Positions 1 through 64,000 of a stretch of 64,000 nt of DNA are shown here, one piece after another. The stretch spans positions 10,837,837 to 10,901,836 of the forward strand of contig NC_087080.1 of the NCBI RefSeq assembly GCF_026151205.1, written 5' to 3'. Made by a program: the position numbers and the translations under genes. Position 1 is the first letter of the stretch; each line of letters starts with the position of its first letter. This stretch comes from Bolinopsis microptera (lineage: Eukaryota; Ctenophora; Tentaculata; Lobata; Bolinopsidae). The notes beneath the pieces are model-generated. The model did not search any database and was not told the DNA's origin. It saw only the letters and a program-made list of their open reading frames with translations.

Positions 1-156
1 TCCTACCTACTACCTAGATCTATAGATACCTTTGTTTTCATATTTTAAAAGCTCGTGAATTTAATAGTCCTATTGTACTGTGTTACTGACCATCTTATGA
101 CTTATAATTTAACCCTCTCTCACCGGGTGAGCTAATCCATCCAACATTCTAATAAA

Positions 157-247
157 GTAATAATAATAGAATAATGATCTAGAATAATAATCTAATAATA
201 ATAGAATAATGATCTAGAATAATAATCTAATAATAATAGAATAATGA
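157..247. repeat. AT-rich tandem repeat, 35-bp unit
   Basis: About two and a half copies of a 35-bp unit built from AATAAT and AGAATAATGATCT stand in the otherwise featureless first 1.7 kb. I see no convincing coding exon between 1 and about 1750; short open frames there lack family motifs. Confidence 0.7.
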
Positions 248-1779
248 GGGGTCATTCGTAGTAAGTATATACTCGAGTATATACTCATTATAAACCGAGA
301 CTCACTTCGAGTGAGTTAAAAATAAGGTGTTCATAAACATAATCCAGGTTGACCGGTTCAGACTCAGATTAGTGACTTGTTGGCTTACTTTCTGTAAGTT
401 ATAAGGATAATGGAGCCGACAAGCCAGTCTGTTTTTTTGTGAACGGAAGGGATAAAATAAATAAAACCCGAGTTGAAAGCACAGCCGATGCTAAACGAAA
501 CAGAAAACAAGCGTTCATTGTCAAGGGATTAAAACAGAAATGAGACTGGGCTATAATAAACAGGCAGACGCCTCGATCACCAAGCTAACGTGATAAGCCT
601 CCCAGTCACGTGACGCTAATCACACCCTTCAGGGTTTTATATACGAACCGTGTCATGCTTATCTTTTGTTATCTTATAGGAGATGAACTGTCAATTGAGA
701 TAATTGCTATATTTTAAAATTGAATCATGTTAAACCTGTACCTTATCAGATGTGGCAAACATCATATATCAGGCATCAGCCGTGTGCCTCAGTGCCTGCC
801 TCAGTCTTTCGTGATGTTGCCAGCGGGCAACATCAGTCTTATGATTGCAATGATTTCATCGATTTACTCCTTTTTTATGTCAAAACAGAGCGAAAATGTC
901 GGTTCACGGCATGTAACCGAACAGGAAATCCACCGAAAGTATGAGGCAAACTGTACCCTGAGTCTCGGCTCACGAGTCAAGACTCTGACTTACGGATTGC
1001 CTCTATTATAGTGTTATGAATGTCAAAAGTAAAATTTTGGTTTAAAAAGTGAGTTAATACTCACCAGATTGAAGGACCCCTATGAACACATGCCTACTAC
1101 TATATAAGACTAAAATATCTTGGCTCTTCTTCCTCAGAAAAGGTAAACCCAAATCATGAAATTACTCTTCCTTTTTAGCGCTTTTCAAGGTTTTCAGATC
1201 CAATAGGTGAGCTTAGTTTTCGCAGTATTTTTTGCCGACGTCACAACAGTTATTTTAGTTCCAAGCAAGCTATTGGTAGGAGAAGTTTGTGCTGGGAAAT
1301 ACAGCTAAGCTACGATTAAATTTTACCAAATACCATTCCATGACATGGTTAACACCTTCAAATTGTTGAAGGAATTGAAATAGAAAAACCACTAAACAGT
1401 GATTTTTCGCATACTTCAGACCGTATTTGATGTGAGTGAACCGGACAGATCCTTACTCAAACTTACGATACAGATTTAAATGAAATATACTGTAAGTCTA
1501 CTATATACCTCTAAAGTCTGGTTAATGATGCTTCTCAACAAAATTGTATAGAAATTAATATGAGCAAAGCCTGGCTTACATTTGGCGTGTTGGATTTTTA
1601 CAAAGTGTGCAAGGCTGCTGCAAGCTTGTGTATTGTAGATAAAAAAGAGATTTAGGTGCTGAACGTCCCCAGGGTTATGGTTAAAGTTAGAGTTAGGGTA
1701 TGGAAGGGGTGCTAGTTTTGATAGAATTAACGCTTACAGTTACAACAAGATTCATCATGTGGGTAATGAACATAATTGT

Positions 1780-2326
1780 TTGTTCGATCGGCTATGATTT
1801 AATAAGCATAAAGGTACCATTCTACAGAATATGTAAAATGTTTCACGATTAGTAAAAAAATTGGATAAAAGAAAGTTCGTTATTACACCATGATTTTTAC
1901 GTAATATTTCATGCCAGTGATCGTGGCGTTCAATCGAACGATTATTGAAAGGTTGAATCTTTGAACGAATTCCGTTAACTGATTCAATCCAGCCAGAAAC
2001 CTGCAGCAAATTAATACTAATTGGATTAAATTCGGATATAAAATGAACTGTTTTAGCAAGCCATATCATTTAATATTTCTGCGCTAATTGTGTTTCCTAT
2101 CCATGGGTCGGATCTCAACATAAAATAATTTTGGCCCCTTGGGCAAAAAAATCAATCCCTTTTGGCTTTTGGTTTCTCTGTCATCCTTTTCTTTTTTGTA
2201 AAATAATTTTAGGACAAAGAAGTACAATGTGTTGCTTAAATTAAATTCTTCGGTTTATCTACGAATTTCATTTAATCAAAACAACATCTTAAACCTAAAC
2301 CAAGCCTTTCATCTGTCCTCAGGAAA
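1780..2326 (+). promoter_or_regulatory. Conserved upstream block of secreted-protein gene 1
   Basis: This block resembles the DNA just upstream of the second and third copies (about 5940-6366 and 8580-8916). Shared pieces include a stretch reading TTGAATCTTTGA followed by AAYTCCG and an AAAATGTTTC motif. It ends in a pyrimidine-rich run, CTGTCCTCAG, four bases before the ATG, which looks like a 3' splice site. The block therefore probably holds the promoter and either a 5' UTR intron or a spliced-leader acceptor. Exact promoter elements are not identifiable by eye. Confidence 0.4.
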
Positions 2327-3586
2327 ATGTTTGTTGTGGTTTTGGTGGCACTGCTCGGCACTGCTTTCTCAGCTGAAATCGACCCGTCTCTCACCGAATG
2401 GAGACTCCTTAAAACAGACTTGGAAAAAGTAAAGTTCCCATTGAGAGACTACATCTTGGAAGTGAAATCATTCCGTCCTGATAACTACAACACCAACCCA
2501 TCGTATACCGAGCGGTTTGCGGTGTGGAAGATAACAACCATGATGATGCTTCTGCACGCTGGAAATTGGAAAAACCAAGCGGGACGTGTGACGTGGAATA
2601 CCATCAAATACGACGAGGGACGTGATATTGCTATTGAAGAGTGCGACGCCAGATACGAGGCCTACTATAGTTGGCCGGCTAATGGAGAGAAGGAGCAGAT
2701 ATGGGCGTGGAACTTCTTTGAGGACCACGTGGAACTGACGTGTAGTGGAGATATGCAATACCAGCAAAGATGGGATGAAGGTGAAGATCATCGGGACAAG
2801 CCGGGCTTGCCAGAGAAATGCGCAGCTCTCGGAGCTGTTGATGTGGACAGGATCACGTTCAGGCACATGGCAGGTGAGTACATCCGGGCACGACCCAAGG
2901 AAGTGAAGGAACCAGAACCTACTACTCCACCTAAAGCTACAACACAACCAGAACCTACTACTCCACCTAAAGCTACAACACAACCAGAACCTACAACACA
3001 ACCAAAAGTTACAACACAACCAGCTCCAGTCACTTCGACTGAAGATCCTGGACTACCTGATGATAACAAATTCGCTGAACTCTATCCCACCTGCGACTGC
3101 TGGACATCAGATTGTAACTACTGCGCCAATATGGAATGCACTGTCCAACATGACCTGATCGGAGATGACCTAGGGGTCCAGGTTACGTCTAAACTCGGCT
3201 GGAGGATATTGAACTCGATCGTGCTGTATGATGAAGAGGGAAATACTCTTGGAATGTTCCAGTGGAGTCTGAAAAAGATTCTTCTGACCGGCTGTGTCAG
3301 CTGTCAGTCACCTCCTGCTATACGAAGTATCAAACCTGGCACTGTAGATCTGTGGGTCTTCACTCTGGACATGATTGACGGGGTCCTGACGTTGCAGCTC
3401 AGTGTCGGTGGATCTGTTGTGTACGAGAATGCACTGGTCGGAGAATGCGCTGAGAGGTACAAGAATGTTGACAGATTTGCTTTCTTTGATATGACCTGTG
3501 AGAATACGTTTACATACGTGAAGGAACATATGGTGGCTGGAGCAAGAGTCACCCCTAACTGTGCTGGGTCTTGTCCTAGTTCTTGA
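2327..3586 (+). CDS. Secreted two-domain Thr/Pro-linker protein, copy 1
   Basis: A single-exon 419-residue protein. Residues 1-16 are a clear signal peptide ending AFSA. Residues 17-195 form a Trp-rich, Cys-poor domain. A linker of TTPPKATTQPEP-type repeats at about 200-245 looks mucin-like and probably carries O-glycans. Residues 255-419 form a second domain opening with CDCWTSDCNYC and containing about ten cysteines. The domains share an order of motifs (W..I.YDEG, W.F..D.V.LT, C......DR..F..M), so they may be an internal duplication. I do not recognise the family and assign no function. The start is supported by the signal peptide and by conservation in two neighbouring copies. An acceptor-like CTCAG lies four bases upstream. 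It is the first of four tandem paralogues and is nearly identical to the next copy over most of its length, but its last 25 codons and 3' UTR differ. Confidence 0.85.
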   Translation: MFVVVLVALLGTAFSAEIDPSLTEWRLLKTDLEKVKFPLRDYILEVKSFRPDNYNTNPSYTERFAVWKITTMMMLLHAGNWKNQAGRVTWNTIKYDEGRDIAIEECDARYEAYYSWPANGEKEQIWAWNFFEDHVELTCSGDMQYQQRWDEGEDHRDKPGLPEKCAALGAVDVDRITFRHMAGEYIRARPKEVKEPEPTTPPKATTQPEPTTPPKATTQPEPTTQPKVTTQPAPVTSTEDPGLPDDNKFAELYPTCDCWTSDCNYCANMECTVQHDLIGDDLGVQVTSKLGWRILNSIVLYDEEGNTLGMFQWSLKKILLTGCVSCQSPPAIRSIKPGTVDLWVFTLDMIDGVLTLQLSVGGSVVYENALVGECAERYKNVDRFAFFDMTCENTFTYVKEHMVAGARVTPNCAGSCPSS

Positions 3587-3829
3587 AGCGATATTTCGAC
3601 AATTGATATAGACTTACTTTGAAAATTGAAATATATAGAACATTACTTTGCATTCCATAAGTACTTAAGCAAACTAATTATGACTTATAATTACTTAACC
3701 TAATAACTATGAACTGATGATGACTATTATGACCAGATCGAAACTCGTTTTTCATTTTGCATTCGTCTTCCTCATTTAATTCGCCTCTATTAATTTTGAT
3801 GGATCATCGAAATTGCGTGTTTATTCTTC

Positions 3830-3990
3830 GAGCTGAGTCAGGACTAAAATACAATGTCAAACTTTGACAACTTGTGACGGGTTAGTTCTGAACATAATTT
3901 TTCTTCACAATTTGCGGGGCCTTTCTTCGAAACCCCAATCTAGGGGTTATAATTGTCTTGCACAAGTGCTTAATGATAAATATAAAAGTA
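3830..3990 (+). repeat. Shared intergenic block, copy 1
   Basis: This contains GAGTCAGGACTAAA, then a TGTCAAACTT-like stretch, then GGGTTATAATTGTCTTG. Related blocks lie at about 5630-5880, 8265-8450 and 10740-10860, each in the spacer before a member of the secreted-protein family. This is best explained as part of the tandem-duplication unit rather than a mobile element, because all copies share orientation and context. Confidence 0.6.
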
Positions 3991-5629
3991 CACCAATATA
4001 GCAATCACAATTAATAATTAATATGTTGTGTTTTCCTGGATTACACAAAAGCATGTAAAGATATTATTGATGACAGTTTCAAATCATAAATAAGTGAGAT
4101 TTCAATAAACTCTTTATGAAGTTTGAGGTGCTAAACATTGCCTAGCCCATTATGCCGGCAGAGTTCTGGTTAGAGTTAGAGTTAGAGTTAGGGTTAGAGT
4201 TATAGGGTTAGTGTTGGGGGTGGGTCGGGTGCTAATTTTGATGGATTTGCTGCTTACAACAAGATTCATCATCTTACTATATATAAAGCGATACGATATA
4301 TATAGGTATATCTGTTGCCATTTTAATGACACCACGACATCAACTTTTAACACTACTTTCCGCTAAAACCATTAGAGATACCTCAGTACAGGTTTTATAT
4401 GTCGACACGATGTTGTTGATTGTTAATAAATTCGCTGTGTATCACCGTCGGGATCATCCAAGGACTTTTCCTGTCATCATTCATCCTGGGATTCATGATC
4501 CTCATAACTAGTCAGTGTCTAACCAAAGCAGTTGTCTCATGGCGAGTTATGTTTCTAAAAAGTGGTTCAAAAATGGGTTTACACTATCGCAAAAGAACCC
4601 AAAAATGCTGCTCATTCGAGCAACCTTAGTTGGTTTCCATTGTAAATTTATAACGCACCCTGGGTATGAACTCTGGATTAGAATATAAATTGTTCACCGT
4701 ACAAAAATCTATTGTTTTGTAGATTTTATTTGCAGCACCTGCAAGATGCAATATATAATAACTTGATTTATGGCCACTGGCTGCAGCTATAATTGGCTTA
4801 CTAACTTTGGTACCATACTACAGAGAACGTAAAATGTTTCACAGTAAAGAAATCCAATGACCGTCGTCATTGATTTATGTTTCAAATCATCATTTAAATG
4901 AGTTATAAATAAATAATTTAATTTGGATAATTATGATCAAGGCTTTCACAATCGCATATATTTCTCGATCATGATGGTTGGTACAACCATTGAAATATTA
5001 CGTTAGTACAATAATATCGTCTCATATTTGTTGCAAGATAATATGTACGTGGCAGGTTTATTATTCTTGCTCACAATCAAAACAAGAATATATCAATACC
5101 TGTTTTATCATTTGTTATAATTATTATTACAAATACAATAGCGAGTTGCTTTGGATTTCAGTTCAGGATAACGAAAGTTTCTTTTGGAGAGATAAATCAA
5201 ACTGATCCATAAGCTGCTTCAAAACCTGAAATTAGCCAGAGTGCAAAATGACGGTTAATCAAGATGAGCTCAATTGCTATTAAAACTGTAGCAGTCATAT
5301 CTGTCGATTTGAATGTAATTCAAGGCTACCTCTAAATTTGTGCTACAACTTATAGCACTAGCAGCCTATAAGTGTGCGAATTTATATCTGTGCTCCAAGG
5401 GTCACTGCGCTAATTTGTGCACGTTTTTGTAACTGCTAAAATTGAAAACCTAAACTCATTGAGCATAGTTTATATTATTCACTGTCATCTAAGCTTCAAA
5501 GCTTATTAGGGGGGGGGGCACTCATTGTTTGTTTACTTTCATACGACAATGCAATGCATCTTTTCAAATATAATAGGCGAGTGTGGTGCGGAGTTAATAA
5601 GGGTTACGTTAAAAGGGTTACGTCTAAAC

Positions 5630-5880
5630 TCGATCACGGAATGAGATGTGAGAAAGACCAGCCATGAATTTCGTTGCTATTGTTCGAGCCGAGTCAGGAC
5701 TAAACGACGATGTCGAACTTTGGCAACTTGATGTAGATTGGTTCTGGAGCCCACCTGCAAAATATGATCGAACTTTTTCTTCAGAATTTTCGGGGCCCAA
5801 AGGGATCCTGTTCTATGGGTTAGTATTGTCTTGCTTAATGCTTATAAATGCTCCTGATCACAATTTCTGATTATTCTGTA
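5630..5880 (+). repeat. Shared intergenic block, copy 2
   Basis: The longest copy of the block that precedes each secreted-protein gene. It starts with GATCACGGAATGAGATGTGA and runs through GAGTCAGGACTAAACGACGA. A 68-codon open frame inside it is not shared intact by the other copies, so I do not call it a gene. Confidence 0.6.
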
Positions 5881-6366
5881 TATGCGACAAAGGAAAAATA
5901 CCTATACTTAGTCTAAATCTTATAACGTTATTTCGATTAAGTTATTTAGGCTGCTTCTATGCCATAATATAGACGGCGTGAATCGGTATAAATATGTTTC
6001 GTATAGCAAAAAAAAGAAGAGTTGAATCTTTGAAAGAATTCCGGTAATCATTGATTCGATCATGAGCTACTAGACACGCACCTTCAGAAAATTGGATTAA
6101 ATTCGAAGATAAAATGGCTGCACCGATTTAGCAACCTCGGCCTCAGTTAATATTTCTGCTCTTGGCCCTTTGGGCAAAAAAGACATGAACTTTTGATTTC
6201 TCTATCATACAAAAATATCGACCAATTAAATTCATTAAATGTGAACGTAATTTTGATCAATTTTTATTCTCCGGTTTATCTACAAAATTTATAATTTATC
6301 ACAAAATCTTTTTAATCAAAACGCCATCTTGAACTAAAACCAAGCCTTTTATCTGTCCTCAGGAAA

Positions 6367-7626
6367 ATGTTTGTTGTGGTTTTGGTGGCACTGCTCGGCA
6401 CTGCTTTCTCAGCTGAAATCGACCCGTCTCTCACAGAATGGAGACTCCTTAAAACAGACTTGGAAAAAGTAAAGTTCCCATTGAGAGACTACATCTTGGA
6501 AGTGAAATCATTCCGTCCTGATTACTACAACACCAACCCATCGTATGGCGAGCGGTTTGCGGTGTGGAAGATAACAACCATGATGATGCTTCTGCACGCT
6601 GGAAATTGGAACAATCAAGTGGGACGTGTGACGTGGAATACCATCAAATACGACGAGGAACGTGATATTGCTATTGAAGAGTGCGACGCCAGATACGAGG
6701 CCTACTATAGTTGGCCGGCTAATGGAGAGAAGGAGCAGATATGGGCGTGGAACTTCTTTGAGGACCACGTGGAACTGACGTGTAATGGAGATATGCAATA
6801 CCAGCAAAGATGGGATGAAGGCGAAGATCATCGGGCCAAGCCGGGCTTGCCAGAGAAATGCGCATCTCTCGGAGCTGTTGATGTGGACAGGATCATGTTC
6901 AGGCACATGGCAGGTGAGTACATCCGGGCACGACCCAAGGAAGTGAAGGAACCAGAACTTACTACTCCACCTAAAGCTACAACACAACCAGAACCTACTA
7001 CTCCACCTAAAGCTACAACACAACCACAACCTACAACACAACCAGAAGTTACAACAAAACCAGCTCCAGTCACTTCGACTGAAGATGCTGGACTACCTGA
7101 TGATAACAAATTCGCTGAACTTTATCCCACCTGCGACTGCTGGACATCAGAATGTAACTACTGCGCCAATATGGAATGTACTGTCCAACATGACCTGATC
7201 GGGGATGTCCTAGGGATCCAGGTTACGTCTAAACTCGGCTGGAGAATATTGAACTCGGTCGTGCTGTATGATGAAGAGGGAAATACTCTTGGAATGTTCC
7301 AGTGGAATCTAAAAAAGATTCTTCTGACCGGCTGTGTCAGCTGTCAGTCACCTCCTGCTATACGAAGTATCGAACCTGGCACTGTAGATCTGTGGGTTTT
7401 CTCTCTGGACATGATTGACGGGGTTCTGACGTTGCAGCTCAGTTATGGTGGATCTGTTGTGTACGAGAATGAACTGGTCGGAGAATGTGCTGAGAGGTAC
7501 TCAAAGATCGACAGATTTGCTTTCTTCGACATGACATGTGAGAATACGTTTAGTTATTCGAAAGCAGATATGGTGGCTGGAGCTAGAATAACACCAGACT
7601 GTTCCGGAGCTTGTCCTCTAATGTGA
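6367..7626 (+). CDS. Secreted two-domain Thr/Pro-linker protein, copy 2
   Basis: A 419-residue single-exon paralogue of the gene at 2327 with the same layout: signal peptide 1-16, first domain 17-195, TTPPKATTQPEP-type linker about 200-245, and a Cys-bearing second domain from CDCWTSECNYC. The body is close to copy 1, but the last 25 codons (DMVAGARITPDCSGACPLM region) and the start of the 3' UTR match copy 3. This mosaic pattern suggests gene conversion or unequal crossing-over. The 3' UTR opens with four copies of an 18-bp repeat (CTCAGATTGACTAAAT type, 7625-7690). The same acceptor-like CTGTCCTCAG precedes the ATG. It is secreted, with unknown function. Confidence 0.85.
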   Translation: MFVVVLVALLGTAFSAEIDPSLTEWRLLKTDLEKVKFPLRDYILEVKSFRPDYYNTNPSYGERFAVWKITTMMMLLHAGNWNNQVGRVTWNTIKYDEERDIAIEECDARYEAYYSWPANGEKEQIWAWNFFEDHVELTCNGDMQYQQRWDEGEDHRAKPGLPEKCASLGAVDVDRIMFRHMAGEYIRARPKEVKEPELTTPPKATTQPEPTTPPKATTQPQPTTQPEVTTKPAPVTSTEDAGLPDDNKFAELYPTCDCWTSECNYCANMECTVQHDLIGDVLGIQVTSKLGWRILNSVVLYDEEGNTLGMFQWNLKKILLTGCVSCQSPPAIRSIEPGTVDLWVFSLDMIDGVLTLQLSYGGSVVYENELVGECAERYSKIDRFAFFDMTCENTFSYSKADMVAGARITPDCSGACPLM

Positions 7627-8916
7627 TCTCAGATTGACTAAATCTCAGATTGACTAAATCTCAGATTTACTACATCTCAGATTTATTACTCGCCGAAACT
7701 CCGAAAATATAGAACATTATATCTGCAAATAAGATAGAACTTCGTCGTGACCCACCTCTTAGTATGTTTATTTTCAGGAGTAATATCAAGTTCAACTATA
7801 ATAAATAAAGTTCTATAATTATAAAATAATCAGTCATAGTCTATTTTAAACAATAATGTGTGATTGTTTGATGAATTTGAAAGTGTTTGAACAGAAAATA
7901 TTAAAGAACCGAAAATATTAAAGTTCATTTAAAAAAACTGTTTCTGGTTTTTGTAAAAATTAATTTTAAAATTCCCAATTTGCGTATCTTGCTTATTTTC
8001 ATGTAATAAAGAACATTTTCGCCAAAACCTTTTCGAAAAGTGCAAGGTCATTACAAAATAGCACTTGATGGAAATTAGACAATTAAATAAATCAAAGAAA
8101 AATGACTTCTTATACCTATTATGGCTTACCAAAACATCTTGAGTCATAGGAGAAGCGCCTGAATAGATGTTATAGCTAGGCCCTTGATTCTTATCTAAAA
8201 CCTCTATGGTAAACTGCTAGAACAATCTGCTAATTACCTCCTGGCTCTTATCTTGGGCAATCACGGAATGAGCTCTGAGAAGGACCAGCCATGAATTTCG
8301 TGGGTACACTTCCAGCTGAGTCAGGACTAAACGATAATGTCGAACTTGGACAACTTGTGGTGGGTTGGTTCCGGCCATAATTGCTCTGCAGAATTTGCGG
8401 GTCCTTTCTTCGAAATCCTAATCTAGGGGGTTATAATTGTCTTGTACTTTTATAAATCGAAACTCAATTAGTTGAACTATAGACATGCGAAATATCATAT
8501 CCTATCTTAAAAGTTCTTCCTGTGACAATCTTCTAACGTGATCCATCTCGTGCGAACTTTCCTAATGACCAGGGTATATCTAGGCTGCTTTTATGACGTA
8601 ATATAAAATAAGAAGGCATGAGTCGCTTACAAAATGTTTCGGTACGGGTTCGTGACAATTACAAATAAATGTTCTTATTGTGGCCGTGATTCTTACGTGA
8701 TATTTCATATCAGACGTGACATTGAATTGAATGGCTATTAAAAGATTGAATCTTTGAGAGAATACCGGTAATCTCTGGCTCAATCCATAAGCTAAACAGT
8801 AAACATGCACTCGCGACAAATTAATGCAAATTAGATTAAATTCGAATATAAAGTACACCGATATAGCAATCACAATTAATATTTCTGCTCAAGTTGTGTT
8901 TTCTGTCCTCAGAAAA
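7627..8916. other. Intergenic DNA between secreted gene copies 2 and 3
   Basis: No gene is supported. It contains the 18-bp 3' UTR repeats (7625-7690), a 3' block (7858-8010) that recurs after copy 3 at 10336-10490, the shared intergenic block at 8265-8450, and the gene-proximal upstream block from about 8580. AATAAA motifs near 7803 and 8004 are candidate poly(A) signals. Confidence 0.6.
8265..8450 (+). repeat. Shared intergenic block, copy 3
   Basis: The third copy of the duplicated spacer block, with ATCACGGAATGAGCT, GAGTCAGGACTAAACGATAA and GGGTTATAATTGTCTTG. Confidence 0.6.
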
Positions 8917-10137
8917 ATGTTTGTTGTGGTTCTAATTGTGGTGGCACTGCTCGGCACTGCTTTCTCAGCTGAAATCGACCCGTCTCTCACCGAATGGAGA
9001 CTCCTTAAAACAGACTTGGAAAAAGTAAAGTTCCCATTGAGAGACTACATCTTGGAAGTAAAAGCATTCCGTCCTGATTACTACAACACCAACCCATCGT
9101 ATACCGAACGGTTTGCGGTGTGGAAGATAACAACCATGATGATGCTTCTGCACGCTGGAAATTGGAAAAACCAAGTGGGACGTGTGACGTGGAATACCAT
9201 CAAATACGACGAGGGACGTGATATTGCTATTGAAGAGTGCGACGCCAGATACGAGGCCTACTATAGTTGGCCGGCTAATGGAGAGAAGGAGCAGATATGG
9301 GCGTGGAACTTCTTTGAGGACCACGTGGAACTGACGTGTAATGGAGATATGCAATACCAGCAAAGATGGGATGAAGGTGAAGATCATCGGGACAAGCCGG
9401 GTTTGCCAGAGAAATGCGCAGCTCTCGGAGCTGTTGATGTGGACAGGATCACGTTCAGGCACATGGCAGGTGAGTACATCCGGGCACGACCCAAGGAAGT
9501 GAAGGAACCAGAACTCACAACACCACCTAAAGCTACAACACAACCAGAACCTACTACTCCACCTAAAGCTACAACACAACCAGAACCTACAACACAACCA
9601 GAAGCTACAACACCAGGAGCCCATATTGAAGAACGTCGCATGTGTGATTGCTGGACTAAAGAATGCAACTACTGCTCCAACCTGGAATGCACAGTCCAAT
9701 ATGATCTTATCAATGGTTACGAAGGGATCGCAGTCCAGTCTAAGCTAGGATGGAGGATATTGAACTCGATTGTGCTGTACGATGAAGGAGGAAATACTCT
9801 TGGACTTTTCGAGTGGAACCTGCATAGCATCCATCTGACCGGTTGTATCAGCTGCCAGTCACCTCCAGCTATCCGAAGTATCAAACCTGGAAATTCCGAG
9901 TTTTGGTATTTCAATATGGACAGGATTGATGGGGTACTAACACTGACGCTCGGTATTGGTGGACATACTTTGTACTCCAACACATTGAAGGGGGAATGCG
10001 CCGACATATACTCAAAGATCGACAGATTTGCTTTCTCCGATATGACCTGTGAGAGTACGTTTAGTTATTCGAGATCAGATATGGTGGCTGGAGCGAGAAT
10101 AACACCAGACTGTTCCGGAACTTGTCCTCTAATGTGA
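8917..10137 (+). CDS. Secreted two-domain Thr/Pro-linker protein, copy 3
   Basis: A 406-residue paralogue. The frame is open further upstream to 8824, but I start at 8917 because that Met begins the conserved signal peptide (MFVVVLIVVALLGTAFSA, with two or three extra hydrophobic residues) and follows the same CTGTCCTCAG acceptor-like site. The first domain is nearly identical to copies 1 and 2. The linker is shorter, and the second domain (from CDCWTKECNYC) has diverged markedly while keeping its Cys, Trp and DRFAF positions. The last 25 codons and 3' UTR again match copy 2. One domain is therefore homogenised across the array while the other diverges. Function unknown. Confidence 0.83.
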   Translation: MFVVVLIVVALLGTAFSAEIDPSLTEWRLLKTDLEKVKFPLRDYILEVKAFRPDYYNTNPSYTERFAVWKITTMMMLLHAGNWKNQVGRVTWNTIKYDEGRDIAIEECDARYEAYYSWPANGEKEQIWAWNFFEDHVELTCNGDMQYQQRWDEGEDHRDKPGLPEKCAALGAVDVDRITFRHMAGEYIRARPKEVKEPELTTPPKATTQPEPTTPPKATTQPEPTTQPEATTPGAHIEERRMCDCWTKECNYCSNLECTVQYDLINGYEGIAVQSKLGWRILNSIVLYDEGGNTLGLFEWNLHSIHLTGCISCQSPPAIRSIKPGNSEFWYFNMDRIDGVLTLTLGIGGHTLYSNTLKGECADIYSKIDRFAFSDMTCESTFSYSRSDMVAGARITPDCSGTCPLM

Positions 10138-11640
10138 TCTCAGATTGACTACATCTCAGATTGACTACTCGCCGAAACTCTTAAAAATATTGAACATTGT
10201 ATCTGCAAGCAAAATAGAACTGGCTTTCTTCACCACTTTCATGCACGTTAACGAATATTTCTAGGAATATTTCTAACTATAATTGATGAAATTCTATAAA
10301 ACGATCAGTCATATCGTTAGTTTTGTTACACGATTATGTGTGATTGTTTGATGAATTTAAAAGTTTTTGAACAGAAAATTCTTAAGCATAATATAATTTT
10401 ATTTTTAAAGACTGTTTCTGCCTTTGGTTTTTGTAGAATTAATTTCAAAGTTCCCAATTTGTGTATTTTTCTTCTTTTTTTTGTAATAAAATTTTCGCCA
10501 AATTCTTCTCTAAGGTTATTATACTAATACAAGATAGCTCTCAGTGGAAATCAGACAAAAATAAATCTACTATGAGTATGACTTGACATTACACTCTTAG
10601 TCATGGCTGTAATTATAGCTAAGCCCTGAATTCGTATATGAATCTGAATCCTTTATGATAAACTGCCAATGGCGACGATTAACCGAATTATGCGACAAGC
10701 TGGCCATTCAGAATAATCTGCTAATTACCTCTTATCTTGGACAATCACGAAATGAGCTGTGACAAAGACCAGCCATGAATTTTGTGGGCACCCTTCGAGC
10801 TCAGTCAGGACTAAACGACAATGCCGAACTTGGACAACTTGTGACGGGTTGGTTCTGCACCCTGCAGTCCTCCTGCAAAATATAATAATAGGACTAAAAG
10901 TAAAGGTAAAGGGTAATCTTTAATTTTATTGTACGGCTTCGCTTGCACCCTCCGCCGGCCCGGCTACGGAAAGATGATGGCTCGGGCAGCGTCTGGCAAG
11001 AATTTTAGCTGACAGGGGGAGAGGGGCTTCATGTCGTCTTGAGGAGCGTGTGATTGTTTCCGAAAAATATGTCTTCTAGTACGAGGACTTTCGAAGTCTT
11101 TCATCTCATATAAATATTATTCGTTGTATTTAGGAAAGAATTCCGACGATTCTTACTCCATGAATCTTGCTAGACATGCTTATCTTTTAAGAAGAGAATA
11201 TTCTATATGTTATTTAACAATACGATTAAATTCTGATTTGAAATTATACAATTAAGGAACGTCGTACTCAGATAAATATTTTTGAATTTTTATAAAAAAT
11301 GTAAATTTACTTTGCACTTCGGACACAATAACTAAATCGCTGCAAAGTTACATTGATGCTCTTGAACCCATTTTCTAGTTGTTGTTTTGTTGAATATATT
11401 AGCTTTTTAACGCTATCCACTATCGTTACAATTTCTTGGGAAATTTTAGTTTGCAAAAGTTTTGCTGCGTTTCTTATATCTACAATTTCAATAGATGGTT
11501 AATTAAAACGTTGTAACGCGGCTCATGGCTGACTCAGCTATATTCCATAAAATAATTTATCTAAAATCTTTACCATTAAACTAGATCTCAAAGATAAGTT
11601 CACTTAAAGTTAATTTACCACAGAACCAATCCGTCAAACA
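10138..11640. other. Intergenic DNA between secreted gene copies 3 and 4
   Basis: No gene is supported. It contains a repeat of the copy 2 downstream block (10336-10490), the last shared spacer block (10740-10860) and a GC-rich patch at about 10905-11035, unlike the AT-rich surroundings and possibly a foreign fragment. The rest is AT-rich with no recognisable exon. I looked here for the missing first exon of the downstream kelch gene and did not find it. Confidence 0.5.
10740..10860 (+). repeat. Shared intergenic block, copy 4
   Basis: The shortest copy of the block, with CAATCACGAAATGAGCTGTG, CAGTCAGGACTAAACGACAA and ACAACTTGTGACGGGTTGG. It breaks off into unrelated GC-rich sequence near 10870. 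Confidence 0.55.
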
Positions 11641-12279
11641 ATGTTTGTCCTGGTTGCAATGGCGCTTCTTGGTACAGCCCTCTCTGCTGTTTTAAACCCT
11701 TCCTTAACCACATGGAGACTTCTGACGCAGAACGAGGAGAGGGTCATGTTTCCTCTAAGAGACTACACCCTGGAAGTCAAAGCATTCCTTCCTGATGAGT
11801 ACGATACAAACCCATCGTATGGCGAACTTTTCAGAACGGATAAGGCCACTACTATGATGATGTTACTGCACGCTGGACACTGGAGCAAGAAAGTCGGCCG
11901 TGTGGTGTGGAATACCATCAAATACGACGAGGGACGGGATATTGCTATTGAAGAGTGCGACGCCAGATACGAGGCCTACGGGAGCTTTCCCGCCGGAGGA
12001 AAGAAGGAGCAGATCTGGGCATGGACATTTTTCGAGGATCACCTTGAACTGACATGTAACGGAGAACTTCAGTACGAGCAAAACTTTAACCATGGTGATG
12101 TTAATCGTAGAAAACCTGGCTTGCCACGAAAGTGTCGAGCACTTGGAGATGCAGATTTGGACCGGATAACATTCAGACATATGGAGGGTTGCTATATCCG
12201 TGGGAGACCCAAAATTGACAAAGAAACGAGATTTACGGCATCTGCAACCCACTCTGAATCACAAACACCTTACTATTAA
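11641..12279 (+). CDS. Secreted single-domain paralogue, copy 4
   Basis: A 212-residue protein: signal peptide 1-16 (MFVLVAMALLGTALSA) and then only the first domain of the family. It is clearly homologous to the other three (LRDYTLEVKAF, WNTIKYDEGRDIAIEECD, DRITFRHMEG) but more divergent. The frame ends soon after the domain, with no Thr/Pro linker and no second Cys domain, and the DNA downstream shows no trace of one. It may be the ancestral single-domain form or a truncated copy. The upstream DNA is not like that of the others, although TTTACCACAG lies 21 bases before the ATG. Function unknown. Confidence 0.78.
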   Translation: MFVLVAMALLGTALSAVLNPSLTTWRLLTQNEERVMFPLRDYTLEVKAFLPDEYDTNPSYGELFRTDKATTMMMLLHAGHWSKKVGRVVWNTIKYDEGRDIAIEECDARYEAYGSFPAGGKKEQIWAWTFFEDHLELTCNGELQYEQNFNHGDVNRRKPGLPRKCRALGDADLDRITFRHMEGCYIRGRPKIDKETRFTASATHSESQTPYY

Positions 12280-12974
12280 ACACAATATGGTATCTAAGAT
12301 CTGCATTCTGCAGAAGAGAAAGAAATTATGTTTCCAAGTGACCCAAAACACTGCACGTGTCTTTCTAATTTACAAATGGGAATATTAATCTAATATTATC
12401 ATAATATTAATAATGAAAAACATATCAGATCGAATATGTTACCTTAATTTAAATTTTGTTTTTTGTTATGTTTTCCTAGTTGCTATTAATAGGAAGAAGA
12501 TTGTCCGATCTTTTTTTGTGGAAAAAATACCCTACATTTACAATTACTAATACCCTGAATCATGTCAAGATATTTTGAAGAATTTAAAACTTTTGAGAAC
12601 GAATATTCCTGCAATACAATGCTAATTCTATTTTTATAATTCGATTTTTAGTTCAAATATTCGTAATTGTGTTTCTTCCTTCATCCTTAAAGTATAAATC
12701 TAAGACATTATCTCTTCATTAAAACCATAAATATTCTGTGGGTTTTTCAATAAATCATTTTTCTTCTACGATTTTGTTATTGAAAAAAGGAAACACTTAT
12801 AAGTCTCTTGCCTCATTGTTTAATCGATGACGGTAATCACAGGACGTGTGGCCAAATAAACGTTGGCCACGTACCAAATAAACCTTGCGTGATTTATAAA
12901 AACAATCCTTATATTTATAAAGTAAGCAGATTTTTCCTCCACACAACTAAACTAACCGTCCATGATATTTTCAG

Positions 12975-15900
12975 ACACGTTTGGACTAGCCAAGTTGCAA
13001 GGAGAGTTCGGGGGCCGTTACGAGCACGTGGCTGTGGTCCATGACAACGAGGTTCTAGTGTTCGGTGGAGCTGACACTTCTGGGAATAGGAACGATCTGC
13101 AGAAACTGAACTTAGGTAATTGTTGGCAGAATGGTAATTACTTAGGTAATTGTTGGCACTTTCAACGCTACACAATCGGTTTCTATATTCGTTTTAATGT
13201 TAACTTCACGTCGTATCATAATATAAAATAAACTGCAATATACAAACCCCATGTTACAGTTGACGGTAGTGTAACTGCTTATCTATAAACCCCCTGTTAC
13301 AGTTGACGGTAGTGTAACTGCTAATCTATAAACCCCCTGTTACAGTTGAGGGTAGTGCAACTGCTTATCTATAAACCCCCTGTTACAGTTGACGGTAGCG
13401 TAACTGCTTATCTATAAACCCCCTGTTACAGTTGACGGTAGTGCAACTGCTAATCTATAAACCCCCTGTTACAGTTGACGGTAGTGTAACTGCTAATCTA
13501 TAAACCCCCTGTTACAGTTGACGGTAGTGCAACTTCTTATCTATAAACCCCCTGTTACAGTTGACGGTAGCGTAACTGCTTATCTATAAACCCCCTGTTA
13601 CAGTTGACGGTAGTGTAACTGCTTATCTGTAAACCCCCTGTTACAGTTGACGGTAGTGTAACTGCTAATCTATAAACCCCCTGTTACAGTTGACAGTAGT
13701 GTAACTGCTAATCTATAAACCCCCTGTTACAGTTGACGGTAGTGCAACTGCTTATCTATAAACCCCCTGTTACAGTTGACGGTAGTGTAACTGCCATGCT
13801 AATCTATAAACCCCCTGTTACAGTTTACAGTAGTGTAACTGCTAATCTATAAACCCCCTGTTACAGTTGACGGTAGTGTAACTGCTAATCTATAAACCCC
13901 CTGTTACAGTTGACGGTAGTGTAACTGCTAATCTATAAACCCCCTGTTACAGTTGACGGTAGTGTAACTGCTAATCTATAAACCCCCTGTTACAGTTGAC
14001 GGTAGTGTAACTGCTAATCTATAAACCCCCTGTTACAGTTGACGGTAGTATAACTGCTAATCTATAAACCCCCTGTTACAGTTGACGGTAGTGTAACTGC
14101 TAATCTATAAACCCCCTGTTACAGTTGACGGTAGTGTAACTGCTAATCTATAAACCCCCTGTTACAGTTGACGGTAGTGTAACTGCTTATCTGTAAACCC
14201 CCTGTTACAGTTGACGGTAGTGTAACTGCTAATCTATAAACCCCCTGTTACAGTTGACAGTAGTGCAACTGCTAATCTATAAACCCCCTGTTACAGTTGA
14301 CGGTAGTGTAACTGCTAATCTATAAACCCCCTGTTACAGTTGACAGTAGTGTAACTGCTAATCTATAAACCCCCTGTTACAGTTGACGGTAGTGTAACTG
14401 CTAATCTATAAACCCCCTGTTACAGTTGACGGTAGTGTAACTGCTTATCTATAAACCCCCTGTTACAGTTGACGGTAGTGTAACTGCTTATCTATAAACC
14501 CCCTGTTACAGTTGACGGTAGTGTAACTGCTAATCTATAAACCCCCTGTTACAGTTGACGGTAGTGTAACTGCTAATCTATAAACCCCCTGTTACAGTTG
14601 ACGGTAGTGTAACTGCTTATCTGTAAACCCCCTGTTACAGTTGACGGTAGTGTAACTGCTAATCTATAAACCCCCTGTTACAGTTGACGGTAGTGTAACT
14701 GCTAATCTATAAACCCCCTGTTACAGTTGACGGTAGTGTAACTGCTAATCTATAAACCCCCTGTTACAGTTGACGGTAGTGTAACTGCTTATCTGTAAAC
14801 CCCCTGTTACAGTTGACGGTAGTGTAACTGCTAATCTATAAACCCCCTGTTACAGTTGACGGTAGTGTAACTGCTAATCTATAAACCCCCTGTTACAGTT
14901 GACGGTAGTGTAACTGCTAATCTATAAACCCCCTGTTACAGTTGACGGTAGTGAAACTACTAATTTATAAACCCCATGTTACAGTTGACAGTAGTGTAAC
15001 TGCTAATCTATAAACCCCCTGTTACAGTTGACGGTAGTGTAACTGCTAATCTATAAACCCCCTGTTACAGTTGACAGTAGTGCAACTGCTAATCTATAAA
15101 CCCCCTGTTACAGTTGACGGTAGTGTAACGGATGTTCCAGCAGTAGACGCCCCTTCTCCCCGGACAATTCACAACATGGGTGTTAGTGAGGGTCGTGTGC
15201 TGGTGTGGGGAGGCGGTGATACAGGTGCTACTCCCGTCCAGGATTCAGCGATACACTCTCTTAATCTCGGTTTGTGGTTACTTTTGGTTACTTCTGGGTA
15301 CCTGTGGTTACTTGTGGGTACTTGTGGTTACTTGTGGTTATTTTTGGTTACTTTTGGTTACTTTTGGTTACTTGTGGGTACTTGTGGTTACTTGTGGGTA
15401 CTTGTGGTTACTTTTGGTTACTTTTGGTTATTATGGCAAGTAGCTTCATTCATCCATTCACCACTGTACCCTACATTTAGGCTAAATGTATCTTTTTATC
15501 AGCTTCAATGTAATATATGAATATCGCGGTTATTACTTTGAATTGCTGGTTAGTATCATCTTTTGACCCTGATTCGATCGAATCAGCACCATTTTTATAT
15601 CTTAGATTGTTTGAGTTACTGAAATTATACCCATATTATAATTAGCGATATTGGGATAATCGCAATAATTTATGTCTATTTTTGAATTTTGCTGTTTGTA
15701 ATTTGTAATGCCAAATGATGTCTGGCCTGACACGAGCGCAAAGCAGCCCGGGCCCTGGGCCCGGGCTGTGTAAGACAAGTTTGATACTAGTCCTTCAATT
15801 AAGTTCAGCTAAAGAAAATCAAATTAACTTTATAATAATAGAGTTTAAGCTTGCAGATTTCAAACTGCAAACTAGATCAAATTATCTTACTGATAGAATG

Positions 15901-18287
15901 CAGTAAAATTGATCATTATTATAGATATTAGTGAAGTTGCATCTTCTAATACTTAAAGTTTGCAGATCACATAGTACAAGTACGGAAAAAAAAGTAATTT
16001 ACAAATCATATTGAGGAGAGCTAAATGAGGAGCATTCATGATTAAAAACATGTTTGTAATGATAATTGATATTATTATAAATTAATAATCAATATCGAAT
16101 TAATTATCTTTCATTGACGTAGACAGATTTTATTAATAAATTTAATTTACTCTATACTCAGTTCGGTACATGATCCACAAGTTTGCTGTTATTAAATTGA
16201 ATAACCTTCTCAGTTCTCAACATACAGCTCAACATAACCGTCCCTTTATCACCAGGGAGCCGAGAGTGGAGCAAGTACGAAAGCACCGGAGAAGTTCCAG
16301 GCCCAAGACACGGTCACGTGATATGCTGCGTGAAAGATAGACTCTATCTGCACGGGGGTATGGAGGGAGAGAACATTCTGGGTGACCTGTATTCCTCAGG
16401 TAGTACCTGATTCTTGTTTATAACCTACCAAGACGCGCGCCCAGTTGGACTCGTCGACGGTCGGTCTAATATTTGGAACAAATATTTTACGAGTACCACC
16501 CATTAAGTAGTACCTGATTCTAGTACTGTTGATATACGTGGCTTTATGGTAATTATTTAATTGATTTATTAATTACGAATGCGGATATTTCGCACCTGTG
16601 CAGCTTTTTTTGCAAAACAAATTCCTTCCGATAATATTATCCTTTTTGCCAGGATGTTATTGTTGATGTTCTTGATTAGTTTATGAAACGGAAAATTTGA
16701 TTTATTGCAGTAAACTGTTTTGCAAATTTTCTAATTTTCAGAGACGGACAATGATCATTTTCTAACAGCTACAATGCTCATACCTTCATACAAAACATTC
16801 GACCAATAAAACAAAGAGCTGTTTTGAAATCAAAGAAAAATCTACAGCATTTCTCTTATATAGAGTCTAGACCAAAATCAGTTCTAGGAGTATTTTATTC
16901 CCTTATCGTTTCAGACATATCAAAGTTAAAGTCCCAGTGCGTATGGATGAAGCACGCAAGTTCAGATAGACAACCAGTGGCACGTGCAGCACACAGTTCC
17001 ACAGTGCATGAGAAATTGTTCTTTATATTCGGAGGTTTCACCGGGCAGCATGCATTGGACGACCTCTGGAGATATGACACAGGTAGGATGATAACATCTT
17101 GTTGTACTGATAAAAACTGATTATTTCTGTACTTTTAGTTTTGTTAACCCTTATTTTGATTTTGAATCTTTTTAAACATCTTATTGATCTCAGTGCGAGT
17201 CTGTTGAATAATAGTCAGTGTATTATTAAGCGATAGCAGCCGATAGCAGGCATATTTTTGACGTTTTTGATATATTTTTAGATATCCTTACAATTGGCTG
17301 CGACGGGAAAAAAAACATTTTAGACGGTGATTATGATAATCTGATTTTATTTTATGCTGTACCTGCCTGCACTGGCTCGTATAACATAATCATAAGTGGC
17401 TGTGTCCTTCACGACTATGAACAAATATTATGTCGATTTATTTCCGTAATCTCGGCCCCGGCGTTTAACAATTTGACACGTATTTCAGATAACGGACTCT
17501 GGAGTGAAATAATAGTACAGGAGCCCCGCCCACCTCCGAGATTAGACCTGACAATCTGCACGGCTAGACTGCCATTTGACGAAAATCAAGGTACGATTAT
17601 AAAATTAGAAATACTGTGCTCGGAAGTCAGATGTGAGTCTGATGAAAATTATGATAATGGCGGTTTTGCGAGACAGTGCAAAAGATTCTGCAAAAGGAAT
17701 CGAGTTTTGCATGGCCATCCCTCCGTTGCATTCAGTCACAAATTATTTACGAATGATTGATTTTATGAATTATACAAATATGTCCGTTGCATATTTGTCA
17801 TGGTTTCTTAATGATTCACCAGTACTTGATATCAAGAATCAAGATATTATAGGCCTTATTACTCAAGTTGTCGAATCGTTTAGCTAAGACTTGAAGTCTG
17901 GGCCTTGGTACGGTTACTTTTAGTTTTAGATTATCTTTGATCTTTTAACCAAAACCCATTATTTATCGGTAACTGTCACTGAATTATTATAATTATCCGT
18001 TACGGATGATCACTACTATAACTATAACTATTATAACTACTGTAATATTATCATAACCCCTGAACTCCACAGAAAATAAACAAGAATCAGAAGACGCAAG
18101 AGCACAAGAACCGCCACCTTTCCAAGACATCACGTCTATGCTGCACCAAGCAGCAGAGGAGACAGCCCCGCTGCCAGATAGTAGCCCCGAGCTTCCTGTA
18201 TCAGGGTACCAGGACGTTTTGGTCTTATTCGGCGGTATGGATCTTCTGGGGAATATATTTAATGATATTTACGCTTTCAAATTGTAA
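12975..18287 (+). CDS. RABEPK: Rab9 effector with kelch motifs (RABEPK-like), N-terminus missing
   Basis: Six exons: 12975-13115, 15114-15269, 16256-16399, 16915-17082, 17489-17590, 18073-18287, joined by GT-AG introns all in phase 1, about 308 codons. Each exon carries about one kelch blade with the GG signature: VLVFGGADTSGNRNDLQ, VLVWGGGDTGATPVQDS, LYLHGGMEGENILGDLY, FFIFGGFTGQHALDDLW and VLVLFGGMDLLGNIFND. Order and motifs match vertebrate RABEPK (SGNRN, SPRT, PVQD, PRHGH), a beta-propeller that binds Rab9-GTP in endosome-to-Golgi transport. The expected first blade (about 60 residues) was not found upstream; the phase-1 start shows that an earlier exon exists. The acidic insert EDARAQEPPPF before the last blade fits the family's variable loop. 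The donor of the first listed exon is duplicated 30 bp downstream. Repeat expansions flank the second exon on both sides. Confidence 0.88.
13232..15125 (+). repeat. 43-bp minisatellite carrying a splice acceptor
   Basis: About 44 tandem copies of a 43-bp unit (TATAAACCCCCTGTTACAG then TTGACGGTAGTGTAAC then TGCTAATC or TGCTTATC) fill the kelch-gene intron 13116-15113. Most copies differ by only one or two substitutions; one near 13793 is 4 bp longer. The last unit is the real acceptor of the next exon: CAG ends at 15113 and the exon opens TTGACGGTAGTGTAAC. Every upstream unit thus contains the same acceptor and exon start. In the reading frame required here each unit meets TAA about 30 bases after its acceptor, so use of an upstream site would truncate the protein. 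Confidence 0.95.
15270..15432 (+). repeat. 12-bp minisatellite at a splice donor
   Basis: About 13 copies of GGTTACTTKTGG-type repeats begin at the donor (G|GTTTGT) of the kelch exon 15114-15269. The exon is thus bounded by tandem repeats on both sides. The remaining intron to 16255 has no recognisable features apart from a GC-rich palindrome, GGGCCCTGGGCCC, near 15749. Confidence 0.85.
16415..16506. mobile_element. 92-bp SINE-like insertion with 15-bp target duplication
   Basis: The 92-bp insert is flanked by perfect 15-bp direct repeats GTAGTACCTGATTCT (16400-16414 and 16507-16521). The long target duplication points to retrotransposition. Related copies with GTTTATAACCTACCAAGA, a GCGCGCC core and ACGAGTATCACCCGTTA lie near 28507-28600 and 28675-28785, and a partial one is near 58590-58620. 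The duplicated target is the splice donor of kelch exon 16256-16399, so the donor now exists twice. Confidence 0.75.
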
Positions 18288-19126
18288 TATTTTGTAGCTC
18301 AAGTGTTAAATATGGTGTTTTAAACTTATTTTGCATCATCAAATATAAATCTAATTTTGGTTTTGGGGAAAGTCGACACATAAGGTAGCTGGTATGAAAT
18401 CATGATATTATTTCGGGGGAAGTCATGGCATTGCCAGCTGGATAATAACTTCGAGGTGACGGCTTTTTCGCACGGGCTACAAACAGCCAAAATTACACCA
18501 CTTTGCCTTTTAAAACTTTATTGTGACTTTTCAGCTCAGCCTTATTAAACCTCCTACATTTTCAACCAGAATCATAAAAAGGGTATTAAAACTTTAGTCT
18601 TTGTAGTTGCAAATATTTGAAGCAGAAGCAGAAATCCTGCTTGGTGCTTTAACTGTAACTGCACCTTTCAACAAGACATTCCACAAGAAATTTCTACTGA
18701 AAACACACTGTAGCCCTTTGATAATCTGCCACCTATCGAATTAGGCCTGACGAATGTCGAATATTATTGTCTGCAGGTTAACGGTAATTGAATTTCGTGT
18801 AATATTTTCCGATACTGGCAGGCCAAGTTGTGAATTCTATTTTAAAATCGAGCAATCGGAAAGCTTCGTTTTACATAACACCTGGTTAACCTACCTTATC
18901 ACACATGACACAGCTGTTAACTTACATAATAAGCTATGTTTAAGTGTGTGGCTTCACATTGGTATTAGTGGATATATTGCAACTTCAGCATTACATTCCT
19001 AACAGTTACACTCCAAATACCTTTACTGGCTTTACTGGCCTATTATTATTACATACCAGTTTGTACGTGCCCCTGTTCGTTACATTTGTAAGTTACGCTG
19101 AAGTTTGTTGTACCCTCATCATCATC
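18288..19126. other. Spacer between kelch gene and thioredoxin
   Basis: No coding exon is supported. It presumably contains the kelch 3' UTR and the thioredoxin promoter. Frames open into this region upstream of the thioredoxin Met but show no family resemblance. Confidence 0.5.
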
Positions 19127-19453
19127 ATGGCTGTCCCTCTTGAATCGTGGAAGGAGTTTGAAAAGCACGTGCTCCACTATAAAGGAAGTAAGATAGTAGT
19201 GGTGGACTTCTGGGCTGCTTCATGCGGAGACTGCATAGTTCTGGCTCCTTTTTTCTACACTCTAGCAGAGAAGAACAAGCAGTGTGATTTCTACGAGGTA
19301 GATGTGGAGGAAACAACTGAGGTGGCGAACTGGGCCAAGATAAAGAAGCTGCCGACTATCAAGTTTTACAAGTACGGACAGTGTATCGAGACCATTGAGG
19401 GTGGGGCCCAGGGTAAGATTTCTGCTGCTGTTGCTAAGCATAAGAACGCTTAG
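19127..19453 (+). CDS. Small thioredoxin with atypical CGDC active site
   Basis: A 108-residue single-exon thioredoxin-fold protein. The frame is open upstream, but I start at 19127, which gives normal thioredoxin length and begins just before the first helix. The core strand KIVVVDFWA is followed by SCGDC: catalytic Cys33 and Cys36 are present, but the usual Trp before the first Cys is Ser and the Pro between the cysteines is Asp. The cis-proline loop is intact (KKLPTIKF, Pro76), as is the GG near the C-terminus. Both cysteines remain, so dithiol exchange is plausible, but redox potential and partners probably differ from those of WCGPC enzymes. It is a cytosolic type with no signal peptide. 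Confidence 0.88.
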   Translation: MAVPLESWKEFEKHVLHYKGSKIVVVDFWAASCGDCIVLAPFFYTLAEKNKQCDFYEVDVEETTEVANWAKIKKLPTIKFYKYGQCIETIEGGAQGKISAAVAKHKNA

Positions 19454-19513
19454 AGTTGGTGCAGGTAGCAGGGGTCTAGGTGACTCTCTTGTAAGGTACT
19501 GTGGTGGCAGTTG

Positions 19514-19519
19514 AATAAA
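19514..19519 (+). promoter_or_regulatory. Poly(A) signal for thioredoxin gene
   Basis: AATAAA lies 61 bases after the stop codon. The matching signal for the convergent F-box gene lies 220 bp further on, so the two 3' ends are close. Confidence 0.5.
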
Positions 19520-19737
19520 GTTGAGTGGATATGAAGATTGTTGAGGACACTGTAATGTTGATATGTAGGTTGAAGCTTTGAGCTGATGACTTCTGAATTT
19601 GGCGCCAATATGCTATAGTATTTGCTTAATTTTCTTTAAATGATATTGGAGAGCTGTAGAACTAGATTCATGATAAAACGATGTTTTGTGTAAATTATTC
19701 TTGAGTCTTTTTTTTCTAAAACAGCTCAACATTTTGT

Positions 19738-19743
19738 TTTATT
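19738..19743 (-). promoter_or_regulatory. Poly(A) signal for F-box gene
   Basis: TTTATT on the plus strand reads AATAAA on the minus strand, about 170 bases past the F-box gene's stop codon. Confidence 0.4.
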
Positions 19744-19915
19744 TGCATGGGGATTATTCATTATTGATATCTATACTTAAATTATAATTCAAACAACTCT
19801 GCATTCTCTGTATTTCTATTCGTCAAATACTGTGAAACAATCAATGATATGATAATATGTCAAATAATTAGTAAACTTTAAAGTTGTAAATATCAAATAA
19901 AATCTAAAATATGCC

Positions 19916-21025
19916 TCAAACAAAATCGAATCGCTCTAGCATATCAAATGTGCCATCTGAAAAGAAGCATCCAATAGTTCGCCCATCAAACAAAACTATA
20001 AAAACCGTATTAGCCACATCAAAATAAGCTGCTTTATACAATTTAGGCCAGTGCCTGACCCTCTGGACTCCTGAGTAACTGTTCCTAATTCCAGCTTCGC
20101 ACCACGGGAAGGGTTTCCCGACTAACTTATCCACGTCAAACGCGGGAGTCTCCATGGTCAGTAAACTACCTCTGTTTATGTTGGCCAGATCACATGGCAT
20201 GAGGAGACTAGCACAGCACACCTCATGTTGTGATGTGAACTGTGATATGGAGAGAACTGGAGCTGCTCCTTGGACTAGATCTAGGGTAAAGAAGGTGTCC
20301 GGTCCGAGTAGTGTTCGGTTCTGATTGACATTCTGGTGGTATCGGGTGAAAATACCGGGTTTAATGACACGTGATTTGACAGGGGGAACGCTGCGTTGGT
20401 TTTCTATCAGTGGGATTTTCTGACAACAGACAACTTCCGTGAATTCAGGAGACAAACACCTGTTTTTCGGACAAAACGTGATCATGAAATCGTGGTCACC
20501 TTTGAGAGGGTTGAAAAACAGGTTGTTCTTACAGAAGTGAAATGTAAAATGATGTTTCTCTCCTCCCAAATGATCATTAAAACAAAATATCTTGTCCTCC
20601 TCTTGGTCTTCTAAACATTGTCCCACGACAGTGCCATTACCTTGATAACAAATCCTCATAACATCTCTCCCCTTCTTCGCACCCTCTCCCTCCACCTCCA
20701 GAGGCCAGGTCTTCAACAGTAACTGTCGGCAGTTCTCCGCGTCTACTCGGATCTGGAGTAAGTGTTTACTGAAAAAGGAGTACAGTCGGTAAACCCCGAC
20801 CAACTTGCGGTATTTGTGATAGAAATGTCGGTACACTTCCTGAGGGTTCGAGTCTGGGATGACCACGCCATAGTCCCGTCGAGCTAGCATCCGCCAGACA
20901 AACCTCTCATGGCAAACTGCTCTGAAGTAGAGTGAAACTCGACTGAGCTCCAGGATCTGTGGTAGTCTGAGGAAACAGAGGATTTTTAGGGTAATCTCTG
21001 GAGGGAGGTCTCGGAGGAGCAACAT
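19916..21025 (-). CDS. F-box protein, FBXO31-like
   Basis: A 369-residue intronless F-box protein. Residues 1-50 form the F-box (LRDLPPEITLKILCFLRLPQ, then VWRML), which binds Skp1 in SCF ubiquitin ligases. Next come YRHFYHKYRKLVGVYR and a long substrate-binding region with IKPGIFTRY near 240 and FIVLFDGRTIGCFF near the end. These landmarks (the kYgkLlGl.R block, the IKPG motif and the closing beta strands) resemble FBXO31, which recognises C-terminal degrons and cyclin D1. The match is by motif order, so orthology is not certain, and the protein is shorter than vertebrate FBXO31. The coding-strand DNA just before the ATG reads TGTAATTTCAG, an acceptor-like site touching the start codon. It converges with the thioredoxin gene. 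Confidence 0.75.
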   Translation of the reverse strand: MLLLRDLPPEITLKILCFLRLPQILELSRVSLYFRAVCHERFVWRMLARRDYGVVIPDSNPQEVYRHFYHKYRKLVGVYRLYSFFSKHLLQIRVDAENCRQLLLKTWPLEVEGEGAKKGRDVMRICYQGNGTVVGQCLEDQEEDKIFCFNDHLGGEKHHFTFHFCKNNLFFNPLKGDHDFMITFCPKNRCLSPEFTEVVCCQKIPLIENQRSVPPVKSRVIKPGIFTRYHQNVNQNRTLLGPDTFFTLDLVQGAAPVLSISQFTSQHEVCCASLLMPCDLANINRGSLLTMETPAFDVDKLVGKPFPWCEAGIRNSYSGVQRVRHWPKLYKAAYFDVANTVFIVLFDGRTIGCFFSDGTFDMLERFDFV

Positions 21026-21451
21026 CTGAAATTACATCAGCATGGCTGGCTGGAGATAAACCTAAGGCTAACGTGGAGACGGATTTATCGGGTATTCATC
21101 TACAGCAAGGCTTTGTATCAGCGGATATTCGATATTAGTATCACCATCATCTGTGAGATAAGATTTTTAAGAGTGGTTATAACTTATATAAGTTATATTG
21201 GTAACGTATAGTTATATAACTTATATAACGTATATCAATAATTCTTTCCCGTCACTGCAGATGTTAAATCATTAATGTCGCGAAACTATTCGATCATCTG
21301 GTAGTTAGGTAATCATAATTTAACGCTAATAATTGTATCCGATTGGCTAATGAAATACGGAAACTTTATTTTATAAAACTGACATATTCGTACTCATTCA
21401 TTGAAAATTGAACAGATCACGTAAACATTACGTAAATAATGTGTAATGGAT
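21026..21451. other. Upstream DNA of the F-box gene
   Basis: Presumed promoter and 5' UTR of the minus-strand F-box gene. A TATAACTTATATAA repeat cluster lies at 21180-21235. No gene is supported. Confidence 0.4.
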
Positions 21452-21880
21452 GGGGGGGTACCAATGGCATAAATGGCATAATGGAGAATTGGCCAAACAA
21501 AATTTCCATTTATGCCATGAAATTTCTATGCCATTTGATGATTTTTATGCCATTCTTCTCCATTCTATGCCATTCGAAATATGAAATTTTAAAACTTTGA
21601 ACTGAGAATTTAATAACGAATAGTCTGCACCCCACTAGTACTGTCCACCTTTATCTCTATTTATTGTACTGACCCTGGTCATTAGAAACGCCTCTAAAAG
21701 TTCGTTTTTTGACAAAAAATTTAAAACTTCTGTAATTTCATTTCTGTTTTAGAGTTTTAGTTACGCATTTCATTTTTGGAATGCGTATAGAAAATCGATA
21801 CGGCTTTAAAATGAGATGTTCGGCGACCTCCTAGATCACTCACTAGACTCAGTAAGAGTGATTTAACTGCGAGGGACAAT

Positions 21881-22684
21881 TGAGGCTAACAAATTAGCCT
21901 CACCACTTTCAAAAAAGAACTTTCTCATGTTACGTCCATGATATCCAAGTTGCAAGTATAATCCATAGTGATTATACTTGATCGAGATCTAAGCTTTAAA
22001 TATTCGAGGTGAAAATGAGGCTAACCACCTTTTGAGAGGGTGAAATGAGGCTAACATATACTTTTGTGTATATTTTCGAGTTGGTTCGGTATTGTGACTA
22101 TCTAATATGTCAACAATAAAGATTGATTCATCCTCTTCAAACTCAACATTTCAGAAATCGCCGAGTCTACTTGTAGGAGGCCAAAATGAGGCTAATAAAT
22201 ATTTCGACCGCATTTTAACTTTAATGTACGGAAACAGGTTAACAGCTCACACGTTACTTGATATCCATGTTGCACATGAAATTCCTTGGGATTATATTTA
22301 ATCGGTATTTAAGCTTCAAATTTTCGAGGTGAAAATGAGGCTAACCACCTTGTGAGAGGGTGAAATGAGGCTAACAAGTATACTTTTGTGTATATTTTCG
22401 AGCATGTTCGGTATTGTGACTATCTAATGTGTCAACAATAAAAATTTATTCATCCTCTTCAAGCTCAACATTTCAGAAATCGCAGAGTCTTCTTGTAGAA
22501 GGCCAAAATGAGGCTAATAAATGATTCGACCGCATTTTAAGTTTTAACTTTAATGTACGGAAACATGTTATAGACCCACTATAAAACTTGTAATTGTAGC
22601 CCGAAGGTTATTGAGACTTTATTGAAACTTATTTGAGGTTGGATTGAGGCTACCTTCCCTCCTTGAGGCAAAATTGAGGCTAAC
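21881..22684. repeat. TGAGGCTAA motif cluster in transposon
   Basis: TGAGGCTA occurs at 21881, 22016, 22046, 22187, 22336, 22366, 22509, 22645 and 22675. The first copy is paired with its reverse complement, TTAGCCTCA, at 21894, forming a small hairpin. Part of the cluster arises from a tandem duplication of about 320 bp (22010-22190 against 22330-22510), but outer copies lie outside it. It could be a transposase-binding array. Confidence 0.7.
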
Positions 22685-22945
22685 AGATACACTACGCAGA
22701 CAATTGTCACTGTGCCAGCTATCAAGTAGTTGCTGAGCAGCAGCAGCAGTTAAATGAAGAAAATGAAGTTGAGGAAGGAAATGTATTAGAGCTGTTGGCT
22801 AGAGTAGGCCCCTTACTTCTATGGAGCTCCCTGGCCAATTGCTCTGGCAATGTTCTCCATGGGGCCATGTAATATCACATGATCTGATATCATGCCAAAT
22901 TAGACTCTAAACTATAAAGTATAATATTAAAATGGAACTGTTTGA

Positions 22946-23986
22946 GAAAAAACATTTTTCGTTACTTGGAAAGAGAAAACTTACTCAACTGTCAGCATAA
23001 CGAATCAGACGTACCTTAATCTTACATGTACTTGTGACGGTCTTGTTTTGTATTTAACTCTGCTGAAGAAGCAATTCCCTAATGCTGAAATCGTCACTTA
23101 TTACCTTGGAAGTGATCAGAATGAGCAGCTGTTTGCATTTATTCGGGTTTCTTTTTCATCTGGTCGCTCAAGAAATATGGATGCGATAACTATGGCCCAT
23201 GGAATGGAGAGAAAGAATGTGTACAGTGCTTTATCATTACATGAAGACACATCTGCAATTGCACATGCACGTGAAGTACAGTTTTGCAATTTGCATCCTA
23301 CAGTTCACCTCAAAAAGGTTAAATCTGCAGGCCAGAAAGCAGAACGAGTGAAATGGACTGGTGGTATGATAAGCCTAGGCAAGTTGGCAAAAACGCTGGA
23401 CAGGGCATCGAGGGACTGCATTCGAGAAGGGAAAAGAAACAATTTCCCTGTGTTCGCCGCAGTCGCAGATCCTGAAGAACGGAGTGGGAAGCCAATCGTC
23501 CATGGCCAAGAACTTTCTTGGGAAGCTGTAGATGACGAAGCTGGATGCCTCGAGGATGAGGACGACTTAGCTTATGAGGTAGAACCTGGAGTTGATGATT
23601 GTGATGATGGAGAAACGATATCAACAGATAAGTATGGAACACTTTCCTTCCGGTATTTTGAGACACTCACGCTCAATGGAGGAAGAAGCACTTTATCAAC
23701 AAAATCTCGTCTTTCAAGATTCAAGGGGGACGCGTTTGGAGTGTCTTCTGATGTTCGCTTATACAATCAACCTGAATGCGGATGTTCAACAGTTTTGAAA
23801 GCTGGCAGTACAGAAACTCTTAAAGTCTTCAAATCTCAGCAGGACTTTGCAACAGGAGTGGTTAGATTTATTTCTTATAAGTCATGCCCGATGAAGTACT
23901 ACTGCCAGGAACATAGCCTAATCAATGGATCTCCTAATGTTTGGCTACTCGTCGAAGACAAATACATCAGATGCATTGTTCCTTGA
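22946..23986 (+). CDS. Putative transposase C-terminal part
   Basis: A frame open from 22946 (no ATG before the Met codons at about 23177) to TGA at 23986, about 346 codons, probably a 3' exon or a truncated gene. The most conserved-looking stretch is EQLFAFIRVSFSSGRSRNMD followed by AITMAHGMERKN, the type of segment seen near the end of cut-and-paste transposases. There is an acidic middle (DDEAGCLEDEDD) and a Cys-rich end (ECGCS and CPMKYYCQEH) that could bind zinc. I see no complete catalytic triad and cannot name the superfamily. It is assigned as transposase mainly because it is the only long frame inside an element with inverted ends. Confidence 0.5.
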   Translation, partial: EKTFFVTWKEKTYSTVSITNQTYLNLTCTCDGLVLYLTLLKKQFPNAEIVTYYLGSDQNEQLFAFIRVSFSSGRSRNMDAITMAHGMERKNVYSALSLHEDTSAIAHAREVQFCNLHPTVHLKKVKSAGQKAERVKWTGGMISLGKLAKTLDRASRDCIREGKRNNFPVFAAVADPEERSGKPIVHGQELSWEAVDDEAGCLEDEDDLAYEVEPGVDDCDDGETISTDKYGTLSFRYFETLTLNGGRSTLSTKSRLSRFKGDAFGVSSDVRLYNQPECGCSTVLKAGSTETLKVFKSQQDFATGVVRFISYKSCPMKYYCQEHSLINGSPNVWLLVEDKYIRCIVP

Positions 23987-24377
23987 TGACATTCAAAATC
24001 GTTGTGTTGTCAATGTTTGTATTCTGTACATTTTGAACATCTCACAATTTGCTTTTCTTGAATAGTGAAATGTTTGGTACATATTTGATATAATACATTT
24101 CTATTTTCTTTATTTGTCATATGAATCTTTGACTTTAACGATCATTCCAAGCGTTATAAAGCATGAAACATGTCTCTTATTCAAGTACTAATAATATTTG
24201 CGAATTTAAAGTCATCCTAAAGGTCAAATATGAAGACCTAAATTCATGGCATAAATTGGCATAAATGGAGAATTGGCCAAACAAAATTTCCATTTATGCC
24301 ATGAAATTTCTATGCCATTTGATGATTTTTATGCCATTCTTCTCCATTCTATGCCATTGGTACCCCCCCTAATGGAT

Positions 24378-27300
24378 CCTAAGATCGTTTCGAAATTCCA
24401 TTACTAGTTTCTTTGAAGTAAGGTTCTCCTAAAATTTCCTCATTTAGCTATCACATATCACTATGAGTGATATACTGATATAATTATACCAAGAGATTTC
24501 CATACTTGCAGGAAAACGAAAGTATTTCTGATTATAAATCAGCATTGATTATGCAAGAAATTGAGTTGATCTAAAACAAAATGTCCAGAAAAATAACGAA
24601 ACAATGCAGATAAATACATTTAAGTAGCAGCAAAAATACCCAATCGTGAAAGCTTGTTAACAGTAAATCGGTAATTGGTGATGACATATGCGTATTTGTG
24701 TAAACAAAGAACGGGCAGGCTGCCAATTTCCTGGTCGAGTAATTTTGGCAGCTACAGAGGCAAAGTAGTAAAACTAAAAGTACCAAACTAAACAGTACAT
24801 TAACTAATATAATAATATATAATAACTAGTAGTTATTTAATTTATATCAACTGGATCCTGTGTGCTCCGAGCGTGCTGTGCATAGTGCAATAGTGCACAG
24901 TTCGAACTTAAACGTGGAAGTGTTGAAACTCTATACCCTTCAGTGGATCTCCCATTTTTAGCAGAAACATTCATCCCGGTTTATGGAAAGCGAGTTTCTA
25001 GGTTGTAGGTGTTCTACTAATTTGGTAGTTTGTAGCTGTATATTGTAGTGCTTCTTTCTTCAAGTATGATCTCAACGTTAAATAACTTAAGAAACGCCCG
25101 TAAATTTTTACGTGCATGTAGTCGAATGCTGATTAGCGATGTCTCCAATTCCAAATTATTTTCGCCCCAAAACTAAGTCATGTTAAACTCAGGGGTCTTC
25201 TGTATTTTAACTTTGCGATAGGATTAAAAGATTTGCAAACATTTGGAACGGACTAAACCCTCGAACTTTAACAACGCCTTGATTGGAACTCAGAGAGTTT
25301 AGCATTTAGATTTGGAATATTTCCACCAAATCAGGATCTTTCATTCCTTGAAGCAACAATCCAAAATAGAAGATTGTGTGCATCATAATATGAATTTCTT
25401 TTCACTATTATGTATTACAGACGTAGCACTGTGATAGAAATAGACAACATTAATGCGTATTAATTTCTGTCTATTTTTACTGGGCAACGAGAAGGTTTAA
25501 GACAAAATGTCTATATTGTGAAGCAAAATGTTGGGTTTGTGATAAGCGTACGGTAGGGAACTAAATAAAAAATACTCGGTAATTGCACTCTAAGTCTAAA
25601 AGTTTTATTAAGCGTACCACTGGCACTACTCACGACAACACGAACGAAGTGCTTTTCTAATCGAAAGAAATTACAAATATTATGAAGCATTTGCATTATT
25701 CATAATTTTGATAAATTAAGGTTTGATTTAGCTAAGTTGCTTGCTTAAATTTTCATGGAAAATATTCTGGAATCATATTTATCACTGATACTCCGATACG
25801 AGCTACAGTGGTGGGGGGGGATAGGCTCCAAGGGTGTTCTGTAGAGATATTCCTACTATTCTACTAGTAGTAGTACTACTACTAGGAATCCGACTGACTT
25901 AGTGACTGAGAACTGAAGACATATAATGACCATTCATTTACGTACGTCGTACGACTACAGTCATTCGTCTGCAGATGAGTTTCAGATTCGCCTACATATG
26001 CATGTCACAGAATAATTCGACCTTGACTCTAATTCTTAGACTGATGTTCATGATGAGGATTTCCTTGCGAAAGCACATTAAACATATGCAACAGCAGCAA
26101 CATTACAATTAATTACTGATTTACACAGAGGCTTAAATCTCGTTTCGGAATGGTAATTAATGATTAAAACTCTCACAAAACTACAGCATACAGCATCATA
26201 TCCTGAACATTACAAAGTATTTATTTTACTAAACAAATCAAATTACACCAAAACGAACTGATGTCACAGCTGCCAAAGAAATGCCAAATTGTCGAGATCA
26301 CAGAAAAATGAGGTGTACGTGACGCCGTGATGTACAATAAAGAATATAGTCAGTACAAGTCACACTGGTCAAACAAAGTGTCGACCATACTAAACAGGTC
26401 ACTGTAATAAAAGTATACAACTTCCGAAACTTCATATGTCAACGTGTCTGTCGAGTAGTCAGAAACTAGGAGGGAGCAGCTAGTAAGATGGGGTGAGGAT
26501 ACAAAGTCGGGGAATCAGCTCAAATGTAGGTATACTTAGAAAGTAGGTAGTGTGACTGGTGAGTAGATTCTGATATACGCCATTGTATTTGCATTTTGCA
26601 CAGTGTTGATGAATAATGCATTGGAAAGGTATCGTGGATTACTGAATGTTGTGTTGTGTGTGATGTTTTCGTTTGAAGCTTGAGGTATAACGTAATCAGT
26701 ATGAGTAATAAATGTATACTTGTAATTAATTAAAACACGTATGCACGACAAAAGAAGCCTTCAGAGTTTAGATCGCTTGCTTTTATAATAATGCCCGTAT
26801 GATTTTAAAATTACAATATACAGTTACATAAAGTTAATTACAACCACGTTGACGTAGTACGCAACAGCCAGGAAGGGCTACTCACAAATTTATAATTAAT
26901 TATTAATAACGCGAACGCAGCTTTTAATTGTGAATACAACGGTTGCCGATATAGATTTTATTTATAAATCTTTTGTTACTTTTCAATAGTGACATTTCAT
27001 AGGTTTGCCTAACACTCAAACGTTACAATTGTAATACATAGCATTAGCAAAACGATACAATATCCATTCATAGCAAATAATATTGATAACTACAATTAAA
27101 TAAGTTCTCAAACATCAACTAGGTGTTTATTTAAAATTTTCGAATGATTTTAGGTAATGTTGGTTTTAATTTCGAGCGAATGCCGTTCAGTTTTCGTTTT
27201 AAGAGGAGCAAAACAAATTGAAGTATCCAAAGTCAAAATCTCGGAGAAAGCTTTGAAAAATGGACAATCACCGAAATGGGACAAGTATGCGACACTTTCT

Positions 27301-28239
27301 TTGACCGAAATTTCACTGTTTTGGTGGAATTATTGTACAAAGACAAGTTTACTGTGTGACAACACATAAATAATAAATATAATTGCAAATTTAGGTACCG
27401 GATGCAATATTTTAATTTACAGAAAAACAAAACTTTGAAAATGGACAATATCACCAAACAGTAATACTAGTATTTCAGTCCCATTTTCAAATATGAGCGG
27501 AACTTCACCATTTTGACGTACCACGTAATTTGTCCAGCGATCAATTATTGACTTCATCGAGGATGACAAAAGATACAATTAAGGTTTTGAAAAATATCAG
27601 TTATATTCGAGGAAAAAGTTTTGAAATTAATGGACAATATAATATAAATAACTTATTAGAGGCCATCCGCCATCTATTTAGCCTTGGGGCGGGTTTTCAG
27701 ACCACCCTCGCGATCCGTGCGTGCTAATAATTTGAAATCACTTTACACTCGATCTTCGAAATTTGTCTAAAAGGGCCCCCGACAGTTGAAACCAACTTGG
27801 ATCGATGTGCGATGTATTCAGTATTTTCAAACACTGATTCCAATTATTACCCCCCATGACATATCACATTGACATAGGGTTAAATGTTCTCCTCGCGAGA
27901 TATCGACGAAGAACTGTTTCGATCATCACGTAATATGACTTTGCCCCACCTGTGCGTATAACTAAAATTAACTAAACTATAACATAGAAGGAAATTGCTT
28001 TAATTTCTCGTTAGGGTTTCGTCAAATGCTTTTGTTAGGAATTGGGTTAGGGTAAGGGTTGGGATCAAACAAAAGGGCTACCGTTTCGAATAATCGTTCA
28101 AGTGGCAAGACCAGCTAGAGAACGGGTTGCAAAAGTTACGTGACAGTTGACAGTCGACTGAAAAGTGTAAACTTAAAGTTATTAATTATTATTTATCATC
28201 CCGACTACAGACTAAACCGGTCGCGGTACGAGTTTAATA
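24378..28239. other. Gene-poor intergenic region
   Basis: AT-rich DNA without supportable exons. It includes a perfect 22-bp palindrome at about 25863-25884 (CTAGTAGTAGT and its complement), a poly-G run near 25811 and two related segments around 27240-27340 and 27430-27520 (both with AAAATGGACAATCACC-like text). Short open frames here lack family motifs. Confidence 0.5.
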
Positions 28240-29340
28240 CTTTATTTTTAGCGCTGCAATGCACTACTGCGGGCCGCGCCTTGTATAATAGCGCGATGCG
28301 TAACTGGGCTGCGCCGCGCACTCAATTATGCCTCTCGCAACTTGTATCACGTCATGACCCCCCATCGCCGTTTCACTATAGGAGCCACTCACTCGTGCGC
28401 GGCGGGTCATACAACGTATGACAACTCGCAACTTAACCACGCTACGATCGGCGAAATGCGCAACTCACCGAGCTGCGAAGAATTGACATCGTCAATTAAG
28501 CTTTGTAGGTTTATAACTTACCAGGACGCGCGCCGAGTTGGACTCCCTGACGGTCCTAATATTAAAAAATATATATTTTACGAGTATCACCCGTTATGGG
28601 CCGTGCTCAGTCTGTCATTCCGCCTAATCTCTATTTTATGTTTATGAACATGATAGCCTGCGGTCCCCAGATAAGTAGGTTTATAACCTACCAAGATGCG
28701 CGCCAAATAATTAAATTATTGGACTCGTCAACAATCTAATATTTGAAACAAATATTTATATTTTACGAGTATCACCCGTTAAATAATGTTAAGCAGCGCA
28801 TGAAATAATGTTTTTCGCAACCTTCGTTAAATCGGCAAGAATCAAAATACATGATCATCACTGAACTGGGCCACGCCGAGCTGCAAAGGATCGACATTGC
28901 ATTGTAAATCAAGTAGGAGCTAATTAATTTGGGACTTTTGCACATTTTATTTTTAGTATTTAAATGACATGTCCGATGTCATGAGCAATTGCAAATTTTC
29001 ATATTTATTTTTAAAATGACTAATTCAATGGTGGTAAAAAAAGATTTTAAAACGAAACTAAAATGTTAGTTGTAGCGCGATGCACTACTGGGTCGCGCGC
29101 GCATCAAATAATGCTTCTCGCAACCACATCTTCGGTAGATCGGCGAGATGCACCACTGTGCCTCACCGAGCTGCGAAGGATTGACATCGTGAATCAAAAA
29201 TGTTAGGTACGCCGCGCATATTTTCGCTTGCCTGGGAACCCCAGGCTATTATGTTCATAAACATAATATTCGGCGGAATGACAGGCTGAGCGCCGCCCAG
29301 CAAATTTTCGCTAATCTTCACCGTGTAAAATCGAGCGCTG
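28240..29340. repeat. GC-rich interspersed repeat cluster
   Basis: Scrambled copies of a repeat with GCGCGATGC, CTACTGGGCCGCGCC, GCTTCTCGCAACC and GAGCTGCGAAGGATTGACAT, sharply GC-rich against the background. The same family recurs at 59570-60840 inside the foldback-like element. Some units end in a small hairpin, AATTGACATCGTCAATT. Two copies of the SINE-like repeat seen at 16415 lie at 28507-28600 and 28675-28785. Non-coding, probably a non-autonomous mobile family. Confidence 0.6.
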
Positions 29341-29541
29341 AAGGAAAACCTTATTGTTTCATTGGTTGCATTTCGAAATTCCTTTTCCCTACCTTTGATT
29401 GTTGTTTCAATGTATAATTTGACTATTGATTAATTATTTTTTTGAAAAGGTCATTCAAACAATATATGTACATTCAATTGAATCAAGTGATGCAATTGGC
29501 AAAGCACAATACACAAGTAATTTCACTGCTACCAGTATTAT

Positions 29542-30560
29542 ATGAACACCCAGCTGTATTTCACTCTTGATTCTGATGACCCATCACAGCTAGAGCACAA
29601 TATGGAACACTGTATGTCTGATATCAAGAAATGGATGACAAACAATTTCCTTCAACTGAATTCTTCTAAGACTGAAGTCATCGTTATATCCTCTAAATTT
29701 GACTCAAAAAATATTCCAGCTTCTCTACAGATTGTTAAGGATCAAGAGCCACATGTTGTTAGTGGAACTGTGAAGAGTCTTGGGCTGTATTTGGACAGTT
29801 ATCTTTCAATGAGTGATCAGATTACGTCAGTGGTTCAAGCATGTAATATTCAGATCAGAAATTTGTGGTTTATTGCATCAAAACTGTCTTTTAACCTTAA
29901 GATTCAGCTTGTTCATGCTCTAGTACTCTCTAGAATTGATTATTGCAATAGCGTATATTTTGGACTGAGCTCTTATGACTTAAGTCGTTTACAGAAGGTG
30001 CAAAATTCTGCTGTAAGATTTATTTTCGGGAGAGGAAGAAAGGCACACACTACTCCACTACTTAAGAAAGTTCATTTTCTACCAGTTAGATTTAGAATAG
30101 ATTTTAAGATTGCCCTACTTGCCTACAAGTGTTTAAATAATATAGCTCCTCCTTACTTAAAAGAGTTGATATCTCCTAGGCAGCAAAGTTTTAAAAATGT
30201 ACGTCTTGATAATGATTATTTTTACCTTAGTTTTCCGCCCTCTCCTAACTATGTAAACACAGAGAAAGCTTTTAGTCACTGTGCAGTTAAAGTATTTAAT
30301 TCCTTGCCATACGACATAAGATCAGCTGAGTCAGTTACATCTTTCAAGACCAAACTTAAAACATACTTCTTTTCTCTAGCATTTGATTGATTTTGCATTT
30401 ACATAGATAAAATGAATTTGTCATGTCTAATTTTCAATTAAACTAAGCTCAGTTAATGTAAGAGCCGCTTTAGAAAGCACTGGAGTTTATCTCCAGGATT
30501 AAATTATATCGAGTTATATGATTTAGCTATAAGGCGGTTTATAAAAGTTGTATTTATTTA
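29542..30560 (+). pseudogene. 5'-truncated non-LTR retrotransposon fragment
   Basis: A 282-codon frame covering the end of a reverse transcriptase and the downstream connector. It opens just after where the YADD box would be (TQLYFTLD), then SKTEVIVI, KSLGLYLDSYLSM, SRIDYCNSVYFGL, a QNSAVRFIF block, and HFLPVRFRIDFKIALLAYKC, an order typical of CR1/L2/Jockey-type elements. The catalytic half is missing, and the break falls abruptly at about 29540, as expected from 5' truncation during target-primed insertion. A 3' UTR ends in TTATTTATTATTA near 30555. The initial ATG is incidental. Not functional. Confidence 0.8.
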
Positions 30561-30660
30561 TTATTATGAAATATAAACAACCAAATATATACATATCTAC
30601 TCCATCACAGGGGCAGGGATGAGGTCGTAAGATACTTCTAATAGAGGGGTCCCATATTTT

Positions 30661-31185
30661 GTGTCTATTTTCTTTTTATCTTCAACAAGTAAAACAACTA
30701 AAAGCAGTGCGAGATCGTTTTGGTCGCCGCTGGACAGGGCATTCACAGATGTAAGGGTACTTCACCCTCAAGCCCAGTCCAACAGTGACAAGAGCATCTC
30801 ACAGATGTACAAATTTCACGAGAAAAACAAAAAACGTGAGTACAATGACAGAGTCCTCAATGTAGAAAAGGCTACCTTCACACCACTGGTGTTCAGTACT
30901 ACAGGAGGAATGGCAACTGAGGCTTCGCAGTTTCTAAAACATCTTGCTGAAAAGATCAGCCTAAAGAAAGGCCAACGGTATTGTGATGTGATGTCATTTG
31001 TCAGACGCAGACTGCGTTTTGATCTACTCAGAACCTGTATAATCTCTATCAGGGGGTACAGAGGTACCAGAACCCTTCCACCCACGGCAATAAGTGATTT
31101 GGACCTTAACCTGATCAACACTCTTAAACCCTCAAAGGTCATGGAGTGCTTGTTGGATGGGGGTCTAAACTGCTTTTTGTTGTGA
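30661..31185 (+). pseudogene. Retroelement-derived C-terminal domain fragment
   Basis: A frame of about 174 codons beginning without a convincing start. Core motifs: AFTDVRVLHPQAQS, YKFHEKNKKREYNDRVLNVE, FTPLVFSTTGGM, and RRLRFDLLRTCIISIRGYRG. I recognise this arrangement as a domain that commonly accompanies reverse transcriptases in invertebrate repetitive elements, where it is present in many copies. No catalytic domain lies next to it, so this is a fragment. Confidence in the exact family is low. Confidence 0.5.
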
Positions 31186-31979
31186 TGTGATTTAGTGGAT
31201 TTTATATATATTATTACAAAGGGTTTTATTTTTACCTCAGTTTTTAAATTTGTACCATCTTTACAGAATTTTATATAGGGTCATTGCTATATCATGTGTA
31301 TATTGTTTGAATATTCAGTAAAACTACAAATTACCTAAATATGGTGTTTCGCCAATAGTAATAAGTCATTTTATAAAAGAATTGTGATAGAATAATTTTT
31401 TTCCCTACTCTTGCCGAAGGCAAAAAGATCGTAGGGAATAAGTAATCGGGTTTGGATATATGAGGTGGCCCAATGGACCTGTGATGATGACAAAAGTCTG
31501 CTCCTTCGCAATATAGACCACCCCCCTATAATTAAGTGTATAGGAAGCGTCTGTTATGCTGCGTGCAACGCTAGCCATGTGTTAATTAATTACAGTGAAA
31601 TTCCTCCTTCTCAAAGTTATTTTCCGCAATTTTCTGGATTCATTTATTGTTTATGCGCGGCGCTGCATTGGTCAAATAAATCGTCAAGTTTTACCATGCA
31701 CGAATCCCACTCATATATAAAAAACATAGTATGTAAATATGGTGCAATTTTTCCTGTCACACTTTTCACTCAAAAGAATTAATGGTACAAGTACATCGTA
31801 GGGAAAATTGATTGTGCGTGGTTTAACCACGGCGAAATTCTTGTTACTACAGTAAAACCTTAATTTACCATCAGTCAAGGAGCAAGAAAAGTAGTAAGGT
31901 GAAACGTGTACGGTAAGTTGGGGTTTCGAATTATGAGACGAGTCGTAGTTGGATCATATTCTTTCTCTCCACACAATAC
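31186..31979. other. Repeat-like spacer without genes
   Basis: No gene is supported. The stretch from about 31400, with CCCTACTCTTGCCGAAGGCA and a near mirror of GATCGTAGGG at 31427 and 31796, may be another decayed repeat, but I could not define its ends. Confidence 0.35.
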
Positions 31980-32314
31980 CAGTGGCGTAACAACCGCCCC
32001 TGCTAACCCTGCTAGCAGGGGGGCGGCACCTTAGGGGGGCGGCATTTTCCTGGATTGTAGGTCTGATTTCACGGAAAAAGCGCCTTATTGGTGTACTACC
32101 CTGTCGAATTTAGCGTTCAGTCGACGTGAAAAAAATATTTGGGGTACCATTGTTGCTTCAGGGGGCGGCAAAAAGGTGTAGGGGGCGGCAAAAAAAGTAC
32201 CCGACCTTTTTTTTTTTTTTTTTTTTTTTTTAGGGACACAAAATTTTAGGGGCGGAAAAGGGGCGGCAAATTTCAATCAGCAGGGGGGCGGCACAAAGTA
32301 ACGTTACGCCACTG
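31980..32314. mobile_element. hAT-type MITE, 335 bp
   Basis: Ends CAGTGGCGTAAC and GTTACGCCACTG, flanked by a perfect 8-bp duplication CACAATAC (31972-31979 and 32315-32322). The interior repeats GGGGCGGCA and has a poly-T tract of 25 at about 32207-32231. CAG..CTG ends with an 8-bp duplication are typical of the hAT superfamily. It has no coding capacity. Confidence 0.9.
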
Positions 32315-32499
32315 CACAATACTAGTTCCCAATTTTGTCTTCCTCCCTAAATCAGGGCTAAGCCGTATTGTAAAGGCCCTGTCGCTAACATCTGAAATTG
32401 GCTGGGAATCAACATTTTAAATGATGGTTTGGCTACCGTATCGTGTTCTGCTGATCTGTATTCTTTACTGCAGTAAATAGAGGTATCCATAACTGCCAA

Positions 32500-32590
32500 A
32501 ACAGTAATGTCCATCAACAGGATTTAAACTCTGGGCGAGTTGTCTGGAGATTAAACCACTAGACCATGCTTCTGCTGTAAAGTGTGAAAT
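32500..32590 (-). repeat. tRNA-like relic, possible SINE head
   Basis: On the minus strand the sequence reads GCATGGTCTAGTGGTTTAAT, a good match to a Pol III A box, followed about 30 bases later by GAGTTTAAATCC, a weak B box. The cloverleaf is not complete, so this is probably a tRNA pseudogene or a tRNA-derived SINE fragment rather than a working tRNA. Confidence 0.4.
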
Positions 32591-33242
32591 ATTTAGATTT
32601 GTGTATAGGTTTTAAGGTAGCTCTGCATCTGGCTACCTGTTAGACTCATGTTTTGTGCATGTAGGAATCTGGTAGCCACAGACATATAAAAGAATTACTG
32701 AAGTTGAGAATGAAGTTATATGACAAGAATCTAGTCTCATTATCACCCATGCTATAATTAGTTAGTTCCAGAGTTCAAAATTTCATTTAAAATATCGTCA
32801 AGGAACCTCATACCTAGATTCCTCACTTTCAGGTGATATCAAATTTAATTATTCAATCAAGTCATACAATTTAGTCATTCATATATTACACCTATATAGC
32901 TTGGACATTCCAGGCATCACTTATTTGTTTTGGGACACAAATGAACATATTAATGGTAGCAATGGCCCATATCTGTTACCTGTGTATTGTGCTCTGTCAA
33001 TTGTATCACTCGATTTTATTGAATTTATCATTTTATAATTTACTCCTTCATTTAGTCGTTAAAGCAATACATTATTTTGTCATTTTTCAAAAATTTTGAT
33101 GGAAAAAGAAGAGGTACAATAAATTAATGTTAATTATGTTAATATGGAAAATCGAGGTTTAAAAAAGTGTACAATATTAATTACAGATCATATCATATCA
33201 TTTAAGCATTGACAACATTTCAATCTCTCACAGGTTGAAAAG

Positions 33243-34145
33243 ATGACAGTTGATGAACAGTATGATCACTTTGCGGTATTATCATCAATGCTCCCAAAGA
33301 TAATTCATCAGGAATACACTGAACAACAAGTGTCCAAGAAGTATCAACACAATCCTTCTGGTAATAAGAAACGAAAGTTGAAAGAAATTGTTAGTGAGAA
33401 AACTACAGCTGAAAGCCTTGAGGCAAATGATGAGGCAAGTAGCAAGGTAAAGAGCAAAAAAGCCAAAGTCATGAGTGTTGAAAAAGTTCAGTCACTAGAT
33501 ATATCAGAATTAAAAGAAAGGCTGCAGACAAAGATAAAGTTGGCTAAAGTTTCCAGAAATTATTCAGACTCAACTAAACTGAAAAGGAGAAAAGCAAATC
33601 GATTGCTGAAAGCCACGGAAAAGAAGGGCCAAAAGAAAACATTTGAGAAAGCAGTCAGGTTGGAAACTTCCATTCTTGATGATGACAAGAAAAAGACTAA
33701 GAGACCGTCAACAGATTTAGCTGTCACTACAAATATACAGTTCAGTAAATTTGAAACTAAAACAAAAGGTGAAGTTGATCTGCAGTCGGCAAAGAAAGGA
33801 AATAAGAAAAAGAATCTTGTCAAGATGTTAGATGAGGCTAAAAAGAAAAAGAAAGAGGTTTCCAAATTACAAAAATCAACTGATGTGAAATCTGTATCAT
33901 TGCTACAAGATAAAGCCTGGTCCAAGGCGATTGCTATGGCTAAAGGTGAAAAGCAGAAGGACAATCCAGAGCTAATTGCCAAAACTATCAAGCGCAAAGA
34001 ACATTCCAAGAAAAAATCCAATAAGGAATGGGATGTAAGAACAGGGGGACAGAAGAAACTTCAAAAGGATAAGCAGAAAAAGAGACAAGCCAATATTGAG
34101 AAACGTATCAAGGGTGGTGCAAAGGGTAAAAAACAGAAAAAGTGA
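33243..34145 (+). CDS. SURF6: SURF6-like nucleolar protein
   Basis: A 300-residue, very basic, intronless protein. The N-terminal region has several Lys/Arg tracts. The C-terminal third carries the SURF6 signature: a W.KAI.MAKGEKQKDNPELI stretch, then KTIKRKEHSKKKSNKEWD and a closing run of KQKK and KGKKQKK. SURF6 proteins (yeast Rrp14) work in the nucleolus on pre-rRNA processing and ribosome assembly, and the basic tracts fit nucleic-acid binding and nucleolar targeting. An acceptor-like TCTCTCACAG lies 10 bases before the ATG. The next gene, NUP188, starts about 400 bp downstream on the same strand, too close for much independent promoter DNA. Confidence 0.85.
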   Translation: MTVDEQYDHFAVLSSMLPKIIHQEYTEQQVSKKYQHNPSGNKKRKLKEIVSEKTTAESLEANDEASSKVKSKKAKVMSVEKVQSLDISELKERLQTKIKLAKVSRNYSDSTKLKRRKANRLLKATEKKGQKKTFEKAVRLETSILDDDKKKTKRPSTDLAVTTNIQFSKFETKTKGEVDLQSAKKGNKKKNLVKMLDEAKKKKKEVSKLQKSTDVKSVSLLQDKAWSKAIAMAKGEKQKDNPELIAKTIKRKEHSKKKSNKEWDVRTGGQKKLQKDKQKKRQANIEKRIKGGAKGKKQKK

Positions 34146-34558
34146 GACTATGGGATTTTAAAATTGTTTAAGTTATTAATTTTAGAGGTTGAGAAGTTTG
34201 AGGTTTTTCTGCATCAATAATATCATTTTTAAGAGATGTGCCTTTTCCAAAATATATTGAATGACTAATTTCTCATAATTTTTACAGTGTCATTGTAATG
34301 TGCCTTACTAACAAGGTCATTGATCTACTCTTATTAAATTTGAAAAGATATTAGACTGAGTGAAAATTCTGTCAAAGTTGTTAGACCGACTATTATTAAT
34401 TCTGTAAATTCAAGCCTCAATATTATTCTTAAAATGCTGCTTTACTTGAATTAGATACAATCATTCTACAATTTGATACTAAGGTAGATACTCATTTAGC
34501 AATCAATATGACTCGTTTATATCTCAATTCTTTTTCAGTGAAATTGTTGCTACATAGG

Positions 34559-37500
34559 ATGGATTGTATTCAGTCTTTGTGGAGGGTCCTCAATGGTAAC
34601 ACTGCAATTAGAGAAGAAGAAAGTATTCTTGCGGAACTACGGAGGAATAGAGACAGAATATTGTCGGGAGTCTCTTTTTTCAAACCTCCTTCATCTGCAA
34701 GTAAAACTAAACTTGAAAACAACAAAACCATCAAAGGAAACAAACTTGATTTCGTTAAAAAGGCATCCATTTTGTTGAATCTCGATGAAGTGCAGTGTCT
34801 TGAGATCTTTCAGATGTATCTTGCAGTGGAGTACAAGGACACCCCAGCTTCCTTTAATAATGCGTTACAAAATGTGTTAAGTCAGCAGAACTTGCTCATA
34901 CGACTTCTCCATTTTTACTTTGCAGAGCGACTGTCAAGTCTGAACTGCTTGAGCCACGTTTTGTCGCATTACAAAAACGAGGATCATCCTTTGTTCTCTG
35001 GACTAAAACAAGAAATCGAAGAAATGAACAAATCTGATATAAGACAGTCTATACTGGACCAAGTCAAGCAAATTCTTGTACCAGACTATTTTCACATAAC
35101 CGCAGAAGATGAAAATATGTTATCTGGGCACTCGATAAAGACAATTTTCAGTTCACAACTAAAAAATGAAGTTGTAGTCATTCTAAGAACACTTTTAATT
35201 TACAATCATCACTTTCCACACTCAGCTGACAGCTATCTGAATCAGTGCAGGCTACTGTTCGGGCAGTTGTTGTCCAGTTCTGATGTAATGGCCGCAGGAC
35301 TCAGTGTCATCTTGACATTTGATGGATTAGGCATGGAACACATCTTTGAACATTTTGAAAAGGTTTGATAAATTTTGCTTCCTTGCTCTAAATTATTATT
35401 TTCTGTTGTTCATATCGAATATTGTATAATTTGATTATGATAATTTGATAATTTCAGAAGACAACGATTAACATTAAAATTGGGTAAAGTGAAACAAATA
35501 TGTACAATTATCAGGACAGAGAATCATTGGAGAGCCATTACCTGGGATCAGACAACGCAGCCTACGAGAAAGTGAACGACTTGTTCAGTTCCCTACCCTG
35601 TAACAGCACCAACGCCCCTCTCTTCATATCCTGGGCGGTCCTACGGTACGCTCTAGCAACCACAAACAAGGAACAAGCTCACTCCAGATATTTAGGACAG
35701 CAGGGTTTAAAAGGGGGCGGTGTGGGCTCCTTGTTAGCCTTCCTTCAATCTCCTGCTCTCCAGTCATGTTCTGTCACCCTGCAGCTCTCCAGGATTACAG
35801 TTTATAAAGTCCTGGCAACTACTCTTACTATATTTCATGAAGATACACTGGGAGATGCCACGTCATTGGCTCAAGTTGTAAGAGAACTTTCGAGAATATT
35901 CTAAACTTATTGAATTCGTAAATCTTAAAATTATTGTGCCAATAACCTTGACATCATACTTTATCAGGGTAGTATATTTTCATATGACCAGTCCTTCTTT
36001 TCTAGATATCAGAAGTGTTGAAAGAGGATGTGTTATCTCTAGAATTCTGGGATGCTTGTGCTGAGAAGGGTGTGGGTGTGGTCCTCAGTTCGGCTGCTAG
36101 CACATTCCCACATTCCTACAAGCCCCTCACCAGTATCTGTTATAGTTTAGCTAAAAACACTGCTAGTTGTGAGAGGCTTGTACAGTTCGCTAGTTCCCTT
36201 TCGCTTTTCACCGCTGAGGTTGGTCTGATCTGGTCTATAAACTGTCAAGTCATTTTATTTTCCCTGTTATCAATTGTTTTGTTTTTAAAAGAACTGTGTA
36301 ACTCCGCCGATTTTTCAGTTTATTTACTATGAAACTAAATTTGGATAAGAAAGTTGTTGTTCTAATAACACCTTACTCAAGCCTTGCATTACGTTTCCCT
36401 ATCTCAGGTTCAAAAATCAGTTTTCAACTCGACTGTGGTTGAAACGGACGAAGATTGGCTGTACACTAACCCAGCTCCCCTAGCTCTAACACCCGGCGGG
36501 GAATTCATTGCCAAACCTAACACGCAGTGCAATCTGCGCGAAACGCGCCCTACAACTGTGATAGTGCAGTGGTTGTATGATTACAGCTTGTTTAGTTATC
36601 TTGATAACGAGTTGGCGTTCCTTTCCAAGTGGTCCGGTATGTAAACACGCTGCACGTAAATACTTAGATTTATGATCCTTTACGTGGAACTGAACTTTAG
36701 CTATTGAGGTCATACCATTTTATCGATCGTAACTTTTCAATGTTATTTTTTATTGGAAGTATTATTATATGTGAAATGTTGCTGTTCCGTTCGCGTTGGG
36801 AACAGCAATTTTCTTGAATAACACTGTAATTAATTAAAGTAATTAACACGAATTAACAGTAATTAACACAGGGACGACTACTGATCAGCACTTCTGTTGG
36901 AGACTGACAAGGTCGACTGAGATATTAAAAATAGTTTACAAACTAACTAAACATTACCCTGATGTATTTGAGGTAATAAATGGTACTCGCATAATATAAT
37001 ATATAATTAAAAGGATCTCATGTTACTATAAAGTTACTCTAAAGTAGCCAAAAAGGATAAAAACAACTGAATTTTCGCCGGTGGCACTGCATAAAACACT
37101 TTTTTTCCCCAAAATCGGGCATCCGGCAAAATCTTCGACCTCTTTGATCGTCACGTCTCGCTGAGGCTTTGTCGACAGAAATATTCATAGATTTCATAGA
37201 TTTCCTTTTCAAAAAAAACCTGGACACCCTGCAATCTCTTATATTAAAGATGATTATATCCCCAGGTACTAACCAAGACTATAGACCTGATAACAGCAAT
37301 AATACCAAAGCTGCGAACAGACACCCACACCCACGTTGAGTTTACTGCAGTTGCTCTGAAACTCATCTCTGTTATTCCTCACAAAACTGGATGGAATGCA
37401 CTCTACAAGATCAACTTCTTACCTCGGGTCAGTAAAGTTGGGAGATTCCAGGAAATTTGGAATGTTGTCCAGACTTTTTGTCGTTGTTAGAGTGTTTGTA

Positions 37501-40500
37501 TCTAGTGAGCTAAAATCTTAATACTTCATAATTTATACGTATCTTGATTCTTGACACTGAATTCTCTTCTTTTTACTCTCTTTAAATTTCTATTAATTCT
37601 TCAGTCATAACATATTACATTCTAAATCAAACGGTTTCTCAAAAACAAGTAACCCCTCTTTTAGAGTGACCCCTCTTCTAACCCCTCTTTCAGAGTGACC
37701 CCTCTTATAATCCCTCTTTTAGAGTGACAACACGTTAGCAGCCTGGGAGGGTTTGTACACAGAGATACTAAATTACTACGAACGACCCAACACCTTGTTT
37801 CCAGTCACTATAGCTCTGTTGAAACTCCTGAAGAGAGCTTGTGAGGATGCAGAGTTTGTTAAAAACGATCAGTACCTAACCGAGGTATATATGTTTGAGT
37901 CACGTGTTTAGATAGTTTAAGTTCAGCATAGATCTCCTCAGAAATATCTCGCTAATAATAGTGCGGAAAAAAAAAACTAACTTGTCAAATCTATAATTCC
38001 TGTGAAACGAAACTAACTTATGAAATCTCCACCAGGGCGTACTGATACTGCTGTACGTGTTGAGGGATGTGTTTTGTGGAATCCAGAAGTGGAGGTTTGA
38101 GAACGCTCTTGTCAAGCTCAAGATGTGCAAGTCCATTCTTGTTGTCATCGCTAAAGTTATGAAAATCTACAATGAGGCTCAGGTAGGAATGTAGTGGGAT
38201 TTAGATCTGTCTTTAAGTGTTCAAAGTTTGTATTATTTTATGATGATCATGAACTAATACGCAGAGACACTCGCTATCTTAGTACATACTGTATTTTAGT
38301 TGTATTTCAGTATTTGTTCAGTAGTATTTCAGTAGTATTTCAGTGGTATTTTAGTCGTATTTTATTAGAGTACAGTAATTTCCAAACTATTTCCTTATCT
38401 CGGTAGGAAGAACGCCAAGAATGCAAAGCTCCGTTAATGACGCTGATAGAAGAGCACATGTTACCAGCCCTCCACACTGGCCCCGCCCACCACACTCTGT
38501 TAAACATCGTGTCCTGGTGCTCCGCTCTCGATAATCTCAATGTGAGTTATGTCATATGTGTGGAATGTGTAAATTTGAGATTCGTTGTATTATTGAATAA
38601 ATTCCTTATTTTAAACACACGTGATACCTACTGTTTCCTCACGTGGTATGCTTATTATTACAATGAGTATATTGTACTCTTGTTATGGTTATTCCTGTTT
38701 GTTTGCCGCATTTAGTAGGTACCATATAAAGCTTGGTACGTAGCATAGAGCGATAAGAAATAAATCATTGTGTTTGGTTAAACATATTATAATGGTGTTT
38801 TTCAGGTTGAAGAGTATGTCCAGAGGAAGGTATGCTCGGTGGTTAGCCACACTCTCACAGTTCTCTCTCTTGTTATCAAGCTCTCTCCTGCCAACTCAGG
38901 TACTTGTGGACCTTTATCACGTGACCTTCATTTTATCACGTGACCTTCATTTTATAGCGTGACCTTCATTTTATCATTGCCAATTTATATATTTTTTGTC
39001 ACTTTTAATAAGTCTTTTGAAGAAGAGTTGCGAGGAGTAGATGTGCAATAACTTTTATTTGGGATGAAAATCATAAAGACTTTTTTAAATGCGGAAAAAA
39101 TATATTTTTTGTCATCATTGGTTACATGCTACTAAATTGACACGAAATCATAATATGGTAGTTGATATTCATTAACACCACTTTTAAGTTGGGACTAACC
39201 CAAAAAATCAAAATTAACATTCCAAAAATAAAACTAAGAAATAGTTAATAAAATTGCTAATAGTCCATTATGAGCAGACAGGCACTTAGGTACATCACAG
39301 TAGTCCCATCTTTTATCAGGATTGGTTGTGTAGCACCAAGCTCCCGCCTCCCATAGGTTCGTTGTCAGGATTTCTGCAGTAATTATGGTCACCCAGACCG
39401 CTGTTGGGATAGTTATCCTCTGTTCTGCTGTGAGCATGAGGATTATGCTCCGTCCATTTCATGCAAGCTTCTCCTGAAACAGTTTCTTCAATACTACCCC
39501 TATAATCCTTCTGCAAGCAATCCCAACAATCCTTTTTGGCAAGAGTTTATGGGCAATTAGGAACATCACAATAATCCCATCGTTTATCAGGATTGGTTGT
39601 GTAGCACCAAGCTCCGGCGGGTTCGTTGTCTGGATTCCTGCAATAATTGTGGTTTCCAAGTCCTGCTTCTGGGTAGTTTCCTTCGGTGCGGCTATGTTCC
39701 TGAGGATACTGTTCCGTCCATTTCTGGCATTGTTCACCTGATTCTGTTACTTGTAGTGGTCCTCTATAGTCCTTCTGCAGACCGTCCCAGCATTTATCCT
39801 CAGTGCATGAAGGGACAGGACAGTAGTCCCATCTTTGTAACGGATTGGTTGTGTAGCACCACGCTCCCATAGGTTCGTTGTCAGGATTCCTGCAGTAATT
39901 ATGGTCACCCAGGCCGCTGTTTGGATAATTTTTCTCTGTTCTGCTGTGTTCATGAGGATTCTGTTCCGTCCATTTCATGCAAGTATCTCCTGAGATGGTT
40001 TCTTTAACACCACCCCTATAGTCCTTCTGCAATGAATCCCAACAATCCTTTTTGGCAAGAGTTGATGGGCACTTAGGAACATCACAGTAATCCCATCGTT
40101 TATCAGGATTGGTTGTGTAGCACCAAGCTCCGGCGGGTTCGTTGTCTGGATTCCTGCAATAGTTGTGGTTTCCAAGTCCTGCTTCTGGGTAGTTTTCTTC
40201 GGTGCGGCTATGTTCCTGAGGATACTGTTCCGTCCATTTCTGGCATTGTTCACCTGATTCTGTTACTTGTAGTGGTCCTCTATAGTCCTTCTGCAGACCG
40301 TCCCAGCATTTATCCTCAGTGCATGAAGGGACAGGACAGTAGTCCCATCTTTGTAGAGGATTTGTTGTGTAGCACCAAGCTCCATTAGGTTCGTTGTCAG
40401 GATTTCTGCAGTAATTATGGTCACCCAGGCCGCTGTTTGGATAGTTTTCCTCTGTTCTGCTGTGAGCATGAGGATTCTGATCCGTCCATTTCATGCAAGT

Positions 40501-43500
40501 TTCTCCTGAGATGGTTTCTTTAATACTACCTCTATAATCCTTCTGCAACCCATTCCAGCCAGACCAGCAAACGTCTATGCTGTTAACATAACAAGACAAG
40601 ATCACTGTAGCAAGTAATACTTTCATCTTTTTCTCACCCTTCCACGAATTATTTCATCCTAAGGTAGATGTTGTTCTGGTTAGCAGGCAGTAAAAGAGTA
40701 ATTTAACACAATCTGTGTACCCTTTGGATTCGGCAAAAATAGGAATTTTTTCCAGAAAAAGTATTTTATTGAAATTGCGTCACCAAAATAGCAACAGAAT
40801 TACAAACTCTTTCTGTACTGCTGGGTAATTTAAAATTCAAATAACCACTTGAAAGAAGTTAACATATCAAACACTGGGAATCGGGTTTTCATCAAGTACA
40901 AGGACAAATAAAAAGGAAAACTTTGAAAAAATTTCGACTCCAAGTAATTCTCGATATGTACCTCTGATGACAGAGCTCCAGTAATCGACCGGGACATGAT
41001 TTTAGGCCTGACCGGGACCGGGACCGGGACCGGGACCAAGAATCCTGAATTGACCGGGACCGGGACCAGGATCAAAAATCAGCATTTGACCAGGACCGGG
41101 ACCGGGATGAAAAATGTGACTTGACCGTGACCAGGACCAGGATAGGTCAAAATTGCCGATCCCGGTACCGGGATTTCCGGTACCGGGAATCCCGGAAGAT
41201 TACTGGTTAATTCATGATCATAATTTATTACTCAAACTTGTTTAGTAATAAACATAAAATCACAGTGAATGAAATTATGTAAAAGATCCCGGTCAAAATC
41301 CCGGCAAATTTGAGTGATTGACTGGGACCAGGATCGGGACCAAGAATCCTGAATTAACCGGGACCGGGATCATAAATCAGCATTTGACCGGGACCGGGAC
41401 TGGGGTAGCTCAAAATTGCCAATCCCGGTCGATTACTGCAGAGCTACCGCCTGTATTCCGAGATTGCAATACAAGGGGGAAGCCTCTAGTCCAAAATCGT
41501 GTATCAAGAGGTAGGTACTACTAATAGGTACGGACTTCAGTAAAGTAAACCGAAAAAAATATGCTTGGCTCATAATGATCAGGGTAGCATAAATCGTGGA
41601 AAATGATTGGTTTCTAGGAATCAACTTTCACAAGCTTTCTTAACCCACTCGTCTGCTGACGTAACATTGTTAGCTAAAAACGTCCCTAAAACTTGACACT
41701 AGACATAAAGTTGACCACTAGACATGATATAAAACTTAACCTCTACTTAACCTCACCAACCTTGACTACTAGACACCCCAATCAATGTATGGAAAACTGC
41801 AAACATTCACATGACGACGACTTACCCCATTTGGTAAATAAAATAATGTGTTAGGCATAAGGCTAGTTAGGAGTTAATTTGTTAAGTGACATTGAATCAT
41901 GAGATTTGGAACCATGAGAACACCGATCAATTGTTAAGACAATCTATACGGACAACAGCTCATGAGGCCGAGGGTAAAGGACATATTTCTACAAACATAG
42001 TGATCAGGAGTGTCTGCTTAATACTCGGACGATGAGCCCTCGGCTCGGTCCCCACAAAAGATAATCTTCAGAGTTAACTTAGTTAAGACTCATGGTCAGT
42101 CTATAAAACACACGAAAAGCAGTGTGCTCCATACCCCTTAGTCTCCACCTTTGTTATCAAAACACGTGATTCGATCACGTGATGCTATCTCATTGTAAAC
42201 AGGGTTTATTCGTTTAATTACGTCTAGTATGGTATTAACACAAGTTAACTAATAATATTATGTATATGACTATGAGTACAGATTCGAAGTGGAACATAGA
42301 GTTCCGTTCTGGCGAGCTGGGAGGAACTTTCGAGATCGTCTGGAAGGGCTGATCTAAAAGCAAGCACTGGTCAGTATTTATAGCTAATCTAACTAGACTA
42401 ACAAGCTAGTTAACGATTTTCGCAGCGTTTTTGCCTAGTTTGGCATTTCGCTGCACCGCGATTTTTGGCCTAAATAATCGCGATTTTCTTTTGTCCTTGA
42501 TCAAGTATAAGAAATAAAGGATACCAACTAAATTAACACGTTTATGAGGTAGAAATTAATACATCAATCACTCTGGGCATCAACTAATTATTGTCAGATG
42601 TTGAAAAGTTTAAAATCATGGATAAAACGAGCATAGAATTAGCAGGAATCGACCAGGATTCCCGGTACCGGGAATCCTGGTACCGGGATTGGCAATTTTG
42701 AGCTATCCCGGTCCCGGTCCCGGACCCCGGTCCCGGTCAAATGCTGATTTATGATCCCGGTCCCGGTCCCGGTTAATTCGGGATTCTTGGTCCCGTTCCC
42801 GGTCAATCGACCGGGATCTTTTACATAATTTCATTCACTGTGATTTTAAGTTTTTCCTTTCATTCATTGTGAATTTCATCTTTAAACATCCTCTGAGCCA
42901 AATAAAACAATGTTTAAAATCGCTAAACAAGTTTGAGTAATAAATTATGATCATGAATTAACCATTAATCGACCGGAATTCCCGGTACCGGGAATTCCGG
43001 TACCGGGATTGTCAATTTTGAGCTATCCCAGTCCGGGTCCCGGTCCCGGTCAAGTCACATTTTTCATCCCGGTCCCGGTCAAATACTGATTTATGATCCC
43101 GGTCCCGGTTAATTCAGGATTCTTGGTCCCAGTCCCGGTCCTGGTCAGGCCTGAAATCATGTCCCGGTCGATTCCTGACAATTAGAAAAGATTCAGTTGG
43201 GCATCATGTATGATTATACGCTGATAACCTACCAAACACTGATGCCGTTAAAAAAAGTGTCTACGAAATTAGAGCAATGAACAGATAGGCTGATAACACT
43301 TATTCGACCAACTGAAATCGCTCATCAGTACGACCAGCATGGCACACAGCAATAATTAAACTTTCCTATGGCATTAACATTTTGAAGCGAGATAAAAAAC
43401 TCACGAATTATGGCATGGACCAATCTGAAAGAATTACCAAAAACTAATCAAGTTATCAATTATATTGCAATTGTAAATTTTAAACCGGTTTGCGGCAAAC

Positions 43501-46500
43501 CGTTTGCCCTCTTTCTTGGTCCCCAGTTAAATCCACGAATAATTTCATCCTAAGGTAAATGTTATTCTGGTTAGCAGCTAGTAAAAGAGTATATCACAAC
43601 CCGTGTACTTTTTCGGAAAAAATAGGAATTTTATTCCAGAAAACGTATTATATTGAAATCGCTGGGTTATTTAAAATTTAAACAAATAATCATTACACAA
43701 ATTTCTTTCACATTACACACATTTCTTTCTGTAGTACGTTTGTCCACTCTTATCTGTATGTAGATAACAGCTAAATTGCATGTGCTTGTGACGTGGACTG
43801 TGGTAACTAACTACGACTGACAGACTGAGGCTAGGCGGTACGGGAATAGCTCTAAAGTGGTTTGAGTCATACCTAAGTGATAGAAGCCAATATGTAGCAA
43901 TAAACAATTCACATTCGTCCCACAAGCTTATTGTACATGGTGTTCCACAAGGGAGCATACTAGGTCCCTTACTTTTCGTCATATACATCAACGATCTTCC
44001 CGGTATTTCTAACATGATGGTAAAATTCATACTTTACGCAGACGATGCAAATATCATTATTAACGGTTCCAATGTCCAAGAACTAATGCTAAGGGTCAAC
44101 CAATTAACGGAAACATTATCACGGTGGGTTAATAGCAACGCCCAACGGTTTAGCACTAAATCTAAAAAAGACGTGTTATATGATTTTTTCGAAAAAGCGC
44201 ATAGAACCATCATTGATTAAAGTACAAATAGAAAATACTGTATTAGAACGTAAAACTGAAGCCCGGTTTCTTGGTGTAATTGTAGATGAAAAGCTTAACT
44301 GGAGTAACCACATAAAAGCACTGAGGAGCAAGATGTCAAGATTTATTGGGGTGATGTACAGGATAAAACATAAATTGCCATTGAAGGCCCGTTTACAGTT
44401 TTTCCAAAGTTTTGTTCAGTCCCATTTAAACTTCTGCTCACTTGTCTGGGGATTTGCTTCAAAATCTCTTATAGAATCTCTTTTTGCTAAACAAAAACAA
44501 GGTATGAGGGCAGTTATGGCCGGAAATGTGAACTACTACTACAAGGACGGAAAACTGCCAGAGCACACAAAACTAGCATTTAAAGAACACGAGGTCTTAA
44601 CCGTTCAAGGGGTTATCGTTAAAAACGCACTTATTTTACTGCACAAAGTTCGAAATATGTCTAGTTTGTTACCTAAATCGATTTCAGAACTTTTCCCTCC
44701 TAACACACCCAAACAAGGAACGACACACGAACAAAACTTAGACTGGTTATCAATTTACTCACAGACTGACCTGAGCTGAGATCTAGCATCTTTTATAAAG
44801 GCCCAATGCTCGCTATTTCAGAGCATAACACTCGCATTACATGCCCATCCAGTATATTTTCTATCAACATATATAAGAATTCGTCAAAAAAAGTACTACT
44901 AGACTTGCAAAGTGCTGGCTGCAACGATGAATGGCCACCATTTTTACTCCACAACCTACCTGGATTACGTAAATCACAAAGAACATAGTCAATAATCACT
45001 CAAAACTACAGCTCAAATTAACAATCTGAATCAGGACAACATTTCAAACCACCTGCCATTCTAACAGCACATTCCTTATTTCACTGCCACTGCGCATTTC
45101 TACACTGATAACACACCTTACTGCGTTGAGGCAGCATCATAAAGTTACATACATGTTACATGGTAAGGTCTCCTCCTAGTCGTTGGAGTGGCCTGCATCA
45201 CACACATCGCGTTGGCGGCGTAACATATGTCTCCACTGTACTCGGTTGGTAGCCAAAGCTTCTGTTGTGTCGTTGTCGATGTTTTCATTATTTGTTTAAT
45301 TGAATTGTAAACTTAGCAGCATCTTCGAGTGCGCAGGACTTCCAGTTCTTACGGGGTCTGCCCCTTGACCTCTTTCCATAGTTTGGCTTCCAGTTCAACA
45401 GAAACCTCGGTAGTCTAGAGTCTGGCATTCTAACTACATACGTAGCCTGGCAGCACTGATGAAAGTCTCAACTGACTTGATGCCAGCCCTCCTAAGAACT
45501 TCGTCGTTGGTTACATGAAAGAACCATTTAATCCTAAGAATCCTTCTCAAGGAGGTTTGATGGAAAACCTCGAAACGTTTCATCTGCTTTTTGGTGGTGT
45601 TCCAGACTTCAGCTCCATAGAACAAGATGGTGAGGACAGCAGCCCTATAGATCCTGATCTTGGTTGGAGTCTTTATAGTTCTGCTATTCCAAATGTTCCA
45701 GAGCTGATGAAAGGCGCCATTAGCCTTCTGGATACGGACATCCAGGTCTCTGTTGATTGCCCCATCCCCACTAATAGTTGCACCCAGGTAGACAAAGTTG
45801 CTAACCTGCTCGACGGGTTCACCCTCAACCGACAGCTCAATACAATCATCCTTGATGAAAGGTCGCTGGGAGGCGCACTTGCTTACAGCCATGCATTGGG
45901 TCTTCTTTGCATTTATTCTGAGCCCAGCGTAGGAGCTGTAATGAACTAATAGATCAGTTGATTCCTGTAGGCCTTCCCCTGAGTTGTCCATAATAGCCAT
46001 GTCATCAGCATAATCGGTGTCCAGAATGACCTTTTCCTCGACCGTCTTCATCTCTTTCTGCAGCACTGCGCCTTGACTGATGATCTTGTTGGTCTCAGCC
46101 AGAAATGCAGAAAAGTTTAGGCAGAAATTAAAGACAGGAGGTGCTTGAATGTCACCCTGACCTGTGCCTGAGTTAACATCAAACCAGTCTGTCAGCTCCC
46201 CATTAACCCTCACGGCACTCATGGTACCCCCAAAAAATGACTGAAATATTCTGACATATTTTTCAGGCAGCCCATAGTGTCTCATACTGCACCAAATTAA
46301 GTCCCTTCTGATAGAATCGAACGCTGCCTTGAAATCCACAAAATTAATGTGGGGGGGGGGGGGGGGTTTAAGATAGGCAACCGATATTGACAGTGTTTAG
46401 GTCGCTCCTCCAACTAACTGTGGTGCTTACCGTCCGAACATGAACAGAATATTAACCTTAGTAATATGTCGGTTGAACTGCGGAGATGAGTACAGTATTA

Positions 46501-49500
46501 TTAAGAATTTGCAGTTGCCCTTTGTAATTGATGTAATACTAATATGTGGTCGCGAAGCATTCAGTTACCAATGATGGGGATCAAGGTTAAATATTATACG
46601 GATTTAATAAAAGTAGCATGGGCATTGTTGAAGTAGAATTTTCATTCCATTTAGGGAAGCGGAAGTTAAACAAGTAAATGAAATTTATTACTATCCACGG
46701 TTGAAAATATGTATTTAACATAGAAAGATAGAAGCAGCACGACATCTACAAGAACAGGAACGAGAGCAAATTTAAACTAGCGTTTAGGACATAGCTTTGG
46801 TTACACAAGCAGTAAAGACAATAGTCTTCAGTTAAACAGTCTACTAGTTTTAGTATTTTAAAAACTTAAATGTGTGATATGTATATAAATTTGATTGCAG
46901 TGTCTTTATCCATAAAACTATAACTAGCCATGAGCTTACAATCCACATGACATTGCATCAAAATGTTGGAAGTGAAATTTACTGGATCCCTGGCAAGAGC
47001 CAAGATACAAATGTGCTTATTTTGCAACGATCTTACAGCACTTTAGACCCCAAAACCTGGAATTTCGCCAAATAGCATTTGCTCCATATCCCTCTCTACA
47101 CTGAACTGTGAGGGTGCTACTTCCCATACCGTAACAATGTCCAAGCTTTACACCACAGCTCTCAGGTTCACAATTCCGTTCTCCGTTAGATCCAGGTGAA
47201 CCATTCTGTCCGTCCATTCCCCAACCACCCTTCTGCCCTTTAACTCCTGGAAATCCAGGAAGTCCTGCATTACCTTCTCTACCCATCTCTCCTTTTGCTC
47301 CAACATCCCCCGAGTTTCCAGTTGGCCCATTCTCTCCGTCTAAACCATCTGCACCAGGTTCACCCTCTGCTCCTTCCAACAAGCACATATCCCATGAACA
47401 GTAGTGGTTAGCTCCTTGAGCACCTTTATCTCCTTGTTCTCCTTGTAGGCATCATGTAGCCGGTGGGCCCGACATGATACGACACACCTCGACACGTCGG
47501 GGTTTTGTCGGGGTTTTGTCGGGGTTTTGTCGGGGTTTTGTCGGGGTTTTGTCGGGGTTTGTCGGGGTTTGTCGGGGTGTGTCGGGGTGTGTCGGGGTTT
47601 GTCGGGGTTTGTCGGGGTGCGTCCGGGTTTGTCGGGGTGCGTCGGGGTTTGTCGGGGTTTGTCAGGGTTTGTCAGGGTTTATCGGGATTCGTTAATAATG
47701 GATGAAAAGTGATTGGAAGTTGCCTAAAGAAGATTGATCAATGGCAGTATAATGGCGCAGGAGGGTCAACCTGAAAAAAACAGTGCTTGACCCTCCTGCC
47801 CCACACATGGATCAGGAGGCTCATTTCAGAAAAAGAGTGCTTGACCCTCCTGCCCCGCACATGGATTACAGGGGTCATTTGAAGCCACAAGACCATGTGC
47901 ACGTATCACTACAGCGCGCGATAAGTACGCGCGTGATTACATAAAATCTTACCGCGCCCTACGCCAAGTAGACGAAAAAGCGTGGACGAAGAGCGAGAGT
48001 TGGTACAATGTGGCACACGAGTCACGTCAGGCAGTAGTTGATAAAGTTTTTAAAGTCGTTTTTAAAATATTGAATTATTTAGTACATTGAATTATGTAGT
48101 AGTGTCAAATTACCTGGGAACTGTTTGATACTTTGATGCTGAAATATTGTTATTTTATTTCTAAAAACATCAAGTTCTTGTTTTGGGAACTAAGATTTCT
48201 CTCGAATTGATCTTTTTTGGACATTGATTCATTGTACTTTAGAAGGCATTGTGATTGATTTGGAGAACAAAGGCCACCTCAGAAGCACATGTTCAAGTTG
48301 TGGTGCCCCAAAGTCTGAGGGGACCTCAATCCAAGTATATGGAGACGAGTGGAGGTGCAAGTCTTGTGCCTATCCCAACTTCTCCTACAGGAAGAATTGT
48401 AATAAGTGTGGGAGAAAGGAAGAGACAGAAGAAGAGAAGAAGGCGAGAGAGGATGAATGGGATAGGAGGGTGAAAGAGGCTGAGGAGAAAGCAGTAAAGA
48501 CCAGGATAGAAGATGCTGAGCAGCTCATAGATGACGATGAGAGGGCTCTTGAGCTTGGGTGGCCTGTGGACTGGAGAAAAAGCGGTCATTATAGTGACGA
48601 AATGCTAATGCTGATCATGGACGAGACAGCGGAGGATAGGGAGAAGCAGAGGGAGAGGCGTAGGAAGAAGAAGGAGCTTGAGGGAGACGCTATTCAGAAG
48701 GAGATTGAAGGTGAAACTGAAAAAGAGATGGATAAGGAGGGCGATGATAAGTCGCAAGGAGAGAATGAAAAACATTGAGTACGTAATGAGCGGATCTATG
48801 TTAATATACTGGCCAGTACATTACCAATTATCATATTTTGATATCATTATAATTGTGATGCAATATAATAGATATTACATTGTTTTTTATTATTTTAACA
48901 ATAACAAAAGGCTACACGTTAAATCTTCTTACATTGGGTTGCAGTTTTTAGAGTTCGACACATGTAGAAAATTATCAATGATAATTAAGAATATTTGTTT
49001 AAATTTTACAAATTGCATGATATTTTGGCCTTTGGGATACGTGTACTTCTAAGTTGTATAATGCCTTGTAAAGTACATTTTAAAAGTTACTTAGTATTAG
49101 TAATACTTTTGAAACTTTCAACAACTTTTATACGTATGTATGTATGTTTTTAAAAATACATGATACAAATTTTATTGTTTTTATTCAGCATCGCTTGTTT
49201 CATTGAATTGGATTTAGGCAAGTATTGGTAAGGAAGTGAACCGATGCGGCGTAGCAAAGCCTGACGCAACACTCCTTTCTTTTCATCCTGTGGCTCTTAC
49301 TGTCTCCCACTCTTGCTCTTTTGGTCTCTTGCGCTGCGCTCTTGCTTTCTCACACTCTTGCAGTCCCGTCCGGTATCGTACTCTTCTCTCGTGCTCATAG
49401 CTTCATAGTGTGTATTAGATTATCATTATACTGAGTGCACAGTTTTAACAAGAATTGCACCCGTTGTTTCGTTTTGGCGGACGCTAGATTTCCATTCACT

Positions 49501-52500
49501 ATAACTATAAATATAAGCTCTAATCAGCTCACTTCATAATAATAATATACACAGAGTACATTATACTACGCATGCCATGTACAAATTGGGCTTATTACCT
49601 AATACTGTACATAACATAGCATACATTAAAATACACTCGCGCCGCGCATTCATTGACACGCTAGCTATATATACATTAAATATCCGCAAGCAATACTTGC
49701 GCGCTGCACTGCGCGCTAGTTGTCATGGTAACTAACGGAAGGAAGGAAGGACTGACGACATATTTATACCCACTTAAATTACCTCGTTATGAGAGCTCCA
49801 GAGTATTATTTTCGTCAATTTGATACCGAAATTATTGGGCAAACTGACATAATCCGACATACCCTGACATATCTCGACACGTCGGGATATGTCGGGGTCT
49901 GTCGGGGTTTGTCGGGGTTTGTCGGAATATGTCGGGGTTTGTCGGGGTGCGTCGGGGTATGTCGGGGTGCGTCGGGGTGCGTCGGGGTGCGTCGGGGTTT
50001 GTCGGGGTTTGTCGAGCCTGGAGGCTACATGATGCCTCCTTGTTCTCCTTGTTCTCCTTGTTCTCCTTGTTCTCCTTGTTCTCCTTGTTCTCCTTGTGGG
50101 CCCACTGCTTCTGACCTGAGCAGAGCTGATGGGCACTCAGGAACATTACAATAATCCCATCTTTGATTATGGTTGGTTGTGTAGCACCAAGCTCCGTTGG
50201 GTTCGTCGTCTGGATTCCTGCAATGGTTGTGGTTTCCTAGTCCTGCTTCTGGGTAGCGTTCTGCGGTGACCCGGTGTTGGTGAGGATACTGCTCGCTCCA
50301 TTTTTGGCACTGCAATCCTGATTCTGTTATTTGTAGTGGTCCTCTATAGTCCTTCTGCAGACCGTCCCAGCATTTATCCTCAGTGCATGAAGGGACAGGA
50401 CAGTAGTCCCATCTTTGTAGAGGATTTGTTGTGTAGCACCAAGCTCCATTAGGTTCATCGTCAGGATTTCTGCAGTAATTATGGTCACCCAGGCCGCCGT
50501 TGGGATAGTTCTCCTCTGTTCTGCTGTGTTCATGAGGATCCTGCTCCAGCTCCGTCCATTTCATGCAAGTATGTCCCGAAATGGTTTCTTTAATACCACC
50601 CCTATAATCCTTCTGTAACCCACTCCAGCAAGCGTCTATGCTGTTAAAGTGTTAACATAACAAGACAAGATCACTGTAGCAAGTAAAACTTTCATCTTTT
50701 TCTCACCCTTCCACGAATTATTTCATCCTAAGGTAAATGTTGTTCTGGTTAGCAGGCAGTAAAAGAGTAATTTAACACAATCTGTGTACCCTTTCGATTA
50801 GGCAAAAATAGGAATTCTTTACAGAAAAAGTATTTTATTGAAATTGCGTCACCAAAATAGCAACAGAATTACAAGCCTCTTCTGTACTACTGGGTAATTT
50901 AAAATTCAAATAACCACTTGAAAGAAGTTAACATACCAAACACTGGGAATTGAGTTTTCATCAAGTTACACTTGTATAAGAAATAAAAGATACCAACTAA
51001 ATTAACACGTTTATGAGGTAGAAATTAATACATCAATCACTCTGGGCATCAACCAATTATTAAGTCAAGTGTTGAAAAGTTTAAAATCATGGATAAAACG
51101 AGCATGGAATTAGAAAAGATCCAATTGGGCATGGGCATCATATATGATTATACGCTGATAACCTACCAAAGTCCAAACACTGATGCCGTTAAAACGTTAA
51201 AACAAGTGTCTACGAAATTAGAACACTGAACAGATAGGCTGATAACACTTATACAACCAACTGAAATCTTCATTCAGTACGACCAGCACACAGCATTAAT
51301 TCAACATTCCCATGGCATTAACATTTTGAAGCGAGATAAGGACACGATTTTATGAATTCAGGAATGATTCATGTAATGGCATGGACCAATTTGATGTCCT
51401 ATAATTGTAATCTAATCAAGATAATTATGCAAAATAGTGGAAAATATTAAATTGAATTATGATGCATGGCCAGTTTAGACTAGATGGAGTGCTATAATAA
51501 GGTCTAAATAATGTCACGTGGAGGGGCCAGGGGTCCTACACAACACCCCCACCCCACCCCCATCTAATAACATATAATTCTCAGGTTTGGAGCAGGCTCT
51601 GGTAGTATCAACCGGAGAAAACAGCAACATAACATCACAGATAGCTTCATACACTTACCAAAACAAGAGTGTTAAAGTAAGCCTCCATGCTACTAGACTT
51701 CTCACCGATATTTCTACCACCAACGCCGTCAGGTTTGTCTATATTTAGTTGCGCTGTGTTATTGAATCTCATTTGATGATTCTTTCAAAACAATTCTGAT
51801 TATTTCTGCTCTAAATAAACTCATTTAATATTCTCTGCTTTACAGTTAACATCACCTAAACAAATAGATGGCTGAGCTCTGGGGAAATTTTCAAATTCTT
51901 AATAAATCCTAAAACAACTTAGCAGTCCGGTAACGACAGCTTTGTAACGTGTTGATCTCTGTTTCAGTCTGTACAGTGCATTAGGCGGCAGTACAGTACC
52001 CCTAGCCCTCGCCTTTGTCAACAGACTCACCTCACGATCCCAAGACGTCTACATAAAAAGTTCTATATTGGACTTTATATCAGCTGCAGTGGAAACGCAG
52101 CCCAGTGTTACTGAACTGTTTATGAGTATTGAGAAGGAGGGTGTCTTAGGTAGGTGGTTTACCAGTACCGCACAGTTAGAGCTGGCCTTTAACAGCTTGA
52201 AGTAACGATGGGATTATACTGAGAGCTCCGAATCTAGGGGCAGATTTCGTGCATGGGTTATAATTTGTTTTCTAATTTACATACTTTTGTTTTCTAATTT
52301 TTTTTAAATACTTGTTTTTTAGCGGTTTTCATGACAAATTTGGTTTTCATGTCCAAAAATTTGAACCAAATTCCTGTATTTAGATAGTAATTTAGTTTCA
52401 AATAACTTAAAAATAACGGAATACTTCAGGAGAGAACAGTTGTCTCCACCCAGTGCTGGACTACATAACTCGTTCCACCACGCTCCCTCTTGTACTGGTG

Positions 52501-54364
52501 TGTTCGGTGTACAGACTGTTATACAAGATATGGCATTACAGACACACTGCTGCCATTGCTGCTCTCAAAAACACCGAGGTACTTGTTACACTGGTTTCAG
52601 TTGTATATTGTAATATGAAATATTACAAATAGGTCAATATTATCATTAGATCTGTAATATTGCAACCTGCACACTATTATTATCTGCAATAATATTGCAG
52701 TATGATTTAACATTACAATTCTTCACTTTTGTAAAATGTCACATATAATTTATATCTTCACAATTTAAAACCTCCCGCAGAAGTTCTGGGAGAAGTTATG
52801 TAAGCACTGTTTCGAAGAGATCGACCTGGACAAGACCATCTCCAGCTACCAACTCCTGATCCGCGCGTACACATTCCACATCCTCGCCAACGACATCTTC
52901 TACAACCCCAGTGAGGACACCTCCAACATGGTGACCCAGCTCCAGGAGAGGGACTGTTTCCTGTACTGGACCAAAGTGCTGAAGAGGATATGTTCCTCTG
53001 TTGAGGATATCTCCCTGAATCAGAACTTTTTGTCGGAAGATCTGTTGTTCATGTTACCACTGTCCGAGGCTTATCTCTCGTTTGTCAGAGCGTGGCGGTC
53101 ATTTCTGGTCGTTACACTAGTTGTGCGTGATAACAAGGACGATAAGCTCAAGGACCAGATTACGTTCCATATAGCTGGGGCTCTGTACAACCAAACTGCT
53201 AAACTTGACAAAAGAGTGACCCTGAAAGCATCCGCGGAATTTGCCTCGCTGCTGACGATCCTGCTGAAGCGACATAACAGATCAAGTGATCAGCCTGTCT
53301 TGATAAGAGTTTGTGTGCAGGTTTTAGAAACAGCTACTAAATCACCTCACGATTTGAACCAAATTGTAATTATCCCAGTGTTGGCATCTCTTCTGAACGT
53401 TCTGCAAGGCCTCGATCCTCAATCAAAAAAGCAGGTTTGTTACAAGCTTTCCCTTTAGCTTTTTTACGGGTTACGATTCGGCTGTTAATCTGCTGGGAGC
53501 GATTAACAGTCATTGTTAATTGATTTTGATAGCAGTGATTGAGTTATTCGGTCACAAAATAACTTCTAGCTATTTTATTTCATTTTCCACCTGATCAGTG
53601 ATCATAATATGTGTTATGACACAAATCCTCTAAAATCTCCCTAATTCTTTACTCGGTCCTCTTGCCCAGGTGCTGAAAGACTCCGGCAGCACCAACGAGC
53701 TGGTAATGCTGCTTTGTAGTCAGATAACATCTGTAAACCCTAATCAGCTGGTGGCTCTCAGCTGTGCTACTCTATCCCAGGTCAGCAGTTATTCGAGCTT
53801 GTTATCTTACCCATGATAGTTTACCTTATTATCATCAGAAAATATTGTTTTTAAAAATGTATTTTTGTTTTTTTGTTTGTTTTTTGGGAGGTTTATATTG
53901 TTAAACACTGCTGACTGAACTATTATATATTAAGTTAAATCTATATCCTTTAAAAGTGACCTGGTGGTATTTGCACATTTACAACAATTTCTTGATTTGA
54001 ATTTTGAAACTGTTTTCTTATTAGTTGCTTCTCAAACATTTAGGATGATTTCTGTTGTCAGGTGATAGAGACGACTGGGTCGGAACAGACGTGGTTCAGC
54101 ACGATCAAGACAATAATACCTGGCCTGGTCAGACTGGCCGAGGAGAATATACTTAGTGCTACTCACGAGGTTCGTTATAGGTTTCGTTTAAGTATAAATA
54201 TGTAAAAAGACTTTATTTATGATCCTTCCACTTTGTTATATTTAAGTTGAATTTTTAGGTATAGTTAAATCCAATACTACCTCGTTTGTAAATTCTTTTC
54301 GACGATGTTGTTATTATTCTACCTTCAGAGAATTACAAAAGAAACAATTGCACTGCTTACATTT
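34559..54364 (+). CDS. NUP188: Nucleoporin NUP188 (C-terminus not found)
   Basis: Exons: 34559-35362, 35515-35877, 36006-36218, 36408-36636, 36872-36972, 37266-37427, 37723-37884, 38036-38182, 38407-38541, 38806-38899, 51585-51732, 51968-52149, 52430-52578, 52781-53434, 53670-53780, 54062-54169, and a tentative 12-codon exon 54329-54364. Phases agree across all joins, giving 1254 codons plus 12. Landmarks match NUP188 in order: [20 protein letters not shown] and FFKPPS at the N-terminus, [25 protein letters not shown], then [11 protein letters not shown] and [13 protein letters not shown]188 is an alpha-solenoid scaffold of the inner ring of the nuclear pore. Vertebrate NUP188 is about 1750 residues, so some 450 are missing here and probably lie beyond the window. 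Intron 10 (38900-51584) hosts antisense genes and transposons. An acceptor-like TTCTTTTTCAG precedes the ATG by about 20 bases. Confidence 0.9.
37651..37728 (+). repeat. 29-bp repeat carrying NUP188 exon 7 acceptor
   Basis: Three units of 29 bp (the last partial) each contain CCTCTTTTAG or CCTCTTTCAG followed by AGTGAC. The third is the real acceptor of exon 7, which starts at 37723 with AGTGACAACACG. The upstream copies would start at 37665 or 37694 and would shift the frame. Confidence 0.85.
38917..38976. repeat. 21-bp tandem repeat after NUP188 exon 10
   Basis: Three copies of TATCACGTGACCTTCATTT-type sequence begin about 18 bases after the exon 10 donor, at the start of the 12.7-kb intron. 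The first two contain the palindrome TCACGTGA. Confidence 0.8.
39240..39546 (-). pseudogene. Decayed fifth kringle, downstream of a nonsense codon
   Basis: In frame with the four-kringle gene just upstream, the codon TCA expected after NCP is TAA, ending the protein. Beyond it a fifth kringle can be read ([32 protein letters not shown]), then a 7-bp insertion near 39349 shifts the frame before [16 protein letters not shown]. The remnant's first half resembles kringles 1 and 3, and its end resembles kringles 2 and 4. With both defects this part is not translated as a kringle. Confidence 0.82.
39547..40626 (-). CDS. Secreted four-kringle protein
   Basis: A 359-residue protein: signal peptide 1-18 ([18 protein letters not shown]) and four kringle domains at about 20-105, 110-190, 197-278 and 283-358. 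Each has the six kringle cysteines and the landmarks [28 protein letters not shown] and RWDYC.VP.C. Kringles alternate in two types, so the unit of duplication is a pair, and the two pairs are nearly identical, suggesting recent duplication or conversion. Kringles are disulphide-bonded binding modules of secreted proteins such as plasminogen; no protease domain is present. The reading frame ends at a nonsense codon before a fifth kringle, so the protein may be a shortened form. It lies antisense within NUP188 intron 10. Confidence 0.85.
   Translation of the reverse strand: MKVLLATVILSCYVNSIDVCWSGWNGLQKDYRGSIKETISGETCMKWTDQNPHAHSRTEENYPNSGLGDHNYCRNPDNEPNGAWCYTTNPLQRWDYCPVPSCTEDKCWDGLQKDYRGPLQVTESGEQCQKWTEQYPQEHSRTEENYPEAGLGNHNYCRNPDNEPAGAWCYTTNPDKRWDYCDVPKCPSTLAKKDCWDSLQKDYRGGVKETISGDTCMKWTEQNPHEHSRTEKNYPNSGLGDHNYCRNPDNEPMGAWCYTTNPLQRWDYCPVPSCTEDKCWDGLQKDYRGPLQVTESGEQCQKWTEQYPQEHSRTEGNYPEAGLGNHNYCRNPDNEPAGAWCYTTNPDKRWDYCDVPNCP
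40630..40950 (-). promoter_or_regulatory. Upstream block of kringle gene, copy 1
   Basis: About 300 bp directly upstream of the kringle ATG are nearly identical to 50700-50960, upstream of the second kringle gene, and similar to an orphan copy at 43525-43700. The sequence includes ACGAATTATTTCATCCTAAG and TTCTGGTTAGCAGGCAGTAA. It probably contains the promoter, but no specific element can be named. Confidence 0.45.
40979..41438. mobile_element. CAG..CTG MITE rich in GGGACC, copy A
   Basis: 460 bp with ends CAGTAATCGACCGGGA and its complement, a 7-of-8 target duplication (CAGAGCTC at 40971, CAGAGCTA at 41439), and an interior of GGGACC repeats and CCGGTACCGG palindromes. It is the reverse complement of copy B at 42643. 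Terminal CAG/CTG and 8-bp duplications fit a non-autonomous hAT element. Confidence 0.82.
41439..42499. other. Unassigned DNA in NUP188 intron 10
   Basis: No gene is supported. This 1.1 kb, with the adjoining MITE A, separates the proximal and distal parts of the upstream DNA of the kringle gene, which are contiguous in the second kringle locus. It may therefore be an insertion. GATCACGTGATGCTATCTC near 42174 contains a TCACGTGA palindrome. Confidence 0.4.
42643..43177. mobile_element. CAG..CTG MITE rich in GGGACC, copy B
   Basis: 535 bp with ends CAGGAATCGACC and GGTCGATTCCTG and a 7-of-8 target duplication (AGAATTAG at 42635, ACAATTAG at 43178). The equivalent place at about 51107 reads GGAATTAGAAAAGAT with no insert, an empty site in a paralogous segment. 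It is inverted relative to copy A. Confidence 0.87.
43525..43700 (-). pseudogene. Orphan kringle-gene upstream block
   Basis: This matches the promoter-proximal DNA of both kringle genes (ACGAATAATTTCATCCTAAG onward) but is followed on its gene side by unrelated sequence instead of a kringle start codon. It appears to be what is left of a third copy of the locus. Confidence 0.6.
43800..44990 (+). pseudogene. Frameshifted non-LTR reverse transcriptase fragment
   Basis: Reading from about 43800: [36 protein letters not shown] and [11 protein letters not shown] are the canonical palm motifs of a non-LTR reverse transcriptase. The frame breaks near 44180 and resumes with [26 protein letters not shown] and a connector region to 44779. 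A further frame to 44988 ([17 protein letters not shown]) continues the element. The N-terminal fingers and endonuclease are absent. Truncated and shifted, so inactive. Confidence 0.8.
45300..46345 (-). pseudogene. Non-LTR reverse transcriptase fragment, second family
   Basis: Minus-strand frame of 301 codons: [64 protein letters not shown] and [13 protein letters not shown], clearly a non-LTR reverse transcriptase of a different type from the one at 43800. After the stop at 45434 the homology goes on in another frame ([16 protein letters not shown], then [11 protein letters not shown]), so a frameshift separates the tail. The 5' end abuts a 16-base poly-G run at 46351-46366, marking truncation. 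Inactive. Confidence 0.8.
46367..47016. other. Unassigned DNA in NUP188 intron 10
   Basis: AT-rich, no gene recognised. It lies directly downstream of the stop codon of the kringle-collagen pseudogene and may hold its 3' UTR. Confidence 0.35.
47494..47695 (+). repeat. GTCGGGGTTT tandem array, left
   Basis: About 18-20 units of GTCGGGGTTTT, GTCGGGGTTT or GTCGGGGTGT. Open frames reading [10 protein letters not shown] in this array are by-products of its periodicity and are not genes. Confidence 0.92.
48224..48778 (+). CDS. RanBP2-type zinc-finger protein, partial
   Basis: A frame of about 184 codons with no ATG at its start; TGTACTTTAG just inside (about 48241) could be a splice acceptor, so this may be a last exon. 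It contains CSSCGAPKS and then a RanBP2 zinc finger, [19 protein letters not shown], with the W.C..C...N......C..C spacing. The rest is highly charged ([26 protein letters not shown]) and likely coiled or disordered. ZRANB2-like proteins use such fingers to bind single-stranded RNA in splicing. It lies wholly within the 2.6-kb inverted-repeat transposon, so it is either a captured host gene fragment or an element-encoded protein. The frame is clean and ends in TGA. Confidence 0.6.
   Translation: MIHCTLEGIVIDLENKGHLRSTCSSCGAPKSEGTSIQVYGDEWRCKSCAYPNFSYRKNCNKCGRKEETEEEKKAREDEWDRRVKEAEEKAVKTRIEDAEQLIDDDERALELGWPVDWRKSGHYSDEMLMLIMDETAEDREKQRERRRKKKELEGDAIQKEIEGETEKEMDKEGDDKSQGENEKH
49858..50015 (+). 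repeat. GTCGGGGTTT tandem array, right
   Basis: About 15 units of GTCGGGGTTT or GTCGGGGTGC beside the right end of the element, in the same orientation as the left array. Confidence 0.92.
50700..51400 (-). promoter_or_regulatory. Upstream DNA of broken kringle gene
   Basis: 50700-50960 matches the upstream DNA of the intact kringle gene at 40630-40950. 50975-51400 matches 42500-42642 joined to 43186-43420, with MITE copy B absent here. The segment shows the pre-insertion arrangement of the duplicated locus. Confidence 0.6.
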
Positions 54365-54576
54365 GTAAAATTATAACAATCAGCATAACTTAAAATAAAT
54401 TAAGAGAATCAGCGAAACTTAAAATAATTAAATAACAGAATTGACAGCACAACTTAAAATAGTTAAACAGAATCAGCACAATTTAAATAATCTAACACAA
54501 CCAGCACAACTTTATTTACGTAATCTCAAAAGCTCAAACTCCTGAAAAATAATTTATATCTAGATTACTGTCGGAA

Positions 54577-54609
<33 letters not shown>
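54577..54609. repeat. 33-base poly-G tract
   Basis: An uninterrupted run of 33 G at the left edge of a transposon deletion derivative whose family has poly-G-starting ends (GGGGGGGTACC). It is probably an expansion of the terminal G run. Confidence 0.9.
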
Positions 54610-54610
<1 letters not shown>

Positions 54611-55093
54611 CGGGGTTACCAATGGCATAAATGGCATAATGGAGAATTGGCCAATAAAAATTTCCATTTATGCCATAAAACGTATGCCATTTATGCCATT
54701 TTTGATATATTAATACATTTCTATTTTCTTTATTTGTCATATGAATCTTTAACGATCATACCAAGCGTTATAAAGCATGAAACATGTCTCTTATTCAAGT
54801 ACTAATAATAATTTAGGAATTTAAAGTCAAATATACATAAACTTTTTATGTCCTATGCATACACTCCTTGATAGTTATCTTGATCTAGTATCTTTGTTTC
54901 ACACAATAGAGCATAAGTTTTGTGGTTTATCCACTGGGCTTAGAGTTTGTGTTTAAGCTACCAAATTTTATTATTTATTATTATATGAAGACCTAAATTC
55001 ATGGCATAAATGGAGAATTGGCCAATAAAAATTTCAATTTATGCCATAAAACGTATGCCATTTATGCCATTTTATGCCATTGGTACCCCCCCC
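54610..55093. mobile_element. Deletion derivative of the 21452-24369 transposon
   Basis: Both ends carry TACCAATGGCATA-type inverted repeats with GGAGAATTGGCCAA sub-termini, and 54705-54815 matches 24090-24195 (AAGCGTTATAAAGCATGAAA and neighbours). The coding part is missing. It is thus a non-autonomous copy of the family at 21452. Target duplication could not be defined because of the poly-G run and a repeat on the right. Confidence 0.82.
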
Positions 55094-55095
55094 GG

Positions 55096-55203
55096 GTGTC
55101 CTCTAAATCATGTCCTCTAAAAGTGTGTCCTCTAAAACATGTCCTCTAAAAGTGTGTCCTCTAAAACATGTCCTCTAAAAGTGTGTCCTCTAAAACATGT
55201 CCT
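55096..55203. repeat. GTCCTCTAAAA tandem repeat at GPCR 3' end
   Basis: Alternating GTCCTCTAAAACAT and GTCCTCTAAAAGTGT units run up to the stop codon of the GPCR gene. Shorter versions lie at 57050-57110 and 63923-63949 at the same place in the other two copies, so the repeat belongs to the duplicated unit and varies in length between copies. Confidence 0.85.
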
Positions 55204-56100
55204 CTAAAGTTCCGGCTCTGCTGGTGGGGTGTTTTCTGGGTGAATTCTTGATCTGGTCAGTTTCCGGCTTAATGTACCCGACAACTGAGAGTATTGTGTT
55301 TTAAAAGATATAGGGATCCCTCTAAGCCAACTCCTCATGTTTGGTTTGCGGATGAAGTATACGATAGGGTTAAACACTGAATTCAATACTATTAAAAGTT
55401 GAAATGAGAATGACCCATTTTGTTTGTCCCATCCTTTGATCAGCTTTGCTTGAGATCCTGTAACTATGAACTTAACATTCCGAGCAACTCCTAAAACCAT
55501 TATACTGTTGCAGAAAATGAACAGCACTGAAAGTGTTAGAACTGTTTTTGCTGCTTCCGCATTTGTGGCAGAAAGTGGCAGTAGTCCAGGTCGGAGAAGC
55601 TTTATAACACATATGATGTTTGAAATTATTATCGCCATCATCAAGGTCATCATCCAAATTGTCATTTCACAAATGTTGGCGATTTGCCAATTGGTGAGGA
55701 TGTTCTCATCCGATTTATAGACTGTACCTTTATGGTTCAATAACACCTCGACAGTTGCGCTATAGACGAAATAAAGTGAAATGGCTAACCATATGATCTT
55801 TCCTTTCATGCGATATAAAGGAGCACTGATCTTGATGGCCCGTGTCACTGCAATGACCATTGTGATGAACAGTGTGTTGTAAGTCACCGCTTTGTAAGCT
55901 AGATTCAGCTTGCTTTGGGAGTCAATCCAAAAAAAGATGGGAAATCTGGAACAAGCAATAAAATCCCAAAAAGTAAGCAGTAAGAACAGTTTGTTAGTGA
56001 GTCCATTCCTGGATTGAATCAGGAAGAAGGAAAAAGAAAGGGTATTAGCAAGGGCTCCAAAGATCGACACGGTTATTGAAATTATCAGCCACGCTGACAT
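55204..56100 (-). CDS. Class A G-protein-coupled receptor, copy 1
   Basis: A 298-residue intronless receptor with seven hydrophobic segments at about 4-27, 36-58, 67-90, 103-122, 140-167, 185-210 and 232-252. Class A marks: GALANTLSF in segment 1 (conserved Asn), a TRAIKI box at the end of segment 3 in place of DRY, and NPIVY at 244-248 in segment 7. The extracellular N-terminus is only a few residues, so a small or membrane-embedded ligand site is likely. The C-tail is basic (SRKLTRSR) then PPAEPEL. Ligand unknown. It is the first of at least three tandem copies with a 1.9-kb period, antisense to NUP188 and possibly within its next intron. Confidence 0.88.
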   Translation of the reverse strand: MSAWLIISITVSIFGALANTLSFSFFLIQSRNGLTNKLFLLLTFWDFIACSRFPIFFWIDSQSKLNLAYKAVTYNTLFITMVIAVTRAIKISAPLYRMKGKIIWLAISLYFVYSATVEVLLNHKGTVYKSDENILTNWQIANICEMTIWMMTLMMAIIISNIICVIKLLRPGLLPLSATNAEAAKTVLTLSVLFIFCNSIMVLGVARNVKFIVTGSQAKLIKGWDKQNGSFSFQLLIVLNSVFNPIVYFIRKPNMRSWLRGIPISFKTQYSQLSGTLSRKLTRSRIHPENTPPAEPEL

Positions 56101-57110
56101 GGTTAACCATCTTCTTTGTGTTTCTTTGTCATTTCATTTCATGTTTTGTTGTCCTTTATTGAACGCTGAGAATGAGAATTTTTAATTTAATTTTAATAAA
56201 TTTTGTATTGCAAAAGGTTGATTATATGTTTTCAATGAAATAATACGATAATCTCAAAGAATTGTGTTACGATGCTTATAAAACTAGCTAACACTAAAAA
56301 GAAAGCCTTCGTGGGAATATTTGTTAAAAATTTGGATACTAAGACACAAGGTATTTTTTATCTGTCTGTCTTAAATAAGGTTTTTTATCGTTGGCAAAGC
56401 AGAATTCTACCTAAACAAACTGTCAAAAAGTTTAGTTTGAAGTAGAATGAATCTAATATAATTATGTAATATAGTATGATGTATATATATATAATCCCTA
56501 TAATATATAACCTGTTAGAGTTCAGATATTATGTGTATAATAATCGATATGAATAGTATTAACAGAATCAGCACAACTTAAAATAATTTAACAGAATTAG
56601 CACAATTTAAATAATCTAACACAACCAGCACAACTTTATTTACGTAATCTCAAAAGCTCAAACTCATCAAAAATAATTTATATCTAGATTACTGTCGGTA
56701 CAATTGATATTAAGGATTTTGATGAATAATCCAATAATCAATCCTTGTATTACTAATAAATTCTTCTAGTAAAGAAACGAAAAAAGGAGGAAAAATTTGA
56801 CACGACACACAATGTACATGATGCTCTTCCATATTCGTCTAAAACTTCAGAGAACTGCTACGTCAGAATAAAATCTCTTTGGGTAAAAAATGTTCCCGAT
56901 ATAACTATAAGTTATGACACCAAAAAACTTATAACCCGGCCAAAGTAGATAATATAGTACACACAATTCAGCGAACCTTCTTCGAACCTGCTTTTTTGTT
57001 GCTGAACAGGAAATTTCAATATTCTACTCAATTGATAGAAAATAACATGTCCTGTAAAGTGTGTCCTCTAAAACATGTCCTCTAAAAGTGTGTCCTCTAA
57101 AACATGTCCT
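56101..57110. other. Spacer between GPCR copies 1 and 2
   Basis: About 1 kb of AT-rich DNA repeated nearly unchanged at 62960-63949. It should contain the promoter of GPCR copy 1 and the 3' end of copy 2. A TATATATATA-type stretch lies near 56481. No other gene is seen. Confidence 0.55.
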
Positions 57111-58072
57111 CTAAAGTTCTGGCTCTGCTGGTGGGGTAATTTCTGGGTGAATTCTTGATCTGGTCAGTTTCCGGCTTAATGTACCCGACAACTGAGAGTA
57201 TTGTGTTTTGAAAGATTTAGGGATCCCTCTAACCCAACTCCTCAAGTTTGGTTTGCGGATGAAGTATACGATAGGGTTAAACACTGAATTCAATACTATT
57301 AAAAGTTGAAATGCGAATAACCCATTTTGTACGTCCCATCCTTTGATCAGCTTTGGTTGAGATCCTTGTGCGGACCTTTACTGATAGTTGAAATTCGACA
57401 TATGACGTCATCTAGCGTCATCTAGCGTCATCTAGCGTGAAATATCGCCAGATGATGATAGATGACGCTAGATGACGCTAGATGACGCTAGATGACGCCA
57501 ATTAGCGACATTGTCGCTAAGTGCACGGCACCTTTCGAATGTCGCTATCTAGCGCCATCTAGCGCTATCTAGCGCTATCTAGCGCTATCTAGCGCTATAT
57601 GACGCTATATGACGCTAGATGACGCTAGATGACGCTAGATGACGCTAAGCACGCAGCACTGACGCCAGGCGACAGATAGCGCTATTTTCATAAAATTTCC
57701 GCCCTTTTTTTTGCGACATCTAGCGGTATCTAGCGCTATCTAACGCTATATGTCGCAACGACATCTGACGCAGCGCTATCTAGCGCTATCTAGCGCTATC
57801 TGGCGCTATCTAGCGGAGAATGTCGGTTTGTGACAGTTTACGCTAGATAGCGCTAGATAGCGCTAGATATCGCGGCGACAGCTAGCGCTAGATAGCGCTA
57901 TCTAGCGTAAACTGTCACAAACCGACATTCTCCGCTAGATAACGCTAGATAGCGCTAGATAGCGCTATCTAGCGGAGAATATCGGTTTTTGACAGTTAAC
58001 GCTAGATAGCGCTAGATAGCGCTATCTAGCGCTAGATATCGCGGCGACAGCTATAGCTATGGCTATAGTTGT

Positions 58073-58530
58073 TAAACGTTAAATATATATAACGTTGGTT
58101 ATAGGTTTTATTTTTAACGTTGCAAAACGTTTATTATTTGACTTCAGATCAAGGTTACCAGAGTTTAAAATTCAACTACATTTGAACGTTGTATGTAGGT
58201 TACATATAAAACGTTGTTAAACGTTAGATATCTAACGTTGGTTATAGGTTTTATTTTTAACGTTGCAAAACGTTTATTATTTGACGTCAGATCAAGGTTA
58301 CCTTATTAACTATAAGCAGAGTTTAAAATTCAACTACATTTGAAAGTTGTATGTAGGTTACATATAAAACGTTGTTAAACGTTAAATATCTAACTTTGGT
58401 TATAGGTTTTATTTTTAACGTTGCAAAACGATTATTATTTTACGTTAGATCAAGGTTACCTTATCAACTATAAGCAACGTTCAAAACTCAACTAAATTTT
58501 AACGTTGTATGTAGGTATACATATAAAAAC
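58073..58530. repeat. AACGTT-rich tandem repeat, about 160 bp x3
   Basis: Three units, each with AACGTTGGTTATAGGTTTTA, AACGTTGCAAAACG, GATCAAGGTTACC and TGTATGTAGGTTACATATAA. They lie just inside the left arm of the foldback-like element. Confidence 0.8.
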
Positions 58531-59569
58531 TTTGCCGGCTGGTATAGGCTTAGACTAATATTTTGAGAAAAAGCGGCGCGTGATAGTAAATTACGAGTAT
58601 CACCCGTTAACGAGTGAGATTCTTCCAGTATAAGCTGTTTATGCTCTAACCATAGCCCTCTCGCTAGTATAGTAGTACGCTTAGACACATGGCTATGTGA
58701 AAGAAGATGTAGGGGGTGCACGATAAAAATAAACTTGCTCGGATTTTAAAAATTTTTGTACCATTGTTTTCTAGAGACTGTGAGAATTTTCACAATACCA
58801 AATTTGTCATACCTTTTTGAAAAGATCAGTGAGTTTCGCCTATGTGCCATATTTGATGGTGCGCGGCTTTTGGAGCAAAAGTAGCTGTAAAAGTCGCGTA
58901 ATTTGACCAAATTCGTCCAAATTTGACCGTTTTTGTCGTATTATTCGGATATATCTTCAGTTCCTTAGATGAGATCATTCTGAAAATTGGCCACGACCTT
59001 CCAATAGGGTTTTCACATCTGTCCGAAAAATTTGGTGGATATCGGAGTTGATATAGTGATCAAAATGGGGCAAAATACGCTGCTTTTATGTTTTAGCTGT
59101 AACATAATGTCTGATGGTTGGATATGCTTTAAATTTTTCGGACACTTTCCTTCTTAGTCTATGAGTAAGCTTACCAATTTTTGTTGCAATTGGAGGTCGG
59201 GAAGGATACTCAATATCTATTAGTTTGAAGAAAATTTTGCTGGCCGAAATTAGCGCTAAAAAACCATCCTACAGTCGGCACGCGCGGCTCACTGTCGATG
59301 GCGCGGCGCACTACCTAGAAGATGATGTAAAGATCTTAATGTTAAATTAGCATTTGCAAATTAATAGTATTGAAATCTCGCACAGCAAGTTATTAAAAAA
59401 ATGTAATGAGAGTCGAGCCGAATTTATTGTTCAGTAATCACATTTACAATGGGTTTACACATTACATAACCGTTTAAATTTCAAATTAATGTTCCTGCAC
59501 GAATGAAAATGCTTCATAATCATATATCGTACCCACGAGTTTTCAGTTTACGAACTACGCGCAAGTGTG

Positions 59570-60840
59570 AAGTGCAAGCGCGAAAGCTTTATGACAGGCT
59601 GAGCGCGGCCCAGTAACGATCTTCGGGATTGGAATTATTTTGGATAAATACCTTACAGCTTTGAGCTTCGAGTAATCTATTTGACGATGTTTGTTGTAGC
59701 GCGATGCACTACTGGGCCGCGCCGCGCAGCCAATAATGCTTCTTGCAACCACAAGTGCTTTACTAAACATAGTCCCAGGAAAAGTTACCGGCTGGTGGTC
59801 CGGTGGTACTAGAGTTGGTTTAATTTAAACAGACGGCTTGACCTCGCGCGCGACAACAAGCATGATTTGCACGCGTGGCGCATTCCAATGTTCAGGCAGC
59901 TACCACGTGACACAATTCAGCCAACCAGAGTACAGGAATCCGCAAAGTTAAAGTTGCAAACTTTTGATCGGCCCGAAAGGGGACTTTTCTGGAGATTTTG
60001 AGATAACTCAACAATTACGTTGTCTTGAATTTTCCTCCTGGAGAGGTAACGTTACTTTTACAAAAGGAACATGTTACAAAAAACCGGAAGTCTCCAACTC
60101 TTTTACTTTCAAAGTTAAGCCCCATCCGGTCAGGCCTCAGGGTTCCTGGGGTTGGTCAGTACGTTACTGTACGAACTTTTAAAAGGTGTCGAACTGTACA
60201 AATTTTAAAAAAGCTGTCGAGGAATTTTTACCGAATTTTTTTTTAAATTTTGTTTTTTAATCACTTCAGTCCAAAAAATTTGTTATTTTTGTCCGGGAGG
60301 TTACACTTCAGATTTAAAATATTAACATGCATCCGCACGTCATCGTTTCCCGCCATTTTAACACAAATTGTTGCAATTAGCTTTTCGAAAATTTATGAGG
60401 CGAATTTTTCCCAAAATAATCCCGAACTGAAAAAACGTGCCAAACTGTACGAATTTTTTACGACTTTTGTACGAACTGACTTGTAGCGCGATGCGTTACT
60501 GTGCCGCGCCGCGCACTTAATAAGGCTTCTCACAGCGACCTGGCTAGATCGGCGAAATGCGCTATATACTGTGCCGCGCCGAGCTGCCATGAATTGACAT
60601 CGTCAATTAAGAACTGACCAACTATGTTACTAAATTGTCGACGCGATATGCACCATGACTGGGCCTCGCCGAGCTGTGAACAGTGAAGGATTGACATCGT
60701 GAATCAACGCGATGCGTTACTGTGAGTGTGTCACGCCGCGCATCCAAAAATGCTTCTCGGTATCCAATAATGCTTTTCGGCGAAATGCACCACTGAGCTG
60801 TGAAAGATTGGCATCATGAATCAACGATGTTAGTAACTTG
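59570..60840. repeat. GC-rich interspersed repeat cluster, second site
   Basis: Repeated GCGCGATGC, ACTGGGCCGCGCCGCGCA, AATGCTTCT and GAATTGACATCGTC elements at about 59700, 60485, 60645 and 60705, the same family as at 28240-29340. Short open frames here are not convincing genes. Confidence 0.6.
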
Positions 60841-61407
60841 TATAAATTTTGTCGAAATAGTGCGTGCCGCTTTCTTCCGATCCCGAAATGTTAAGGGTCG
60901 ACGATCGTTTACATATTAGTATTACGTAATCAGCTGAGGAGGTTGGGGTTTTCAAATGATTATTGATTACGCTAGTGTAATATATTGACATAAATATATT
61001 AGCTATGGTAAAACTGATTACGGGGTATGTGAACGACCCCTCATTGTTAGTAATCAGTTCCATACATAGCTATTAAGCTATTAATATCATGTCACAATCA
61101 CACTAGCGAGCGTAATAATTTGGAAAACCCCGGCCGGCGGCATCAGGCCCCTTATATAATTATAATATGTAAACAACCCCTTGATTAAGTGATATTTAAT
61201 ATTTTGTTCCACTCAGCCGAATATTTGATAAATCGAGTGTAATAGTTGGGTGACTTCGACGAGCCGCGCAAGCTTATAGTTATAGTTATATCATTCTCAC
61301 TTAAATTATAATTAATTTTCATACACAGTAAAAATTAATTTTCATATAAAATAAAAATAACAAAAAAGATTGGGTGGGAAAAGACAGGCTGCGCTTACGG
61401 TCCCAGT

Positions 61408-61644
<237 letters not shown>

Positions 61645-62959
61645 ACCCAGATAGCAACATCTAGCGCTAAATAGCCTGGACTGTCACGACCCAAAATTCT
61701 TCGCTATTTAGCGCTATCTAACGCTATTTAGCGCTATCTAACGCTATCTAGCGCTATATGTCGCAACGACATCTGACGCTATATAGCGCTATCTGGTGCT
61801 ATATAGCGCTAGATAGCGTGAACTGTCGTAAACTGACTTATCCCGCTATCCAGCGCTTGATGTCGCCTGCGTCAGATGTCGTCGCGACAGATGTCGTCAG
61901 ATGTCGTCAGATGTCGCTAGATGGCGTCAGATAGCGTCAGATGTCGCGGCAACATATGACGCTAGATGACGCTAGATGTCGTCCCTAGAATTTTGATGAA
62001 AATAGCGCTATCTGTCGCCTGGCGTCAGTGCTGCGTGCTTAGCGTCATCTAGCGTCATCTAGCGTCATCTAGCGTCATCTAGCGTCATATAGCGCTAGAT
62101 AGCGCTAGATAGCGCTAGATAGCGCTAGATGGCGCTAGATAGCGACATTCGAAAGGTGCCGTGCACTTAGCGACAATGTCGCTAATTGGCGTCATCTAGC
62201 GTCATCTAGCGTCATCTAGCGTCATCTATCATCATCTGGCGATATTTCACGCTAGATGACGCTAGATGACGCTAGATGACGTCATATGTCGAATTTCAAC
62301 TATCAGTAAAGGTCCCCTTGTGCTACGTACTTAACATTCCGAACAACTGCTAAAACCATTATACTGTTGCAGAAAATGAACAGCACTGAAAGTATTAGAA
62401 CTGTTTTTGCTGCTTCCGCATTTGTGGCAGAAAGTGGCAGTAGTCCAGGTCGGAGAAGCTTTATAACACATATGATGTTTGAAATTATTATCGCCATCAT
62501 CAAGGTCATCATCCAAATTGTCATTTCACAAATGTTGGCGATTTGCCAATTGGTGAGTATGTTCTTATCCAATTTATGGACTGTACCTTTATGGTGCAAC
62601 ATCACCTTGACAGTTGCGCTATAGACAAAAAAAAGTGAAATGGCTAACCATATAATCTTTCCTTTCATGCGATATAAAGGAGCACTGATCTTGATGGCCC
62701 GTGTCACTGCAATGACCATTGTAACGAACAGTGTGTTGTAAGTCACCGCTATGTAAGCTAGATTCAGCTTGCTTTGGGAGTTAATCCAAATAAAGATGGG
62801 AAATCTGGAACAAGCAATAAAATCCCAAAAAGTGAGCAGTATAAACAGTTTGTTAGTGAGTCCTTTTCTGGATTGGAACAGGAAGAAGGAAAAAGAAAGG
62901 GTATTAGCAAGGGCTCCAAAGATCGACACGGTTATTGAAATTATCAGCCACGCTGACAT

Positions 62960-63949
62960 GGTTAACCATCTTCTTTGTGTTTCTTTGTCATTTCATTTCA
63001 TGTTTTGTTGTCCTTTATCGAATGCTGAGAATGAGAATTTTTATTTAATTTTAATAAATTTTGTATTGCAAAAGGTTGATATGTTTTCAATGAAATAATA
63101 CGATAATCTCAAAGAATTGTGTTACGATGCTTATAAAACTAGCTAACACTAAAAAGAAAGCCTTCGTGGGAATATTTGTTAAAAATTTGGATACTAAAAC
63201 ACAAGTTATTTATCTGTCTGTCTTAAATAAGGTTTTTTATCGTTGGCAAAGCAGAATTCTACCTAAATACCTAAAACAAACCGTCAACAAGTTTAGTTTG
63301 AAGTAGAATGAATCTAATATAATTATGTAATATAGTATGATGTATATATATATATTATATATAATATATAACCTTATAAATACCTGTTAGAGTTCAGATA
63401 TTATGTCTATAATAATCGATATGAATAGTTTTAACAGAATCAGCACAACTTAAAATAATTTAACAGAATCAGCACAATTTAAATAATCTAACACAACCAG
63501 CACAACTTTATTTACGTAATCTCAAAAGCTCAAACTGCTCAAAAATAATTTATATCTAGATTACTGTCGGTACAATTGATATTAAGGATTTTGATGAATA
63601 ATCCAATAATCAATCCTTGTATTACTAATAAATTCTTCTAGTAAAGAAACGAAAAAAGGAGGAAAAATTTGACGCGACACACACGTACATGATGCTCTTC
63701 CATTTCCGTCTAAAACTTCACAGAACTGCTACGTCAGAATAAAATCTCTTTGGGTAAAAATGTTCCCGATATAACTATAAGTTATGATACCAAAAAATTT
63801 AGAACCCGGCCAAAGTAGATAATATAGTACACACAATTCAGAGAACCTTCTTTGAACCTGCTTTTTTGTTGCTGAACAGGAAATTTCAATATTCTACTCA
63901 ATTAATAGAAAATAACATCCTGTAAAGTGTGTCCTCTAAAACATGTCCT
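62960..63949. other. Spacer between GPCR copies 2 and 3
   Basis: A near copy of 56101-57110. It carries the presumed promoter of GPCR copy 2 and the 3' flank of copy 3. No separate gene. Confidence 0.5.
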
Positions 63950-64000
63950 CTAAAGTTCCGGCTCTGCTGGTGGGGTATTTTCTGGGTGAATTCTTGATCT
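63950..64000 (-). CDS. GPCR copy 3, C-terminal end only
   Basis: The last 16 codons and stop of a third receptor copy (reading to TPPAEPEL), cut by the window edge. Distance from the matching point of copy 2, after discounting the insertion, is about 1.9 kb, the same period as between copies 1 and 2. Confidence 0.75.
   Translation of the reverse strand, partial: RSRIHPENTPPAEPEL

Follow-up and report, generated by a model that had tools for sequence, protein, structure and literature searches.

How does splicing settle on one acceptor when an intron presents it with dozens that look nearly the same? The question is raised by a kelch gene of the ctenophore Bolinopsis microptera, lying in a stretch of 64,000 nucleotides of contig NC_087080.1 that was analysed as a whole and that we refer to as the window; all coordinates below are window positions unless stated otherwise. 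The locus amounts to a natural experiment on splice-site choice, with 44 near-identical acceptors in one intron and a single one that gives the protein. Given this near-identity, local sequence alone cannot pick out the last acceptor. If splicing is accurate here, the right site is not identified by local acceptor sequence, and the downstream exon together with its donor must do so.

The array consists of a 43-bp unit repeated head-to-tail in 44 copies on the forward strand, from 13234 to 15129. Tandem Repeats Finder (TRF) describes it as 13231-15129, with a period of 43, 44.1 copies, 95% matches and a score of 3459, and the left edge (after an AAC) and the right edge used here were read by eye. 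The roughly 44-fold amplification of a 43-bp unit that was claimed in the original prediction is thus confirmed, while the edges given there (13232 and 15125) shift to a start two bases later and an end at 15129. The consensus unit is TGCTAATCTATAAACCCCCTGTTACAG/TTGACGGTAGTGTAAC, the slash marking the intron-exon junction. When the array was split into copies, 20 of the 44 were identical to this consensus and 15 distinct unit types were found in total. Copies were located by the hexamer TTACAG, which is hence common to all of them by construction; as the spacings between hexamers are 43 nt, except for a single spacing of 48 nt caused by a unique 5-bp insertion near 13795, there is no room for a copy without it. 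A chance TTACAG within a unit (acceptor position 13831) was excluded from all counts. A search of the 265-Mb genome with a 25-nt core of the unit, allowing up to three mismatches, returned 44 matches, all inside the array, and the reversed control pattern returned none. The first copy, at the 5' edge, is the most diverged, with seven differences when aligned ungapped or four, by eye, when one 1-nt gap is allowed, but the copy at the 3' edge is free of differences. Decay might perhaps have affected the edge that faces the intron, with the edge at the exon held by coding constraint.

Each of the 44 units combines 27 nt of intron end with 16 nt of exon start. Judged by its motifs, the unit appears to be a complete 3' splice site, made up of a branch-point-like TGCTAATC, a pyrimidine tract, CAG and 16 nt of kelch exon. 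The branch-site consensus is yUnAy, with which TGCTAATC agrees, and the motif puts the likely branch A at 22 nt upstream of the junction; CCCCCTGTTACAG follows, with no AG in between. The commonest variant, present in 12 of 44 copies, is an A to T change at -23, which is the free position in yUnAy. The last 16 intron nucleotides are identical in 42 of 44 copies, and the other two carry A for C at -9. Only copy 44 runs on into the open exon that starts at 15114, whose first 16 nt are the last 16 of the unit. The claims that the unit holds the pyrimidine run, CAG and first 16 exon bases, that the acceptors are nearly identical and that the exon follows on from the last copy alone were all borne out. 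Hence, the array belongs to a known kind of repeat, the boundary-spanning minisatellite or 'mirage': the unit spans an intron-exon boundary throughout, the splice signal TTACAG is kept in 44 of 44 repeats, and the authentic junction appears to enter a real exon, as suggested by the open frame and the kelch match across it. A constraint on the upstream copies was also considered, as variable columns make up 1 of 16 in the tract and AG but 10 of 27 elsewhere (Fisher p 0.033); the test left out the first copy, was chosen after seeing the data and draws on few independent events, and it carries no weight here. Evidence for a gradient of growth from one end of the array to the other is just as weak (Spearman -0.32, p 0.037, or -0.26, p 0.089, once the first copy is dropped).

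The array sits within a gene of which six exons, running from 12975 to a stop near 18290, form one open frame of 307 aa across five introns. The predicted product has a Pfam match to Kelch_KLHDC2_KLHL20_DRC7 (161.7 bits), in agreement with the kelch-type gene originally proposed. In one match to this domain, covering residues 13 to 144, the junction falls in codon 47, and the match continues through the exon start at 15114, which encodes VDGSVT. Among relatives of solved structure, LZTR1 scores best by sequence (94.3 bits), and its alignment has no gap at the junction. Together with the single open frame over five introns, this alignment argues for the predicted join 13115^15114. RABEPK, the name of a human protein, is in our view presumably a fair one for this gene. 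A genome search found no spliced retrocopy, as the exon DNA matches once only, and a protein search returned the gene's own three exons and one distant kelch sequence at 29% among 10 candidates scored. No Rfam match was obtained within the 64-kb window. Because the exon part of the unit codes inside the kelch domain, the array probably arose from the junction, with the exon as the older element and the source of the copies.

What would happen at the upstream acceptors can be read from the frame. When joined to 13115, 42 of the 43 upstream copies run for 29 nt before a stop, and the remaining one for 77 nt; the expectation of a TAA within about 30 bases therefore holds for all but one. The excluded chance site at 13831 meets a stop at 8 nt. 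Use of the nearest three upstream acceptors would give exons of 199, 242 and 285 nt, compared to 156 nt from the last. The donor-like hexamer GTAACT, which the units had been said to contain, is present in 35 of 44 copies and absent from the remaining nine, and GTAGTG, 6 nt into the exon part, is found in 41 of 44. At the other end of the intron the 5' splice site is itself duplicated, and splicing from the second donor would lengthen the exon by 30 nt, an open in-frame stretch of 10 aa. The features discussed are collected in Table 1.

Table 1. Features of the kelch locus and of the second acceptor array (window positions; slashes mark exon-intron or intron-exon junctions)
Feature	Position	Strand	Basis or description
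Kelch (RABEPK-like) exon upstream of array	12975..13115	+	open frame via five introns; kelch match
Duplicated 5' splice site of the array's intron	13110..13158	+	19 bp (ACTTAG/GTAATTGTTGGCA) twice, 30 bp apart
AAC triplet at 5' edge of array	13231-13233	+	by eye; matches AAC closing last copy (15127-15129)
Intron part of last copy, presumed acceptor in use	15087..15113	+	TGCTAATC, pyrimidine tract, CAG; branch site by motif
Kelch exon fed by last copy, 156 nt, open	15114..15269	+	frame; LZTR1 alignment
10-bp x 15.9 array	15272..15430	+	TRF; starts at third intron base after next donor junction 15269/15270
Second acceptor mirage, Nup188 gene	37650..37728	+	29 bp x 2.7, CCCCTCTTTTAG/AGTGAC; last copy leads to exon 37723-37884

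We consider it likely that the array is a mirage-type minisatellite that grew by neutral slippage, and that its last acceptor is picked by exon definition. In this view, the exon would have existed first, and the junction would have been duplicated by slippage or by unequal exchange, possibly involving two AAC triplets. The AAC triplets at the two ends of the array are a possible 3-bp microhomology behind this founding duplication, though at just 3 bp they are weak evidence for the origin. Unequal exchange and conversion could then have expanded and homogenised the array within the intron, in which extra length would be tolerated. The last acceptor, which has the coding exon behind it, would be chosen by exon definition, and the transcript would be mostly correct because, of all the acceptors, this one lies nearest to the downstream donor. 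Now and then one of the nearest decoys would be used, adding 43n nt and an early stop, and the product would be removed by nonsense-mediated decay. The array would thus be largely neutral, costing at most a slight amount of output that depends on its length, and it is most likely harmless, as the last copy is probably still used.

This explanation agrees with the presence of a second acceptor array of like kind in Nup188, with the confinement of the unit core to the 44 copies here, with the coding nature of the exon part (five-intron frame, kelch domain, ungapped LZTR1 alignment), with the contrast between the diverged 5'-edge copy and the unchanged last copy, and with the early stop that follows 42 of 43 decoys after 29 nt. 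Adh3 data and RT-PCR of globins from amphioxus are described as suggesting that such repeats leave splicing undisturbed (PMC3087553), and the repeat in human ABCA7 opens with a donor GT, for which a one-unit retention isoform has been observed (PMC5954066). On the other hand, 43 intact decoys remain, exon definition does not obviously bar exons of 199 or 242 nt, and the exon-first order draws on domain matches within a single species. Neutrality in particular is challenged by lower ABCA7 expression with longer arrays (PMC5954066), by the repeat sites of IFI6 that serve as donors (PMC4526556) and by boundary repeats in human segmental duplications that can alter splicing (PMC2812944).

The original prediction had suggested a different role for the array, namely that copy number could tune RABEPK expression. 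Here the last acceptor would face competition from the 43 decoys, most transcripts would be lost to nonsense-mediated decay, and copy number would in this way set the protein level. The near-identity of the acceptors and the early stop from all 43 upstream copies would fit such a rheostat, as would the drop in ABCA7 expression as the repeat lengthens. We nevertheless regard it as unlikely; the mirages of amphioxus reportedly leave splicing intact (PMC3087553, PMC3902484), and the ABCA7 authors observed no influence of repeat length on nonsense-mediated decay (PMC5954066).

Other arrays in the window bear on how such a junction could have been hit. In the Nup188 gene, identified by Pfam PF21093 (52.3 bits; its exons gave a chance-level hit only against solved structures), the second acceptor array has three acceptors with 6 nt of exon each, and only the last enters the exon. 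Downstream in the same gene, an 11-bp x 6.5 array of TATTTCAGTAG type (38291-38362), acceptor-like by eye, ends 45 nt before the acceptor at 38407 and has no exon sequence in its unit, and a 19-bp x 3.4 array (38913-38976) starts 13 nt after a donor. A degenerate 13-bp unit, TCCTCCTCCTCAG, which is acceptor-like by composition, extends over 1.9 kb (6259-8130) in a 200-kb sample taken from the contig of the window. Arrays with a period of at least 7 occupy 10.7% of the window, 12.8% of which lies within 15 nt of one, and 12.9% of the 200-kb sample, which includes 2,796 letters N. Among 21 modelled boundaries in two genes, two are crossed by such arrays, with 2.2 expected, and four are crossed or lie within 15 nt, with 2.7 expected; the second gene was modelled after its acceptor array had been seen, which biases the count upwards, and the duplicated donor of the kelch gene, not being a TRF array, lies outside it. 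Given the occupancy of the window, 2 of 21 is the level expected by chance, and a targeting of junctions by arrays was rejected. A home-made exon caller was dropped; it called 13 exons in the window and missed short exons of both genes. Taken together, the occupancy and the chance-level crossing indicate that this genome makes minisatellites widely and that some of them land on junctions. It is quite unlikely, in our estimate, that ctenophore genomes go further and continually make junctions into expandable arrays, with dozens of acceptors per such gene whose number changes fast between individuals and sets the amount of correct mRNA, and which may seed new exons and introns.

Tandem arrays are difficult to assemble, and an artefact could concern the copy number or the whole array. 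We consider this very unlikely, as the 15 unit types follow one another without an obvious period and the unique 5-bp insertion is present, unlike in a simple assembly loop; we are less sure of the exact copy number than of the presence of the array. One might also speculate that the array masks itself, with the unit folding over the unit border such that the AGs of the decoys are paired and only the last copy, which is without the 3' arm, is open. With flanks of 75 or 150 nt, the predicted probability that the AG is unpaired is about 0.5 in the last copy, the highest of 44, compared to a mean of 0.08-0.09 in the 43 decoys. The stem, which was derived from these same sequences, is kept in 93.1% of cells and in at most 56.9% when slid (24 of 44 copies, picked by hand, 18 of them distinct). 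With 40-nt flanks, however, the last copy reaches only rank 38 of 44, counted from the lowest value (0.50 versus a mean of 0.34), and its pyrimidine tract is the least accessible of all 44 whichever of the three flank lengths is used. When the units were shuffled, the resulting arrays masked the AG equally, 53% of 300 giving a value no higher than that observed. No pair shows a two-sided change, and 9 of the 18 distinct rows have one pair broken. Structural masking of the decoys, suggested by AG accessibility, thus failed the shuffled-unit and pair-change controls and appears highly improbable; the choice of the last acceptor is not explained by predicted folding. Least probable of all are the tiny exons that the original prediction had called conceivable, here of 6 or 11 nt, spliced from the units via GTAGTG or GTAACT and inserting TTGACG or TTGACGGTAGT, for although the hexamers are frequent and a 6-nt exon would keep the frame, both lack a G at +5 and the intervening introns would measure just 37 nt (6-nt exons) or 32 nt (11-nt exons).

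Several other features of the window were recorded. Upstream of the kelch exons, four tandem paralogues (2276-12279) encode a protein that looks secreted by eye. A 36-bp coding repeat occurs in three of them, and a Pfam scan of one of the four gave no match at E 0.001. A single-exon thioredoxin-like frame (by eye) with CGDC at the active-site position lies at 18944-19453. On the reverse strand, repeated kringle-domain proteins are found at 39547-40653 and 50025-50651, the second with a collagen-like tail by eye, and Pfam confirmed the kringle domain for the latter only. Fragments resembling reverse transcriptase, again by eye, occur on both strands at 43807-46396. Repeats of 10 bp of the CGCTAGATAG type, in both orientations, form two blocks (57406-58042 and 61702-62281) near two near-identical receptor-like frames on the reverse strand (55204-56133 and 62303-62992), and this arrangement may be a segmental duplication. 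Ionotropic glutamate receptors had 32 matches in the genome among 35 candidates scored, on contigs C1-C10 and C12; ten of these lie in single open frames of more than 900 aa, and there are clusters on C12 and C3. A receptor frame on C12 scores highest against the iGluR ML032222a of Mnemiopsis leidyi (177.6 bits, compared to 143.9 for the next receptor).

Under the name 'mirages', boundary-spanning repeats are known from amphioxus (PMC3087553, PMC3902484), where they are described in the globins BflGb6 and BflGb9 and in Adh3 (PMC3087553), as well as in TnC and PGBD5, with Adh again included (PMC3902484). BflGb6 is the nearest parallel to the kelch array in that both show a minisatellite-like duplication of an intron 3' end and the 5' part of the exon, but the two BflGb6 haplotypes have 6 and 3 units compared to 44 copies here, and the host is a cephalochordate instead of a ctenophore (PMC3087553). 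A unit of 43 bp is within the range of 10-72 bp given for the Adh3 mirage and is therefore not unusual in size, and AG/GT signals are kept in many, not all, amphioxus units (PMC3087553). Further traits described for amphioxus mirages are length instability, between haplotypes or somatic, and concerted evolution inside the cluster with its edges excluded; in the kelch array, as given by this one assembly, 20 of 44 copies equal the consensus and the first copy is the most diverged, but the 3'-edge copy has no differences, perhaps because it is coding. Undisturbed splicing is suggested by RT-PCR in amphioxus (PMC3087553). In human segmentally duplicated genes, internal tandem repeats have a mean of four 30-bp units and affect splicing, and some of them, with 27 intron modifications, lie at exon-intron boundaries (PMC2812944). 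The latter resemble the kelch array in position, but the human repeats vary between recent paralogues and are tied to new introns inside exons; intronic minisatellites of C. elegans (PMC4039745) appear to be a less close parallel. The repeat in intron 18 of ABCA7, a polymorphic 25-bp unit with about 12 to about 427 copies whose length is linked to expression, likewise starts from a splice site in use, as the exon 18 donor is the first GT of the array, and use of a decoy leads to retention of one unit and a frameshift (PMC5954066). It is located on the donor side, with no exon sequence apparent in the unit as described there, in contrast to the acceptor-side kelch array with its exon part. The minisatellite of human IFI6 (G1P3, 6-16; Turri 1995) also supplies several copies of one splice site, two downstream units being used as donors to give three mRNAs (PMC4526556), but it again acts on the donor side. 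What the kelch array contributes is a high copy number on the acceptor side and an occurrence in another phylum, and the ctenophore case takes boundary-spanning minisatellites beyond amphioxus and human.
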